Source: Williamsia sp. DF01-3 (GTDB taxonomy: Bacteria > Actinomycetota > Actinomycetes > Mycobacteriales > Mycobacteriaceae). Taken from it: DNA of 64,000 nucleotides. Shown here one piece after another: positions 1-64,000 of this stretch. The DNA lies in assembly GCF_023051145.1 (NCBI RefSeq), contig NZ_JALKFS010000005.1, positions 1,116,001 to 1,180,000 of the forward strand, read 5' to 3'. The notes under the pieces are model-generated. The model was not told the DNA's origin and did not search any database. It saw nothing but the letters and a program-made list of their open reading frames with translations. Within the stretch, counting starts at the first letter, position 1; each line of letters opens with the position of its first letter. The translations under genes and the position numbers were made by a program.

Positions 1-1494
1 GGGCAGCGCGTTCCGGTCGACCTTGCCCGACGTGCGAGTCGGCAGTTCGTCCACCAGGACGAGCCGGGGGATCAGCGCGGAGGGCAACTGGTCGGAGAGC
101 CGGTCGCGGGCGAGTGTGATGTCGAAGTCGGGATCGGTGGACACGAGATAACCCACGAGGACCGAGTTGCCCGCGGCGGACTTGCGCACCGCCGCGGCGG
201 CGCCACCGACACCCGGCAGATGCTGCAGCGCGTTGTCCACCTCGCCGAGCTCGATCCGTCGGCCACCGACCTTCACCTGGTCGTCGGCGCGACCCATGAA
301 GACCAGACCTTCGGGTTCAAAACGCACCAGGTCGCCACTGCGATAGGCGCGGTCCCAGCCGAGTGTGGCCATCGGCGAGTACTTCTCGGCGTCCTTGGCC
401 GGGTCGAGATAGCGGGCCAGACCCACCCCGCCGATCACCAGCTCGCCGATCTCACCGGGCGCGACGGGCTGCCCGTCACCATCGACCACCGCGAGATCCC
501 AGCCGGCCAGCGGCAAGCCGATGCGGACCGGCATGGTGCCGTCGAGCTGCGCGGCGCACGCCACCACAGTCGCCTCGGTGGGGCCGTAGGTGTTCCACAC
601 CTCGCGGCCGTCGACGGCAAGACGGGCACCCAGCTCGGGCGGGCAGGCCTCGCCGCCGAAGATCAGCAGTCGCACCGCTTCGAGGGCCTCCGGTGGCCAC
701 AGCGACGCCAGGGTGGGCACCGTCGAGACAACAGTGATGTCCCGTTGCACCAGCCACGGCCCGAGGTCCATACCCGACCTCACGAGGGCGCGTGGCGCAG
801 GCACCAGGCATGCGCCGTAGCGCCAGGCGAGCCACATCTCTTCGCAGGACGCGTCGAACGCGACCGACAGGCCGGCCAGGACCCGATCGCCCGGACCCAG
901 CGGCTCGTCCTGCAGGAACATCTCAGCCTCGGCATCGACGAACGCGGCGGCATTGCGGTGGGTCACCGCCACACCTTTCGGCGTTCCGGTGGAACCGGAG
1001 GTGAAGATGATCCAGGCGTCGTCCTCGACGGTCGGTCGCTGGGCATCGGCCGGCCGGTCGACGTCGCTGTCGATGTCACCCGAACGAGAGAGACCCAGGT
1101 CGGATGGCCACCGCAGACCGTCGGCTCCGAGTACCGCGGCCACCTTGGCCTCGCCGAAGACGAGTGTCGCCCGCTCGGGGGGATCGTCGGCGTCCACCGG
1201 GACGTACGCGGCGCCGGCCGCCAGCGTCGAGAGGATGGCCAGGTACAGCTCACGTGAGCCCGACGGCATACGGATCCCGATGCGGTCACCCCGGCCGATG
1301 CCGCGGCTGCCGAGCCACGCCGCGCCCTCGTCGATCAGGTCGATGACCTCGGAGTAGGTGAGAACCAACTCCCCGTCGTCGATGGCGGGTGCATCCGGAT
1401 GAGCTGACGCGGTCTCGGTCAGGATGTCGATCAGGGTGCGTGCGGTCGGCGCCTGCGCTGATCTGCTGAACTGCGCGAGGGTCGGAGCTGTCAC
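1..1494 (-). CDS. Pls/PosA-type nonribosomal peptide synthetase, N-terminal adenylation domain (partial)
   Basis: This is the first 498 codons of a gene that continues beyond the left edge. The protein is an adenylation domain. It opens with TLIDILTETASAHPDAPAIDDG and carries the A3 motif FTSGSTGTPKG, the A4 region FDASCEEMWLAW, A5 NTYGPTEAT, A7 SGDLVRF and A10 PTRTSGKVDRNALP. The pattern FDASCEEMWLAWRYG followed by PAPRALVRSGMDL resembles the Pls/PosA family, membrane-anchored synthetases that make poly-lysine-like homopolymers, but the diagnostic membrane and tandem C-terminal domains lie outside the window. The GTG start at 1494 has an AAAGGA ribosome-binding site about six bases upstream. 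Amino-acid substrate is not proven. It sits away from the siderophore genes and reads off the left edge. Confidence 0.8.
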   Translation of the reverse strand, partial: MTAPTLAQFSRSAQAPTARTLIDILTETASAHPDAPAIDDGELVLTYSEVIDLIDEGAAWLGSRGIGRGDRIGIRMPSGSRELYLAILSTLAAGAAYVPVDADDPPERATLVFGEAKVAAVLGADGLRWPSDLGLSRSGDIDSDVDRPADAQRPTVEDDAWIIFTSGSTGTPKGVAVTHRNAAAFVDAEAEMFLQDEPLGPGDRVLAGLSVAFDASCEEMWLAWRYGACLVPAPRALVRSGMDLGPWLVQRDITVVSTVPTLASLWPPEALEAVRLLIFGGEACPPELGARLAVDGREVWNTYGPTEATVVACAAQLDGTMPVRIGLPLAGWDLAVVDGDGQPVAPGEIGELVIGGVGLARYLDPAKDAEKYSPMATLGWDRAYRSGDLVRFEPEGLVFMGRADDQVKVGGRRIELGEVDNALQHLPGVGGAAAAVRKSAAGNSVLVGYLVSTDPDFDITLARDRLSDQLPSALIPRLVLVDELPTRTSGKVDRNALP

Positions 1495-1616
1495 CGAGGT
1501 CCTTTCTCAAGTCAAAGAATGCTCATTGTCGCAGCAGGTACCGGGCCCGCGAAGCCAACCAGATCACAAATCACCGTGTCTATTCGTGCGCGCCCAGGTC
1601 GCGAGGGCGCATGATG

Positions 1617-1653
1617 GGGTGAACTTCACCAACGGTTCGCCTTGGGTTCACCC
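1617..1653. promoter_or_regulatory. Inverted repeat upstream of the esterase gene
   Basis: GGGTGAAC at 1617-1624 and GTTCACCC at 1646-1653 form a perfect 8-bp inverted repeat with a 21-base spacer. The left arm also belongs to a smaller palindrome, GTGAACTTCAC. It lies 67 bases before the start at 1720 in the divergent region between the NRPS and the esterase, so an operator is plausible. No regulator is identified. Confidence 0.3.
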
Positions 1654-1719
1654 ATCCGGGGTAGCCGCCGTGGTCGCCGAAACCGCCGCGCCGCACGACT
1701 GGACGCCTGGAGGTTCCTC

Positions 1720-2697
1720 ATGACCGTCACCACACACAGACACCCGAGTCTGCGCTCGTACCCGATCTGGCTGGGCTCTCGGCTGTTCGTCAAACCGGCC
1801 CTCGCCCTGTGGCCGATCAGCGTGTTCGGGCTCCGGCCGCTGTTCATGATCGATGAACTGTTCGCACTGGCCCCGGGCCCCCGCGGCGTCGTCCGCGAGC
1901 AGATGACCCTCGCCGGTCGGCCCGTCGAACTGATGGTGCCGGCCGGCCCCAGCAAACGTGATGACGCCACCGCCGTGCTGTACCTGCACGGCGGGGCCCT
2001 GGTGGTGTGTGGGCTTGCCACGCATCGCGCGGTCGCGGCCCGCTTGTGCCTCGACATCGACCTGCCGCTCTACTCGGTGGCCTACCGGCAGCTCCCGGAA
2101 GCAGGGGTGGGCACCTCGGTCACCGACGCCTATCAGGCCTATCGCGAACTGGTGCTCGAGCGTGGTTTCAACCGCGTGATCGTGGCGGGGGATTCGGCAG
2201 GCGGGTTCCTCGCCGCCAAGGTGATCGAGTTCGCCCACCGCGACGGCTTGCCGCGCCCGGTGGCGTACGTCGCCTACTCGCCGCTCCTCGACCTCGACAT
2301 GGCGAGCAATCCTGATCGCACCGACAGATCGGATGCTTACCTGCCGATGAACAAATTCGCCAAGCTCGCCCCGAAGTTCGACAAAGGCCCGATTGCGCTC
2401 ACCGGTGCTCGTTCGGTGGTGGACATCGACAGCGAGGCCTTCCCGCCGACGATCGTGGTGACCGCCGAGGATGAGATGCTCGAACCCGATGCGGTGGCAC
2501 TGGTGGAGAAGTTGATGGCCGACGGCGTGCAGGCCGACCTGCACAGCCATTCATGGCAGGTACACGCCTTCCCGGTTCTCGCCGGTCGTCTGCCCGATGC
2601 CCTGAGAGCAATCGCGCGGACCGCCGCATTTGCCACAGCAGCCGCGACCGGATCCGGCCGAAACGGCCGCGGACGATCACTACAAGGAGTGGGATAG
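1720..2697 (+). CDS. Alpha/beta-hydrolase fold esterase/lipase (hormone-sensitive lipase family)
   Basis: A 325-residue serine hydrolase. It has the oxyanion-hole motif LHGGA at residues 89-93 (HGGG in classical members) and the nucleophile elbow GDSAGG with Ser159. The probable acid lies in EDEMLEPD and the histidine in HAFPVL near the C terminus. This is the hormone-sensitive lipase / alpha-beta hydrolase 3 pattern, typical of short-chain ester or lipid hydrolases. I chose ATG 1720, preceded by GGAGG, over an in-frame ATG at 1642 that would add 26 arginine-rich residues unlike the family. Its stop is four bases before the acyl-CoA dehydrogenase start, so the two are probably co-transcribed. 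Substrate unknown. Confidence 0.85.
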   Translation: MTVTTHRHPSLRSYPIWLGSRLFVKPALALWPISVFGLRPLFMIDELFALAPGPRGVVREQMTLAGRPVELMVPAGPSKRDDATAVLYLHGGALVVCGLATHRAVAARLCLDIDLPLYSVAYRQLPEAGVGTSVTDAYQAYRELVLERGFNRVIVAGDSAGGFLAAKVIEFAHRDGLPRPVAYVAYSPLLDLDMASNPDRTDRSDAYLPMNKFAKLAPKFDKGPIALTGARSVVDIDSEAFPPTIVVTAEDEMLEPDAVALVEKLMADGVQADLHSHSWQVHAFPVLAGRLPDALRAIARTAAFATAAATGSGRNGRGRSLQGVG

Positions 2698-2701
2698 CCC
2701 G

Positions 2702-3889
2702 GTGAACAATCCACAGCAACTATCGGAACTCTTCGCAACCGACTCACTGATCAGCGACGACGAGCGCGAGATCCGGGACACCGTCCGGGCGTTCGGATCG
2801 TCCCGATTGCGTCCACACATGGCCGAATGGTTCGAGGCAGGTCACTTGCCGGTACGAGAGCTCGCCACCGAACTGGGCGAGCTCGGTGTGCTCGGCATGC
2901 ATTTGGACGGCTACGGCTGTGCCGGCATGTCGGCCACCACGTACGGCCTGGTTTGCACCGAACTCGAGGCCGTCGACAGCGGTCTGCGCAGCTTCGTATC
3001 GGTGCAGGGTTCGCTGTCGATGTTCGCAATCCACGCCTTCGGTTCGGAGGAACAGAAGCAACGGTGGCTACCGGAGATGTCGGCCGGACGTGCGCTGGGG
3101 TGTTTCGGCCTGACCGAGCCCGACTTCGGGTCCAATCCGGCGGGCATGCGCACCAACGCCAAGCGCGACGGCGACGACTGGGTGCTCAACGGCACCAAGA
3201 TGTGGATCACCAACGGGTCCGTCGCCGATGTCGCGGTGGTCTGGGCCCGCACCGATCTCGCGACGGGTTCGAAGGGGATCCGTGGGTTCGTTGTTCCCAC
3301 CGACACACCCGGGTTCAGCGCCCCGGAGATCAAACACAAGATGTCGCTGCGGGCGTCGGTCACCTCCGAACTCGTCCTGGAAGACGTGCGGCTGCCCGAG
3401 TCGGCGATGTTGCCGGGCGTCGAAGGTCTCAAGGGGCCACTCAGTTGTCTGAACGAGGCGCGATTCGGCATCGTGTTCGGTGCGCTCGGAGCGGCCCGGG
3501 ACTGCCTGGAGACCGCAATCGCCTACGCCGGGGACCGCGAGGTGTTCGACAAGGCGCTGTCGGGATATCAGTTGACGCAGGCGAAGATCGCCGACATGTC
3601 GCTCGAATGGGGCAAAGGCATGCTGCTGGCCCTGCATCTCGGCCGGCTCAAGGATGCGGGAACGTTGCGACCGGAGCAGATCAGTCTCGGAAAACTGAAC
3701 AATGTCCGCGAATCCATCGAGATCGCCCGAACCTGCCGGACGATATTGGGGGCCAACGGGATCACGCTGGAGTATCCGATCATCCGGCACGCCAACAACC
3801 TCGAGTCCGTACTCACCTATGAGGGCACGTCCGAGATGCATCAACTCGTGATCGGCAAGGCGCTCACCGGCCACGACGCCTTCCGGTAA
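2702..3889 (+). CDS. Acyl-CoA dehydrogenase, glutaryl-CoA dehydrogenase-like
   Basis: A 395-residue FAD-dependent acyl-CoA dehydrogenase. It shows the family signatures CFGLTEPDFGSNPAGM, KMWITNGSVADV and the C-terminal YEGTSEMHQLVIGKALTG with the catalytic glutamate in YEGT. The stretch LNEARFGIVFGALGAARDCL and the LGANGITLEYPIIRHANNLE region resemble glutaryl-CoA dehydrogenase more than medium-chain enzymes. It would oxidise, and possibly decarboxylate, an acyl-CoA in lysine or dicarboxylate breakdown. The GTG at 2702 is chosen because AAGGAG lies upstream and the esterase ends at 2697. The upstream esterase may be in the same transcript. The exact acyl substrate cannot be read from sequence. 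Confidence 0.85.
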   Translation: MNNPQQLSELFATDSLISDDEREIRDTVRAFGSSRLRPHMAEWFEAGHLPVRELATELGELGVLGMHLDGYGCAGMSATTYGLVCTELEAVDSGLRSFVSVQGSLSMFAIHAFGSEEQKQRWLPEMSAGRALGCFGLTEPDFGSNPAGMRTNAKRDGDDWVLNGTKMWITNGSVADVAVVWARTDLATGSKGIRGFVVPTDTPGFSAPEIKHKMSLRASVTSELVLEDVRLPESAMLPGVEGLKGPLSCLNEARFGIVFGALGAARDCLETAIAYAGDREVFDKALSGYQLTQAKIADMSLEWGKGMLLALHLGRLKDAGTLRPEQISLGKLNNVRESIEIARTCRTILGANGITLEYPIIRHANNLESVLTYEGTSEMHQLVIGKALTGHDAFR

Positions 3890-3929
3890 TCCGTTGTGAT
3901 CAAGATTGTTTCGTTCGGGGTCGGCCTTT

Positions 3930-3949
3930 CGTTCAGGGCGCGCTGAACG
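3930..3949. promoter_or_regulatory. Inverted repeat CGTTCAG-N6-CTGAACG
   Basis: CGTTCAG and CTGAACG form a perfect 7-bp inverted repeat around GGCGCG. It lies 40 bases after the dehydrogenase stop and 77 bases before the dioxygenase ATG. It could be a short terminator for the upstream gene or an operator for the downstream one. There is no U-rich tail, which slightly favours an operator. Confidence 0.35.
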
Positions 3950-4025
3950 GTTACCGAATCGCCTCGCCGCGAATAACTTCACTGCGAAGACACTCACAGC
4001 GAAGTTCCCGGAAGGCGGCTACCCA

Positions 4026-4955
4026 ATGTCTGCACAGCTCGACGTGGTCAAGCTCGGATCGAATGTCGGCGCGCGTATCGATGGGGTGAAACTGTCGGGA
4101 GACCTTGCACCCGAATCGGTCTCGGCGATCAACGCCGCCCTGCTCGAGCACAAGGTGATCTTCTTCCGGGGGCAGGACCACCTCGACGACGACGGTCAAC
4201 TGGCGTTCGCCCGAGCCCTCGGTATCCCGACCACCGCCCATCCGACGGTGACGTCGCGGGGTGACACGATCTTGCCGATCGACTCCGACTACGGCCGGGC
4301 CAACAGCTGGCACACCGACGTCACCTTCGTCGACCGCATTCCCAAGGCGTCCATCCTGCGTGCGGTGAACCTACCGAGCTACGGCGGTTCGACGGTGTGG
4401 GCGAACACGGTTGCCGCCTACGAACAGCTCCCGGCATCGCTCCGGGCACTCACCGAGAATCTGTGGGCGGTGCACAGCAACGTGTACGACTACGCGGCGA
4501 GCTCGGCTCAGTCGGTGGTGTCCCGGCACACCGAGGAGTACCGGGCCGAGTTCCAGTCCACCTACTACGAGACCGAACACCCGGTGGTGCGGGTACATCC
4601 GGAAACGGGTGAGCGGGCGCTGCTGCTCGGTCACTTCGTCAAGCGATTCGTCGATCTGGGCAGCGCGGAGTCGGCCGAGCTGTACAGCGTGCTGCAGGCA
4701 CGGATCACCAAACTCGAGAACACCGTCCGTTGGAACTGGCAGCCCGGCGATCTGGCCATCTGGGACAACCGGGCCACCCAGCACTACGCCGTGGCCGACT
4801 ACGACGACCAGTACCGCCGGCTGAACCGCATCACCCTCGCGGGCGACGTGCCGGTGAGCGTGGGCGGCGAATGCAGCAGGGTGGTGGCCGGCGACGCGTC
4901 GCACTATTCCGACATCGCCGATCCCCGCGAATCGGACCGTGCACTGGCGGTCTGA
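4026..4955 (+). CDS. Fe(II)/2-oxoglutarate-dependent dioxygenase, TauD/AtsK family (Rv3406-like)
   Basis: A 309-residue TauD/TfdA-fold dioxygenase. The iron-binding facial triad is visible as H96 and D98 in WHTDVTF and H253 in [20 protein letters not shown], whose arginines would bind 2-oxoglutarate. Motifs such as [39 protein letters not shown] and [18 protein letters not shown] closely resemble Rv3406 of M. tuberculosis and AtsK of Pseudomonas, which oxidatively cleave alkyl sulfate esters to release sulfate. A role in sulfur scavenging is therefore likely, but taurine or another sulfonate is possible. ATG 4026 has GAAGGCGG upstream; the longer reading from 3906 passes through the inverted repeat and looks non-coding. 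Confidence 0.88.
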
Positions 4956-5002
4956 ACGTCTGGGACGATTCCCCGGACGGGGTGTGCTGCCGCGAACGCA
5001 AT

Positions 5003-5034
5003 CAATGGAACGGTCTGTGAAATGTGTTCCATTG
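5003..5034. promoter_or_regulatory. Operator-like inverted repeat upstream of the MpaB-family gene
   Basis: CAATGGAAC (5003-5011) and GTTCCATTG (5026-5034) are perfect 9-bp complementary arms separated by 14 bases. The right arm ends 17 bases before the start codon at 5052, where a repressor would cover the promoter or leader. The geometry suggests a dimeric TetR- or GntR-type regulator. No regulator gene is adjacent, so its identity is open. Confidence 0.55.
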
Positions 5035-5051
5035 GTGCTACCGTCACCCAC

Positions 5052-5963
5052 ATGACCGAGGCAATCGAAACATCGACCTCTGACGCAACCGAGGGCGAAT
5101 CCGCACCCGATGAGCACTACGCACGTCCGGAAATCGTCGGCGCGCCGCTCGGCCCGGACTCGCTGACCTGGAAGTACTTCGGCGACAACCGCGTTTCGCT
5201 CCTGGGTCCGCGGCCCGGAGTGCTCGAGAACATGCTCCCCGAGCTCGGACAAGCCGTCCTGGAACACTCGGTGTTCTTCGATGACCCGTTCGCGCGCGTC
5301 AAGCGCTCGCTGCCGGGCATATATGGAACGGTTTACGCCCCTGAAGGCGACAGCACGGGCCCCACGGTTCGCGACTTCCACACCGACATCAAGGGCACGA
5401 TGCCCGGCGGCGACCGGTACCACGCGCTGAACCCCGAGACCTACTACTGGGCCCACGCCACTTTCCTCGACATCGTGCTCACCGCCACCGACCGCTTCAT
5501 CAAGAAGCTGACGGACGCGGAGAAAGAGCAGATCTACGCGGAGTCGGTCACTTGGTATCGGCGCTACGGCGTGAGCGATCGGCCGATGCCGGCCACCTAC
5601 GCCGAGTTCGTGAAGTACTGGGATCACATGGTCGACGAGGTGCTTGTCCCGCACAAGACCGCGCGGTACGGCGTCGGATACGTGACCAAGGGCTATCCGT
5701 TGCCTCCGGGGATGAAGCCGATCGTCTGGAAACTGATCTCCCCGATCGTCAACCCGGTGGCGGCATTCATCACCACCGGTGGCCTGCCGGCTCGCTCCCG
5801 CGAGCAACTCGGCCTGCCCTGGAGTGACCGCAAACAGCGCAACTACGAGCGGTTCTGTGCCGCGGTCCGCGCACTCGATCCGATCTACCGACGGTTACCC
5901 GCCACGACCCGCTACAACAAGTACGCCCTCAAAGGGTTTGCAAAGGCCGGGGTGCGGCCCTGA
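5052..5963 (+). CDS. Oxygenase MpaB family / DUF2236 protein
   Basis: A 303-residue protein recognisable as DUF2236 (MpaB/latex-clearing-protein-like superfamily). It has the family pattern RDFHTDIKGTMPGGDRYHALNPETYYWAHATFLDIVL, in which the histidines are candidate haem or metal ligands, followed by a helical C-terminal half. Members are haem- or metal-dependent oxygenases of uncertain substrate, abundant in mycolic-acid actinobacteria. The ATG at 5052 gives the family length; an ATG at 5022 lies inside the inverted repeat and is rejected. Transcription appears independent of the dioxygenase, with a 96-base gap containing the operator-like repeat. Confidence 0.8.
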   Translation: MTEAIETSTSDATEGESAPDEHYARPEIVGAPLGPDSLTWKYFGDNRVSLLGPRPGVLENMLPELGQAVLEHSVFFDDPFARVKRSLPGIYGTVYAPEGDSTGPTVRDFHTDIKGTMPGGDRYHALNPETYYWAHATFLDIVLTATDRFIKKLTDAEKEQIYAESVTWYRRYGVSDRPMPATYAEFVKYWDHMVDEVLVPHKTARYGVGYVTKGYPLPPGMKPIVWKLISPIVNPVAAFITTGGLPARSREQLGLPWSDRKQRNYERFCAAVRALDPIYRRLPATTRYNKYALKGFAKAGVRP

Positions 5964-5987
5964 GGGGTGGCCGTGTTCACTTGAACC

Positions 5988-6347
5988 ATGCATGCTCTGA
6001 AGAAATTCGGCACCAGTCTGACGGTGATCGGTTCGCTGGTCCTGATGGTCTGTGTCGCGCTGCTGTCCGTGAGCTGGGCAAATGACGGCAGATGGGGCTG
6101 GTTCGCACTCGGGATGGTGATCATTGCCGTCAACATCGGCCTGATCGTCACCGAGTTGCGGCCCAAGCCCAAGCCGCTGCCGTGGACCTTGTCCGAGGTT
6201 CGCGAGGTCACCGACGGCATCGACAACGAGGTCAACGCCATCCGCAAACTCCGCCGGGCCGACCGCGGACTGAGCCTGGAGAAGGCTGCGAAGCTGGTCC
6301 GTCAGGCCCGGTCCGAGCCCAGCGGTGGCAGAGACGGCGTGGCCTGA
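5988..6347 (+). CDS. Small two-helix membrane protein of unknown function
   Basis: A 119-residue protein with two predicted membrane segments, about residues 8-30 (FGTSLTVIGSLVLMVCVALL) and 38-58 (GWFALGMVIIAVNIGLIV). A basic cytoplasmic tail contains a short helical stretch EVTDGIDNEVNAIRKLRRADRGLSLEKAAKLV. I do not recognise a named family. It follows the MpaB-family gene by 24 bases in the same direction and is probably co-transcribed. Its 3-prime end overlaps the convergent ABC exporter gene by 46 bases, so the two transcripts would be antisense at their ends. Confidence 0.65.
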   Translation: MHALKKFGTSLTVIGSLVLMVCVALLSVSWANDGRWGWFALGMVIIAVNIGLIVTELRPKPKPLPWTLSEVREVTDGIDNEVNAIRKLRRADRGLSLEKAAKLVRQARSEPSGGRDGVA

Positions 6348-8245
6348 GCCGACGAATCGGCAGGTTGATCGGTCTGGTCGGCGAACTGTGTTCGATACAG
6401 CTCTGAGTAGCGGCCGCCACGCGACAGCAGGTCGAGGTGGGTGCCGCGTTCGATGACGTGACCGTCTTCGAGCACCAGGATCTGGTCGGCCGCTCGGATG
6501 GTCGACAGGCGGTGGGCGATCACCACCGATGTGCGGCCGGCGAGCGCTTCGGCCAGCGCCTCTTGCACTGCTGCTTCCGACGTGGAGTCGAGGTGGGCGG
6601 TGGCCTCGTCGAGGATCACGACGGCAGGATGGGCGAGCAGCAGGCGGGCGATGGTCAGCCGCTGGCGCTCACCACCGGACAGGCGGTAGCCGCGTTCGCC
6701 GACCACGGTGTCGAGGCCGTCGGCCAGACTCGCGACCAGACCGTCGAGGCGTGCCCGCCGCAGCGCGTCCCAGATGTCCTGTTCGTCGGCAGCGGGATTG
6801 GCCAGCAACAGGTTCGATCGCACGGTGTCATGGAACAGGTGGCCGTCCTGGGTGACCAATCCGATGGCTCGATGCAGTTCTCCACTCTCGAGATCCCGAA
6901 CGTCGTTACCGCCGAGGCGAACCGCGCCCGAGTCCACGTCGTAGAGCCTGGTGGCCAGTTGGGCGATGGTCGACTTACCGGCTCCGGAACTACCCACCAG
7001 CGCAACCATCTGGCCGGGTGGCACGGTGAACGACACGTCGTGGATGACCTCTTCGCCGCCCCGCTTGTCCAGCACCGCAACCTCTTCGAGCGACGCGAGC
7101 GACACCTTGTCCGCGGACGGGTAGCTGAAGCTGACGTGATCGAAGCTCAGCGACAGCGGGCCTTCGGGTACGGGCGTGGGGTCGGGTTTGTCGGCGATCA
7201 GTGGCTTGAGATCGAGCACCTCGAAGACGCGCTCGAAACTCACCAGGGCGCTCATGATCTCGACACGTGCGTTGGCCAGCGCCGTCAGCGGTGCGTACAT
7301 GCGGGTGAGGAGCAAGGCCAGTGATACCACGGCACCGGCGTTGAGATGCCCGTTCACCGCGAGGTAGCCGCCCAGACCGTAGACGAGGGCCAGTGCCAGC
7401 GCGGAGACGAGGGTGAGGGAGGTGACGAAGATGCTCTGCGCCACCGACCGTCGAACTCCTATGTCACGCACTTTGTCTGCGCGCCAAGCGAACTCGTTCG
7501 ACTCCTGGTGCGGTCGTCCGAACAGCTTGATCAGGGTGGCGCCCGGGGCGGAGAAGCGTTCGGTCATCTGGGTCGACATCAGAGAGTTGTATTCGGCCGC
7601 TTCCCGCGACAGTGCGGCCATGCGTTTGCCCATCCGCCTGGCCGGGATCACGAACAGTGGTAGCAGGACAAGTGCGAGAAGGGTGACCTGCCAGCTGATC
7701 GAGATCATCACGGCCAGGGTCAGGGACAAGGTGACGATGTTCGACACCACTCCCGAGAGCGTGTCGGAGAAGGCGCGCTGTGCGCCGATGACGTCGTTGT
7801 TGAGCCTGCTGACCAGAGCGCCGGTGCGGGTGCGGGTGAAGAAGGCGACGGGCATCTTCTGCACGTGGTCGAACACCGAGCGGCGTAGGTCGTAGATCAG
7901 ACCCTCGCCGATGGTCGACGAGAGCCAGCTGACCACCAGGCCGGTGCCGGCTTCTGCGACCGCGATGATGGCGATGAGAATCGACAGCCAGACCACGGTG
8001 GATGCTGCGCCGCCGTCGACGATGTTGTTGACCACGCGGCCGGCCAAGACGGGAGTGAGGACGGTGAGCACGGCCACCACCACGCTGAGCACCATGAACA
8101 CCGCCAACTTGCCGCGGTGCGGCCGCGCGAACTCGACGATCCGGCGCATCGATTCCCGGCGGTTCTCGCGTCTGCGTTCCTTGCTCAGGTCGGGTGCGTT
8201 CATCGACCGGTACAGCGTGTTCCTGGCAACCGACTCCATACTCAT
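6302..8245 (-). CDS. ABC exporter, fused transmembrane and ATP-binding half-transporter
   Basis: A 647-residue type IV ABC half-transporter. Six membrane helices lie within about residues 45-320. The nucleotide-binding domain has Walker A GSSGAGKST, the signature LSGGERQR, Walker B VVILDEAT and the H-loop IAHRLSTI. It should work as a homodimer or heterodimer exporting a lipid, peptide or drug. I chose ATG 8245: the in-frame ATG at 8266 falls inside the palindrome of the SoxR-like promoter, and the predicted transcription start coincides with 8245, giving a leaderless message. In Streptomyces an ABC transporter belongs to the SoxR regulon, so export of a redox-active compound is a reasonable inference. 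Confidence 0.88.
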   Translation of the reverse strand: MSMESVARNTLYRSMNAPDLSKERRRENRRESMRRIVEFARPHRGKLAVFMVLSVVVAVLTVLTPVLAGRVVNNIVDGGAASTVVWLSILIAIIAVAEAGTGLVVSWLSSTIGEGLIYDLRRSVFDHVQKMPVAFFTRTRTGALVSRLNNDVIGAQRAFSDTLSGVVSNIVTLSLTLAVMISISWQVTLLALVLLPLFVIPARRMGKRMAALSREAAEYNSLMSTQMTERFSAPGATLIKLFGRPHQESNEFAWRADKVRDIGVRRSVAQSIFVTSLTLVSALALALVYGLGGYLAVNGHLNAGAVVSLALLLTRMYAPLTALANARVEIMSALVSFERVFEVLDLKPLIADKPDPTPVPEGPLSLSFDHVSFSYPSADKVSLASLEEVAVLDKRGGEEVIHDVSFTVPPGQMVALVGSSGAGKSTIAQLATRLYDVDSGAVRLGGNDVRDLESGELHRAIGLVTQDGHLFHDTVRSNLLLANPAADEQDIWDALRRARLDGLVASLADGLDTVVGERGYRLSGGERQRLTIARLLLAHPAVVILDEATAHLDSTSEAAVQEALAEALAGRTSVVIAHRLSTIRAADQILVLEDGHVIERGTHLDLLSRGGRYSELYRTQFADQTDQPADSSAQATPSLPPLGSDRA

Positions 8246-8251
8246 ACAGCC

Positions 8252-8282
8252 ACTGTAGGAGTTCAAGTTAACTTGAAGTCAA
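8252..8282 (-). promoter_or_regulatory. SoxR/MerR-type promoter with 19-bp spacer
   Basis: Read on the minus strand: -35 TTGACT (8282-8277), a 19-base spacer, then -10 TACAGT (8257-8252). A perfect 16-bp palindrome, TTCAAGTTAACTTGAA (8262-8277), fills the spacer. Its core CAAGTTAACTTG is identical to the E. coli soxS SoxR site. Over-long 19-20 bp spacers are the hallmark of promoters that MerR-family activators twist open. The -10 is followed by six bases and then the ATG at 8245. Confidence 0.75.
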
Positions 8283-8387
8283 TCGAATATGCGCACAGCT
8301 GAATCCGCCCGGCCTCCGGGGCGAAGCGGTTTTGTGGTGAACTGGAAAGACCTGTGCTGGACAGAGCTGGACGATGAGGAGATCACT

Positions 8388-9394
8388 GTGGCATTGCGAC
8401 TCGGATACAAGGCTTCGGCAGAGCAGTTCAATCCGCGTGAGCTTGTCGAGATCGCGGTGGCGGCTGAGGCCCACGGTATGGATTCGGTTGCGGTGTCCGA
8501 TCATTTTCAGCCGTGGCGTCACAACGGTGGGCATGCCCCGTTTTCGCTGGCGTGGATGGCGGCGGTGGGTGAGCGTACCGAGCGGGTGCAGATCGGTACC
8601 TCGGTGATGACGCCGACGTTCCGCTACAACCCGGCGGTCATCGCGCAGGCCTTCGCCTCGATGGCGTGTATGTATCCGGGGCGGATCATGCTCGGCGTCG
8701 GTACCGGTGAGGCACTCAACGAGTACGCGACCGGTTTTCAGGGGAGTGGCCCGAGTTCAAGGAACGCTTCGCGCGGCTGCGGGAAGCGGTCCGGTTGATG
8801 CGGGAGCTGTGGACCGGTGAGGAGGTGTCGTTCGAGGGCGAGTACTACCACACCCAGGGCGCCTACATGTATGACATTCCCGAGCAGCCGGTGCCGGTGT
8901 ACATCGCTGCCGGTGGCCCGGTGGTCGCCCGCTACGCAGGTCGCGCTGGTGATGGTTTCATCTGTACCTCGGGCAAGGGTATGGACCTCTACACCGAGAA
9001 GTTGATCCCGTCGGTCAAGGAAGGCGCGGACAAGGCCGAACGCAACTTCGAGGACATCGACCGGATGATCGAGATCAAGATCTCCTACGATCCCGACCCT
9101 GAACTGGCGTTGGAGAACTGCCGCTTCTGGGCACCGTTGTCGTTGACCGCCGAGCAGAAGCACAGCGTGAACTCCTCCACCGAGATGGAACGCCTGGCCG
9201 ACGAACTGCCGATCGAGCAGGTCGCCAAGCGCTGGATCGTCGCCTCCGACCCCGATGAGGCCGTGGAGAAGGTCAAGCAGTACACCGACGCCGGCCTCAA
9301 CCACCTTGTCTTCCACGCCCCCGGGCATGACCAGCAGCGGTTCCTCGAGAACTTCCAGAAAGACCTCGAACCCCGCCTGCGCAAGCTTGGCTGA
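8388..9394 (+). CDS. fgd: F420-dependent glucose-6-phosphate dehydrogenase, frameshifted at 8741-8744
   Basis: Both parts together encode a 335-residue luciferase-like F420 enzyme that oxidises glucose 6-phosphate to 6-phosphogluconolactone while reducing coenzyme F420. Motifs match Fgd1 throughout: [73 protein letters not shown] and [16 protein letters not shown]. The frame breaks after TGFQG, where the family continues with EWPEFKERF. Restoring one G to the GGGG run at 8741-8744 rejoins the frames. The GTG start at 8388 has GAGGAG six bases upstream. As written, translation would stop at 8798. Given three similar breaks in this window, a sequencing error is likelier than a true null. Confidence 0.88.
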
Positions 9395-9412
9395 CCCGAG
9401 CACCCCGGAATT

Positions 9413-9461
9413 GGTGGGTTTTGGCGAGCATTTCCCCAGGTGGGGCCCGCCAGAACCCACC
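9413..9461. terminator. Bidirectional terminator-like hairpin between fgd and the DUF1206 gene
   Basis: GGTGGGTTTTGGCG (9413-9426) pairs with CGCCAGAACCCACC (9448-9461). This is a 14-bp stem with one mismatch and a 21-base loop, placed between two convergent genes. There is no clear U-tract, as is usual in actinobacteria. Confidence 0.6.
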
Positions 9462-9483
9462 ATCATCGGGTCTGCTGCGGGAG

Positions 9484-10317
9484 TTACATGCGTGAGAAGC
9501 GGGCCATCGCGAAGCTGTAGACGCCGTAGGCCGCGATGCCGATGGCGGCGAGCACCAGTAGGAACTGACCGAAGGGCGCGTCTCCGAGCGTCTTGACCGC
9601 ACCGTCGATGCCGGTTGCCTTGGACGGATCCGACTTAACCGATGCCACGATCACCAGGATCCCTGCGCCAGCCAGCACCAGGCCCTTGGCGGTGTACCCG
9701 ACCACACCGAGGGGTGTCACAACCTTGCCGTCGGAGACCTTCAGGTCGTCGAGGAAGTTCTTCGTCACGCCTTTGTAGACGTGGTACGCGCCGACGGCGA
9801 TGATGATCAGCCCGATGACAACGAGCAGCGTCTTGCCCGCCCCGTTCTCCATCAGGCGCGCTGACAAGCCCGCGTTCTGCTTACCGCTCGATTGGCCTGT
9901 GCCACGGGCGAATTGAACCGCCGAAAATGCGAAAGCAAAGTAGACGACCGCCAGGCTCAGGGCCTTCAGTCGGTCGAAGAGCGCGGACGCGTCCTTCTTT
10001 CCTTGGGAATCGCTCCCATCACCCGGCTCGGTGGCGTGTGGTCCGACGATGGTCTCGGCCAGACGCCACAACGCCATGGCCACGAAGGCCACTGCTGCAA
10101 GCCATAACACGAACTTGCCGCCCGGGTTCTTTGCGAGGGTTCCGAGTGCGCCGGACTGATCGGCGCTGCCACCGGAACCGAATGCCAGCCGGAAGATGAT
10201 GTAGGCGATCAGCAGATGCAGCAGTCCGCTCACGACGTGCCCGGCTCGCGCCAGGCGTTCGAAGGCGGAGCTGTCCGTGGCCCGGTCGACGGCGCCGGAT
10301 ACTGATTTGTCGGTCAT
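9484..10317 (-). CDS. DUF1206 membrane protein
   Basis: A 277-residue integral membrane protein with about six helices arranged as three similar pairs, a pattern I recognise as DUF1206. Each repeat starts with an ARAGH/DRLKALS/GYTAKGL-like helix, for example FERLARAGHVVSGLLHLLIAYI near the N terminus and VVGYTAKGLVLAGAGILVIV in the third repeat. Its function is not established. The ATG at 10317 is preferred over an upstream one at 10371 because the 18 extra residues look non-coding. It is monocistronic, convergent with fgd. Confidence 0.8.
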   Translation of the reverse strand: MTDKSVSGAVDRATDSSAFERLARAGHVVSGLLHLLIAYIIFRLAFGSGGSADQSGALGTLAKNPGGKFVLWLAAVAFVAMALWRLAETIVGPHATEPGDGSDSQGKKDASALFDRLKALSLAVVYFAFAFSAVQFARGTGQSSGKQNAGLSARLMENGAGKTLLVVIGLIIIAVGAYHVYKGVTKNFLDDLKVSDGKVVTPLGVVGYTAKGLVLAGAGILVIVASVKSDPSKATGIDGAVKTLGDAPFGQFLLVLAAIGIAAYGVYSFAMARFSRM

Positions 10318-10565
10318 GGTGAACCCTTCAGCTGCAGAACACGCAGGCACGATGCTCGACCTGAGATCCACTCAACCCTAGTGCGAATGGTTGCGTCGAT
10401 CACAAAGCGGCCGATTCGGTCGACAGCTCCGCGGTGGTTGTCTACGTTGGTGAACTTGTTCGGTTGCCGGATGTCACAGCCCGCCCGAACGAAGGCATCC
10501 AAGAAGTGAGTCACCGCCGACTCAGATGTGCCGGCCCGTCACCCGCTTACTTGAGGAGTTCCACC

Positions 10566-10682
10566 GTGCAGTTCTTTCCCCTGATCGTCATCACACAATC
10601 CATCGTCACCTCGGCGTGGGCCATCTACGGCATGGCCAGCATCATCGTGCGCGACGCGGACGCCGGGACTCAGGCCGCCTGA
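10566..10682 (+). CDS. Short single-helix membrane protein, 38 residues
   Basis: GTG at 10566 follows GAGGAG (10553-10558) with a seven-base spacing. It opens a 38-residue ORF whose first 28 residues form a hydrophobic helix (FFPLIVITQSIVTSAWAIYGMASIIV), ending in a charged RDADAG tail. The strong ribosome-binding site and membrane character suggest a real small protein. It is convergent with the LysR gene and overlaps its last 13 bases. No family is recognised. Confidence 0.5.
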   Translation: MQFFPLIVITQSIVTSAWAIYGMASIIVRDADAGTQAA

Positions 10683-11566
10683 GGAAACCCCACGCGTTCG
10701 CGCAGCAGTTCCATGATCCGGTGCACGGCGGGGTTGTCGCGGACGGCGTCGCGGGTACGCACCGAGATCGTTCGCGTCGGCGTCGGATTCCGCAGCGGTC
10801 GTGCCACCACCGTGGGCGGCAGGTTCCCGGTGCCCAATTCGGGCAGCACCGTGACGCCCACGCCTGCCGCGACGAAGCTGATCGCCGTCGGGTAGTCGTG
10901 CGTCTCGATGTGAAACCCCGGGCTGAAACCCGCCACCGAGCAGGCATCCAGAATCGCCTGTCGGCACGGGCCGCGTGACACGTCGTTGTCCACCCAGCGC
11001 TCGTTGCGCAACGCCGACAACTCGACCTCGTCACGTGCCGCCAATGGGTGGTTTTCCGGGAGCACCACCACGTAGGGCTCGGTGAGCAGCCGCTCGATGT
11101 CGTATCCGCGCAGCGACGTAGATGCGGCGCCCTCCACGAAGATCTCCACATCGGGTTCGCCGGAGCTGTCGTGGACCAGTTCGATGAGACGTAAGTCGAT
11201 GCGGAGGCGGGGAAACTCGTTGGTGATCGCGGCGATGACCGGGGGTATCCAGGCAGCCCCGGCGGAGGCGAAATAGCTCACCGACAGACTTCCGACCCGC
11301 CCCGACCGCAGGTCTGCGACAAGCGATTCCAGGTCGGCCAGGCGTTCGAGTACGTGGCCGGCCTCCGCGGCGATCGTGCGGCCCACCATGGTCGGCTCGA
11401 TCCCGCGACCGCGTTTTTCGACCAGGACCAGCCCGGTCTCCTTCTGGAGGGCGGCCAGATGCTGGCTGACGGCAGACGGTGTGTAGCCCAGCGCGGCAGC
11501 TGCGCCGTTGATGGATCCGGCGGCGACCACTGCGCGGAACAAGCGGAGGCGGTGGGCGTCGAGCAT
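10670..11566 (-). CDS. LysR-family transcriptional regulator
   Basis: A 298-residue LysR-type regulator. The N-terminal winged helix-turn-helix reads RLRLFRAVVAAGSINGAAAALGYTPSAVSQHLAALQKETG (about residues 6-45). It is followed by a linker helix and a periplasmic-binding-protein-like effector domain. The ATG at 11566 gives the canonical N terminus MLDAHRLRLF; the longer reading frame from 11809 overlaps the divergent transporter. It is divergent from the EamA transporter with a 73-base shared region, the usual layout for a LysR regulator controlling its neighbour. Effector unknown. Confidence 0.85.
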   Translation of the reverse strand: MLDAHRLRLFRAVVAAGSINGAAAALGYTPSAVSQHLAALQKETGLVLVEKRGRGIEPTMVGRTIAAEAGHVLERLADLESLVADLRSGRVGSLSVSYFASAGAAWIPPVIAAITNEFPRLRIDLRLIELVHDSSGEPDVEIFVEGAASTSLRGYDIERLLTEPYVVVLPENHPLAARDEVELSALRNERWVDNDVSRGPCRQAILDACSVAGFSPGFHIETHDYPTAISFVAAGVGVTVLPELGTGNLPPTVVARPLRNPTPTRTISVRTRDAVRDNPAVHRIMELLRERVGFPQAA

Positions 11567-11639
11567 GGTCGAACTGTACAGCTGCACTGAAGTGTTCTCA
11601 AGGAGAAATCGCTTGTGCTTATGTGTCGGATGAATCAGA

Positions 11640-12557
11640 GTGGTCGCTGTGAAGGTCTTGTCGAACAATCTCGCGGTGGTGGCCGCGATCGTGACGGTGC
11701 TGCTGTGGTCGTCGTCGTTTGTGGTCATCCGATTTGTCGGTGAGACGCTGTCGCCTGGTGCGATGGCGTTCACCCGCCTCGCTGCGGGCGCCGTGGTGCT
11801 TGTTGTCATTGCGCTGCGTTATCGCCGTCCGATTCCTCGCGGCCGAGCGCTGGGACTGGTGATCGGTTACGGCCTGCTCTGGTTTGCCGCGTACACCGTG
11901 CTGCTGAACTGGGCCGAGCAACACCTCGATGCCGGGACGGCCGCGCTGCTGGTCAATTTCGCGCCGATCCTGGTGGCGGTGTTCGCGGGTCTCTTCATGG
12001 GAGAAGGCTTCCCGAAACCACTGGTGATCGGAATCCTCATCGCCTTCGCGGGGGTGTTGCTCATTGCCCTTGGCGGTTCGGGCGGCAGCCACAACGACAA
12101 ACTCGGCATCATCCTGGGACTGATCACCGCCGTGCTGTACGCGGCCGGCGTCTTGATGCAGAAGGTGGCGCTGCGCACCGTCGACGCCGTCACGGCAACG
12201 TGGGTTGGCTGCCTCGCCGGTCTGCTGGCCACGGTGCCGTTCGCGCCGCAGGCGATCGACGAACTCGCCGATGCCTCCGCAGGGGCCATCACAGGGGTCA
12301 TCTTCCTGGGTGTGGGACCCACCGCGATCGCGTTCCTGACATGGGCGTATGCGCTGACCCGAACCGACGCGGGCAAGATGGCGGCCACAACTCTGGCCGT
12401 ACCGGCGATTGCCATCGGCCTGTCCTGGCTCTTCCTCGGTGAGGTGCCCACCCCACTCGGCCTGGTCGGTGGCGCGATGGCCCTGACGGGTGTCGCGATC
12501 AGTCGGCGGCGCCCCCGGGCGACGGCCGATGTACCAGAACCGGTTGCCACCTCTTAA
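11640..12557 (+). CDS. EamA/DMT-superfamily transporter
   Basis: A 305-residue membrane protein with about ten helices in two EamA repeats. The first ends near GFPKPLVIGILIAFAGVLLIAL and the second near EVPTPLGLVGGAMALTGVAIS; both carry the family pattern E-x-P-x-P-LG or equivalent. Such drug/metabolite transporters export amino acids, metabolites or drugs by exchange with protons. The start is the GTG at 11640; an in-frame TGA at 11631 excludes anything earlier, and 11649 is an alternative. Control by the divergent LysR regulator is likely. The following TetR gene starts ten bases after the stop and may be co-transcribed. Confidence 0.85.
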   Translation: MVAVKVLSNNLAVVAAIVTVLLWSSSFVVIRFVGETLSPGAMAFTRLAAGAVVLVVIALRYRRPIPRGRALGLVIGYGLLWFAAYTVLLNWAEQHLDAGTAALLVNFAPILVAVFAGLFMGEGFPKPLVIGILIAFAGVLLIALGGSGGSHNDKLGIILGLITAVLYAAGVLMQKVALRTVDAVTATWVGCLAGLLATVPFAPQAIDELADASAGAITGVIFLGVGPTAIAFLTWAYALTRTDAGKMAATTLAVPAIAIGLSWLFLGEVPTPLGLVGGAMALTGVAISRRRPRATADVPEPVATS

Positions 12558-12566
12558 TCTTCTTGC

Positions 12567-13127
12567 ATGGATCGAGAGCGGATGGTCGACGCCGCCATCG
12601 CCGTCGTCGAACGGTTCGGTGCTCGCGCACTGAGCCTGACGTCGGTGGCGAGGCACGCGGGAGTGGGCCGGGCGACCGCTTACCGGATGTTCGGTGGCCG
12701 CGACCAGTTGGTGCAGGCGATCGTCGAACGCGAGGTGAAGAGGCTCGGTACCCTGATCGCCGAGTGGACCGCGTCCGAACCCGAGCCGGCAGACAAGGTT
12801 CGTGTCCTCGTGCTCAACGTGCTCGACTACATCCGCAATCACGAAGCGCTGCAGTACATCCTGAAGAACGAGCCGGAAGAGATCATCACCACGATCGTCG
12901 CCCGTGGTCCCGACCGCACCTCCGACGTCACCATCGTTGACCTCATCGTGGCGAACAGTGTCGGCAACTTCGCGAACGAGCCGGAACTCGAGGCTGCTCT
13001 GGTGCCGGATGCCGGCCGAGCCACTGAGATGATGATCCGAATCATATACTCTTACATGCTCATTCCACGCAGTGCGCTGTCCGACGATGACATCGCGGAC
13101 ATGGTGGTGCGTTCGACGATCCGGTGA
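12567..13127 (+). CDS. TetR-family transcriptional regulator
   Basis: A 186-residue TetR regulator. The N-terminal helix-turn-helix is MVDAAIAVVERFGARALSLTSVARHAGVGRATAYRMFGGRDQLVQAIVERE, with the characteristic recognition helix RATAYRMFGGRDQL (about residues 35-48). The C-terminal ligand-binding domain is helical and unremarkable. It follows the EamA transporter by nine bases and may regulate it together with LysR, or act elsewhere. A strong hairpin at 13222-13248 probably ends its transcript before pta. Confidence 0.85.
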   Translation: MDRERMVDAAIAVVERFGARALSLTSVARHAGVGRATAYRMFGGRDQLVQAIVEREVKRLGTLIAEWTASEPEPADKVRVLVLNVLDYIRNHEALQYILKNEPEEIITTIVARGPDRTSDVTIVDLIVANSVGNFANEPELEAALVPDAGRATEMMIRIIYSYMLIPRSALSDDDIADMVVRSTIR

Positions 13128-13221
13128 GCTCGGTGTCCGGCAACTTCGCGGGCCGTGCGCAGGCCGGCCAACGATGACCCGAACAGCGACGACCAGGACA
13201 ACTCTGCTGGACGCTGTCGAT

Positions 13222-13248
13222 CAGCCGATCAGTCCGCTGATCCGGCTG
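13222..13248 (+). terminator. Terminator-like hairpin between tetR and pta
   Basis: CAGCCGATCAG (13222-13232) pairs with CTGATCCGGCTG (13237-13248). This gives an 11-bp stem with a single bulged C and a tight TCCG loop, 95 bases after the tetR stop. No U-run follows, so an attenuating structure in the pta leader is an alternative reading. Confidence 0.5.
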
Positions 13249-13299
13249 ACGTGGCCCGTTGTACGGCCGGCCCATAGCGCCCAGATTAGGGTGGGCGGT

Positions 13300-15387
13300 A
13301 TGGGCGCTTCGTCATCGAGCAGCATCTATCTGGCCTCACCTGAAGGCGACACCGGCAAGTCGACAGTGGCGTTGGGGGTGTTGCACCTGCTGGCCGCCTC
13401 GGGCGGCCGGGTCGGGGTGTTCCGGCCGATCTCCAGAACCAAGTCCGACCGGCGTGACTACATCCTGGAGTTGCTGATCGAACACGATTCGACCGACCTG
13501 AGTTACGAGGATTGCATCGGCGTCACCTACGAGCAGGTACATGCCGACCCGGAAGCAGCGCTCGGGGAGATCGTCACCCGATTCCATGCGGTGGAGGAGC
13601 GATGCGATTCCGTACTGGTGATCGGGTCGGATTACACCGACATCGCCAGTCCATCCGAACTCAGCTTCAATGCCCGGATCGCCGCGAACCTGCAGACGCC
13701 GATGCTGTTGGCGCTCAAGGCAGCGGATCGCACCGACGCCGAGGTGGTCGGTCTTGCCGAGTTGTGTCTGCACGAGCTGGAGCAGAACCACGCTCAGGCG
13801 GTCGCGCTGATCGCCAACCGCTGTGACCCGGATCGCCTGGACTCGGTGAAGGACGCCCTGCAGGAGGCCACCGGACTGCCGACGTGGACGTTGCCGGAAG
13901 ACCCGGTGCTGATCGCGCCGACGGTCGGGGAACTGATGGAAGAACTCGGCGGCGAGTTGTACAGCGGCGATCCCGAGCTGCTCAGCCGGGAGGCCATGCA
14001 TGTGATGGTCGGCGGGATGACCATCGAGCACATCCTGGAACGACTCACCGAAGGCGTTGCCGTGATCGCGCCGGCCGACCGCTCCGATGTGCTGGTCTCG
14101 CTGGTGGCGGCCAACGCTGCGGAGGGGTTCCCCAAGCTCTCCGGCATCATCCTCAACGGTGGCATCAAGCCCCACCCGAAGATCGCTGCGTTGATGGAGG
14201 GATTGCAGTCGCCTCTGCCGCTCATCTGCTGTGAACAGGGAACCTACGAAACAGCAAGGGCCGCAGCCCATGCCCGCGCGAGGATGAACATCAACTCGGT
14301 CCGCAAGATCGACGTGGCGCTGAACCTGATGGAGGAGCACGTCGACTCCGTGGCGATGCTCGAGAAGCTGAAGTTGCGTATCCCCGAGGTCGTGACCCCT
14401 CAGATGTTCGAGTATCAACTGATCGAACGGGCGCGCAAGATCCGCAAGCGCATCGTGCTCCCGGAGGGCGGCGACGACCGCATCCTGCGCGCCGCCGGAC
14501 GACTGCTCCGACGCCAGGTGGCCGATCTCACCATCCTCGGAGACGAACGGGCAGTGCGGGATAGGGCCGCCGAACTCGATGTCGACCTGACCGGTGTGGA
14601 CGTGATCGACCCGACGTCGTCGGAACTACTCGACGAGTTCGCCGAGGTCTACACCGAGCTGCGCAAGCACAAGGGGATGGACCTGCAGCGCGCCCGCAGC
14701 ACGGTGCAGGACGTCTCGTATTTCGGAACCCTGATGGTGCAACTGGGCTACGCCGACGGCATGGTGTCGGGCGCCGTGCACACCACCGCGCACACGATCC
14801 GGCCTGCGTTCGAGATCATCAAGACGGCGCCCGGTGTGTCGACGGTGTCGAGCGTGTTCTTCATGTGCCTCGCCGACCACGTTCTGGCGTACGGCGATTG
14901 CGCCATCGTCCCCGACCCCACCGCCGAGCAGCTGGCCGACATCGCCATCTCCTCTGCCGCCACATCTGCTCAGTTCGGCATCGAGCCGCGGGTGGCCATG
15001 TTGTCGTACTCCACCGGCGAATCGGGCAGCGGCGCAGACGTGGACAAGGTGCGCACAGCTGCCGGACTCGTCCGGGAACGAGCGCCGGAGTTGCTGGTGG
15101 AGGGACCTATCCAATACGACGCCGCAGTCGATCCCTCGGTGGCCAAGTCGAAGATGCCCGATTCACCGGTCGCCGGCCAGGCGACGGTGCTGATCTTCCC
15201 TGATCTGAACACCGGCAACAACACCTATAAAGCCGTGCAGCGCAGTGCCGATGCGGTGGCCGTCGGTCCCGTGTTGCAAGGCCTGCGCAAACCCATCAAC
15301 GACCTGTCGCGCGGGGCTCTCGTGTCCGACATCGTCAACACCGTCGCGATCACCGCGATCCAAGCCCAGGGGCAATCAGATGAGTGA
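13300..15387 (+). CDS. pta: Phosphate acetyltransferase, long form
   Basis: A 695-residue phosphotransacetylase converting acetyl-CoA and phosphate to acetyl phosphate. Three parts are visible: an N-terminal dethiobiotin-synthetase-like P-loop domain ([16 protein letters not shown], about residues 13-28), a central DRTGG-type domain (to about 360), and a C-terminal catalytic PTA domain starting at [21 protein letters not shown]. That domain carries [33 protein letters not shown] and [16 protein letters not shown]. The start at ATG 13300 gives [17 protein letters not shown]; the reading frame upstream is not credible as protein. It overlaps ackA by eight bases, so the two enzymes are translationally coupled. 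Confidence 0.93.
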
Positions 15388-16588
15388 TGCAGGATCTGTC
15401 GACACCGTTTTCGTACTGAACGCCGGATCGTCATCGCTGAAATACCAGCTGGTGCAACCGGAATCAGGAACTGTGGTCGCGCACGGTGTGGTGGAACGCA
15501 TCGGTGAATCCGAGGCGAAGGTCGTACTCGTCCGGGGTGATGACACCAAAGAGTTCATCGGAGAGATCGCCGATCACAGGGCCGGGCTGGCGAAAGCGCT
15601 GGAGCTGTCGAGGGTGCAAGATCGTGATCTGACGTCCGAAGGCATCACCGCCGTCGGCCACCGGGTCGTCCACGGCGGACCGAAGTTCTACAAACCGACC
15701 GTCATCGACGACGACGTGATCGAGGCCATCAACGAACTCGAAGACTTGGCGCCACTGCACAACCCGGTCAATGTGCTCGGCATCGAGGCGATCCGGGAGC
15801 TGCTCCCGGATGTCCCGTCCGTGGCGGTGTTCGACACCGCCTTCTTCCACGGCTTACCCGACCATGTCGCCACATATGCGATCGACCGCGAGTTGGCGAA
15901 GAAGCACGACATCCGGAGATATGGTTTTCACGGCACCTCGCACGAGTACGTGTCGGGCGTGACCGCCGAGTTCCTCGGTGCCGATCGCGAAAGTCTGAAT
16001 CAGATTGTGCTGCACCTCGGTAACGGCGCGTCGGCGTCGGCGATCGAGGGTGGTCGCCCGGTGGAGACGTCGATGGGTCTGACCCCGCTCGAGGGCTTGG
16101 TGATGGGCACACGTAGCGGTGATGTGGACCCAGGCGTGGTGATGTATCTGCGACGCTCGGCGGACATGGACGTCGACCAGATCGACACGATGTTGAACCG
16201 TAAGGCCGGGCTGAAAGGTCTCGGTGGGGAGAACGACTTCCGTGCTCTCACGGAGAAGGTCGAGGAAGGCGACGCCGACGCCACGCTGGCCTACAAGGTG
16301 TATGTTCACCGGCTACGCAAGTACATCGGCGCCTACATGGTGACTCTGGGCCGTACCGACGCGATCGTCTTCACGGCGGGGGTCGGCGAGAACGCGCCGA
16401 AGTTGAGGGCCGACAGTCTCGCGGGTCTGGAGAGCTTCGGCATCCAGATCGACCCAGAACGCAACGCGGCCCGAAGCCGTGAACCACGGATCATCTCGAC
16501 CGACGACTCCGCTGTCACCGTACTGGTGGTGCCGACCAACGAAGAACTCGCGATCGCGAGGCAGTCGGTGGCGGCGCTGCAGGGTTGA
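15380..16588 (+). CDS. ackA: Acetate kinase
   Basis: A 402-residue acetate kinase interconverting acetyl phosphate plus ADP with acetate plus ATP. It forms the acetate-overflow and acetate-assimilation couple with Pta. Signatures are [13 protein letters not shown] at residues 12-24, GHRVVHGG, the catalytic [12 protein letters not shown] region, [22 protein letters not shown] and GVGENAP. Length and motifs are normal. The ATG at 15380 overlaps the pta stop. It converges on pknG with only eight bases between the two stops. Confidence 0.95.
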
Positions 16589-16596
16589 GGGGGCAG

Positions 16597-18927
<2,331 letters not shown>

Positions 18928-18933
18928 TCACCC

Positions 18934-19926
18934 CTAGTCCCGGTACGACGGTTGTGGTGGATAGTATTTCGGACCAAGGATCGACAGCCAGCGGTCGTAG
19001 ATGTCGAACCAGGTGCCGTCTTCACGCATCTTCTGCAGCACGCCATTGGTGAAACGGACGAGGTCTTCGTCGTTCTTGTTGATACCGATGCCGTACGGCT
19101 CCTCGCCGAGGCCCTGCCCGACGACATGTACATACGGATCCTGCGCCGCCATGCCCGCCAGGATCGCATCGTCGGTGGAGACCGCATCCACCTGGCCCTG
19201 CTGCACCATCACCAGACAATCGGCCCATGTGGAGACGGTGTCGACGATGGCGTCGGGCACCCGCTGCTGAATCCGTGCGATGGACGTGGTGCCGCGGGCC
19301 GCGCACACGCGTTTGCCTGCCAAGTCGGCAACACTGTTGATGTCGGAGCTGCGCATGGTCAGGATACGTTGCGACGCTTCGTAATAGACGGTCGAGAATG
19401 CGATGTCGCGCAGTCTCTCGCAGGTGATGCTCATCGTCTTGACCACAACATCGACCGTACTGTCTTTCAATGCGTTCATCCGGTCGTCGGAGTTGAGGAT
19501 GCGGAACTCGATCCGCTCGGGGTCACCGAAGATCGCCCGGGCCAACTCTTTGGCGACGTCTACGTCGAAGCCCTCGATGGTGCCGCTGATCGGGTCGCGG
19601 AACGACAGCAAATTCGACCCGATGTCCAGTCCCACCTTCAGCCAGCCCCGTTTGTAGATTGCCTCCATGGTGGTGCCCGGTGGCATCTTGCCGGGTTCGG
19701 GTAGTGGTCCCGGCGTCAGACTCGCCGTCGCGTCACACGACTCGGTGGCCGGGGCCGGCTCGATCGGCACGTCGAGGCTCACCCCTGCCGGTTGTGGCCA
19801 GGCCGCCGACGCCGACGGCGGAAGACTCTCGGGCGCTTCGGCATTGACGCAGCCGGCCACCATGGTTGTGGCGATCACCAGTGTGCCGGCCGCCACCAGG
19901 CCGCGGACTCCCGCTCGCCTGGTCAT
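18934..19926 (-). CDS. glnH: Glutamate/aspartate-binding lipoprotein GlnH
   Basis: A 330-residue substrate-binding lipoprotein. The signal peptide ends in the lipobox VAGC (Cys26), followed by a proline-rich linker and a type II periplasmic binding fold: LKVGLDIGSNLLSFRDP, GTIEGFDVDVAKELARAIFG, DVVVKTMSITCERLRDIAFS. In mycobacteria GlnH senses extracytoplasmic glutamate or aspartate and signals through the membrane protein GlnX to PknG, rather than serving transport. The genes here keep that order. The ATG at 19926 overlaps the glnX stop by four bases (ATGA), indicating translational coupling. Confidence 0.9.
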   Translation of the reverse strand: MTRRAGVRGLVAAGTLVIATTMVAGCVNAEAPESLPPSASAAWPQPAGVSLDVPIEPAPATESCDATASLTPGPLPEPGKMPPGTTMEAIYKRGWLKVGLDIGSNLLSFRDPISGTIEGFDVDVAKELARAIFGDPERIEFRILNSDDRMNALKDSTVDVVVKTMSITCERLRDIAFSTVYYEASQRILTMRSSDINSVADLAGKRVCAARGTTSIARIQQRVPDAIVDTVSTWADCLVMVQQGQVDAVSTDDAILAGMAAQDPYVHVVGQGLGEEPYGIGINKNDEDLVRFTNGVLQKMREDGTWFDIYDRWLSILGPKYYPPQPSYRD

Positions 19927-21344
19927 CGGTACTCCCGGATCCTGGGGAAGATCCCGACGAAGGCGGCGATGCCGGCCGCGATGCCCAAGAGCAAGATCCC
20001 GAGTCCGGCGTACCCGATGACCACCCGTGCGGTGTTGATGTCGTCGCGGAACGTGTTGCGGGTGTCGGTGATGCCATCGACAAGGGCGGTGTCGAGGCGG
20101 CTGTATGCCGCGGCCGACCCGTCGGGGTTGTCGCCCACCGCGATGGCGGTGGCGCCGTTGAAGTCGCCGGCGTTGGTGCGTTCGAGGATGGCGGCATGGG
20201 CATCACGCCACAGGGCGAGAGCGTCGACCGCGTCGGCCACCGAGTCCTCGGCGACGTCCTTGCGATCGTCCTCGCGGTAGTCGGTCAGCACGGTGTCGAT
20301 CTGGGCGACCGCTTTGGCGTACCCCGACTCGAGCTCCTGCTGATCGCCTCGCCGAACGAGAGAGAGGGTTTCATCGGAGCGCGCCTGCTGGGTGAGGATG
20401 CGGGCCTGGGTCAGCTCGCGGAGCGGAACTGCGCCGCGGTTCTCGGCGTTGGCGGTGGAGTTGACCGACAGCAAGCCGCCGACGAGCAACCACAGCAAGC
20501 CGATCAGGACGCACCCGATGCCCACCAGCAATCCGAGGTTGAAGCGCCGGCGACTGCGCCTGGCGACGTACAGGTGCGCGGCAATCATCGCTGCCAGCAG
20601 CAACATCAGAGCCGTGTAGACGCCCCAGGGCGCGTTGGTGAAGTTGGTCCTCGAATCGCCGATGGCGTCGGCGCGCTCGGCGTACAGCCGTTCGGCTGCG
20701 GGCAGGATCATCTCCTGCATCATGTTCGATGCCTCGCCGAGATACGCCGAGCCCACCGGATTGCCGAGTCGGTTGTTGATCCGGGCCGACTCGATCAGAC
20801 CGGTGTAGACGGGGATCTGGGCCGAGAGGGTGGTGAGGTCCTGCCGGATCTCGGTGTTGTCCATCGCGGCGCCGCTGACCGACTGGATGAGGGCGTGCGC
20901 TGCGGTGGCGACCGCATCGTTGTAACGCTCGCGGAGTTCGGGCGGTTCGAGGCCGCCGGAGATGAACGCCGAATTGGCGGCGGCGTCCGCGATGGACAGC
21001 GAGCTGTAGAGAACCTGCGAGGCCTCGGCTAGCGGCTCGGTCTGCACGATCATGTTCTCGAGCGTGGTGGTGCGGTCGTCCAGCGTGTCGGACGAATACC
21101 AGCCGACGACCACCGACGAGATCAGCAGCACCAGCGAGATGATCATCAGTTTGCCGGGGCTGGTCCAGGCCAGCTCGCGCATGTTGGTGAGCGGGTTCTG
21201 GGTGCGCTCACGGGTCAGACTCAGTACTTCGCGCCGGGTCAGGGGAGCGGGCCGATCGAACAGCGGCCGTCGGAAGCGGCCGCTGTACGGCTTCTCCGCA
21301 TGCATGAGCCGGGTACGCAAAGAACTTGCGTTGCCGCCGGTCAC
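19923..21344 (-). CDS. glnX: Membrane sensor GlnX
   Basis: A 473-residue membrane protein that starts the glnX-glnH-pknG operon. Four hydrophobic helices are visible: SPGKLMIISLVLLISSVVVGWYSS, the closely spaced central pair WGVYTALMLLLAAMIAAHLYV and GLLVGIGCVLIGLLWLLVGGLL, and a C-terminal VVIGYAGLGILLLGIAAGIAAFVGIF. Two extracytoplasmic helical bundles lie between them. This matches GlnX, which relays GlnH occupancy to PknG. I chose GTG 21344, preceded by AAGAAGGGA, because it gives the VTGGNASSLRTRL start; a longer version from ATG 21419 has weaker support. Confidence 0.85.
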   Translation of the reverse strand: MTGGNASSLRTRLMHAEKPYSGRFRRPLFDRPAPLTRREVLSLTRERTQNPLTNMRELAWTSPGKLMIISLVLLISSVVVGWYSSDTLDDRTTTLENMIVQTEPLAEASQVLYSSLSIADAAANSAFISGGLEPPELRERYNDAVATAAHALIQSVSGAAMDNTEIRQDLTTLSAQIPVYTGLIESARINNRLGNPVGSAYLGEASNMMQEMILPAAERLYAERADAIGDSRTNFTNAPWGVYTALMLLLAAMIAAHLYVARRSRRRFNLGLLVGIGCVLIGLLWLLVGGLLSVNSTANAENRGAVPLRELTQARILTQQARSDETLSLVRRGDQQELESGYAKAVAQIDTVLTDYREDDRKDVAEDSVADAVDALALWRDAHAAILERTNAGDFNGATAIAVGDNPDGSAAAYSRLDTALVDGITDTRNTFRDDINTARVVIGYAGLGILLLGIAAGIAAFVGIFPRIREYR

Positions 21345-21522
21345 GCGATCCCTTCTTCCTCCAGGCCCGCCGCGCAGGGCCAGGTCCTGATCGCAGATGA
21401 GTGGATGTGAAACCGACATTACTGCGAATTGCCGAGCCGGTTGCGACAGTGCGGCCCTGTGTCACCCCGGCGGGGCAAGTAGCGTTGCACCGAGGTAGGT
21501 CGGCTGGGCGAGGAGGTGTCGC

Positions 21523-22008
21523 GTGCGGGGCGACGGCGACGGTTGGGTTTTCGACGCGGACGGATCGCGATACTGGGGACGGCACGGCGCCGCGGGCCTG
21601 TTGCTGTACACCCCGAGCGAGACCAGTTCGGTCCTCGTTCTGCTGCAACATCGCGCTGTGTGGAGCCACCAGGGTGGCACGTGGGCACTGCCCGGTGGAG
21701 CCCGCGATTCACACGAGAGTGCGGTGGACACGGCCGTCCGTGAGGCCGATGAAGAAGCGGGAATCGCCGATGCCGAGCTCACGGTGCGTGACGAGCTGGT
21801 GACGCACCGGGCGCCGAGCGGCTGGACTTACACCACGGTGATCGCCGAGGTGGCCGCCCCACTGGCCACCACGGCCAACCTCGAGTCGGTGGAGCTGCGG
21901 TGGGTCAGCGCCGATGAGGTCGGCGATCTGGCACTCCATCCCGCGTTCGCCGTGAGCTGGCCCGAGCTGCGCAGCAAGCTCAGCGCGTTCTCCCAGTCCG
22001 ACACCTGA
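21523..22008 (+). CDS. Nudix hydrolase
   Basis: A 161-residue Nudix hydrolase. The Nudix box is complete: GGARDSHESAVDTAVREADEEAG at about residues 59-81, matching G-x5-E-x7-REUXEEXGU. It also has the preceding WALPGG. Members cleave nucleoside diphosphates linked to another moiety, often as housecleaning enzymes. The substrate is not predictable. GTG 21523 has GAGGAGG seven bases upstream. It is divergent from glnX and convergent with the WYL regulator, whose stop is ten bases away. Confidence 0.9.
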   Translation: MRGDGDGWVFDADGSRYWGRHGAAGLLLYTPSETSSVLVLLQHRAVWSHQGGTWALPGGARDSHESAVDTAVREADEEAGIADAELTVRDELVTHRAPSGWTYTTVIAEVAAPLATTANLESVELRWVSADEVGDLALHPAFAVSWPELRSKLSAFSQSDT

Positions 22009-22018
22009 CCGCGGCGGG

Positions 22019-23020
22019 TCACCGCGCTGCGAGCGATGCCCGTCGCGCCAAGTCGGCGAAGGCGGCACCGAGTTCGGGCGGCCCCACCACCTCGATGTCG
22101 ACGTCGAATCTGCACAGTGCGGCCGCCAGCGCCGCCCATGACCACGACCCCGACCGCAGTCGGCACCGCGAGGGTCCGAGTGACTCGACAACCCCATCGT
22201 GGGCGAATGGATGCACGTCCTTGGCGTCGGTGTGAAGGATCACGTCACCGATGCACGGCCAGCGGTCGGTGTTGTCGGCCGAACCCTTGAACCGGCTTTC
22301 GAGGAACGTGCCCACGTCACCCCCGGGGATTTCGCGACGGACGAACCGTGGTCCCGTCGGTGTCCTCGGAGTCATTCGGTCCGCTCGAAAGACCCGCCAA
22401 TCATCAGAATCGGGATCCCACCCCATCACGTACCACCGGCCCAGCCGTGACACGAGGTGGTGTGGCTGCACCCTGCGGGTCGGACGCGCCGGCCCGGCGT
22501 CCTCACCATCGGTGTCCGTGTCGTCGGCACGGCGGTGGTCGAAACGGAGTTCTTCGCCGCGTCGGATCGCGTCGCCGATGGCGAGCAGCACGTCGGTTCC
22601 GGCTGTCGGTGGGTTGTTTCCCGCGAGGGGCGTGAGTTCGACCGCGTCGACTCTCGGCCGCAGACGGCTCGGCAGTACCTGCCTGACGGTGGTCAGTGCC
22701 CGAGCCGCAGATTCCCCGATGTCTGCGCCGGTGTTGGGTGCGGCCTGCAACGCGATCGCAATCGCGACGACCTGTTCGTCGTCGAACAGCATCGGGGGAA
22801 CAATCGCGCCGGCGTCAAGCCGATAGCCGCCGTCGCGTCCCTTGGTGGCGCGGATCTCGTAGCCGAGCTCACGCAGCCGGTCCACATCGCGACGCAGGGT
22901 GCGCTCGCTGATGTCGAGGCGGTCGGCCAGGAGCCACCCCGGCCAGTCGCGTGGTGCCTGGAGCAGTGACAGCAGCGACAGCAGTCGGCGCGAGGTACTC
23001 GTGGCGGGTGTCAGCGGCAT
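22019..23020 (-). CDS. HTH-WYL transcriptional regulator
   Basis: A 333-residue regulator. The N-terminal winged helix is RRLLSLLSLLQAPRDWPGWLLADRLDISERTLRRDVDRLRELGYEIRATKGRDGGYRL (about residues 11-68). It is followed by a WYL domain (VQPHHLVSRLGRWYVMGWDPDSDDWRVFRADRM) and a C-terminal WCX extension. WYL domains bind small ligands or nucleic acid and control stress, repair or metabolic genes. It is divergent from the VOC-family gene across 104 bases, so that gene is a candidate target. Confidence 0.87.
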   Translation of the reverse strand: MPLTPATSTSRRLLSLLSLLQAPRDWPGWLLADRLDISERTLRRDVDRLRELGYEIRATKGRDGGYRLDAGAIVPPMLFDDEQVVAIAIALQAAPNTGADIGESAARALTTVRQVLPSRLRPRVDAVELTPLAGNNPPTAGTDVLLAIGDAIRRGEELRFDHRRADDTDTDGEDAGPARPTRRVQPHHLVSRLGRWYVMGWDPDSDDWRVFRADRMTPRTPTGPRFVRREIPGGDVGTFLESRFKGSADNTDRWPCIGDVILHTDAKDVHPFAHDGVVESLGPSRCRLRSGSWSWAALAAALCRFDVDIEVVGPPELGAAFADLARRASLAAR

Positions 23021-23076
23021 GCCTTCGATTCTGCCGGGATAAGCGGACGAACTCTGACCTATGAGGTGCGCACAGT

Positions 23077-23104
23077 GGGCACCGGACCGGAAAAACCGGT
23101 GTCC
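23077..23104. promoter_or_regulatory. Inverted repeat upstream of the VOC gene
   Basis: GGGCACCGG (23077-23085) pairs with CCGGTGTCC (23096-23104), with one G-T position, around ACCGGAAAAA. It ends 20 bases before the VOC start and lies in the region shared with the divergent WYL regulator. An operator for that regulator or a leader hairpin is possible. Confidence 0.3.
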
Positions 23105-23124
23105 GAGCCTTACAAGGAGCAGAT

Positions 23125-23589
23125 ATGACCTACAACGCAGTCACCCACCTCAACTTCGACGGTGAGGCCCGGGCGGCCCTCGAGTTCTACCGATCGATCT
23201 TCGGCGGCGAGATGACCGTCGCGACCTATGGCGACTTCGGTATGCCAATAGATGCCCCTGGAGCCGATCGGGTTGTCTTCGGCCAGATCGTGGGGCAGTC
23301 CGGATTCGGCGTGATGGCCTACGACGCGCCCGCACCGGCCGAGCCGTCGCGCGCGGCCGCGCCCACGCCGGTCACCAGGCGCGAGAACGGGATGACCCTC
23401 ACGAACTCGCCGTTCTTCGTGTCGGTGCGGGGTGAGAGCGTCGATGAGGTCCGTGCCCTGTGGGACGGGCTCGCCGACGGCGCCGACATCGTCGAAGAGT
23501 TCGGCCCCGCCCCATGGGCGCCGGCCTTCGGCATGCTCACCGATCGTTTCGGCGTCACATGGATCATCGACGTGGCAGCGCAGTACTGA
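23125..23589 (+). CDS. VOC-superfamily (PhnB/glyoxalase-like) protein
   Basis: A 154-residue protein of the vicinal-oxygen-chelate fold, PhnB subgroup. It begins VTHLNFDGEARAALEFYRSIFGGEMTVATYGDFG and ends with FGPAPWAPAFGMLTDRFGVTWIIDV, the usual two beta-alpha-beta-beta-beta modules. PhnB-like proteins are often of unknown catalytic role; several bind metals or small electrophiles. ATG 23125 is preceded by AAGGAG. Probable regulation by the divergent WYL protein is an inference from position only. Confidence 0.85.
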   Translation: MTYNAVTHLNFDGEARAALEFYRSIFGGEMTVATYGDFGMPIDAPGADRVVFGQIVGQSGFGVMAYDAPAPAEPSRAAAPTPVTRRENGMTLTNSPFFVSVRGESVDEVRALWDGLADGADIVEEFGPAPWAPAFGMLTDRFGVTWIIDVAAQY

Positions 23590-23626
23590 TCTGGCACGGG
23601 CCGTCGCCGATCTACCGGTGACCGAC

Positions 23627-24121
23627 TCAGTAGAGCCGGTTGGCCGCCGCGATCAGGCCACTCAGTGCCGACTCCTGACCGGTGCGGCCGTTCCCCATCG
23701 CCCAGGTGCGCCGGTCGTCGCGCTCGCACAGCAGGAAAGTGGCCACGCCGCCGGTGAAGTCGTATTGGTGGAGGCTGACGATCTCGACGCCGGCGCCCAA
23801 GCGGTACAACATGTCGGTGAGCGCGCTGATCGGTCCGGTCGCGGTCGCCGAGAGCGATCGGATGACGTCGCCGGTGGCGATGGTCGCCCTACAGTGCAGG
23901 AGGTCTTGTGGGGCGGCCGACGCGGTCCAGTTGCCGAGCCGAATCGGTCCGGTCGTGGGCGCGTAGGTGTCGGCGAAAGCTGTCCACGTCATGCCGGCGG
24001 CCTCGGCCCGCAGCGGCGATGGCAGTGATCTGCCATAGCGGGAGGCAAAAGGATCGGGCGCGGTGGCCTGCGAATGTGGGGAGATCGGTGTATCTGGTGT
24101 GGTGAGAGTGTTCATCGACAT
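23627..24121 (-). CDS. Stand-alone LeuA-type regulatory (allosteric) domain protein
   Basis: A 164-residue protein whose C-terminal half resembles the allosteric dimer domain of 2-isopropylmalate synthase. The region around residues 78-164 has TATGPISALTDMLYRLG, VEIVSLHQYDFTGGVATFLLCE and WAMGNGRTGQESALSGLIAAANRL, matching GNGPVDAL...VDYxxH...GVGxDxxxxxASLxAxxSAxNRL of LeuA. The N-terminal part (DPFASRYGRSLPSPLRAEAAGMTWTAFADTY) is not a catalytic TIM barrel, so this cannot be isopropylmalate synthase. It may sense leucine or modulate LeuA by hetero-oligomerisation; that is inference. A putative branched-chain leader peptide and alternative hairpins lie directly upstream. Confidence 0.65.
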   Translation of the reverse strand: MSMNTLTTPDTPISPHSQATAPDPFASRYGRSLPSPLRAEAAGMTWTAFADTYAPTTGPIRLGNWTASAAPQDLLHCRATIATGDVIRSLSATATGPISALTDMLYRLGAGVEIVSLHQYDFTGGVATFLLCERDDRRTWAMGNGRTGQESALSGLIAAANRLY

Positions 24122-24160
24122 GGTCTTCCGGAGAAAAGGATGACCAGCAGGTAGCGCTCA

Positions 24161-24201
24161 CGGCCCGCAACGGGGGGCCGGTCGGATCAGACCCCGCTGC
24201 G
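24161..24201 (-). promoter_or_regulatory. Candidate transcription attenuator, mutually exclusive hairpins
   Basis: Read on the minus strand, CGCAGCGGGG (24201-24192) can pair with CCCCGTTGCG (24175-24166), ten pairs with one G-U. Alternatively CGGCCC (24180-24175) can pair with GGGCCG (24166-24161) around an eight-base loop. The two structures compete for the same bases. The first arm overlaps the end of the leader ORF, so ribosome stalling there would decide the outcome. There is no tight U-run after the second hairpin. Confidence 0.5.
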
Positions 24202-24225
24202 GTGAACTACGAGAATGCGCTTCAT
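24187..24225 (-). CDS. Putative branched-chain amino acid leader peptide, 12 residues
   Basis: ATG 24225 opens a 13-codon ORF encoding MKRILVVHRSGV and ending in TGA at 24187. Five of the twelve residues are Ile, Leu or Val, including the run ILVV. It lies upstream of a LeuA-domain gene, ahead of competing hairpins, and just after a possible promoter that would give a nearly leaderless start. This is the organisation of ribosome-mediated attenuators of leucine and isoleucine-valine genes in actinobacteria. It is too short to be certain on composition alone. Confidence 0.5.
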   Translation of the reverse strand: MKRILVVHRSGV

Positions 24226-24234
24226 GATTCGCCA

Positions 24235-24264
24235 ACCATAGTCCTCAGGATTTTGTTCTTGCAA
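24235..24264 (-). promoter_or_regulatory. Candidate promoter for the leader peptide and LeuA-domain gene
   Basis: On the minus strand, TTGCAA (24264-24259) and TATGGT (24240-24235) are separated by 18 bases, within the last codons of thiE. The leader ATG lies nine bases after the -10 hexamer, so the start of transcription would fall at or just before the ATG. Confidence 0.4.
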
Positions 24265-24952
24265 CCAGTTTGTCCTTCAAACGGCGGGCAGCGTTACAGG
24301 GATCATCCGATGCAGTGATCGCGCGTACCACCACGATGCGGTCGGCCCCGGCGTCGAGTACCTCCGCGAGTCGCTGTTCGTCGATGCCGCCGATGGCGAA
24401 CCACGGCCGCGGCGCTGCCAGTTCGGCGGTGGCACGCACGAGGTCGAGACCCGGTGCGAATCGGCCCGGTTTGGTCGGGGTGGGCCAGCAGGGTCCGGTG
24501 CAGAAGTAGTCGACCCCGGGCTGCTCGGCAGCGGACGTCGCCTGCCCGACATCATGTGTCGACCGGCCGATCACCACCTCGTCGCCCACGATGCGGCGAG
24601 CCAGATCCACCGGCAGGTCGTCCTGCCCCAGGTGCAGCACATCGGCGCCGCTCAACGCTGCGATGTCCGCTCGATCGTTCACGGCCAGCAGCGCGCCGTG
24701 GCGTGCGGTCACCTCGGCGAGCGCACCGAGGAGATCGAGTTCTTGCGCGGCTTCGAGTGGTCCGAACTCGCGTTCACCAGCCGACCCCTTGTCTCGCAAC
24801 TGGATGACGTCCACGCCGCCGGCCAGTGCGGCGTCCGCGAACTCGACGAGATCGCCGCGTTCGCGCCGGGCGTCGGTGCAGAGGTAGAGCTGGGCGGTGG
24901 TCAGGCGATCGCGGGCATTCACGATCGCCGAATCTACCTTCTGCCGAACCAT
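24245..24952 (-). CDS. thiE: Thiamine-phosphate synthase
   Basis: A 235-residue TIM-barrel enzyme that joins HMP diphosphate and thiazole phosphate to thiamin phosphate. Conserved segments are [75 protein letters not shown] and [30 protein letters not shown]. The ATG at 24952 has AGGAGG seven bases upstream and gives the normal length; the reading frame continues upstream to 25144 through the divergent promoter and is rejected. It is divergent from the TPP riboswitch and thiO-thiS-thiG. Confidence 0.93.
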
Positions 24953-25026
24953 GGGCCGGCCTCCTGGCCGACCCGACGGACTGGCCTTCGGGTCGAACCG
25001 ACGGAGTAGGCTGTCGGTCAGTACAC

Positions 25027-25122
25027 ACACGGGTGCCCGAGGGATGCGTCGGGCTGAGATCTGGGTCGCGAACCTGCCCATGACCGTTACACCTGATCCG
25101 GGTAATGCCGGCGAAGGAAGAA
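25027..25122 (+). ncRNA. TPP riboswitch (THI element) upstream of thiO
   Basis: The conserved THI-box elements are present in order: GGGTGCCCGA, GGGCTGAGA at 25061-25069, then ACCTGATCCGGGTAATGCCG and GCGAAGGAAG. The sensor binds thiamin diphosphate. The aptamer ends within ten bases of the thiO ATG at 25129 and includes or borders its ribosome-binding site (GAAGGTGG), so ligand binding probably hides translation initiation of thiO-thiS-thiG. Confidence 0.93.
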
Positions 25123-25128
25123 GGTGGG

Positions 25129-26198
25129 ATGAAGTCTCTCGCAATCGTCGGTGGCGCCGTCATCGGTCTGGCATGTGCGGTCCGCGCCGCCGAATCAGGC
25201 TGGCAGGTAACCGTTTACGACCCGGGTCATCTCGAGCCGCAGCGCGGCGGGGGGCAACTGGTGTCCACCGCGGCATCGCGGGTGGCCGCCGGGATGTTGG
25301 GCATCGCGGGGGAGAGCCGCACCGGTGACGACGTCTACCTCGCCTTTGCCGAGCAGGCGATGTCGCGCTGGCCCGAGTTCGTCGACCGGCTGGGCGACGA
25401 CCAGGTGGTCGCTGCCTCCTCGAGCCTGATGGTGGGCGTCGACAGCGCGGACGTCGGTGAGTTGGCCATGGTCGCAGAATGGCTGACCCGACGCGGGCAT
25501 CCGATAGAACCGTTGACCGGCAGGGAGATCCGTGCACTCGAGCCCGCGGTGTCGGGGCGGGTTCGCAGCGGCTACCTGGCCGCGCGAGAGATGGCGGTGA
25601 ACAATCGCCGCCTGCTGGCCGTGCTTGCCGACCGCGCGGCAACCTCGGGAGTACGGATCGAGACCACAACAGTGCACGACCTCGCGGAGGTCTCCGCCGA
25701 CCAGGTGCTGCTCGCCGCAGGTGTCGGGTCGGCCGCGCTCTGGACCGGGCTCCCGGTCTACCCCTCCAAAGGCGAAGTTCTGCGGCTCGGATCCACGCCC
25801 GGCGCACTGCCTCCGCCGAAACACGTTGTGCGCGGCCGGGTCAACGGACGGGCGGTGTACGTGGTGCCTCGGCCCGACGGCGTTGTCGTCGGGGCCACCC
25901 AGTACGACAGCGGGTTCGACCGGCGTCCCGTGGCCGGTGGGGTGGCGGACCTGCTCACCGACGCCATCGAGCTCATGCCGTCGTTGCGCGAGTACCACCT
26001 CCTCAGCGCCGAGGCGGGACTGCGCCCTGCAACACCCGACGGGATGCCACTCATCGGCCGGCTCGACGAGCGGACGATCGCGGCGACGGGTCACGGCCGC
26101 AACGGGATCCTGATGTGCCCGCTCACCGCAGATCTGGTGACAGACATCCTCTCCGGCAAGGAGATCGACCAACCGGCAACAGAACCAGGGAGATTCGC

Positions 26199-26214
<16 letters not shown>
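25129..26214 (+). CDS. thiO: Glycine oxidase ThiO
   Basis: A 361-residue FAD-dependent amine oxidase of the DAO family that oxidises glycine to iminoglycine for thiazole synthesis. The dinucleotide-binding start is [31 protein letters not shown], with GGAVIGL replacing the usual GxGxxG. Later motifs are [48 protein letters not shown] and [17 protein letters not shown]...[14 protein letters not shown]. The start at 25129 sits directly behind the TPP riboswitch. It overlaps thiS by 16 bases, and thiS overlaps thiG, so the three are tightly coupled. Confidence 0.92.
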
Positions 26215-27207
<993 letters not shown>

Positions 27208-27274
27208 GACCACCGGTGAAGATCAGTCACAAGGATGAGGTGGGCGGCGGTACTGCTCTGGCACACTGAGGGCC

Positions 27275-28384
27275 ATGATCAGAGTTCAGGGCCTGACGAA
27301 GGTCTATGGCAAGAACCAGGTGGTCAGCAACCTCACGTTTGACGTGAAACCAGGTGTGGTGACCGGTTTTCTGGGTCCCAACGGTGCAGGCAAGTCCACC
27401 ACCATGCGGATGATCCTGGGGCTCGACCGTCCCACGTCGGGTACCGCGACCATCAATGGGTTGCCGTACCGCGAGCTCAAGAGGCCGCTGACCCAGGTGG
27501 GCGCGCTGCTCGACGCCAAGTGGGTGCATCCGAACCGCACCGCCCGTAGCCACCTGCGCTGGATGGCGGCGTCCAACGGGATCCCGAACCACCGCGTCGA
27601 CCAGGTGCTGGCCGATGTCGGTCTCACCGAGGTGGCGGGCAAGAAGGCCGGTGGCTTCTCACTCGGCATGTCCCAGCGCCTCGGATTGGCGGGTGCACTG
27701 CTCGGCGACCCAGGCGTCCTGCTGTTCGACGAGCCGGTCAACGGCCTCGATCCCGAAGGCATCGTCTGGATCCGAAAGTTCATGCGGGCTCTGGCCGACC
27801 AGGGTCGCACCGTGTTGGTGTCGAGCCATCTGCTCACCGAGATGTCGCTCACTGCAGAACATCTGGTGGTGATCGGCCGCGGTCAGCTGATCGCGGATGC
27901 CTCTGTCAAGGACTTCACCAGCAGCGCGCAGGTCACCGTCCGCGTGCGTAGTCCCAAACTCGGCGAACTGCAGGCTGCGCTCGCCGCGGCCGGGCTGCGT
28001 TCGGTGCCGATGGCCGACGACGGGGCAGGCCCGTCGTTGCGCCTGGAAAACGTCACCACCGACCAGGTGGGCGACATCGCTGCGGCCAACGGCATCGGTC
28101 TCCACGAGCTCTCGGGCAAGACTGCTTCGCTAGAGGAGGTCTTCATGTCGATGACCGCGGGCGCTGTCGAATATCACGGCAACGACGCGATGGCCTTTCC
28201 CGGACAACAACAGTCGGCAGCCTCCTATCCTGCTCAGCAAGGTCAATTCGCACCACCGCCGCCGGGGTGGGGTCCGCAACCAGGTGTGCAACCGCCTGCG
28301 GGCCAACCGGGTTACGCGCAACCGGGTCATCCGCAATCAGGTTGGGACGAATCGGGTCAGAATCAATCTGGGGGTAAAGCCTGA
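27275..28384 (+). CDS. ABC transporter ATP-binding protein with proline/glutamine/glycine-rich tail
   Basis: A 369-residue protein. The first 220 residues are an ABC ATPase of the drug/lantibiotic-exporter class: Walker A GPNGAGKST, signature SLGMSQRLGLAGAL, Walker B VLLFDEPVNGLDPEG, SSHLLTEM switch. A small regulatory domain follows. The final 70 or so residues are a low-complexity tail of PG, QP and Q repeats (QPGVQPPAGQPGYAQPGHPQSG), which is unusual for this family and probably disordered. The stop overlaps the permease ATG (TGATG). Together they form an importer/exporter of unknown substrate placed between the two thiamin blocks. Confidence 0.88.
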   Translation: MIRVQGLTKVYGKNQVVSNLTFDVKPGVVTGFLGPNGAGKSTTMRMILGLDRPTSGTATINGLPYRELKRPLTQVGALLDAKWVHPNRTARSHLRWMAASNGIPNHRVDQVLADVGLTEVAGKKAGGFSLGMSQRLGLAGALLGDPGVLLFDEPVNGLDPEGIVWIRKFMRALADQGRTVLVSSHLLTEMSLTAEHLVVIGRGQLIADASVKDFTSSAQVTVRVRSPKLGELQAALAAAGLRSVPMADDGAGPSLRLENVTTDQVGDIAAANGIGLHELSGKTASLEEVFMSMTAGAVEYHGNDAMAFPGQQQSAASYPAQQGQFAPPPPGWGPQPGVQPPAGQPGYAQPGHPQSGWDESGQNQSGGKA

Positions 28385-29133
28385 TGCTCACCAACGCCGT
28401 AGCGGCAGAGCGCATCAAACTCGTCACCACCAAGTCGCCGTACTGGTGTGTCGGCATCGTCATCGTTCTCGGACTGGGACTGGCATTCCTCCTGGGGTGG
28501 GCCACCAATGCCGACAACACCTCGGACAGCGAGGTCAACGTCTCCGACTTCGTGGTCGGTACCACCGGATTCGGTGTCACGGTCCTCATGATCATGGCCG
28601 TGCTGGCGGTCACCAGTGAGTTCCGTTTCGGCACCATCCGGACGTCGTTCCAGGCGGTTCCTCAGCGGTACAACGTCCTGCTGGCGAAGGCCGCCGTATA
28701 CGGCGGGCTGGCTGCGGCAGTCACGTTTGTGCTCACCCTCATCTCGGTTCCGATCGGCAAGGTGATGTCGGGTTCCGACGTCGATCTGCTCGGTTCCCAC
28801 GCCATCCGGCTGTACTGGGGCGTTCCGCTCTACGCATTCCTGGCCGTGCTCATCGGGTTGGGTATCGGAGCACTGATCCGCCAGACGGCCGGTGCGATCG
28901 TCGTCCTGCTGGTCTGGAGCCTGGTGCTCGAGAACGTGCTGTCGGCGATCCCGAAGGTCCAGGACGTTGCCGGACCCCTCATGCCGTTCCTGAACGCCAA
29001 CCACTTCATCGACGGCCGTGAACTCGGATTCGATTGGTACTGGAACGAATACGGGTCGCTGTTCTACTTCATCGTGATCACCGCATTGGTCTTCGGTGCG
29101 GCGATCTTCGTGACCGACCGCCGCGACGCCTGA
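28384..29133 (+). CDS. ABC transporter permease
   Basis: A 249-residue membrane protein of the ABC-2 type with six helices, including YWCVGIVIVLGLGLAFLLGW, VLMIMAVLAVTSEFRFGTIR and FYFIVITALVFGAAIFV. The segment SEFRFGTIRTSFQAVPQRYNVLLAKA is the conserved coupling region seen in permeases paired with such ATPases. It is translationally coupled to the preceding ATP-binding gene and converges on thiD, 21 bases apart. The substrate cannot be assigned; proximity to thiamin genes is not enough to suggest thiamin transport. Confidence 0.85.
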   Translation: MLTNAVAAERIKLVTTKSPYWCVGIVIVLGLGLAFLLGWATNADNTSDSEVNVSDFVVGTTGFGVTVLMIMAVLAVTSEFRFGTIRTSFQAVPQRYNVLLAKAAVYGGLAAAVTFVLTLISVPIGKVMSGSDVDLLGSHAIRLYWGVPLYAFLAVLIGLGIGALIRQTAGAIVVLLVWSLVLENVLSAIPKVQDVAGPLMPFLNANHFIDGRELGFDWYWNEYGSLFYFIVITALVFGAAIFVTDRRDA

Positions 29134-29154
29134 CCAGAGGACGCCGAGGTCTCG

Positions 29155-31790
<2,636 letters not shown>

Positions 31791-31822
31791 TTCTATTGTC
31801 CAAGGGCAGCTTACGCCGCTCG

Positions 31823-33444
31823 TCAAGTCAGCTGCAGCAGCAATGCGCGTTTGTCGATCTTCCCGACCGCGGTCACCGGCAGACCGGCGACCACCTCGAG
31901 CTGGTCGGGCTGCTTGAACGTCGCCAGCCCGCGGTCGGCGAGGAACTGCCGGATGGTCGGGAGATCAGGCGCCGGGCCGTCGGCGACGATGACGGCGCAG
32001 ATGCGTTCGCCGAGAGAGTCGTCGGGAACCCCGACAACCGCTGCCTGTCGAATGTTGTTGTGGGCGACAAGGTTCTCTTCCACATCGTCGGCCGCGACGT
32101 TCTCGCCGCCGCGGACGATGGTGTCCTTGATGCGGCCGGTGACGATGAGATGACCCGAGGCCAGTCTCCGCACACGATCACCGCTGCAGTAGAAGCCGTC
32201 GTCGGTGAACGACCGCCGCCCCTGCTCGCCGGCGCGGTAGTAGCCGCGGATGGTGTACGGACCGCGCACCAGCAATTCACCTTCCGTGCCGTCGGGGACT
32301 TCATCGCCGTTCTCGTCCACCACCCGCAATTCGTCGTGGTCGCTCATCGGGCGACCCTGGGTGCGGGTGACCGTCTGTTGGTCATCGGTGGACCGGGTGT
32401 AACAGATCAGGCCCTCTGCCATCCCGAACACCTGCTGCACCGCGCCGTCGAACGCCGCGTTCGCCGCAATCGCGTCGGATTCGGCGAGCTTGGCCCCGCC
32501 CACCTGCAGCAGCCGCAGTGACGAGACGTCGGCGGGTTCCCATTCGGTCGCGGCGGTCCAGACCTGGGCCAACGCGGGTACGAGAGCCACCGCGGTGACC
32601 CGGTACTTCTCGATCAGATCGAAGGTGTGGTCAGGAGAGGGGTTGTCGGTGAACACCGCGTGGCCGCCGACGGAGATGATGCCGAGCAACCCTGGGCAGG
32701 CCAGCGGGAAGTTGTGCGCGGCGGGAAGCGCCACGAGGTAGGTGTCGGAGGAGGTCCACCCGGCCATCTCGGCGCTGAGTTCGGCGTTGTACCGGTAGTC
32801 GTTGTGGGTACGTGGGATCAGTTTGGGCAGACCTGTGGTGCCACCGGACACCAGGAAAAGTGCGGGGCTGTCGGGATCGGGGGTGGGAACAACGTCGAGG
32901 CGGCTCGGGTCGCCCTGTGGCGGCGCGGCCTCGGAACCCTTGTCACCGTCGACGAAGACCGCGCGGATGGTGTCGACGCGCCCGCGCAGCTGGTGGGCCA
33001 GGTCGCGGTAGTCGTACCCGCCGGCGTGGCCGTGGCAGACATAGGCAACCGCCCCGGCGGTCTGAGTCAGATGGGCGATCTCGTTGATGCGGTGGGCGGG
33101 GAGAGTCATCACGGGGACGACACCCGCCCGCAGCAGGCCGAAGAAGTTGACCGCAAAGTCAACCGAGTTCTGGTTCTGCAGCACCACGCGTTCGCCGGGG
33201 CGCAACCCGGCCTCGACGAACCCGGCCGCACGCCGGGCCGACGACTCGGCGAGGTCGCGATAGCTCAGCGTGCGGGTGATGTCGGAGACGGCGGGCGCAT
33301 CCGGTGTGGCATCGGCCTGGTCCCACAACATCCGCCAGAGGGGTGTCTCTCGCCACAGACCCAGTTCCCGGTACCGCGCCGCGGCCGTCGGGGGTGGGGT
33401 GTGAAACCGCTCGTGAGGTCGCTGTCGTCGTGCATCACAGACAT
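31823..33444 (-). CDS. mbtA: Salicyl-AMP ligase (siderophore aryl acid activation), frameshifted at 33390-33394
   Basis: An aryl-acid adenylating enzyme of the EntE/DhbE/MbtA group that activates salicylate and loads it on the aryl carrier domain of MbtB. It contains VSGGTTGLPKLIPRTHNDY, the aryl-acid pocket ALPAAHNFPLACPG, QVFGMAEGLICYTR, YYRAGEQGRRSFTDDGFYCSGD and VTAVGKIDKRAL. The open frame only starts at 33331 (MLWDQADATPD), about 38 residues short of the family. ATG 33444 (MSVMHDDSDLTSGFTPHP) is joined in frame to TAAARYRELGLWRETPLWRM if one C is restored to the five-base run at 33390-33394. Two IdeR-like boxes lie upstream. Confidence 0.88.
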
Positions 33445-33473
33445 GGTGGTGATCGTAGACTTGGCCCAGATCG

Positions 33474-33492
33474 GTTGGTTAGGCTAGCCTCA
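33474..33492. promoter_or_regulatory. IdeR/DtxR-like iron box 1, mbtA-mbtI divergent region
   Basis: GTTGGTTAGGCTAGCCTCA matches the mycobacterial IdeR consensus TTAGGTTAGSCTAACCTAA at about 14 of 19 positions and keeps the central TTAGGCTA. It is 30 bases upstream of the restored mbtA start, where repression by iron-bound IdeR would be expected. Confidence 0.75.
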
Positions 33493-33497
33493 AGCGC

Positions 33498-33516
33498 GAG
33501 AGTTAGCCCATCCTAA
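33498..33516. promoter_or_regulatory. IdeR/DtxR-like iron box 2, mbtA-mbtI divergent region
   Basis: GAGAGTTAGCCCATCCTAA matches the IdeR consensus at about 13 of 19 positions, mainly in the right half. It lies five bases from box 1, giving a tandem arrangement. It is 145 bases before mbtI, so tandem sites may serve both directions. Confidence 0.5.
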
Positions 33517-33660
33517 GTCCGCGGTTGCTGGGATCATGGGGGCACGGACGAACTTTCGATCGAGAAGACGCCTGACAGGTCCGTGGGCCACCGGGGTCCA
33601 CACGTGGTGCGGGTGAGTAGAGGATGCCATGAGCAGCAGAGCATTTGCCGGGGCGATCGC

Positions 33661-35034
33661 GTGACCGCGACCATCGACACCAACAGTGACAACAAGGGCG
33701 GCGACAACACGGGCGGCGACGAGTCCGGGGCGCTCCTCGGGGACCTCGGTGCCGCACAGATCTGTGCGGCCTGGGCGCAGGCGGACGTCGCCGACGACTA
33801 CGTCGTGTACGAACGCGAGAATCGCTGGGTCTTTGCCGGGGGACGGCGGGCCAGCGTGGTGCTCACCACCGACGAGGTGGTCACGACGATCGGGACCGAG
33901 TCGACGTCACGAGCCTGGTCGGGCCTACCTGCCGGCGCGATCTCCGCAGCGCTCGCCGGGCTGCCCTTCCCGCACTGGCGTGTCTACGGATGGATCGCGT
34001 TCGACTTCTGCGCGCCGGGTCTCGGTGCCGGCGATCACCTCACCGCAGGCACCGTGCTCGCCCACCTCGTCGTGCCCGAGTTCGAGGCATGGGTGGAACC
34101 CGACGGCATTCGGGTGGAGGGTGGTGGCGACGAACTGGCCGAGAGACTGCGCGATATGGCGGCCCGTGCGCCGCATTCTCACCCGGTCTCACCCAGTCCC
34201 TTGCCGGTCGATGACGACCCGTCAGACTACCGGGGTCGCGTGGCGGAGGCGGTCGCGGAGATCCATCGCGGTGACTACGAGAAGGTGATCATCTCGCGAG
34301 GGGTCGATGTCCCCTTCGACGTCGACATCGCCGCCACCTACAGCGAAGGCCGGAAGAAGAACAACCCCGCTCGTTCGTTCCTGCTTCGGCTCGGTGGTCT
34401 CGAAGCTGCGGGTTTCAGTCCGGAGCTCGTCGGATCGGTTGATGCCAACCGCCGGATCGTCACCGAACCACTGGCGGGCACACGCGCATTCGGCCGGTCG
34501 CCCGAACTCGACGCAGCCGCTCGTGCCGAGCTGGAGTCGGATTCGAAAGAGATTGTGGAACACGCGGTTTCGGTCCGTACCTCGTTCACCGAGGTGCAGT
34601 CGGTGGCGCTGCCCGGCACCACCGCGGTGACCGAGTTCATGGTGGTCCGCGAACGGGGCAGTGTTCAGCACCTCGCTTCGACCGTGCAGGGAACGCTGGC
34701 GCCGGAGTTCGGACCCTGGGACGCGCTCGAGGTGCTCTTTCCGTCCGTCACCGCCTCTGGTATCCCGAAACCTGCTGCGGTGGATGCGATCTACCGCCTG
34801 GAGGACACCAGGCGCGGACTGTACTCGGGAGCGGTTCTGACCGCCTCGTCCGAAGGCGAGCTCGAGGCCGCACTGGCGTTGCGCACCGTCTTCCGGGAAG
34901 GTGGCCGGTCCTGGGTGCGCGCCGGCGCCGGCATCGTCGGTCAGTCGTCTCCCGAGCGGGAATTCATCGAGACGTGTGAGAAGTTGGGGAGTATCGCGCC
35001 CTATCTCGTCGAACGCACATCCGACGACCGCTGA
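33661..35034 (+). CDS. mbtI: Salicylate synthase
   Basis: A 457-residue chorismate-utilising enzyme converting chorismate to salicylate through isochorismate, the first step of the siderophore pathway. Signatures of the MbtI/Irp9/NbtS group are EKVIISRGVDVPFDVD, ARSFLLRLGGLEAAGFSPELVGSVDANRRIVTEPLAGTRA, SDSKEIVEHAVSVRTSFTEV, VQHLASTVQGTLAPEFGPWDALEVLFPSVTASGIPKPAAVDAI and the C-terminal WVRAGAGIVGQSSPEREFIETCEKL. GTG 33661 (VTATIDTNSDNK) is chosen over an in-frame upstream start that lacks family resemblance. mbtB begins eight bases after the stop. Confidence 0.92.
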   Translation: MTATIDTNSDNKGGDNTGGDESGALLGDLGAAQICAAWAQADVADDYVVYERENRWVFAGGRRASVVLTTDEVVTTIGTESTSRAWSGLPAGAISAALAGLPFPHWRVYGWIAFDFCAPGLGAGDHLTAGTVLAHLVVPEFEAWVEPDGIRVEGGGDELAERLRDMAARAPHSHPVSPSPLPVDDDPSDYRGRVAEAVAEIHRGDYEKVIISRGVDVPFDVDIAATYSEGRKKNNPARSFLLRLGGLEAAGFSPELVGSVDANRRIVTEPLAGTRAFGRSPELDAAARAELESDSKEIVEHAVSVRTSFTEVQSVALPGTTAVTEFMVVRERGSVQHLASTVQGTLAPEFGPWDALEVLFPSVTASGIPKPAAVDAIYRLEDTRRGLYSGAVLTASSEGELEAALALRTVFREGGRSWVRAGAGIVGQSSPEREFIETCEKLGSIAPYLVERTSDDR

Positions 35035-35042
35035 GCCGTGTG

Positions 35043-38000
35043 ATGAACGACGGTACCGAGACCGCGGACAAGGTCGGCCTCGATGAGATCCGCCGGCAGA
35101 TCGCCGAGCAACTCGGGTGCTCTCCGGACACCATCGACGACGACGCCGACCTGATCGGACTGGGTCTCGACTCGATCCGGATGATGAAGATCGCGGGTGG
35201 CTGGCGCAAACGGGGCCACAACGTGAACTTCGCGCAGCTGGCCGAGGCCCCATCGGTGGCCGCCTGGGCGAACCTCATCGGGGGGCACCCGGAATCGGCG
35301 CGGTCACAGGCAGGCGGGGTGCCGATTCCTCAGTCGACGCAAGAACATTCGGCATCGCCGGACGCCCCGCACGAGGCGCTCGCCGAGTCGGGGCCCTTCC
35401 CGCTGGCGCCGATGCAGCATGCCTACTGGATCGGCCGCTCCGAAGGTCAGGACCTGGGCGGGGTCGCTGCCCATCTCTACGTCGAGTTCGACGGAACCGA
35501 TGTGGACCCGTCACGGCTCCGAGATGCCGTTGCACATCTGGTCGCGGCGCATCCGATGCTTCGGGTACAGATCCTGTCCGACGGTACGCAGCGCGTGTTG
35601 GCCGAACCCGGCCGCGAGGTGTTCGGCGTCGTGGATCTCAGATCGGTCGGCGATGCGCAGGTCGAGCAGACTCTGAACGATCTGCGGCAGAACAAGTCTC
35701 ACCAGATGTTGCCAATCGAAGAAGGTCAGGTCCTCGACATCACCCTGACCTTGTTGCCAGACGGCAGGACGCGACTTCACGTCGATGTCGACATGATCGC
35801 CGGTGACGCGATGAGTTACCGGACGATGCTGGCCGACCTGGCCGCGGCCTATCACGGCCGTTCACTACCTGCCGCCGAGTTCACCTACCGGGACTACCTC
35901 GCCTGGCGCGACGATCACCCGGACGTCAATCGTGATCGCGATCAGCAGTGGTGGGCGAATCGGCTCGATGAATTACCCTCGGCCCCAGCGCTTCCGCTGG
36001 TACCGAGGTCGCAGCGAACCGACGAACACCGGGTGGTGCGCCACCACCACTGGATCGATTCGGCGGCCAAGGAGTCCCTCATCGCGGCAGCGCACGAGCG
36101 TGGCGTGACGGTGGCCATGGCTCTGGCGTCGGTGTTCGCCGAGTCGATCGCGCGATGGTCGAGTGCGCCCCGATTCCTGCTGAATCTTCCCCTGTTCCAG
36201 CGTGAGGCCGTACATCCCGACACCGATCGGCTGATCGGCGACTTCACCACCTCGGTCCTGCTCGACGTCGACGCCTCTGCCCACTCATCCATTCTCGACC
36301 GCGCCCGCGCGTTGCAGAAAGTGATGCACGCGAACGGGTCTCATGCCTCGTACAGCGGGCTCGAGGTACTGCGTGACCTCGGTCGCCATCGCGGAGAACA
36401 AGTGCTCGCGCCGGTGGTGTACACCAGCGCACTCAATCTCGGTGAGCTGTTCGACGACGATGTGGTGCACACCTTCGGCGATCCCGAGTGGATCGTCTCG
36501 CAGGGCCCGCAGGTCCTGCTCGATGCGCAGGTCACCGAGGTGCGGGGCGGGCTGCTGCTGAACTGGGACGTGCGTGAATCGGCCTTCTCGCCGGGGGTCA
36601 TCGACGCGATGTTCAACCAGTACCGTGTGGCGGTCGACAGGCTCACCCTCTCGAAGGCGGCATGGGAGGCCGACACCACCCCGCAGCTTCCCCTCGATCA
36701 GCGTGCGGTGCGCGACCGGGTCAACGCGACCGACCACCCGACCAGCGGACAGGTGCTGCACGAGGGCTTCTTCTCATGGGCGGCGACGACTCCGGAGGCT
36801 GCAGCCATCCGGTTCGGCACCGAGGGCCTGTTGACCTATCGTGAGGTCGGCGCAGCAGCTCTCGCTGTCGCGGGGGCGCTGCACCAGGCGGGTGTCAAGC
36901 CGGGTCAGGCTGTCGCGGTACAGCTTCCGAAAGGCCCCGAACAGATCATCGCCACCCTGGGCATCCTCGCGGCCGGTGCCTCGTACGTACCGGTGGGTCA
37001 CGACCAACCCGCGGCGCGGCGAGCGCACATCCTTACTGCCGGACAGGTTGTCGCCTGGGTGGGTGCCACTCCCGATCCCCACCTGCCGACCGGCCTCACA
37101 GCGCTCACCTACACCGACGCGGCACAGTGTCCGGCCCCTCTTGCAGAGGCAGTGATCCCGGACCGCGAGTCCGTCGCGTACGTGTTGTTCACCTCCGGAT
37201 CCACCGGGATCCCCAAAGGGGTCGAGGTGCCACACCGGGCGGTGATGAACACCATCGACGACCTGCATCACCGCTTCGGTGTGACTGCCGCCGACAGCGC
37301 CCTGCTGGTCTCCAACCTCGAGTTCGATCTGTCGATCTACGACATCTTCGGACTGTGGGGTGTCGGCGGCACAGTTGTCACGATGACGGACGCCGAGCGC
37401 ACCGATCCCGACGTCTGGAAGGCACTGATCGAGCGTCATTCGATCACGCTGCTCGCATGCGTACCCAGCCTGCTCGACATGCTGCTCAACGCCACACCCG
37501 CCGGCAGCACCGCGCTCGCGTCGGTGCGCGCGGTGTTCCTCGGTGGCGATTGGGTCGGCGTCGACCTGCCCCGCCGCATGACGGCGCTGGCACCGGGCGT
37601 TCGGGTTGCCGGTCTCGGTGGTACCACCGAGACGGCCATCCACGCCACGATCTGCGAGACGGTGGACCCGCCTGATCATTGGGCCGCAGTGCCGTACGGA
37701 ACACCGCTGAACAATGTGCAGTGCCGGGTTGTCGACGCCACGGGCAACGACTGCCCGGACTGGGTGGCAGGCGAACTGTGGATCGGTGGAGCCGGGGTCG
37801 CGCACGGATATCGCGGCGACCCCGAACGCACCGCCGACCGGTTTGTGCGCCACCACGGCCAGAACTGGTATCGCACCGGCGATCTGGCGCGCTACTGGCC
37901 CGACGGCTGCCTGGAGTTTCTCGGACGTGCCGACCATCAGGTGAAGATCCGCGGCTACCGGGTGGAACTGGGTGAGGTCGAGGGCGCGCTCCGCTTGCTG

Positions 38001-38579
38001 CCAGGGGTGCACCGTGCGGTGGCGTCGGTGCTCACGGGTGCAGCTCCCACGTTGGTGGCCGCCGTCTCGCCGGAGTTCGGTGCCTCGCTCGATCGCGAAG
38101 CCGTGCTGGACGGTCTTCGGGAGTTGCTGCCCGGGTACATGATCCCCGTACAGTTGCTCATCCTGGAAACGATGCCGATCACCGGCGTCGGGAAACTCGA
38201 TCGCCGTGCGGTGCACATGATGTTCGACATCGAGGACACCAACTCGGAGTTCGAGCCTGCTCGGTCCGCACTCGAGCGCGCGCTCGCCCACATCGTCGGC
38301 GAGCTCATCGGGGCCGACCGGGTCGGGCGAGACGATGACTTCTTCGCTCTCGGTGGGGACTCGGTGCTCGCGACCACATTGGTCGCCCGTATCCGTGAGT
38401 GGCTGGACGCTCCGAATGCGGTTGTCGCCGACGTGTTCTCAGGACGGACGGTTGCGTCGATCGCCGAGAGGCTGTTGGCCTCCGACCCTGTCGTCGGCCG
38501 CCTCGAGCAGGTTGCGGACATGTACCTCGAGGTCACCGCCATGGGTGACGACGAACTCGCGGACCTGGTGACCGAATGA
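35043..38579 (+). CDS. mbtB: Siderophore NRPS: aryl carrier - cyclization - adenylation - peptidyl carrier
   Basis: A 1178-residue synthetase. An aryl carrier domain has Ser44 in GLGLDSIRM. The condensation-like domain (about residues 118-540) carries the heterocyclisation motif D250-MIAG-D255-AM-S258 in place of HHxxxDG. The adenylation domain (about 570-1065) has FTSGSTGIPKG, EFDLSIYDIFG, GGTTETAIH, RTGDLARY and KIRGYRVELGEVEGAL. The peptidyl carrier has Ser1107 in ALGGDSVLA. It joins salicylate to Ser, Thr or Cys and closes the oxazoline or thiazoline ring; the A-domain code does not decide which. Unlike M. tuberculosis MbtB there is no C-terminal thioesterase. ATG 35043 is favoured over GTG 35040. 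It overlaps mbtG by four bases. Confidence 0.9.
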   Translation: MNDGTETADKVGLDEIRRQIAEQLGCSPDTIDDDADLIGLGLDSIRMMKIAGGWRKRGHNVNFAQLAEAPSVAAWANLIGGHPESARSQAGGVPIPQSTQEHSASPDAPHEALAESGPFPLAPMQHAYWIGRSEGQDLGGVAAHLYVEFDGTDVDPSRLRDAVAHLVAAHPMLRVQILSDGTQRVLAEPGREVFGVVDLRSVGDAQVEQTLNDLRQNKSHQMLPIEEGQVLDITLTLLPDGRTRLHVDVDMIAGDAMSYRTMLADLAAAYHGRSLPAAEFTYRDYLAWRDDHPDVNRDRDQQWWANRLDELPSAPALPLVPRSQRTDEHRVVRHHHWIDSAAKESLIAAAHERGVTVAMALASVFAESIARWSSAPRFLLNLPLFQREAVHPDTDRLIGDFTTSVLLDVDASAHSSILDRARALQKVMHANGSHASYSGLEVLRDLGRHRGEQVLAPVVYTSALNLGELFDDDVVHTFGDPEWIVSQGPQVLLDAQVTEVRGGLLLNWDVRESAFSPGVIDAMFNQYRVAVDRLTLSKAAWEADTTPQLPLDQRAVRDRVNATDHPTSGQVLHEGFFSWAATTPEAAAIRFGTEGLLTYREVGAAALAVAGALHQAGVKPGQAVAVQLPKGPEQIIATLGILAAGASYVPVGHDQPAARRAHILTAGQVVAWVGATPDPHLPTGLTALTYTDAAQCPAPLAEAVIPDRESVAYVLFTSGSTGIPKGVEVPHRAVMNTIDDLHHRFGVTAADSALLVSNLEFDLSIYDIFGLWGVGGTVVTMTDAERTDPDVWKALIERHSITLLACVPSLLDMLLNATPAGSTALASVRAVFLGGDWVGVDLPRRMTALAPGVRVAGLGGTTETAIHATICETVDPPDHWAAVPYGTPLNNVQCRVVDATGNDCPDWVAGELWIGGAGVAHGYRGDPERTADRFVRHHGQNWYRTGDLARYWPDGCLEFLGRADHQVKIRGYRVELGEVEGALRLLPGVHRAVASVLTGAAPTLVAAVSPEFGASLDREAVLDGLRELLPGYMIPVQLLILETMPITGVGKLDRRAVHMMFDIEDTNSEFEPARSALERALAHIVGELIGADRVGRDDDFFALGGDSVLATTLVARIREWLDAPNAVVADVFSGRTVASIAERLLASDPVVGRLEQVADMYLEVTAMGDDELADLVTE

Positions 38580-39889
38580 GCGGTGCGAACCGGCCGCCGG
38601 CGTCGGTGCAGACGCTCCTGGTCATCGGGGCCGGACCGAAAGCGCTTGCTGTCGCGGCCAAGGCGACGGTGATGCGGGAGCTCGGCCTGCCGGCGCCGCG
38701 TGTTCTGGCGGTGGAATCGCATGCCGTCGGCGCCAACTGGCAAGCCGGGGGTGGATGGACCGACGGTCGGCATCGACTGGGCACGAGCCCGGAAAAGGAC
38801 ATCGGTTTCCCGTACCGTTCCAACATCGCTCGCGGGCACAACCACGAGATCAACACGCGGATGATGGCCTACAGCTGGACGTCGTATCTCATCGATCGCG
38901 GCACCTACTCGGAATGGATCGATCGGGGCAGACCGGCACCTCCGCACAGCACATGGGCAAAGTACCTGCAGTGGGTGGCGAGCAAGGTCGACCTGGAGGT
39001 GGTGCTCGGAACGGCGCGCAAGATCTCGGCCGATGGCCCCGGCTGGAATGTCGAGGTGTCGGGAGTTGATGGCTCGATACAGGAGATCTCGGCCGAGGCG
39101 CTGATGATCTCCGGCCCGGGCCGCAGTGATCGAGCCCTGGCCCGGCACCCGCGGGTGCTGAGCATCGCCGAGTTCTGGAACCTGGCCGGCCGCAGGGAAA
39201 TCCCCGCATCGTCTCGGGCCGCCGTGATCGGCGGTGGAGAGACCGCCGGGTCTGCACTGGACGAACTGGTTCGGCACGACGCGATGACGATCTCCGTCAT
39301 CTCGCCGATGGCCACGATCTACACCCGCGGAGAGAGCTTCTTCGAGAACGCGTTGTTCAGCGACCCGTCGAAGTGGGCGGCGCTCAGCACTGCCGAGAGA
39401 CGCGACGTAATCCGCCGCACCGACCGCGGTGTGTTCTCGGTTCGCGTGCAGGAAAACCTGATCAGCGACGCCCGAGTCCATCACCTGCAGGGGAGAGTGG
39501 TGCGGGTGGTGGAGCAGGGGCCGTCGGTGGCGGTGACGCTGCACAACGAACTGCGTTCGGACCAGGCGCACACCTTCGACCTCGTGGTGGATGCCACCGG
39601 TGGACAGCCCCTGTGGTTCATGGAGCTGTTCGACCCGGCCACCACAGACCTCATCGAACTCGCGATCGGCTGGCCCATCGATCAGGAACGTCTGGAACTG
39701 TCCATCGGCTACGACCTCTCGGTCACCGGTCTGCTCCCCAAGCTGTATCTGCCGAATCTGGCCGGATTCGCGCAGGGCCCCGGTTTTCCGAATCTCAGTT
39801 GCCTGGGGGAGCTGTCCAATCGTCTGTTGCGCGCTCCCGAGAAGGTGTCACCGGGCCGGCGAGCCCAGGCGGGCTACGGGCGTAGGTGA
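38576..39889 (+). CDS. mbtG: L-lysine N6-monooxygenase (hydroxylase) for the siderophore
   Basis: A 437-residue FAD/NADPH monooxygenase of the siderophore N-hydroxylase family that turns the lysine side-chain amine into N-hydroxylamine for hydroxamate formation. The FAD motif VIGAGPKALAVAAKA sits near residue 16. LGTSPEKDIGFPYRSN and AYSWTSYLIDRG are MbtG-like substrate-pocket segments. The NADPH motif is AVIGGGETAGSALDEL. The ATG at 38576 overlaps the mbtB stop (ATGA). The C-terminal LPNLAGFAQGPGFPNLSCLGELSNRLL is typical. It ends the mbtI-mbtB-mbtG unit, convergent with mbtK. Confidence 0.9.
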   Translation: MSGANRPPASVQTLLVIGAGPKALAVAAKATVMRELGLPAPRVLAVESHAVGANWQAGGGWTDGRHRLGTSPEKDIGFPYRSNIARGHNHEINTRMMAYSWTSYLIDRGTYSEWIDRGRPAPPHSTWAKYLQWVASKVDLEVVLGTARKISADGPGWNVEVSGVDGSIQEISAEALMISGPGRSDRALARHPRVLSIAEFWNLAGRREIPASSRAAVIGGGETAGSALDELVRHDAMTISVISPMATIYTRGESFFENALFSDPSKWAALSTAERRDVIRRTDRGVFSVRVQENLISDARVHHLQGRVVRVVEQGPSVAVTLHNELRSDQAHTFDLVVDATGGQPLWFMELFDPATTDLIELAIGWPIDQERLELSIGYDLSVTGLLPKLYLPNLAGFAQGPGFPNLSCLGELSNRLLRAPEKVSPGRRAQAGYGRR

Positions 39890-39917
39890 CCGACCGGTCG
39901 ACTTTCGGGGATCGGGG

Positions 39918-40544
39918 TCAGGGTCGGCTGAGCGAATGCAGCGCTATCCGGCGGCCGGGGCGCACGTCGAACTCGCCGAGATCCCGGTAGCCTTTCCTCG
40001 CCAGGGCCCTGCGCATGTGGGCGTTTCGGTGATCAGGGTCGACAAAAATTCTGTGACACAACGGGTCTGCGGTCCAGATCGCCTCCGCGAGTCGTTCCAT
40101 CCAGGTCGACATCACACCTCGGCCGAGGAGGTCGGTCCGTGCGGTCGCGATGTGAAATCCCATGTCGCGGGGCGCAGCTGGATACACCTTGGCGTTCTCG
40201 TCGCGGGCCGGGCGGTACAGCTCCACGTACGCCACCTCGGTCATCGCTTCACCGGAGACTCCGAATGCGGCGAGATCGGCACTCACGATGCACGGCCGCG
40301 AGTAGTCGCCGGCAAGGCGTGCTGCGGCGTCGTCTCGCCACCGTGCAGCCGACCATGGCTGTTCCCAGGTCTCCACCAGGTGCGGCAGCGACATCCACGC
40401 GGCGAGCATCTCCGGGTCGGAGCCGTCGGGGTCGACGAGGCGCAGCGCGAACGGCGGGTCGAAGTCGGGCACCACCGGCGGTGGGGCTGCCCGGACATCG
40501 TCACCGACGTCGGTGAGTTCACGTTTGAGGACATGCGAGGTCAC
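39918..40544 (-). CDS. mbtK: Siderophore lysine N-acyltransferase (GNAT)
   Basis: A 208-residue GNAT-fold acyltransferase of the MbtK/IucB family, which acylates the N6-amine or N6-hydroxylamine of lysine in hydroxamate siderophores. Typical segments are FALRLVDPDGSDPEMLAAWMSLPHLVETWEQPWS, VAYVELYRPARDENAKVYPAAPRDMGFHIATARTDLLGRGV and CHRIFVDPDHRNAHMRRALARKGYRDLGEFDV. M. tuberculosis MbtK is of nearly the same length. The start is GTG 40544, 36 bases from an IdeR-like box. The acyl chain length it prefers cannot be told from sequence. Confidence 0.87.
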   Translation of the reverse strand: MTSHVLKRELTDVGDDVRAAPPPVVPDFDPPFALRLVDPDGSDPEMLAAWMSLPHLVETWEQPWSAARWRDDAAARLAGDYSRPCIVSADLAAFGVSGEAMTEVAYVELYRPARDENAKVYPAAPRDMGFHIATARTDLLGRGVMSTWMERLAEAIWTADPLCHRIFVDPDHRNAHMRRALARKGYRDLGEFDVRPGRRIALHSLSRP

Positions 40545-40579
40545 GTCGGTCGTGCTCCGTTCAGTTCAGCCGGACGCAA

Positions 40580-40598
40580 GTAGGGTAGCCTAACCAAG
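40580..40598. promoter_or_regulatory. IdeR/DtxR-like iron box between mbtK and mbtT
   Basis: GTAGGGTAGCCTAACCAAG matches the IdeR consensus TTAGGTTAGSCTAACCTAA at about 15 of 19 positions. It lies 36 bases before mbtK and 113 bases before mbtT and may repress both. Confidence 0.8.
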
Positions 40599-40631
40599 GA
40601 GTTCCGGCCTTCGGGTACCGGGAACCGGCCT

Positions 40632-40690
40632 CTGGCCGCCGGAAAAGGAGCGTTTCTGGCCGCCCGGGGTGTCGGCCCATGGCCGCCCAG
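40632..40690 (+). repeat. Three degenerate TGGCCGCC repeats in the mbtT leader
   Basis: TGGCCGCC recurs at 40633-40640, 40657-40664 and 40680-40687, a period of 24 then 23 bases. The intervening sequence also shares AAAGGAG or GAAGGAG. It lies in the 5-prime untranslated region of mbtT, before the ribosome-binding site GAAGGAG. No function is known; chance in GC-rich DNA is possible. Confidence 0.3.
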
Positions 40691-40710
40691 AATGAAGGAG
40701 CAGTACCTAG

Positions 40711-41481
40711 ATGTCACGCGACCTCGGATGGATCCGGCAGTTCCATCAGCCCACGTCTCCGGCGAATCCGCCTTTGTTGATCTTTCCTCACGCGGGCAGC
40801 GGGGCATCGACCTACCGGGCGTTCTCCAAAGAGCTCAGTGCCTCGTTCGACGTGATCGTCTTCCAATATCCGGGACGGCAAGACCGTGCACGGGAGGCGC
40901 CGGCCGAGACATTGCCCGATCTTGCTGCGGGTGCCTTTGCGGAGTTCGTCGGATCGAGATGGAACCGGCAGGCAGCGATCACCGTGTTCGGCCACAGCAT
41001 GGGTGCTGTCACCGCGTTCGAGTTCGTCCGTCTGGCCGAAGCCCGCGGCATCGAGGTGCGGTTGCTCGGGGTGTCGGCGGCGGTGGCGCCATCACAGGTT
41101 GCGGACCTGCCTCCCCACCCGACGGGGGACGAGGAATTGCTCGAGCACCTCTCGGCGCTGAACGGCACCGGTGGTGACGTGCTGGCGAGTGCGGATGTGA
41201 TGCGGATGGCGTTGCCTGTCATGAAGATCGACTACCGCGCCTTCGATGCCTACTCCTGCGGCACCGAGGTGACGGTCGCGGCGCCGATCCGCGCCATGGG
41301 GGGCGCGGAGGACCCCTTCATCACCCCGGGCCAACTGCACGGCTGGGGCACACACACCACCGGTTCGGTGGATGTGACCGTCTTCGACGGCGGGCACTTC
41401 TATCTCGATGAGAACCGTGACGATGTCGCCGAGTTGCTCGTCGCCGAACCCGCGGCAGCACAACAATCGATCCAGCGGTAG
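40711..41481 (+). CDS. mbtT: Type II thioesterase of the siderophore pathway
   Basis: A 256-residue alpha/beta hydrolase that clears stalled or mis-primed acyl groups from carrier domains. Motifs are LLIFPHAGSGASTYRAF, the nucleophile elbow GHSMG with Ser96, the acid in GAEDPF and the catalytic histidine in GGHFYL. It belongs to the MbtT/NbtT/GrsT group. ATG 40711 is preceded by GAAGGAG. It is followed by mbtC after 12 bases and starts the mbtT-mbtC-mbtD unit, behind an IdeR-like box. Since MbtB lacks its own thioesterase here, MbtT is the only dedicated editing enzyme seen. Confidence 0.9.
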   Translation: MSRDLGWIRQFHQPTSPANPPLLIFPHAGSGASTYRAFSKELSASFDVIVFQYPGRQDRAREAPAETLPDLAAGAFAEFVGSRWNRQAAITVFGHSMGAVTAFEFVRLAEARGIEVRLLGVSAAVAPSQVADLPPHPTGDEELLEHLSALNGTGGDVLASADVMRMALPVMKIDYRAFDAYSCGTEVTVAAPIRAMGGAEDPFITPGQLHGWGTHTTGSVDVTVFDGGHFYLDENRDDVAELLVAEPAAAQQSIQR

Positions 41482-41493
41482 CGGAGCCGGCGA

Positions 41494-42828
41494 ATGTCAG
41501 CCAACACGAACGATCCGATCGTCATCTCCGGGATGGCCGTGGAAGCGCCGGGAGGAATCGAGGACACCGGAGCCTTCTGGGAGGCACTCGTTGCCGGGCG
41601 TGAGCTGATCTGTCCTTTTCCCAGAGACCGCGACTGGCCGATCGAGGAGCTGTTCGCTCTGCACCGGCTCGACGGCTGGAGTGCCGTCGCCGATGCCGGA
41701 GGATTCCTCGACGGCGCATCGCATTTCGACCCGGGCTTCTTCGGGATCAGTCCACGCGAAGCGATCGCGATGGACCCTCAGCAGCGAGTCGCCATGCGAG
41801 TTGCCTGGCGCGCACTCGAGGACGCCGGTATCAACCCCGGTTCTTTGGAGGATGCCGAGGTCGGTTGCTACATGGGCGTGTCGATCAGTGAGTACGGCCC
41901 ACGCGCGGCCGCTGTCAACGAGTTCAGCGGTCACCGCATCACCGGAACCGCGCTCGGCGCGGTTGCCGGCAGGATCTCACACAGCCTCGGACTCGTCGGT
42001 CCATCGATCAGTGTGGACACCGCCTGTGCTTCGTCGCTGACGGCACTGCACCTCGCTGCCGGAGCGGTCCGCGACGACGAATGTGATTGGGCGCTTGCCG
42101 GAGGCGTTTGCGTGATGGGTTCTCCTGCTGCGTTTTACGAGTTCTCCAAGAACAACGGGCTGGCATCGGACGGACACTGCCGGTCGTATGCGGCCGATGC
42201 CACCGGAACTCTGTGGGGTGAAGGGGCCGGTGTGGTTGTCGTCGAACGCGAATCCAGAGCGCGGGCTCTCGGACACCGGATCCACGGGCGCGTGCTGGCA
42301 ACACGTATCAACCACAACGGCAAGGGAATGCCGATCGTGGTGCCGAGTGCGGCGGCGCAGGTTCGCCTGATCGAGAAGACATTGGCGGCAGCGGAGGTGG
42401 AGGCCGGCGACATCGGCCTGATCGAGGGGCATGGCACCGGGACACCGCTCGGCGACCCGATGGAGCTGACCGCGTTGCAGAACACCTACGGGCAGGGCAG
42501 CGCCGGGACGGTGAAGCTGGGATCGGTGAAGTCGAACGCCGGCCACGCCCAGGCCGCTTCGGGGATGCTCGGCCTGATCAAGATGCTGCTCTGCGGGGGC
42601 AACGGGCACATAGCGCCGACACTGCACGCCGATCGGCCCACCACGAAGGTCGACTGGGAAAGTTCGGCGCTCCGATTGGCCGAGGGCCTCGAATACTGGG
42701 AGCCGAAAGATGGTGTGCGCTACGGCGCCGTGTCGTCGTTCGGGGTCTCGGGCACCAATGCGCACGCGATCGTCGCGATGCCGGACAGTGCCGCGGCCGT
42801 CGGGACCGCGGGAGCCCGCCATGCCTGA
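41494..42828 (+). CDS. mbtC: Ketosynthase (polyketide synthase subunit)
   Basis: A 444-residue discrete ketosynthase. The active-site cysteine is C178 in DTACASS, with histidines in EGHGTGTPLGDP and KSNAGHAQAASG. Start VISGMAVEAPGGI and end YGAVSSFGVSGTNAHAIV are typical. With MbtD it adds the two-carbon unit that becomes the beta-hydroxy-acid linker between the two lysines. The mbtD ATG (42821) lies within its last codons, an eight-base overlap indicating coupled translation. Confidence 0.9.
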   Translation: MSANTNDPIVISGMAVEAPGGIEDTGAFWEALVAGRELICPFPRDRDWPIEELFALHRLDGWSAVADAGGFLDGASHFDPGFFGISPREAIAMDPQQRVAMRVAWRALEDAGINPGSLEDAEVGCYMGVSISEYGPRAAAVNEFSGHRITGTALGAVAGRISHSLGLVGPSISVDTACASSLTALHLAAGAVRDDECDWALAGGVCVMGSPAAFYEFSKNNGLASDGHCRSYAADATGTLWGEGAGVVVVERESRARALGHRIHGRVLATRINHNGKGMPIVVPSAAAQVRLIEKTLAAAEVEAGDIGLIEGHGTGTPLGDPMELTALQNTYGQGSAGTVKLGSVKSNAGHAQAASGMLGLIKMLLCGGNGHIAPTLHADRPTTKVDWESSALRLAEGLEYWEPKDGVRYGAVSSFGVSGTNAHAIVAMPDSAAAVGTAGARHA

Positions 42829-45800
42829 TCATCGCCTGCCGGATGGCCGGACCGCGGTTCTCCTGTCTGCTGATTCGCCAGAGCTTCTGGTGGCCGAGGC
42901 AGGCGCGTTGTCGGCGTATGTGCGTGACAACCCGACGGTGACCCCGAGTGCTGTCGCGGCGACGCTGATGCGCACCCGCGTGGTCCGCAGGCATCGGGCA
43001 CTCGTGATGGCCTCCGACCGGGATCGCTTCGCTGCCGGCCTGCAGGCGCTCGCGGACGGTGGCGACCATCCGGACGTGGTGCGTGGCCGCGGCCCGGTGA
43101 CCAGGCGGACAACGGCTTTCGTCTTTCCGGGGCAGGGCAGTCAGTACCCCGGTATGGGGAAGATGTTCTACGACGCGTCACCGGTATTCCGGGACGAGCT
43201 CGACAGAATGAACGACATCTTCATCGAGCTGTACGGCATCTCCCCCAGGGACTATCTGCTCGATCAGCAGGAGCGTTCGGTCGACGCGGACGGGCGTGTG
43301 CACGAGGACATCCGCGTGGTACAGCCCGCACTTCTGATGCAGATGATCGCCCTGGCGCAGATGTGGCGTTCGTTCGGCGTGGAACCGGTGCTGACGGTGG
43401 GGCACAGCCAGGGTGAGATCGCCGCGGCGTACATCTCGGGAGCGATGTCGTTGACGGACGTCATCCACGTGGTGGCTACCCGGGCAAATCTGGTCGTCGA
43501 GTTCTCGCCGACCGGCTATTCGATGGCGGTGGTCGCCATCAACCGTGACGAGTGCGAGGCGTTGCTGGCCGAACATTCCGGGTGGGCCGAGCTGTCGGTG
43601 GTCAATTCCCCGCACATCCTGTGCATCTCGGGTGACCGTTCGACGGTGCACGACATGGTCGGAACACTGACCGCAGCAGGGAAGTTCGCGAAAGAAATCC
43701 GGGTCGACTACCCGGCGCACACCTCCATCGTCAGCAGATTCCGAGACGAACTCGGCGAGGCGCTGGCCGACAAGCTCGAGAACTCGAGATTCACGGAGAC
43801 GTCGACCCCATGCTTCGGTGGCACCCTGGGCAAGGCGATGTCGCCGTCACAACCGCTGTCGGACTACTGGTTCTGGAACCTTCGTAACCGTGTCCGGTTC
43901 GATCTCGCGGTCGGCGGCGCCGTGCGCAGCGGGGCGGACACCTTCATCGAGATCGCCGAGCATCCCACCCTGGCACTTGCCATCCAGGAGAACATCGCGA
44001 CCGCAGCGCCTGACTCGTCGATGCCCGTGATCGGGACGTCGCGGCGCAGCGCAGAAGACCTGCGCGAGTTCACACACAATCTCGCCACCGTCGCCGTCAA
44101 CGACTCCGGCTATCGGTGGGAGTCCCTCGCTGTCGCCGACGTGGAACCCGTACCCCCACTGCCCGATTTCCCGCACGTGCAGATGGCCCGGCGATCGCTG
44201 TGGGCCTCGCACCTGGCACCTGGGCAGGAACTGGAATCCAGAGTGCCCAAATCAGATCCGGCGCTGGTTCCCCGTCGCATCATCGAGACGTGGACGCGAC
44301 TGACGCGCCGGACACTGGTGCCACCGCGTTCCATTCTGCTGGTCGACCACACCGGGCGGTGTGAGCAATGGGCCGCCGACCTGTGCGCCGCAGCGCCGGC
44401 CCACGGCGCCACCGCGAGCATGTACCGACAACAGGGACCGTTGGGGTCGGCGGAGTTCGATTCGGTGGTGATCCTGTTGCCGACTGGTTCCGGCGACACC
44501 GTGTCCGACGCGATCGCGGACCTCTCCGATTTTTCGGGAACCGGGGCTGGCTGCCGGCAGCGGTCACCGACGCCGCCGAATGCTGGCTCGTGACTGCAGC
44601 CGGCGAACACGTGGTGCCAGACGATCCGGTCCCGCATCTGTTCCATGCCGCTGCCAACGCCGGATTCCGTTGTCTGGCAGCCGAGTACCCGCGCACGACG
44701 TTCCGGCACCTCGATCTTCCCGCCGCCGGTACACCGTCGGCTTCCGCCGTCATCGGCGCTCTGCACATCGCTGCCGAGCCGGAGCTGGCCCTGCGCGGCG
44801 CCAAGGTCTACGCAAAACGCCTTGCCTACGTCGACGCTGTAGACGGACGCCCCGCACCCGTGCTCGAGGACGCCGCACCACTCGGGTTCGACGATCCGGC
44901 CATCGGTTCGGGTCCCGACGATCACGTGGTGATCATCGGTGGAACCGGCAAGCTGGGCCTGGAGTTCTGTGAGTACTTCGCCACGCGGGGCGCGAACAGG
45001 ATCACACTTCTCAGCCGATCAGGTGAAACCGCTTCCATCGCAGGCCGATTGCGGCACATCCGGAGTCTGGGTGGCGCAAGGGTCGATGTCGTGGCGTGTG
45101 ACGTCGGTGACGAGGCATCGGTTTTGCAGTTCGTCTACGATCACGTGACCGATCCGGTGGACGTGGTGGTACACGCTGCGGTGAACTATGTGGACGCCGA
45201 ATCCGGCAGCATCACACCCGATCTCGTCGCGGCAGCAACACGGTCGAAGGTCGTCGGTCTCATGCATGTGCTGGCGGCGACACCGCTGGCGCCGCGATGT
45301 CGTGTCGTGCTGTGTTCATCGATCGCGGCAACCCTCGGAGGTCGCGGACAGATCCTGTACGCAGCCGGCAACCGGATGCTCGATGTGCTGGCGCGCACCC
45401 TGCGCGAACAGGGCATGCGGGCGGCATCGGTGCAGTGGGGGTTGTGGAACGTGCAGGGTCCGCTCGACACGGCCGGCGTCGATCGGGTCGAAGGGGCAGG
45501 TGTCATCCCCATGCGGCCCGCGGACGCGTTGTCTGTGGCCTTCACCGGCGCGACGACGGACACGATCGTCGCCGCGGCCGACTGGGCCGAGCTATACGAC
45601 ATCGTGTCCTTGTTCGGGCACGGACCCCTGATCGCCGGGCTGGTCCCCGAACGCCCGCCGGCTCAGTTGGCTTCCTCCGTGTTGCCGACGACGCCTTCGC
45701 CGGTGGCGGCCGGGTCGCCCACGGCGTCGGAACCGGCCACACCCGAGAGGCCCGCTGCGTCGGCGGACAGCGCGGTTTTTGCCGAATTGGTCGTCACCGA

Positions 45801-46017
45801 ACTCAACCGGGTGATGGGCATCGACGGGGGTGACATCGACCGGACGGTGCCGTTGGTCGCGCTCGGGCTCGATTCGCTGCAGGCGCTCGATTTCCGTCGC
45901 CGGGTGAAATCCGAACTCGATCGGGACCTCCCGGTGGAGGCGATCCTGGGCGGCGCATCGTTCGACGAGGTGGTCAGGTTGATGGATGTGGGGTCTGAGA
46001 CCGCCGTCGGCGGGTAA
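42821..46017 (+). CDS. mbtD: Acyltransferase-ketoreductase-acyl carrier polyketide synthase, frameshifted at 44530-44534
   Basis: A polyketide synthase subunit of about 1065 residues. The acyltransferase has FVFPGQGSQYPGMG and GHSQG; the usual YASH/HAFH specificity position reads YPAHT. The ketoreductase has GGTGKLGLEFCEYF and CSSIAATLGGRGQILYAAGN with catalytic Ser, Tyr and Asn. The carrier domain has Ser in GLDSLQ. It makes the reduced beta-hydroxyacyl unit with MbtC. The frame breaks at LSDF: one more T in the TTTTT run at 44530-44534 restores LSDFFGNRGWLPAAVTDAAE. As written, two ORFs (42821-44593 and a downstream one to 46017) would result. The start overlaps mbtC. Confidence 0.88.
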
Positions 46018-46042
46018 CGGTCATCGCACGCCCGAATAGAGG

Positions 46043-46061
46043 TAAGGACAGGCTTACCATT
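46043..46061. promoter_or_regulatory. IdeR/DtxR-like iron box upstream of the MTB12-like gene
   Basis: TAAGGACAGGCTTACCATT matches the IdeR consensus at about 12 of 19 positions, and GGTAAG-N6-CTTACC (46041-46058) forms a perfect inverted repeat around it. It lies 67 bases before the start at 46128 and would give mbtE and mbtF their own iron-controlled promoter. Confidence 0.55.
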
Positions 46062-46127
46062 TAAGCCCGTGTCGTGGTTCAATAGCGCGTACATGCGGGG
46101 AGATCATGAAGTGAACAGAAAGCAGAT

Positions 46128-46856
46128 GTGGTGACCGAGAAATCGAACTCGAGTGTCAACGTGCCGACAGTGTTCGTGGCTGCCGGTGTGTCGGCGGTCA
46201 TCTCTGCGCTCATAGTGTCCATCGGTGTGGTGGGGGTTTTGTTTGCCGTCGACACCGACAATTCGGCGTCGAATTCCGCCGAACCCACCGTGGTGAATCT
46301 CGGGGCCGCGGCGAACCCGCAGGGAACCGTGCAGGCCGGAGCCACGGCTCAGCCGACCACTGCTGCGCCTGCCGCTCCTGCGCCGACCACCGCGGCCGCT
46401 GCACCCGCACCCGCGGTCGGAGGCGGCACCACCTCAGGTGGCGGCTACGCACCGCAGGCCCCCGCGGCACCGGCGACAACCGAGGCGCCCGCAGCCGAAA
46501 CCGCTGCGCCCGCGGCGTTGTCCGCAGGAGAACTGCAGAACAAACTGAAATTGGTGCTGAACGGCTCGAGTGCGCAGAAAGCCGATGAACTCGAGGCGGG
46601 CACCCGAGGCGTGCCGGTGGGCGAGGGGATCGGCAACACCCTGCGGACGTTCGAGCCCGCCGGTGTGAAGTGGCGGATCGCGGGCCCGGTGACCGTCAAC
46701 GGAAACACCCTGTCCGCCAACCTCATCCTCTCGTCGCCGGGTTTCAACGACGCGACGATGGGCCTGACCTGGGTGTGGAAAGACAACAAGTGGAAGCTGT
46801 CCAACACCAGCGCCTGTGAGGTCGCCGGGTACGCGCAGGTTCCGTGCGCGCTGTAG
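46128..46856 (+). CDS. MTB12/CFP2-like protein with N-terminal membrane helix and Ala/Pro/Thr-rich linker
   Basis: A 242-residue protein. An N-terminal helix (VFVAAGVSAVISALIVSIGV, about residues 15-34) anchors or exports it. A low-complexity A/P/T/G linker (about 55-130) follows, then a compact C-terminal domain (about 131-242): LSAGELQNKLKLVL, VKWRIAGPVTVNGNTLSANL, LTWVWKDNKWKLS. This domain resembles the low-molecular-weight antigen MTB12 family. Two cysteines near the end (SACEVAGYAQVPCAL) could form a disulfide outside the cell. It sits between mbtD and mbtE behind its own IdeR-like box. The helix closely resembles that of the 54-residue protein at 60553. A role in siderophore export or cell-surface handling is inference. 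Confidence 0.7.
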   Translation: MVTEKSNSSVNVPTVFVAAGVSAVISALIVSIGVVGVLFAVDTDNSASNSAEPTVVNLGAAANPQGTVQAGATAQPTTAAPAAPAPTTAAAAPAPAVGGGTTSGGGYAPQAPAAPATTEAPAAETAAPAALSAGELQNKLKLVLNGSSAQKADELEAGTRGVPVGEGIGNTLRTFEPAGVKWRIAGPVTVNGNTLSANLILSSPGFNDATMGLTWVWKDNKWKLSNTSACEVAGYAQVPCAL

Positions 46857-46901
46857 CGCCGCCTGCATCTGCCGTCGGACCGTGATCGCTAGGGGCGTTC
46901 C

Positions 46902-49900
46902 ATGCCAGAAAACCTGATAGCCCGCCGCAAAGAACTGCTTCGCCGAAAGCTCGTCGAGAGCGGCCTCGCATCCGACGTCTCCGCTCCGGTTCGCACTCGA
47001 TCGGCCGGTGAGCGCTCACCGCTGCCGGCGGGGCAGCAGCGGCTGTGGTTCCTGCAGACCCGTGACCCTGATGACACCACCCTCAACGTCTGTGTGGCAT
47101 ACCGGTTGTCGGGCCGCTTGGATGTCGATCGGTTGCGGGCAGCGCTATCCGACGTGGTCGGACGCCACGAGATCCTGCGCACCTCCTACGGCGTGGGCGA
47201 CGATGGGGTCCCGTACGAGTCTGCTGCCGAGCACGTCGAGGTGCCCTGGAGTGAACACGACCTGACCGATCTCGTGGAGCAGAGTCGCTCTCGCCGTCTC
47301 GAAGTGCTCGCACGACGTGAGTTCGGGCGGCCGTTCGACCTCGCCCGGGACGTGCTGATGCGGGCGACACTGGTTCGAACCGCCCGCGACGAGTGGGTGT
47401 TCATCTTTGTCGTCCACCACATCTGCTGGGACGACGACTCGTGGGCGGTCTTCTTCGACGACCTGAATGCGGCCTATCACGGGCGATCCGCACACCGGGA
47501 GCCGATCCAGTTCCTCGACGTGGCAACCGATCCGGTGGCCCCCGAAGTCGACGACCCAGCGATCGCATACTGGCGAGACTTGCTGAGCCCGGCTCCGGAA
47601 TGGCTCGAACTGCCGGCGGAGACACCCGGTGTCGCGTCCAAGGATGCAGGCCGCGGTTCCAGGGCGATGTCCTCCGATGTGATCGAGGCGGTGAACGAGC
47701 TCGCTCGTGCGGCCTCGACAACGCCGTTCACAGTGCTGCTGGCAGCCTTCGGAGCGTTGATCCACCGGTACACCGGTGCGACGGACTTCTTGGTGGCCGT
47801 GCCCATCACCGACCGGCGCAAGCCTGGGGCCGACAGGGCGATCGGGTACTTCGGCAACACGGTGCTGGTGCGGACGACCATCGACCCCCGGGCCGCCTTC
47901 GCAGACCTCATCGCGGCCACTCGCGACACCGCTCTCGGTGCGTTCGGTCACCAGCATCTCGGTATCGACCGGGTGGTGCGCGAGCTGAACCCGGATCGGT
48001 CTGGTGGCGATGGTCTCGAACAAATTGTCCGACTGAGCTTTTCGACACGCAAGAGCGCGGTCGGGTTCGCGCTCGACGGTGTGACGGCCGAACAGCTCGA
48101 CCTGGCCGCCTCGGTGACCCAGATGCCTCTCGGGCTGACGGTGGTGCGCGATGGCGATGACGCATCGGTGGAAGCCGAGTACTTCGCGGATGTGCTCGAC
48201 CACGCGGTCGTGGACGACATGCTGGCCGCTTACGTTCGGTTGCTCCACGAGGCTGTCGCGTCGCCCAGCACACGAATCGTCGATCTCGACATCCTGGGGG
48301 AGGGGCGAGCGGAGATCATCGAGCGTTCGCACGGTGATCAGGTCTCCGCGACACCAGCCACGCTGCCGGAGATGTTCGAGAGTCGGGTCAGGGCACATCC
48401 GGACCAGCCCGCGATCATCGACGACAGCCACACCCTCACCTACGCCGAGCTCAACGCCCGGTCCAACCGTCTGGCCCGTTGGTTCATCTCACGCGACATC
48501 GGACCCGAAGACCTTGTGGCACTGAGTCTTGCTGCGTCGGTCGAGTTCGTCGTGGCGGCGGTCGCCGTGCTCAAGGCGGGCGGCGCGTACCTGCCGATCG
48601 ATCCGTCCTACCCACAGGACCGGATCGACTTCCTCGTCGAGGACGCCAGGCCGCGAATCATGCTGTCCCAGGCCGATTTGGCCGCTGCTGAGCAGGCAGC
48701 CGAGGCCCTGCCCGTCGTCGATCCGGTGGACGCGGACCGGATCCGCCCTCTGCTCCCGGCTGGTCTGGCGTACGTCATCTACACCTCCGGCTCCACCGGC
48801 CGGCCCAAAGGTGTCCCGGTACCCCACGCGGCGATCGCGGACCATCTCGCCGGCTTCCATGCCCAATTCGGGATGACCGCCGAGGACCGGCTGGTTCAGA
48901 CCTCGTCGGTCAGCTTCGATGCCTCGCTGTTCGAGGTGTTCTGCACGCTCACTCTCGGGGCCACGCTGGTGATCCCCAAAGCCGACGGCTTGCAGGATAT
49001 CCCGTACATGGCAGACCTGTTGGTGCGCCAGGGCGTCACCGTCATGCACATGGTTCCCTCCATGCTGGGGATGTTCCTGTTGCTGCCGGGGGTCAACGAG
49101 TGGACCACCCTGCGCCAGATACCCGTGGGTGGAGAAGCGCTGCCCGGTGAGATCGCAGACAAGTTCGGCACGGTGTTCGACGCCCAGTTGCGCAACAACT
49201 ACGGCCCCACCGAAGCGGTTGTCGCGGCCACCCACTACCCGGTCGACGGACCACAGGGTGTCCGGATCGTGCCGATCGGTGTGCCGAACCGCAATGTGAC
49301 GGTGTACATCCTCGACGCCGCACTGCAACTCGTGCCGACCGGAGTGGTCGGCGAGATCTACATCGGCGGAGAGCAACTCGCACGTGGATACCTCGGCCGT
49401 CCAGCGCTGACCGCCGAGAGGTTCGTCGCCGATCCGATGTCGCCGGGTGGCCGGCTGTACCGGACGGGCGACCTCGCGCGCTGGAACGTCGACGGTGACA
49501 TCGAGTTCGTCGGCCGGATCGATGAGCAGGTGAAGATACGCGGCTTCCGGATCGAACTCGGCGAGGTCGAGTCCGCGCTCGCCGGCCACCCTGCGGTCGC
49601 GCGTGCCCTGGTCATCGTCACCGACGATTCACGTGTGGGCGCATCGCTGGCGGCTTACCTTGTCGCCGAGCGTGATCAAACCATCGAGATCGGAGCTGTC
49701 CGGGACCACGCTGCGTCGGTGTTGCCGGAATACATGGTGCCGAGCGGCTTTGCCGTGATCGACGAGATACCCCTCACCGCACACGGGAAACTCGATCGCA
49801 GAGCGCTTCCGGAACCGGTGAGCAGCCGGCCCGCGGAGTCACGTGCACCCACCACCCCGACCGAGATCCGTGTTGCCGCACTGTTCGCGTCCCTGTTCGG

Positions 49901-52841
49901 CCGCGATGACATCGGCGCAGATGACTCCTTCTTCGAACTCGGCGGGCACTCGTTGCTGGCGGCGCGCTTGGTCACGCAGATCCGGACCGAGTTCGGAGTG
50001 GACATCGACGTCCGGGCACCGTTCGACACACCCACCGTTGCCGGCTTGGCGACATGGCTGGTGGCCCAGGTGCGCAGTGAGTTCGGCATCGACCTCGACG
50101 CGCATGACGATGACGAAGGCGGAGACTGGGATCTCAGCAGCAGTTCGATCCCGGAGGCTGCGGCGTCATCGTCTCTGACCGGCGCACCGCGTCGGCCCGC
50201 GATCTCTGCTCGCACCGAGGCGCCAGAACACGTGCCCCTGTCGTACTCACAGCTCGCGATGTGGTTCGCCCGTAGCTTCGAAGGGCCCAGTGCGGTCGGG
50301 AACATCCCGATGGCGGTGCGGATCGATGGTCCGCTTGATGTGCCTGCCCTGACCGACGCACTGGGCGACGTGATCGCCCGCCACCCGGCTCTGCGGACAA
50401 CGTTTGTCGAGCGAGAAGGTGTGCCGTATCAGGTTGTCGGACCCGTCGAGCCCGCGGTGTTGCCACTCACGGTGGTGAACGGCACGTCGATCGCCGAGAA
50501 GGAAGCGCAGCTGAGTGCAGAACTCGACCGGGTGGCCGGCCATACTTTCGCGATCGAATCCGAACGGCTGATCCGTACAGAGCTGTTCTCACTCGGTGAG
50601 AATTCGCATGTGCTGTCGATCTTGGTGCATCACATGGTGATCGACCACTGGTCGTTCAACGTGCTGCTGGCCGACGTGGTCACCGCCTACCGCCACCGCC
50701 TCGGTCATCGGTCGGCGCCGCCCTGGCTGCCTCTGCCGATCCAGTACAGCGATTACGCCTTGTGGCAACGCGACCTCTTCGAACCAGGCGCGGTGGCGCA
50801 CGCCGTGGGTGATGCGCAGCTGGAGTACTGGCGGTTGACGTTGGCGGGCATTCCCGACCACATCACCGTCGCAGCGGACCGTCCTCGGCCCGCGGTGCTC
50901 GGAAAGACCGGCGAAATCGTGACTTTCGCGGTGCCGGCAGATCTGCGCACCAAGTTGCGTGCGGTGGCCGATCGCGCCGGCGTCAGCGAGTTCATGTTGC
51001 TGCACTCTGCGGTGGCGACCCTGCTGCACAAACTGGGCGGTGGCGACGACATCACCATCGGTACGCCGGTCGCGGGCCGGACCGACGATGCCACGGTCGG
51101 CATCGTGGGACTGTTCGCGAACATGGTGGTGTTACGCAACGACTTCAGCGGTAGCCCGACAGTGCACGACGTCCTCATCCGCGGGAGAGATGCAGCGCTG
51201 GGAGCGTACGCCAACCAGGACGTGCCCATCGAGCGACTCGTCGAAGCGCTCAACCCGCGCCGCACCCGGTCGCGTAATCCGCTGTTCCAAGTGATGATGC
51301 ACTTTCGGGATGAGCACGGCCGGGATGAGTACGGCCGTGATGAGAGCGGCCGTGATGAGAGCGGTGGCTCCGGCGCATCGGCACTGACCGACGGAACCAC
51401 GATCTCGCTGCTGCCGGTGGACTTCGAGACATCGTTCCTCGACCTGAACATCATCTTCGCCTCGCAAGCCGATGGCGGTCTGGCCGCACGCCTGGTTGCG
51501 TCGACGGATCTCTACGATCGCGACACCGCCGAAGAGATGGCCCGCCGAATGATCATCATGCTCGAGCACTTTGCCGACCACGTGGAGACCCCGGTGGAGA
51601 AGGCGGACGTGCTTCTTGCCGACGAACGCCACCGCCTTCTCGACCAGTGGTGCGATGGAGGACCGCTTGATGTCGAGGCCTTCCGAGCCAGGATGAATGC
51701 CCTTCCTGCCGGCAGCGACACAATTGCGATCCGGCGGGGCGACGATGTCCTCGACTACCGTTCCCTCGCCGACTGTCTGGCACGCAACGACAACGCGAGT
51801 GGCCCGCTGTCCGATGTCGTCACGGTTGTGCGCGGTGCGCTGCACGGACATCCGTGTCACCTTCCGGCTCCGAGCACCGATGCGATTCGGTTGATCGCTG
51901 CCCGTTCCGGCGACCCGGTGATGGTCTCGGAACTCCTCGCCGGATTGTCGGACGGGGCGACCGTGGTGCTGGCCACCGACTCCGAACGAACCGATCCGGC
52001 CGCCCTGGCCGCTGTGATCGCGGGGCAGTCGGCGCAGAGAGTGGTCGCCTCACCGGACATGCTCGGCATGCTCCCGCACTCGGGGGTGTCGATGATGCCG
52101 TCGGTGCGGACCTGGGTGGCTGCCTCGGTCAGCACCCAACCATCTCTGGGCGAGACGCTCGGGTCCCTGTCTGCGGGTTCGGTTGCTGAGTACCGTTACA
52201 CGGCTGAGGATCTCGACGTAATCTTGGCGACGGGCGAGCTGTTCGGTTCCCACTCCGGACGTCCGGTCCCAGGATCGAAAGTACTGGTGCTGGACGCACA
52301 ACTCGACCCGGTTCCGCCGGGGGTGGTGGGCGACGTCCACGTCCAGGTGGCGGGGTCGGGACCCGTGCGCACCGGTGACAGGGCGAGGTGGGACCGCACC
52401 GGTTCGCTTGTCTTCCAGATGCAGTCCGAGGCCACGGTGGCCGGTGGGGTCGTGGGCGTCGCCGGCGGTGGCGAAAAACCCCAGACCGACACCGAGCGCG
52501 CGATCTGCGATGTTCTCGCGGAGTTGCTGGACATCGACGGCGTGGGTCGCGATGACAACTTCTTTGCACTCGGTGGCGACAGCGTCATCTCCATCCAGCT
52601 CGCGGGAAAGCTTGCAGCCAAGAACATTCCGCTCACGCCACAGATGATCTTCGATCACCACACGATCGCCGAGGTGGCCGCCGCAGTCGACGAGGCCCGT
52701 GCCGCAGCTCACGGATCGGATGAAGACCCCGAAGTCGGCCGGCCCGATGCCCCCGCATCGACCCATGCGCCGATGTCTGTCTCCGGGTTGAGTGGCGACG
52801 CTCTTGCAGCCCTGACTGCCTCGTGGAAACCGGGTTCATGA
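46902..52841 (+). CDS. mbtE: Siderophore NRPS: C - A - PCP - C - degenerate A - PCP
   Basis: A 1979-residue synthetase. The first condensation domain has HHICWDDDS near residue 172. The adenylation domain (about 480-980) has [45 protein letters not shown] and [13 protein letters not shown]. The carrier domain has Ser1017 in ELGGHSLL. A second condensation domain has [11 protein letters not shown] near residue 1242. Then comes a shortened, damaged adenylation domain (about 1570-1860) that keeps [19 protein letters not shown] and [12 protein letters not shown] but lacks the ATP-loop, KIRG and terminal lysine motifs, followed by a carrier with Ser1894. It activates the first lysine. M. tuberculosis MbtE is shorter. 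Four 15-bp repeats lie in the second C domain. It overlaps mbtF by four bases. Confidence 0.88.
51306..51365 (+). repeat. Four tandem 15-bp repeats within mbtE (RDExG)x4
   Basis: Four adjacent 15-base units at 51306-51320, 51321-51335, 51336-51350 and 51351-51365 encode [20 protein letters not shown]. They follow [10 protein letters not shown] in the second condensation domain. The repeat is in frame, so copy-number change would not disrupt translation. Confidence 0.85.
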
Positions 52842-55800
52842 CCGAGGACGTGGTCAACCGCTCCGCACCCGCCATCGAGGATGTTCTGGCACTGAGTCCA
52901 CTGCAGGAGGGCCTCTTCTCACTCGCCGAGATCGCGGGCGACAACCTCGATCTGTACACGATGCAATTCATCGTCGAGATCAGCGGCGATGTGAACACCG
53001 AGTTGTTGCGCCGAAGCGTCGAGGTGATCCTCGAGCGCCACCCGAACCTGCGGGTTTCCTTCTGGGACCGCGACACCCCCAAGCCCGTACAGATCGTTCC
53101 CACGTGGGTCGAACTGCCGTGGGCCGAGCGTTCCGCGACTCCGGAAGAGTTCGATTTCATCGCCGGATCCGAGCGGCGACGCAAGTTCGATCTGTCCCAG
53201 GGCCCCGCGCTGCGTGTGGTGCTGGTGAACTTGCCCGACGACCGCCGGCGACTGCTGATCACCGCGCACCACATCTTGATGGACGGATGGGCCGTCGCGA
53301 TCTTCTTCCAGGAGATGTTGGCTGTGTACGAGGCGGGCGGCGATGGCAGGTCATTGCCTCTGCCGCGGCCATACCGCGACTACATCGGCTGGCTGGCAGC
53401 GCAGGATGATGACTCCGCGCTGGCGAGTTGGGTCGACCACCTCGCGCCGTTGCGTGGTCCGGTGATGCTCGCCGAAGGTCGAAGGGCCCAGCCGGATTCG
53501 GTCCCCCGGCGCACCAGAGTTCAGCTGAACCGGTCCGACACCACCAGGCTGACATCCTGGGCCCGGACCCAGGGTCTGACGGTGAACACCGTTGTCCAAT
53601 ACGCCTGGGCAGTGGTGTTGGGACGGCTGACCGATCGGCGTGACGTGGTGTTCGGCACCACCATCTCGGGTCGGCCGGACTCCCTGCCAGGCGTCGAGGG
53701 CATGATCGGTCTGTTCATCAACACTGTTCCCGCTGTGGTCGTCTTCGAACCCGGCACATCGGTGGCGGAAAGTCTTGCGGCACTGCAGCGAGACTCTGCA
53801 CGGATGCGAGATCTCGGCTACCTCGGTCTGTCTGCGGTGCAGCGTGCCGCAGGGCACGGCAGTCTCTTCGACACCCTGTTCGTCTTTGAGAATGCCCCGA
53901 TCGGTGCGGTGACCGACCCTCTCAGCACCAGCGATGGGACGCGGTTTCTGCCCGTGGCGATGGAGAGCCTCGCGCACTACCCACTCACCATCGCGGCATA
54001 CCTGCAGAACGGTTCCTTGGTGGTGATGGCCGAGGTCATCGACGAGGCCCTTCCGCACCTGCCCGCCGCAGACATCGCCGAGCGGATCCTGCACGTGCTC
54101 AGGCAGATACCCGATTCTGGATCCGCCGGTCCCGACACTCTCGACGTGCTGCTGCCCGCCGAGCACACTGCCGTGGAACGCGGTGTCGCCGTCGATGACG
54201 TGCCCACCGGCACCATCGCTGCCGCGTTCCTCCGCCAGGCCGCGGTGACCCCGGACGCGCCCGCACTCACCACCACGACCACCCAGTTCACCTATGCCGA
54301 ATTGCGCGACCGCACACTGCGTGTGGCCCAGGAACTCCGCCACCGCGGAGCCGGTCCGGAAGACGTGGTGGCGATCGCGCTGGAGCGGTCGGCCGATTCG
54401 GTGATCTCGATCCTCGGTGTGCTGGCCGCCGGTGCGGCATACGTCCCCGTGGATGTCGCGCTGCCGCCGGCGCGGATCGGATCGATTCTGCGACAGTCGA
54501 ACTCCGCCTTCATGATCACCAAGTCAGATGTGCTGCCCGCGGAGCTCCGGGGCGGTGCCACCACCGTTCTGCGGCTCGACGACCCGGCGGTGATCGATTC
54601 GATCGCACGCCGAGAACCCGTGCCGCCATCGGTGCCGGAGGAGTCCCGCCTCAGCGCCTATCTCATCTTCACCTCCGGTTCGACCGGTGAACCCAAAGGT
54701 GTCATCGGTACCAATGGCGCCGTGCTGAGCTACTTCGCCGACCACCGGGACCGGGTGTACGTGCCCGCGAAGAATCGCCTCGGCCGCCCGTTGCGCATCG
54801 CTCACGCGTGGTCGCTCAGTTTCGACGCCTCGTGGCAACCACTGGTCGGTCTGCTCGACGGGCACAGCGTCCATCTGTTCGACTCCGAGGACATGCGTGA
54901 TGCCGACGCCCTGGTCGAGGGGATCATCGCGCACGGAGTCGACATGATCGACACGTCCCCGTCGATGTTCGGGCAACTCTCGGGTGCCGGCCTGATCCCG
55001 GCGAACAGCACACGCACACCGCTGTCGGTGCTGGCGCTCGGCGGCGAGGCCATCAGCGCGGCACTGTGGAAACAGTTGCAAGAGTTCGACGATCTGGACG
55101 TCTACAACTGCTACGGGCCCACCGAGACCACTGTCGAAGCCGTGGTCGCAACGGTCAAGGATTCACCCACACCCACGGTCGGTCAGGCCGTGGACCGCAT
55201 GACGGCGCACGTTCTGGATTCCGCTCTGCGGCCCGTTCCGCGTGGGGTAGCGGGGGAGCTGTATCTCGCCGGCGAGCAGGTCACCCGCGGTTACGCAGCA
55301 CAGCCCGGGATGACCGCCGGCCGGTTTGTCGCAGACCCCACCGGTGCCGGCGACAGGATGTACCGAACCGGGGACCTCGTCCGGCATCTGCCCGACGGCA
55401 AGCTCACCTTTCTCGGCCGGGCTGACAGTCAGGTGAAGATCCGGGGATATCGCATCGAGATCGGCGAGATCGAGAGTGCCTTGCGCGGCGTGCCGGGTGT
55501 GACAACGGCTGCGGTGGTGGTGCTTCGACGTGCGGCCGGGGCCACGCTGGTCGGCTTTGTTGTCGGGACGTCCGTTTCGGATCAACAGATTCGCGCGTTT
55601 CTCGCCGAACGCCTGCCCACCCATATGCTTCCCGCCCGAGTGCTGACGCTCGAGTCCTTGCCGATGACATCAAACGGCAAGCTGGACAACGACATCCTGA
55701 CGGATCTGGCGCGAGACGCACTGTCGGCCAGGACGGGAGCCGATGCGCTGCCGTCGACGGACACCGAGCGAGCCCTGTGCACGGCGTTCGCCGAATTGAT

Positions 55801-57397
55801 CGGCGGGCCCCCACCAGGCGTCGACGAGGACTTCTTCGATCTCGGGTTGGACAGCATCGTCGCCATGTCGCTGGTGAACGCGCTCAGACGGTTCGGCGTG
55901 CACGTCAGTCCACGAGCGGTTCTCGAGAACCCCTCGGTGCGCTCTCTTGCCGCGGCCATCGATGCCGGTGAGGTGGCCGTGGTCGACGACGACGGTGAGC
56001 ACGACGGTCCCGGCGAGGTGGTCGCACTGCCGATCGTCCGATGGATGTACGAGTACGGCCGTTTCCGCCGGTTCACCCAGACGACTTTGATCGCGTTGCC
56101 CGAGGGTGTGACGGACGGCGACGTGCAGTCGGTGCTGCAAGCGCTGCTCGACCGCCACGACATGCTGCGGTCGAAGCTGTACTCCGATCCGTCCGGCTAC
56201 CGGCTCGTGACGCAAGAGATCGGGTCGGTGAGCGGGGCGGACGTCATCGAAACGGTTGTGGTCACCGACGACCTGGGCCGTGCAGTCGAGGGCGCCGCCC
56301 GGATCGCAGCGGGACGGATCGACCCCGAAGCAGGCGCCATGATGGCCGCTGTTCGCCTACAGAACCCGGCCGGTGGCGACGTGTTGCTCCTCGCCATCCA
56401 CCATCTGGCGACAGATGCGGTGTCCTGGCAGATACTCTTCGGCGATCTCGTCGAGTGCGGACGCATGCTGAGCGAAGGATCGGTGCCCGTTCTGGGACGT
56501 GTGTCCACCTCCTATCGACGCTGGACGCACGTGCTCACCGAGCGGAGCGGATCCGAAGACGTCCTTGCGCAGCAGGATTATTGGATCGGTCAACTCGCCG
56601 GGCCCGACCCCGAGATCGGGGAGCGGCCGCCCGATCCGACCGTCGACGACTGGTCGTCGCTGCAGACCACCGACGCACACACCACCACCGAGATCACCGG
56701 CCGCGTGCTGGCGAAACTGGCGGGCCAGGACTCCGGGATGCGCGAATTCCTGCTGACTGCCCTCACGATTGCCGTGACGACATGGCGAACCGTCAACGGG
56801 CAGGACAACACCGGCGGCGCTCTGATCGCCCTCGAGGGACACGGCCGCGAAGACGTTGTGGTGGCAGGCGAAGTGGACACCTCAGAGACCGTCGGGTGGT
56901 TCACCAGTGTCTTCCCGGTCCGGCTCGGTGCGGGCAAGCCGGTCGACCTCGACGCGGTCACACGCGCACCGGAAGTCGCAGTTGCCCTGTTGGATTCGGT
57001 CACCTCGCATGTCGGCGCCATCCCGCGGCGCGGGATCGACTACGGCTTGCTGCGCCATGTCGAGCGGGTTTCGGGACTCGTGGATCTAGCCGACCCGCAG
57101 ATCGAGTTCAACTACCTCGGCCGGTTCGATCTGAGTTCGGCCGGAGCGACCGACAACCCCCGACCGTGGTCGGCCATCACCGACCTCGAACTCAACGGCC
57201 ATCTGCCCACCGCTCCAGAACCCGAGCTGCCGCTCCGGTACGCACTGGACGTGGTCGCAGTGGTCCGGGGCACGGCCGAGGGCCCGCAGTTGGTCACCAG
57301 CCTTCGCTGGAGTGAGTCGCTGATGAACGCCAGGCAAGCCGACGATCTCGCCGGTATCTGGCAGGAGTCCGTGGCCGCGCTCGCCCGCGCCCTCTGA
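52838..57397 (+). CDS. mbtF: Siderophore NRPS: C - A - PCP - terminal E-like domain
   Basis: A 1519-residue synthetase that adds the last lysine. The condensation domain has HHILMDGW near residue 144. The adenylation domain has [11 protein letters not shown] near 611, [32 protein letters not shown] and [13 protein letters not shown]. The carrier has Ser in GLDSIVAMS near 1005. The final 470 residues resemble an epimerisation domain: [20 protein letters not shown] near 1187, [11 protein letters not shown] and [11 protein letters not shown]. There is no thioesterase, so release, probably by lactam formation of hydroxylysine, may depend on this domain or be spontaneous. The FDASWQ pocket start is common in hydroxyornithine/hydroxylysine A domains. 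The start overlaps mbtE. Confidence 0.9.
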
Positions 57398-57439
57398 CGT
57401 CGGTTCTAGTCCGCGACTGGGCTGTTCGAGTCACCGACG
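57398..57439. terminator. Weak hairpin between mbtF and the SagB-type gene
   Basis: CGTCGGT (57398-57404) pairs with ACCGACG (57433-57439), with a smaller inner AGTC-CGC-GACT stem. It is placed between convergent genes and overlaps the SagB stop codon. Low confidence. Confidence 0.35.
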
Positions 57440-58795
57440 CGGGGAGCCGAGTACCAAACTTCCCATGGCACATTCGGTCATCTCATCGACCCCGGCCAGT
57501 TCGGCGAATGCGGCGGTGTCGCAATAGCCCTGCGCCACCGACCCCAGGCCCATGTCGGTGGCCACCAGCGACATCGTCTGGGTCAGCACCCCGACATGCT
57601 TGAGCATGACTGCGTAAGGAATCTGCTCGTAGGTCCACATCACCCGTCCTACGCGTGCAGCGAAGACGAACAGGATCTGCGGCAGCTGTCCGTCGGCGAG
57701 AGTCAGCGACGACGGGGTGAGCAGCCGGCTGATCGCCGGATGGTCGATGGCCGTCACCGGACGCAACGCGTGATCGAATGCGTCGTAGTGGTACATCCCT
57801 GGAGCGAGTCCCTGCGCCTGTCGCACAACGGGATACACCTCCATCTCGTACAGACCCCCGCCCGACGGGAATGGCTTTGACGGGAACTCCTCGTCCCCGA
57901 TTGCCCGCAGCGTCCGGTTCCGTGCCGTGCGAAAGAGGAACTCTCCGAGTTGGTCGATGGTGGGCGGGGACTGGGCCGCGAAGTCTCGGCACGAGGTGCG
58001 GTCCTCGATCGCGGCGGTGAGTGAGTCCCCGGCGACGCGCAGGCTGTCCAGGTCGGGGGAAGGCAGGGCGATCGGGTCTGTTGCATAGGCGGTCTTGCGC
58101 GCGGGCAGTGGCGGGAACGTGCCGGCAGCCCATTTGGTCGGTCCGAAGCGTCCCCAGTCGCGGGTGCGCACACCGAACGTGCTCCGGCGATGGAACCACA
58201 ATTCGTGTGGACCCCAACTGCGGGTGGCGAAGTCGTCGTGCTCGGACTGCGGGTCGGTGACAAAGCCCGCCCAGCCCAGGTCGTCGGCCAACCTGGACAG
58301 GGCATCGGGAGAGATCTCCCCGGTGGCGGACATCCCTGCGATGGCCGCGAGCACCCGCCCGTCGTGTATCTCGATGTCACACCACGACATCGGATGTTCT
58401 GCCACACAACGATCGTCGTTCCGATGGATCACGGCGAACTTCGAGAGGGTGATCGGTAACCGGCCGGCCTCGGGAATCGTTCGCGGCGGCGGCGGCGCAA
58501 AAGGCAGCAGCGAGTACAGGTCCACTCCGCCCGACCGGACGGTGACCCTCAGCAGTCCGGCCGCGACGAGTCGATCGAGCAGAGGGCTGACACGGGTGTC
58601 GGCCGGGTCGAGTTGGGTGGGTTCTCGGCCCAGCGCTTTGAGCAGTCGGATCTGTTCGGGTGACAGCCCGGTGAGGCGCTGTTTGTCGGGCAACAACACC
58701 GCCACGCCGCCGGGTGCGGTCATGCAGGACGCCCCCGGCCGGAAGGCGTAGACGAACTGCAGGTCACCCACCGACGACGGGCTCGCCCCGGTCAC
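57431..58795 (-). CDS. SagB/McbC/ThcOx-type FMN-dependent oxidase, candidate azoline dehydrogenase
   Basis: A 454-residue protein. Residues 1-100 resemble a winged-helix module (TGLSPEQIRLLKALG...DRLVAAGLL). Residues 262-454 form a nitroreductase-fold domain of the SagB/McbC type, with RTSCRDF (267-272), PFPSGGGLYEMEVYPVV (309-324) and YAVMLKHVGVLTQTMSLVATDMGLG (394-418). Relatives oxidise thiazolines and oxazolines to thiazoles and oxazoles, both in peptide toxins and as oxidase domains in NRPS lines such as bleomycin and epothilone. In this siderophore setting it may oxidise the MbtB oxazoline, as in nocobactin-like oxazoles; that is inference. The GTG start at 58795 overlaps the lipoprotein stop, so the three genes form one operon. 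Confidence 0.8.
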   Translation of the reverse strand: MTGASPSSVGDLQFVYAFRPGASCMTAPGGVAVLLPDKQRLTGLSPEQIRLLKALGREPTQLDPADTRVSPLLDRLVAAGLLRVTVRSGGVDLYSLLPFAPPPPRTIPEAGRLPITLSKFAVIHRNDDRCVAEHPMSWCDIEIHDGRVLAAIAGMSATGEISPDALSRLADDLGWAGFVTDPQSEHDDFATRSWGPHELWFHRRSTFGVRTRDWGRFGPTKWAAGTFPPLPARKTAYATDPIALPSPDLDSLRVAGDSLTAAIEDRTSCRDFAAQSPPTIDQLGEFLFRTARNRTLRAIGDEEFPSKPFPSGGGLYEMEVYPVVRQAQGLAPGMYHYDAFDHALRPVTAIDHPAISRLLTPSSLTLADGQLPQILFVFAARVGRVMWTYEQIPYAVMLKHVGVLTQTMSLVATDMGLGSVAQGYCDTAAFAELAGVDEMTECAMGSLVLGSPRR

Positions 58796-59775
58796 TTGGC
58801 AGCGGCGTCGAATGCGGGCGTGATCTTGTCGAGGACGTACGGAAGTGACAGCGGCGACGGTTGATTGATGCCGCTGATCTCGGCGACACTGAGCCACGAC
58901 ACGGCTTTGTCCTTGACCGAGGTCAGGTTCTTGTATCCCGGCAGGCTTTCGAGGGCGCCCCGCATCTGCGGTGAATTGGCCGTCACCACCAGCAGATCGG
59001 AGTTCATCATCGGCACGTTCTCGGTGGAGATCGGGAAACGTGGTTCACCGTTCTTCTTGAACGTGTCGAGCAGGCTGGGGGCCATCGCCATACCGAGGGA
59101 CGAGAACAGGGTTGCCGCACCGTCATTGGGGTCACCGAAGACCTGGATCTGGTCATTGGTGAACATGTACGCCAACGAGAACGTCTTGCCGTTCAGCCCG
59201 GGATGGTCCTGCTTGATCTGGTCGACCTTGGCGTGGACGCCATCGATGATCTCCTTGGCCTTGTCGGGCTGGCGCAGCACGGTGCCCATGAAGGTCACCA
59301 TGTCCTCCCACGGATCGACCTGCTGGCCGGTGATCGACGGGATGGTGGGGGCGAGCTTGTTCAGCTTCTCGTAGGTCTCCTGCTGTTCGCCGAAGTTCGT
59401 CGACAGGATGAGCTGTGGATCGACGGACGCGACCTGACTGGCGACGTCGCGAGCAGGGTCCACCGACTGCGACGAGGCAAGGCGTTCGCCCACCCACGGC
59501 GTGGGTTCCTTGGTGAGCAATTCGACGTTGTCGAGGTAGGCCACCGGCGTCACACCGAACGCGAGGGCAACATCGGTCCACTGGGTACCGAGGGTGACGA
59601 TCCGTTCCGGCGTGCCGTCGATGGTGACCTGACCCATCGAGGTGTTCACCTGGATGGGACCGCCTGCGGAATCGTCTTTCTCGTCGGGGGAACTGCAGGC
59701 GGAGATCAGCAGGATCAAGACGGCGAACACTGCGGTGAGGGCCGGGGCCCCGAGACGGGTGAAGCGGGTGGACAT
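58792..59775 (-). CDS. Siderophore-binding lipoprotein (FecB/FepB-type)
   Basis: A 327-residue ABC substrate-binding protein. The signal peptide MSTRFTRLGAPALTAVFAVLILLISAC ends in a lipobox with Cys27. The mature part has the cobalamin/Fe3+-siderophore fold: GTPERIVTLGTQWTDVALAFGVTPVAYLD, DPQLILSTNFGEQQETYEKLNKLAPTI and LSVAEISGINQPSPLSLPYVLDKI. I chose ATG 59775, with GAAAGAG five bases upstream; ATG 59799 overlaps the SIP stop and would add eight residues (MTVSERVQ) to the signal peptide. It sits between SIP and the SagB-type gene behind an IdeR-like box. No membrane permease or ATPase for it is in the window. Confidence 0.88.
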   Translation of the reverse strand: MSTRFTRLGAPALTAVFAVLILLISACSSPDEKDDSAGGPIQVNTSMGQVTIDGTPERIVTLGTQWTDVALAFGVTPVAYLDNVELLTKEPTPWVGERLASSQSVDPARDVASQVASVDPQLILSTNFGEQQETYEKLNKLAPTIPSITGQQVDPWEDMVTFMGTVLRQPDKAKEIIDGVHAKVDQIKQDHPGLNGKTFSLAYMFTNDQIQVFGDPNDGAATLFSSLGMAMAPSLLDTFKKNGEPRFPISTENVPMMNSDLLVVTANSPQMRGALESLPGYKNLTSVKDKAVSWLSVAEISGINQPSPLSLPYVLDKITPAFDAAAK

Positions 59776-59795
59776 CTGCACTCTTTCGCTGACGG

Positions 59796-60496
59796 TCATT
59801 TCCAGTAGGCCTGAGACTTGATCGCGGACTTGGGGATCTTGTGTATCGCCTTGAGCGACTTGACGATGTCGCGCGTGGTGTGGAACTCGCAGGCAACCCA
59901 TGCGTATGCTTCTGGGCCGCAACTCAACTCGCTCGCGGCCCTCCGCAGAGCCTGCCCCTTGTCTCCCCGGTCGAGCCACTGCACAGTTGTGCGGGGAGTG
60001 GAGCGCAGCGGTAGATCGCGGTCCGAGTCGTGCTGGCACTCGAGCCAGACGCGCACAGGCACGTCGCCGACGACGTCGAGCAGCGAGTTGATCGCAGGCA
60101 GGGACGCGGGGTCGCCGAACAGGAGGTACTCGGCTGGGGGCGGTGTCGGGATCTCGAACTTCGAACCCATCACCGACGCGTCGATCTCGTCGCCGGCCAC
60201 CGCGGAAGTCGCCCAGTCCGATGCCGGGCCGGGGTGGAGCGCGAACTCGATGTCGAAGCGGTCGGCCGCCGGGTCGGGATCGACCAGGGTGTATCCCCGT
60301 TGCTGCACCTTGTCACCGTTCGGGATCCACAGTCGGATCCACTGGGTCGGGTGACTCGGGTGGTGTTCCAGCAACCCCCGGCTGCGAATCCGAGACGGAT
60401 GTAGCGGTCGGTGATCTGCTGTTTGCCCGTCACCGTGAGTCGGTAGTCGTTCGCCCCGAACGCCTTGAGGGCCAAACCGGACAGTCCTCTGGTCAT
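59796..60496 (-). CDS. Siderophore-interacting protein (SIP, ferric-siderophore reductase), frameshifted at 60375-60379
   Basis: Joined, the two frames give a 233-residue FAD-dependent SIP of the ViuB group, which reduces ferric siderophores in the cytoplasm to release iron. Part one reads MTRGLSGLALKAFGANDYRLTVTG...YIRLGFAAGG. Part two, in another frame, reads LLEHHPSHPTQWIRLWIPNGDKVQQRGYTLVDPDPAADRFDIEFALHPGPASDWA and ends AIHKIPKSAIKSQAYWK. One G restored to the five-base run complementary to 60375-60379 rejoins them. ATG 60496 is five bases from an IdeR-like palindrome. The stop overlaps the longer version of the lipoprotein start. Confidence 0.88.
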
Positions 60497-60500
60497 GGGG

Positions 60501-60519
60501 TGAGCTTAGCCTAAGCTCC
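60501..60519. promoter_or_regulatory. IdeR/DtxR-like iron box between SIP and a small membrane protein
   Basis: TGAGCTTAGCCTAAGCTCC contains a perfect 17-bp palindrome (60502-60518) and matches the IdeR consensus at about 14 of 19 positions, including TTAGCCTAA. It ends five bases before the SIP start, so it overlaps the likely transcription start there, and is 33 bases before the ATG of the 54-residue gene on the other strand. Confidence 0.78.
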
Positions 60520-60552
60520 CTATCAATCAGGTTGCCGTGTTGTAATGGGCAA

Positions 60553-60717
60553 ATGCAGCCGCAAGACGACGATCCGACGCAGGAGATCCGGGCCGTCGAA
60601 CCGGAATCAGGCGTCAACACGGCGACCGTTCTCGTGGCTGTCGGTGTCTCGGCCGTGGTCGCCGCACTGATCGTGACCAGCGGGCTCGTCTTGATCCTCA
60701 TCCTCCACACCCGGTGA
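60553..60717 (+). CDS. Small membrane protein, 54 residues, related to the MTB12-like N terminus
   Basis: A 54-residue protein with an acidic N terminus (DDDPTQEIRAVEPE) and one long helix beginning VNTATVLVAVGVSAVVAALI. The pattern VN-x-x-TV-x-VA-x-GVSAV-x-x-ALIV is shared with the membrane helix of the MTB12-like protein at 46128. Both genes lie next to IdeR-like boxes. It has no other domain. An upstream TTG at 60532 is a less likely start. Function unknown; participation in siderophore trafficking is inference. Confidence 0.6.
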   Translation: MQPQDDDPTQEIRAVEPESGVNTATVLVAVGVSAVVAALIVTSGLVLILILHTR

Positions 60718-60897
60718 ACCGCCGTCAGTTGCACAGGCTGTGTCGCCCTGGTGACGAGTTCGTGTGAGGGGTGGTCGGATGCCGTCGACGACCGTCATGA
60801 TGGTCACTGCGCCAATGGCGTCCTCCGATGGCGCCAAGAGCTCAGTGAACGATGATCTCTCGAAGGCGCCGAGCACCGAACTGACAGGATCGAAGTC

Positions 60898-61335
60898 ATG
60901 ACTGGCCAGACCACCACCGCATCGTCGCTGTACCGCGATTTGACCAGGATCACCCGGGCACTGCGTCAGCGGACCGGCCAGCATTCGCAGCCGCTCAGTG
61001 CCTTGTCGGCGATGTGGGTCCTGATGGCGGCCGAGGCGCCGATCCGGCTCTCCGAGCTGGCCGAACGTGAAAACGTCACGGTGCCAACGATGTCGCGGAT
61101 CGTGACCGCTCTCGAACGGGATGGTCTGGTGGCCAGGACCGCTGACCCCGCCGACGGCCGGGCGAGTCTGCTCGCCCTCAGTGACGCCGGCAACGAACTG
61201 GTGAACGGCAGCAGATCGCGTCGTATCCAGGCTTTGGAGAAGGCACTCGACGGACTCGATTCCGCCGAGCGCGAAGTGCTGGGCCGCACCCTGCGCGTGG
61301 TCGCCGACGAGTTGGTGGAAGACCGCGAGCAGTGA
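60898..61335 (+). CDS. MarR-family transcriptional regulator
   Basis: A 145-residue MarR regulator. Helix-turn-helix and wing: LSALSAMWVLMAAEAPIRLSELAERENVTVPTMSRIVTALERDGLVARTADPADGRASLLALSDAG (about residues 33-98). The wing motif DPADGRASLLAL is diagnostic. Such proteins repress transporters or detoxification genes and respond to phenolic ligands. Being next to a salicylate-siderophore cluster makes salicylate sensing conceivable, but no operator is identified. It converges on xthA, with ten bases between the stops. Confidence 0.88.
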   Translation: MTGQTTTASSLYRDLTRITRALRQRTGQHSQPLSALSAMWVLMAAEAPIRLSELAERENVTVPTMSRIVTALERDGLVARTADPADGRASLLALSDAGNELVNGSRSRRIQALEKALDGLDSAEREVLGRTLRVVADELVEDREQ

Positions 61336-61345
61336 CCCGCCGGTC

Positions 61346-62146
61346 CTAGCCGAGTTCGACGATCACGGGCGCGTGATCGCTGGCGCCCTTGCCCTTTCGT
61401 TCCTGGCGGTCGATCTCTGCACCGGTCACCCGCGCGGACAGCGCCGGTGAACAGAGTGCGAAGTCGATGCGCATCCCCTCTTTGCGTGGGAACCGCAACC
61501 GTGTGTAGTCCCAGTACGTGTACACCCCCGGGCCAGGTGTGTGGGGGCGCACCACATCGGAGAACCCGGCATCGACCACCGCACGGAACGCCTTGCGCTC
61601 GGGCTCGGATGTGTGTGTCTTGTCGGCGAAGAGTGCGGGGTCCCAGACGTCGTCGTCGGTGGGGGCGATGTTCCAGTCTCCGGTGAGCGCGATCTGCGCC
61701 GTCGGGTCGTCGGTGAGCCATCCCGCCGCGGTATCACGCAGCGCAGCAAGCCATTCCAGCTTGTAGGTGTAGTGGGGGTCGTCGAGGCTGCGGCCATTGG
61801 GCACGTAGAGACTCCACACCTGCACCCCGCCACAGGTGGCACCGATGGCCCGGGCCTCGACCGCGGGATCCACGTCGGCGTCTTTGCTGAACCCCGGCTG
61901 GTTGTCGAATGCGGTGCGGACGTCGGTCAGCCCGACCCGCGACGCGATGGCCACGCCGTTCCACTGGTTGTATCCGATCGTCGCGAGGTCATATCCCGCC
62001 GCCGCGAACCCCATGGCGGGGAACTGGTCGTCGTTGCACTTGGTCTCCTGCATGGCCAGCACATCGATGTCGGCCCGTTCGAGCCAATCGACGACCCGCT
62101 CACTCCGGGCCCGGATGGAGTTGACGTTCCAGGTGGCGATACGCAT
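61346..62146 (-). CDS. xthA: Exodeoxyribonuclease III
   Basis: A 266-residue AP endonuclease/3-prime-5-prime exonuclease of the exonuclease III family acting in base excision repair. Motifs are MRIATWNVNSIRAR, LAMQETKCNDDQFP, YNQWNGVAIASRVGL, WSLYVPNGRSLDDPHYTYKLEWL, LTGDWNIAPTDDDVWDP, YTYWDYTRLRFPRKEGMRIDFALCSP and the catalytic SDHAPVIVEL. Length and motifs are complete. ATG 62146. It is divergent from the ethanolamine permease across 233 bases in which I see no other gene. Confidence 0.94.
   Translation of the reverse strand: MRIATWNVNSIRARSERVVDWLERADIDVLAMQETKCNDDQFPAMGFAAAGYDLATIGYNQWNGVAIASRVGLTDVRTAFDNQPGFSKDADVDPAVEARAIGATCGGVQVWSLYVPNGRSLDDPHYTYKLEWLAALRDTAAGWLTDDPTAQIALTGDWNIAPTDDDVWDPALFADKTHTSEPERKAFRAVVDAGFSDVVRPHTPGPGVYTYWDYTRLRFPRKEGMRIDFALCSPALSARVTGAEIDRQERKGKGASDHAPVIVELG
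61360..61379 (+). terminator. Hairpin in the 3-prime end of xthA, opposite the end of marR
   Basis: CGATCAC (61360-61366), spacer GGGCGC, GTGATCG (61373-61379): a perfect 7-bp stem beginning 25 bases after the marR stop, inside the last codons of xthA. It may terminate marR. Coding constraint is an alternative explanation. Confidence 0.3.
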
Positions 62147-62379
62147 GCCTCCGAGCTTTTCATACCGGAGGGGTAGGCCGGCGATACCAGGACCTATCAG
62201 GTTCTCGGGTCAAGGGATCGCCACATGGCCAACAAATAGCCCCGTCAATGAATGTCAAAGAACTCCGTGCCACCCACCGGTCTGCCGAATTCCCGCATGG
62301 GGTGGAAGGGGCCGAAAGACGAAACACGTACGAAAACTCACGCTAACGGTGCGGTTTCAGTCGCCGGATACCTTGCGGC

Positions 62380-63789
62380 ATGACTGAAACCGTTGCACAG
62401 TCGGAAAGCTCCGACTATCTCGAAAAGCGTCAACTACGCAAGGGCACGGCCGGCTGGGTGCTGCTGGCCGGGCTCGGCGTGAGTTATGTGATCTCCGGCG
62501 ACTACGCCGGGTGGAATGCAGGGCTGCTCGAGGGTGGCTTCGGTGGTCTGCTCATCGCCTCGGTCATCATCGCGGCGATGTACCTGGCCATGGTTCTCGG
62601 CATGGCCGAGATGTCCTCTGCGTTGCCCGCGGCCGGAGGTGGCTACACCTTCGCCCGTCGGGCGATGGGCCCGTGGGGTGGTTTCGCCACGGGCACGGCC
62701 ATCCTCATCGAGTACGCCATCGCGCCTGCGGCGATCGCCACCTTCATCGGGGGTTATGTCGAATCGCTCGACCTGTTCGGCATCTCCGATGGCTGGTGGG
62801 TCTACCTGGCCGTCTACGTGGTCTTCATCGGCATCCACCTGGTCGGGGCCGGCGAAGCACTCAAAGCGATGTTCGTGATCACCGCCGTCGCACTGGTCGG
62901 CCTGGTGATCTTCGGGATCGCTGCGCTCGGCAAGTTCGACGCGGGTCTGCTCACCGACATCGCCCCGGACCCCGACGCCGCGGGATCGTCGGATTTCATG
63001 CCGTTCGGATACCTGGGCATCTGGTCTGCGCTTCCCTTCGCCATCTGGTTCTTCCTCGCGATCGAGGGTGTTCCGCTCGCCGCGGAGGAAGCCGAGAACC
63101 CGGAAAAGAACGTGCCGCGGGGCATCATCGCCGCAATGGGCGTGTTGCTCCTGACCTGCGCGCTGGTGTTGTTCCTCGCCACCGGGGCCCTCGGGGCCCA
63201 GGGTGTGGGGGAGTCCGCCAACCCGCTGGTCGACGCGCTCGACGGCACCACCGCGACCGTCGTCAACTACATCGGGCTGGCCGGCCTGGTCGCCAGCTTC
63301 TTCTCGATCATGTACGCATACTCGCGCCAACTCTTCGCGCTGTCGCGTGCGGGCTACCTGCCGACCGTGCTGTCGGTGACCAACAGCCGCAAGGCGCCCA
63401 CCTGGGCGCTGATCATCCCGGGTGTCATCGGGTTCGCCCTGACCTTCACCGGTGAGGGTGCGATCCTGCTCAACATGGCGGTCTTCGGGGCGGCGCTGAG
63501 CTACGTGTTGATGATGGTGAGCCACATCGTGCTACGCGTTCGCGAGCCCGAGATGGAACGGCCGTACAAGACGCCCGGAGGCATCGTCACGACCGGATTC
63601 GCGCTGGTCATCGCGGTGGCCTCGGTGATCGCCACCTTCCTGGTCGACACCACTGCGGCTTTATGGTGTCTGGCAGCGTTCGTCGCGTTCATGGCCTACT
63701 TTGGCCTGTACAGCCGCAAGCACCTGGTGGCGTCCTCGCCCGACGAGGAGTTCGCCCTGCTTGCCGAGGTCGACAAAGAAATGGAATGA
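62380..63789 (+). CDS. eat: Ethanolamine permease (APC superfamily)
   Basis: A 469-residue transporter with about twelve membrane helices. The N terminus YLEKRQLRKGTAGWVLLAGLGVSYVISGDYAGWNAGLLEGGFGGLLIA is characteristic of the ethanolamine permease branch of the amino acid-polyamine-choline family. Further motifs are EMSSALPAAGGGYTFARRAMGPWGGF and AIEGVPLAAEEAENPEKNVPRG. It would take up ethanolamine for breakdown by the lyase encoded directly downstream: eutB starts four bases after the stop. ATG 62380. Confidence 0.88.
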   Translation: MTETVAQSESSDYLEKRQLRKGTAGWVLLAGLGVSYVISGDYAGWNAGLLEGGFGGLLIASVIIAAMYLAMVLGMAEMSSALPAAGGGYTFARRAMGPWGGFATGTAILIEYAIAPAAIATFIGGYVESLDLFGISDGWWVYLAVYVVFIGIHLVGAGEALKAMFVITAVALVGLVIFGIAALGKFDAGLLTDIAPDPDAAGSSDFMPFGYLGIWSALPFAIWFFLAIEGVPLAAEEAENPEKNVPRGIIAAMGVLLLTCALVLFLATGALGAQGVGESANPLVDALDGTTATVVNYIGLAGLVASFFSIMYAYSRQLFALSRAGYLPTVLSVTNSRKAPTWALIIPGVIGFALTFTGEGAILLNMAVFGAALSYVLMMVSHIVLRVREPEMERPYKTPGGIVTTGFALVIAVASVIATFLVDTTAALWCLAAFVAFMAYFGLYSRKHLVASSPDEEFALLAEVDKEME

Positions 63790-63793
63790 GGGT

Positions 63794-64000
63794 GTGACCG
63801 TCTATCGACACACGCTTACCGGCACCACCTACGCCTTCGACGGCTTGGTCGAGCTGCTGGCAAAGGCCACTCCACGCCGAAGCGGCGACGAGTTGGCCGG
63901 GTGTGCTGCCGAGTCGGACACCGAGCGGGCGGCAGCGCAGTGGGCACTGGCCGACGTCCCGCTGACCGTGTTCCTGTCCGAGGCGGTGGTGCCGTACGAA
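63794..64000 (+). CDS. eutB: Ethanolamine ammonia-lyase large subunit (partial, N terminus)
   Basis: The first 69 codons of a gene that runs off the right edge. The product reads VTVYRHTLTGTTYAFDGLVELLAKATPRRSGDELAGCAAESDTERAAAQWALADVPLTVFL, which aligns with the start of EutB (LFGNVYQF...EVLAKANELRSGDVLAGVAAASSQERVAAK). EutB with EutC forms the adenosylcobalamin-dependent lyase that splits ethanolamine into acetaldehyde and ammonia. GTG 63794 is four bases after the permease stop, so both are in one operon. eutC should follow outside the window. Confidence 0.87.
   Translation, partial: MTVYRHTLTGTTYAFDGLVELLAKATPRRSGDELAGCAAESDTERAAAQWALADVPLTVFLSEAVVPYE

Follow-up and report, generated by a model that had tools for sequence, protein, structure and literature searches.

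A stand-alone SagB/ThcOx-type flavin oxidase beside a mycobactin-type gene cluster of Williamsia is a candidate oxazoline oxidase

The closest described systems are the nocobactin gene clusters of Nocardia, in which the formation of oxazole nocobactins has been linked to a co-located sagB gene. According to the accessible text of PMC7413640, sagB-bearing clusters of subfamilies I, III and VII are associated almost exclusively with oxazole nocobactins, whereas clusters without sagB are associated with oxazolines; methyloxazole products are reported for N. gamkensis NBRC 108242. The link is a correlation that, in the same text, is drawn mostly from structures predicted by mass spectrometry, with no knock-out. 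N. araoensis NBRC 100135, from the sagB-bearing group (subfamily III), yielded a mycobactin-type compound with a serine-derived oxazoline as determined by NMR, and that text records no nocobactin from this strain or from N. takedensis NBRC 100417. A second relevant system is the bacillamide pathway, where BmdC is a stand-alone FMN oxidase that serves, in trans, a non-ribosomal peptide synthetase (NRPS) with a heterocyclisation (Cy) domain (PMC8795117, available in part) and docks on this synthetase, BmdB. For Williamsia itself, no siderophore chemistry was found among the literature matches listed. The genus figures solely as a coculture partner in the accessible part of PMC9113425, and PMC5719810, found under SagB plus siderophore, is, as far as its available text goes, concerned with ribosomal peptides of Brevibacterium.

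The 64,000-nucleotide stretch of DNA analysed here (the window), from the soil bacterium Williamsia, encodes a comparable protein at 57431..58795 on the minus strand (454 aa, GTG start). An earlier sequence-only reading had called it a SagB/McbC-type oxidase, and this assignment is borne out by the TIGR03605 match (137.8 bits, against a cut-off of 78.4) and by the Pfam domains PF00881 and PF22767 (ThcOx). The best relative in the PDB is the cyanobactin oxidase CyaGox (5lq4/8pz5; 176.8 bits over residues 125-486 of the long open reading frame P0001, with the ThcOx domain inside the match). BmdC is a distant sequence relative (profile score 54 bits), and McbC of microcin B17 belongs to the same catalytic domain family (32.3 bits). 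CyaGox/ThcOx and McbC serve ribosomal peptides, whereas the window oxidase adjoins an NRPS cluster. In a quick tree without bootstrap that covers 42 of the 80 named loci, a 46-row clade (SH-aLRT 99) holds the window oxidase together with its orthologue from N. gamkensis NBRC 108242 (locus L039, 55% identical); the distant copy L120 also falls inside this clade, on a long and unsure branch. Given the tree placement and the TIGR03605 score, an unrelated nitroreductase was rejected. The SagB proteins of Nocardia nocobactin clusters, associated in print with oxazole siderophores (PMC7413640, accessible text), belong to the same clade, are 51-55% identical to the window oxidase and are likewise encoded beside mbt/nbt genes, often with the same lipoprotein. 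The idea that such a protein forms oxazoles has already been published for Nocardia (same source), and the window oxidase looks like an addition to a known group, not a new kind of enzyme. On the strength of these sequence comparisons, the gene is likely to encode a stand-alone FMN-dependent azoline oxidase that acts in trans on a mycobactin-type assembly line.

Such an assembly line is encoded next to it. The predicted components on the plus strand include an MbtI-type chorismate-binding enzyme, a salicylate synthase by position (33583..35034, PF00425), an MbtB-type NRPS (35040..38579), an MbtG-type lysine N-monooxygenase (38576..39889, PF13434), a set of thioesterase, ketosynthase, acyltransferase and KR-carrier genes (40711..46017), an MbtE-type NRPS with two condensation domains, two AMP-binding stretches, one apparently partial, and two carriers (46902..52841), and an MbtF-type NRPS with two condensation-type domains, one adenylation domain and one carrier (52823..57397). 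An MbtA-type aryl-AMP ligase (31823..33331, PF00501) and an MbtK/NbtH-type N-acyltransferase (39918..40544, PF13523) are encoded on the minus strand. By Pfam and by comparison with relatives, MbtB consists of a carrier, a condensation-type domain, an adenylation domain and a carrier; the translation contains the Cy motif DMIAGDAMS, in line with the heterocyclisation domain named earlier, and the protein is predicted to form an oxazoline. The DxxxxDxxS motif is kept in all 40 MbtB relatives from the flanks of oxidase loci, the comparison being confined to those with more than 48% identity and more than 700 bits, with weaker ones dropped. At the nine adenylation pocket positions, which we take to be those given by GrsA numbering, the window protein has DLYAFGLIH; DAYNTGLIH is found in 21 of the 40 relatives, including N. 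gamkensis, and DLYN-type pockets in 15. The methyloxazole reported from N. gamkensis implies threonine as the substrate of its MbtB.

The oxidase is the last gene of an operon in the order SIP (siderophore-interacting protein), lipoprotein, oxidase, all on the minus strand. The lipoprotein (58792..59799, or from an alternative start at 59775) is of the ferric-siderophore-binding type (PF01497, Peripla_BP_2; lipobox LISAC in the translation); its stop overlaps the oxidase start by four bases (58792-58795), and its own start at 59799 overlaps the end of SIP in the sequence ATGA (59796-59799). The operon predicted by the sequence-only reading thus stands in gene order and four-base overlaps, but its first gene is not intact in the window: SIP (59796..60496; the C-terminal frame matches PF04954 and PF08021) is split over two reading frames, with the N-terminal piece at 60383-60496 and the C-terminal piece at 59796-60380, whereas it is a single open frame of 236 codons in all seven named Williamsia-type loci (L027-L033, of which one bears the label Kitasatospora). 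The tail-to-tail arrangement with mbtF was read correctly, the stops of the two convergent genes (mbtF at 57397) being 33 bases apart. Unlike the Nocardia nocobactin clusters, the Williamsia operon contains SIP and ends in this convergent arrangement.

The IdeR-like box expected upstream of the operon was found as well. A search of the window with the consensus TWAGGTWAGSCTWACCTWA, as quoted in PMC9505556, at a threshold of at least 14 of 19 matches gave six places: two overlapping 14/19 matches at 60496..60519 upstream of the operon, the lower of which touches the SIP start codon, and four in the promoter regions of mbt genes. The latter comprise two between mbtA and mbtI (33474 and 33498, within 33474..33516; 15/19 and 14/19), one between the acyltransferase and thioesterase genes (40580..40598, 15/19) and one ahead of 46128/mbtE (46043..46061, 15/19). 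The chance level, from 20 first-order Markov sequences of matched composition, is 0.2 matches per window on both strands, or about 0.1 places.

Sharing an operon, with four-base overlaps, with a lipoprotein and SIP in Williamsia could indicate that the oxidase works with SIP on ferric siderophore as it is imported, for instance to free the iron, and the lipoprotein gene lies immediately upstream of the oxidase gene in 36 of the 80 named loci (for L098, L102 and L106 there is too little upstream DNA to tell). The wider distribution of these genes argues otherwise. The flanks of all 34 mycobacterial loci, including L098 and L102, where hardly any upstream DNA is available, contain no lipoprotein match, but mbt NRPS genes neighbour the oxidase in all 34, which makes a role in import, kept as an alternative in the sequence-only reading, less likely. 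A same-strand SIP gene beside the oxidase is limited to the seven Williamsia-type loci of the 80 (in L048 and L082 a SIP match lies on the opposite strand, at a distance of about 5 kb), and in the window SIP is broken. Related enzymes oxidise azolines and are not known to act on ferric chelates. Altogether, an import function appears quite unlikely.

The neighbourhoods support the azoline oxidase assignment. Matches to mbt NRPS/PKS genes above 200 bits are present in the examined flank of 77 of the 80 named oxidase loci, with the nearest such gene convergent with the oxidase in 71 of these 77; among the 34 named mycobacterial loci, 26 have the oxidase tail-to-tail with the MbtB gene at a distance of at most 100 bases. 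A count of 72 loci with MbtB was set aside because it was inflated by cross-hits between NRPS genes. In the 401 genomes of the family, an MbtB-type NRPS region occurs in 47 of 48 oxidase-bearing genomes versus 124 of 353 without the oxidase, kinship being ignored; without the partial distant hits in G187 and G217 the former fraction becomes 45 of 46. The only one of eight same-genus relatives that lacks the oxidase (G004) lacks MbtB and MbtG likewise. At the thresholds used, one genome (G016) has the oxidase and neither MbtB nor MbtG. Among the 46 genomes whose MbtB is closest, 7 have no oxidase, as would be expected for oxazoline makers, although this is not proof.

This linkage to mbt genes also bears on two other functions known for oxidases of this kind. 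The SagB-family name and a single YcaO match in the genome could point to the dehydrogenase of a TOMM-type pathway for ribosomal peptides, located here by chance. The matching gene shares a 5.25-Mb contig with the oxidase but is separated from it by 3.9 Mb, or by about 1.4 Mb in the opposite direction should the contig be circular, and has its own nitroreductase-family gene alongside, so that this exceedingly improbable assignment was rejected. Formation of an oxazolone, or of some other product of amino-acid desaturation, is suggested by OxzB, TyzC and TrzS, nitroreductase-superfamily flavin oxidases of mycolic-acid bacteria; according to the accessible text of PMC12856293, OxzB and TrzS each carry a fused ThiF-like cyclase. 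The Pfam scan of the window oxidase detected no such domain, and a function as oxazolone synthase, hardly credible next to the mbt linkage, was rejected as well.

The active site of the oxidase is conserved in part. In an alignment of 45 rows (the window, 42 of the 80 named loci, L020 and L021), R266, R270, Y389 and G423 are invariant and S268 is present in 43 rows; these residues align with Arg145, Arg149, Tyr260, Gly294 and Ser147 of BmdC, respectively, for which roles in FMN contact and catalysis are given in the available part of PMC8795117. The FMN contact Asn236 of BmdC is unmatched: at the aligned place, 44 of the 45 rows have Ser, Ala or Thr, and one has Lys. The catalytic Lys-Tyr pair named together with FMN as a check on the sequence-only reading is recovered only as its tyrosine: Thr388 stands where the usual lysine would be, while Tyr389 and the FMN arginine, serine and glycine positions are conserved. 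The lysine next to the tyrosine is absent from all 80 named relatives (79 by motif, L097 checked separately) and present in CyaGox (WKYH), BmdC and the distant homologues L022, L023 and L120. McbC presumably carries the Lys/Tyr pair too. The distant copies L119 (40%) and L120 (38%) have Ser and Lys, respectively, at the Thr388 position. Ser, Gly and Met also occur there among the 80 named relatives, and counts of the TYE motif lean towards Thr and Ala because one of the two seed patterns required one of these residues; in 12 relatives gathered without any pattern, the position is Thr in 10, Ala in one and Asn in one.

Loss of the lysine throughout the named relatives could mean that the fold was kept while the protein became a poor or inactive azoline oxidase, retained at MbtB for a structural purpose or another flavin function. 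Against this, Tyr389, Glu390 and the FMN arginines are invariant, the tyrosine is the base proposed for BmdC (PMC8795117, accessible text), and N. gamkensis, for which PMC7413640 (text available in part) reports methyloxazoles, shares the TYE motif; a poor or inactive enzyme is accordingly improbable.

For the preferred azoline oxidase, the following route can be proposed. MbtB would join salicylate to serine or threonine and cyclise the product to a 2-hydroxyphenyl-oxazoline, from the ring of which the oxidase would remove two hydrogens, with Tyr389 as the putative general base and FMN as the hydride acceptor, to be reoxidised by O2. Oxidation probably would take place before the chain leaves the MbtB carrier, in the way that BmdC acts while BmdB is at work. 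The expected product is a siderophore with an oxazole ring and a mass lower by 2 Da, of the kind seen in nocobactin NA and formobactin. The oxazoline-to-oxazole conversion suggested by the sequence-only reading is supported by the protein family, the FMN and tyrosine positions, the linkage to a Cy-containing MbtB across genera and the Nocardia chemistry (PMC7413640, accessible text).

Mycobacteria with the oxidase include M. gastri, M. szulgai, M. gordonae, M. celatum, M. simiae and Mycobacteroides chelonae, and literature searches found no printed account of the oxidase beside mbt genes in mycobacteria. A lysine-free class of azoline oxidases, mostly with the motif W-T-Y-E, may serve mycobactin-type lines across Mycobacteriales and may have passed from a Nocardia-like lineage to some mycobacteria, which would then make oxazole mycobactins; this broader scenario is put forward tentatively, its chances being nearly balanced. 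With a named gene tied to one siderophore ring, genome data could reveal how far a mycobactin-type siderophore is oxidised. Mycobactins are generally described as oxazolines; if the mycobacterial orthologues act alike, this picture would fail for part of the group.

The minus strand between 57431 and 60496 encodes three co-directional genes, SIP, a lipoprotein and a SagB-type oxidase, and the gene order, the four-base overlaps and the tail-to-tail arrangement with mbtF put forward in the sequence-only reading are all borne out. The oxidase gene (57431-58795) begins with a GTG codon at 58795, in a 4-base overlap with the lipoprotein stop; the lipoprotein, of the Peripla_BP_2 type, has a possible start at 59799, which would give an ATGA overlap with the SIP stop; and 33 bases separate the end of the oxidase gene from that of mbtF on the opposite strand. 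One correction concerns SIP (59796-60496, minus strand), which is split in the window into an N-terminal part and a remainder in different frames, a point that the same reading does not mention. The pieces lie within a single open frame in all seven named Williamsia-type loci, and the split may reflect either an error in sequencing or a genuine disruption of the gene. A mycobactin-type cluster surrounds the oxidase and encodes MbtA, MbtI, MbtB, MbtG, an MbtK/NbtH-type acyltransferase, a thioesterase, a ketosynthase, an acyltransferase, a KR-carrier protein, MbtE and MbtF; the Mbt names are putative assignments from Pfam domains and gene order. The genome is 5.59 Mb in size. Among named relatives, strains of Williamsia muralis are closest, with oxidases 94 and 97% identical to that of the window.

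Six places in the window, two of them overlapping, show at least 14 of 19 matches to the iron-box consensus given in PMC9505556, compared with about 0.1 expected from 20 Markov sequences. One box (60496-60519) lies upstream of the oxidase operon, where an IdeR-like box had been predicted. Outside this operon there are four, two between mbtA and mbtI, one before the thioesterase gene and one before the gene preceding mbtE, so that an operator common to the oxidase operon and the biosynthetic genes is predicted. On the far side of this iron box, and transcribed away from the SIP operon, is a gene (60553-60717, plus strand) whose product is only 54 aa long and contains a membrane segment; this protein is 100% identical in three Williamsia-type loci (L027-L029) and 56-59% identical in four others (L030-L033). 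Its membrane segment resembles the start of the protein encoded at 46128-46856 (61% over 31 aa), which is likewise preceded by an iron box.

The oxidase scores 137.8 bits against the SagB model TIGR03605, above its cut-off of 78.4, and matches the Nitroreductase and ThcOx domains of Pfam; its best relative of solved structure is CyaGox/ThcOx. When aligned to BmdC through a profile of 13 relatives, Arg266, Ser268, Arg270, Gly423 and Tyr389 occupy places matching the BmdC FMN contacts and the Tyr260 base described in PMC8795117. All are invariant in 45 aligned rows except Ser268 (43/45), whereas the FMN contact made by Asn236 in BmdC is not matched. Of the anticipated Lys/Tyr pair and FMN site, the tyrosine and the other FMN-contact places are present but the lysine is not: the residue before the tyrosine is Lys in BmdC and CyaGox and Thr in the window. 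Lys does not occur at this place in any of the 80 named relatives, of which 72 have T, three A, two S, one G and one M, while L097, whose variant motif escaped the pattern, also has T. As T or A was demanded by one of the two patterns used in the scan, these counts are biased in favor of those residues.

A quick maximum-likelihood tree was built from 53 rows, namely, the window oxidase, its relatives from 42 of the 80 named loci and 10 others; SH-aLRT is its sole support measure, several forks are open and several branches are long. The window oxidase falls within a 46-row clade (99) together with rows from Gordonia, Skermania, Antrihabitans, Nocardia and mycobacteria. The mycobacterial rows are nested in a 30-row group (98) whose remaining members come from Nocardia, Aldersonia and the surveyed genome G187. 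Outside the clade are six distant rows and the YcaO-associated homologue from the same genome as the window. The latter locus, at about 5.05 Mb, combines adjoining YcaO, nitroreductase-family and peptidase-S15-type genes and is possibly a separate ribosomal peptide cluster. One record labelled Kitasatospora arboriphila NRRL B-24581 (L029) contains Williamsia-like DNA, with the oxidase 91%, the mbt genes 95-96%, and SIP and the lipoprotein 98-99% identical to those of the window; its label is probably wrong.

Among the best 80 of 106 relatives in named genomes, with up to 10 kb of flank on each side, 77 loci contain mbt NRPS or PKS matches above 200 bits (the others being L034, L035 and L038), and in 71 of these 77 the nearest such match converges on the oxidase gene. 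The lipoprotein gene is directly upstream in 36 of the 80 loci, three having too little upstream DNA to tell, and no lipoprotein match was detected in the 34 mycobacterial loci. In the latter, the neighbor of the oxidase gene is mbtB, convergent and less than 100 bases away, in 26 loci and mbtF in eight. The DxxxxDxxS motif of the Cy domain is present in all MbtB relatives read (40 flanks; above 48% identity and 700 bits). A role of the oxidase in siderophore processing on import, considered earlier as an alternative, is possible but weaker, because mbt genes are nearly always found beside the oxidase whereas transport genes are not retained everywhere.

A survey of 401 family genomes, this one included, identified the oxidase (E 1e-60) in 48 and the MbtB-type carrier-Cy region (E 1e-90) in 171. 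The region is present in 47 of the 48 oxidase genomes vs 124 of the 353 others (Fisher p 2e-18, uncorrected for kinship), or in 45 of 46 when the partial, distant oxidase matches of G187 and G217 are set aside. Positions of both genes were available for 45 genomes. The two share a contig in 40 of these, with 34 pairs no more than 44 kb apart, one pair separated by 80 kb and five by 208-225 kb; in the other five genomes they are on different contigs. Among the 46 genomes whose MbtB is closest, 39 carry the oxidase and seven lack it. The sole relative of the same genus (of eight) that lacks the oxidase, G004, also lacks MbtB and MbtG. The only exception is G016, which has an oxidase but no MbtB or MbtG detectable at the thresholds used; a gene for SIP and one for a Mutator-type transposase lie within 5 kb of this orphan.

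The published chemistry comes from Nocardia. According to PMC7413640, clusters with a co-located sagB yield almost exclusively oxazole nocobactins and those without it yield oxazolines, and the dehydrogenase is concluded to participate in ring oxidation. N. gamkensis NBRC 108242, represented among our loci (L039), is reported to make methyloxazole products. N. araoensis NBRC 100135, from a sagB-bearing subfamily, is no simple fit, since it yielded a compound of the mycobactin type whose oxazoline derives from serine (PMC7413640). Family membership, active-site places, mbt linkage and this chemistry support the proposed trans-acting oxidation: the oxidase most likely would convert the MbtB-made oxazoline to an oxazole, acting in trans, probably with its substrate still on the assembly line.

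Of the papers in which SagB, siderophore and oxazole occur together, PMC7413640 is the one on nocobactins and PMC5719810 deals with Brevibacterium ribosomal peptides; no further paper on this oxidase was among the open-licence PMC matches listed for mycobactin with SagB or Williamsia with siderophore. The oxidase is another member of a known group, in a genus for which no report was found, and its novelty is modest. Two features appear to be worth pursuing, namely, the missing lysine before the tyrosine and the occurrence of the oxidase in mycobacteria.
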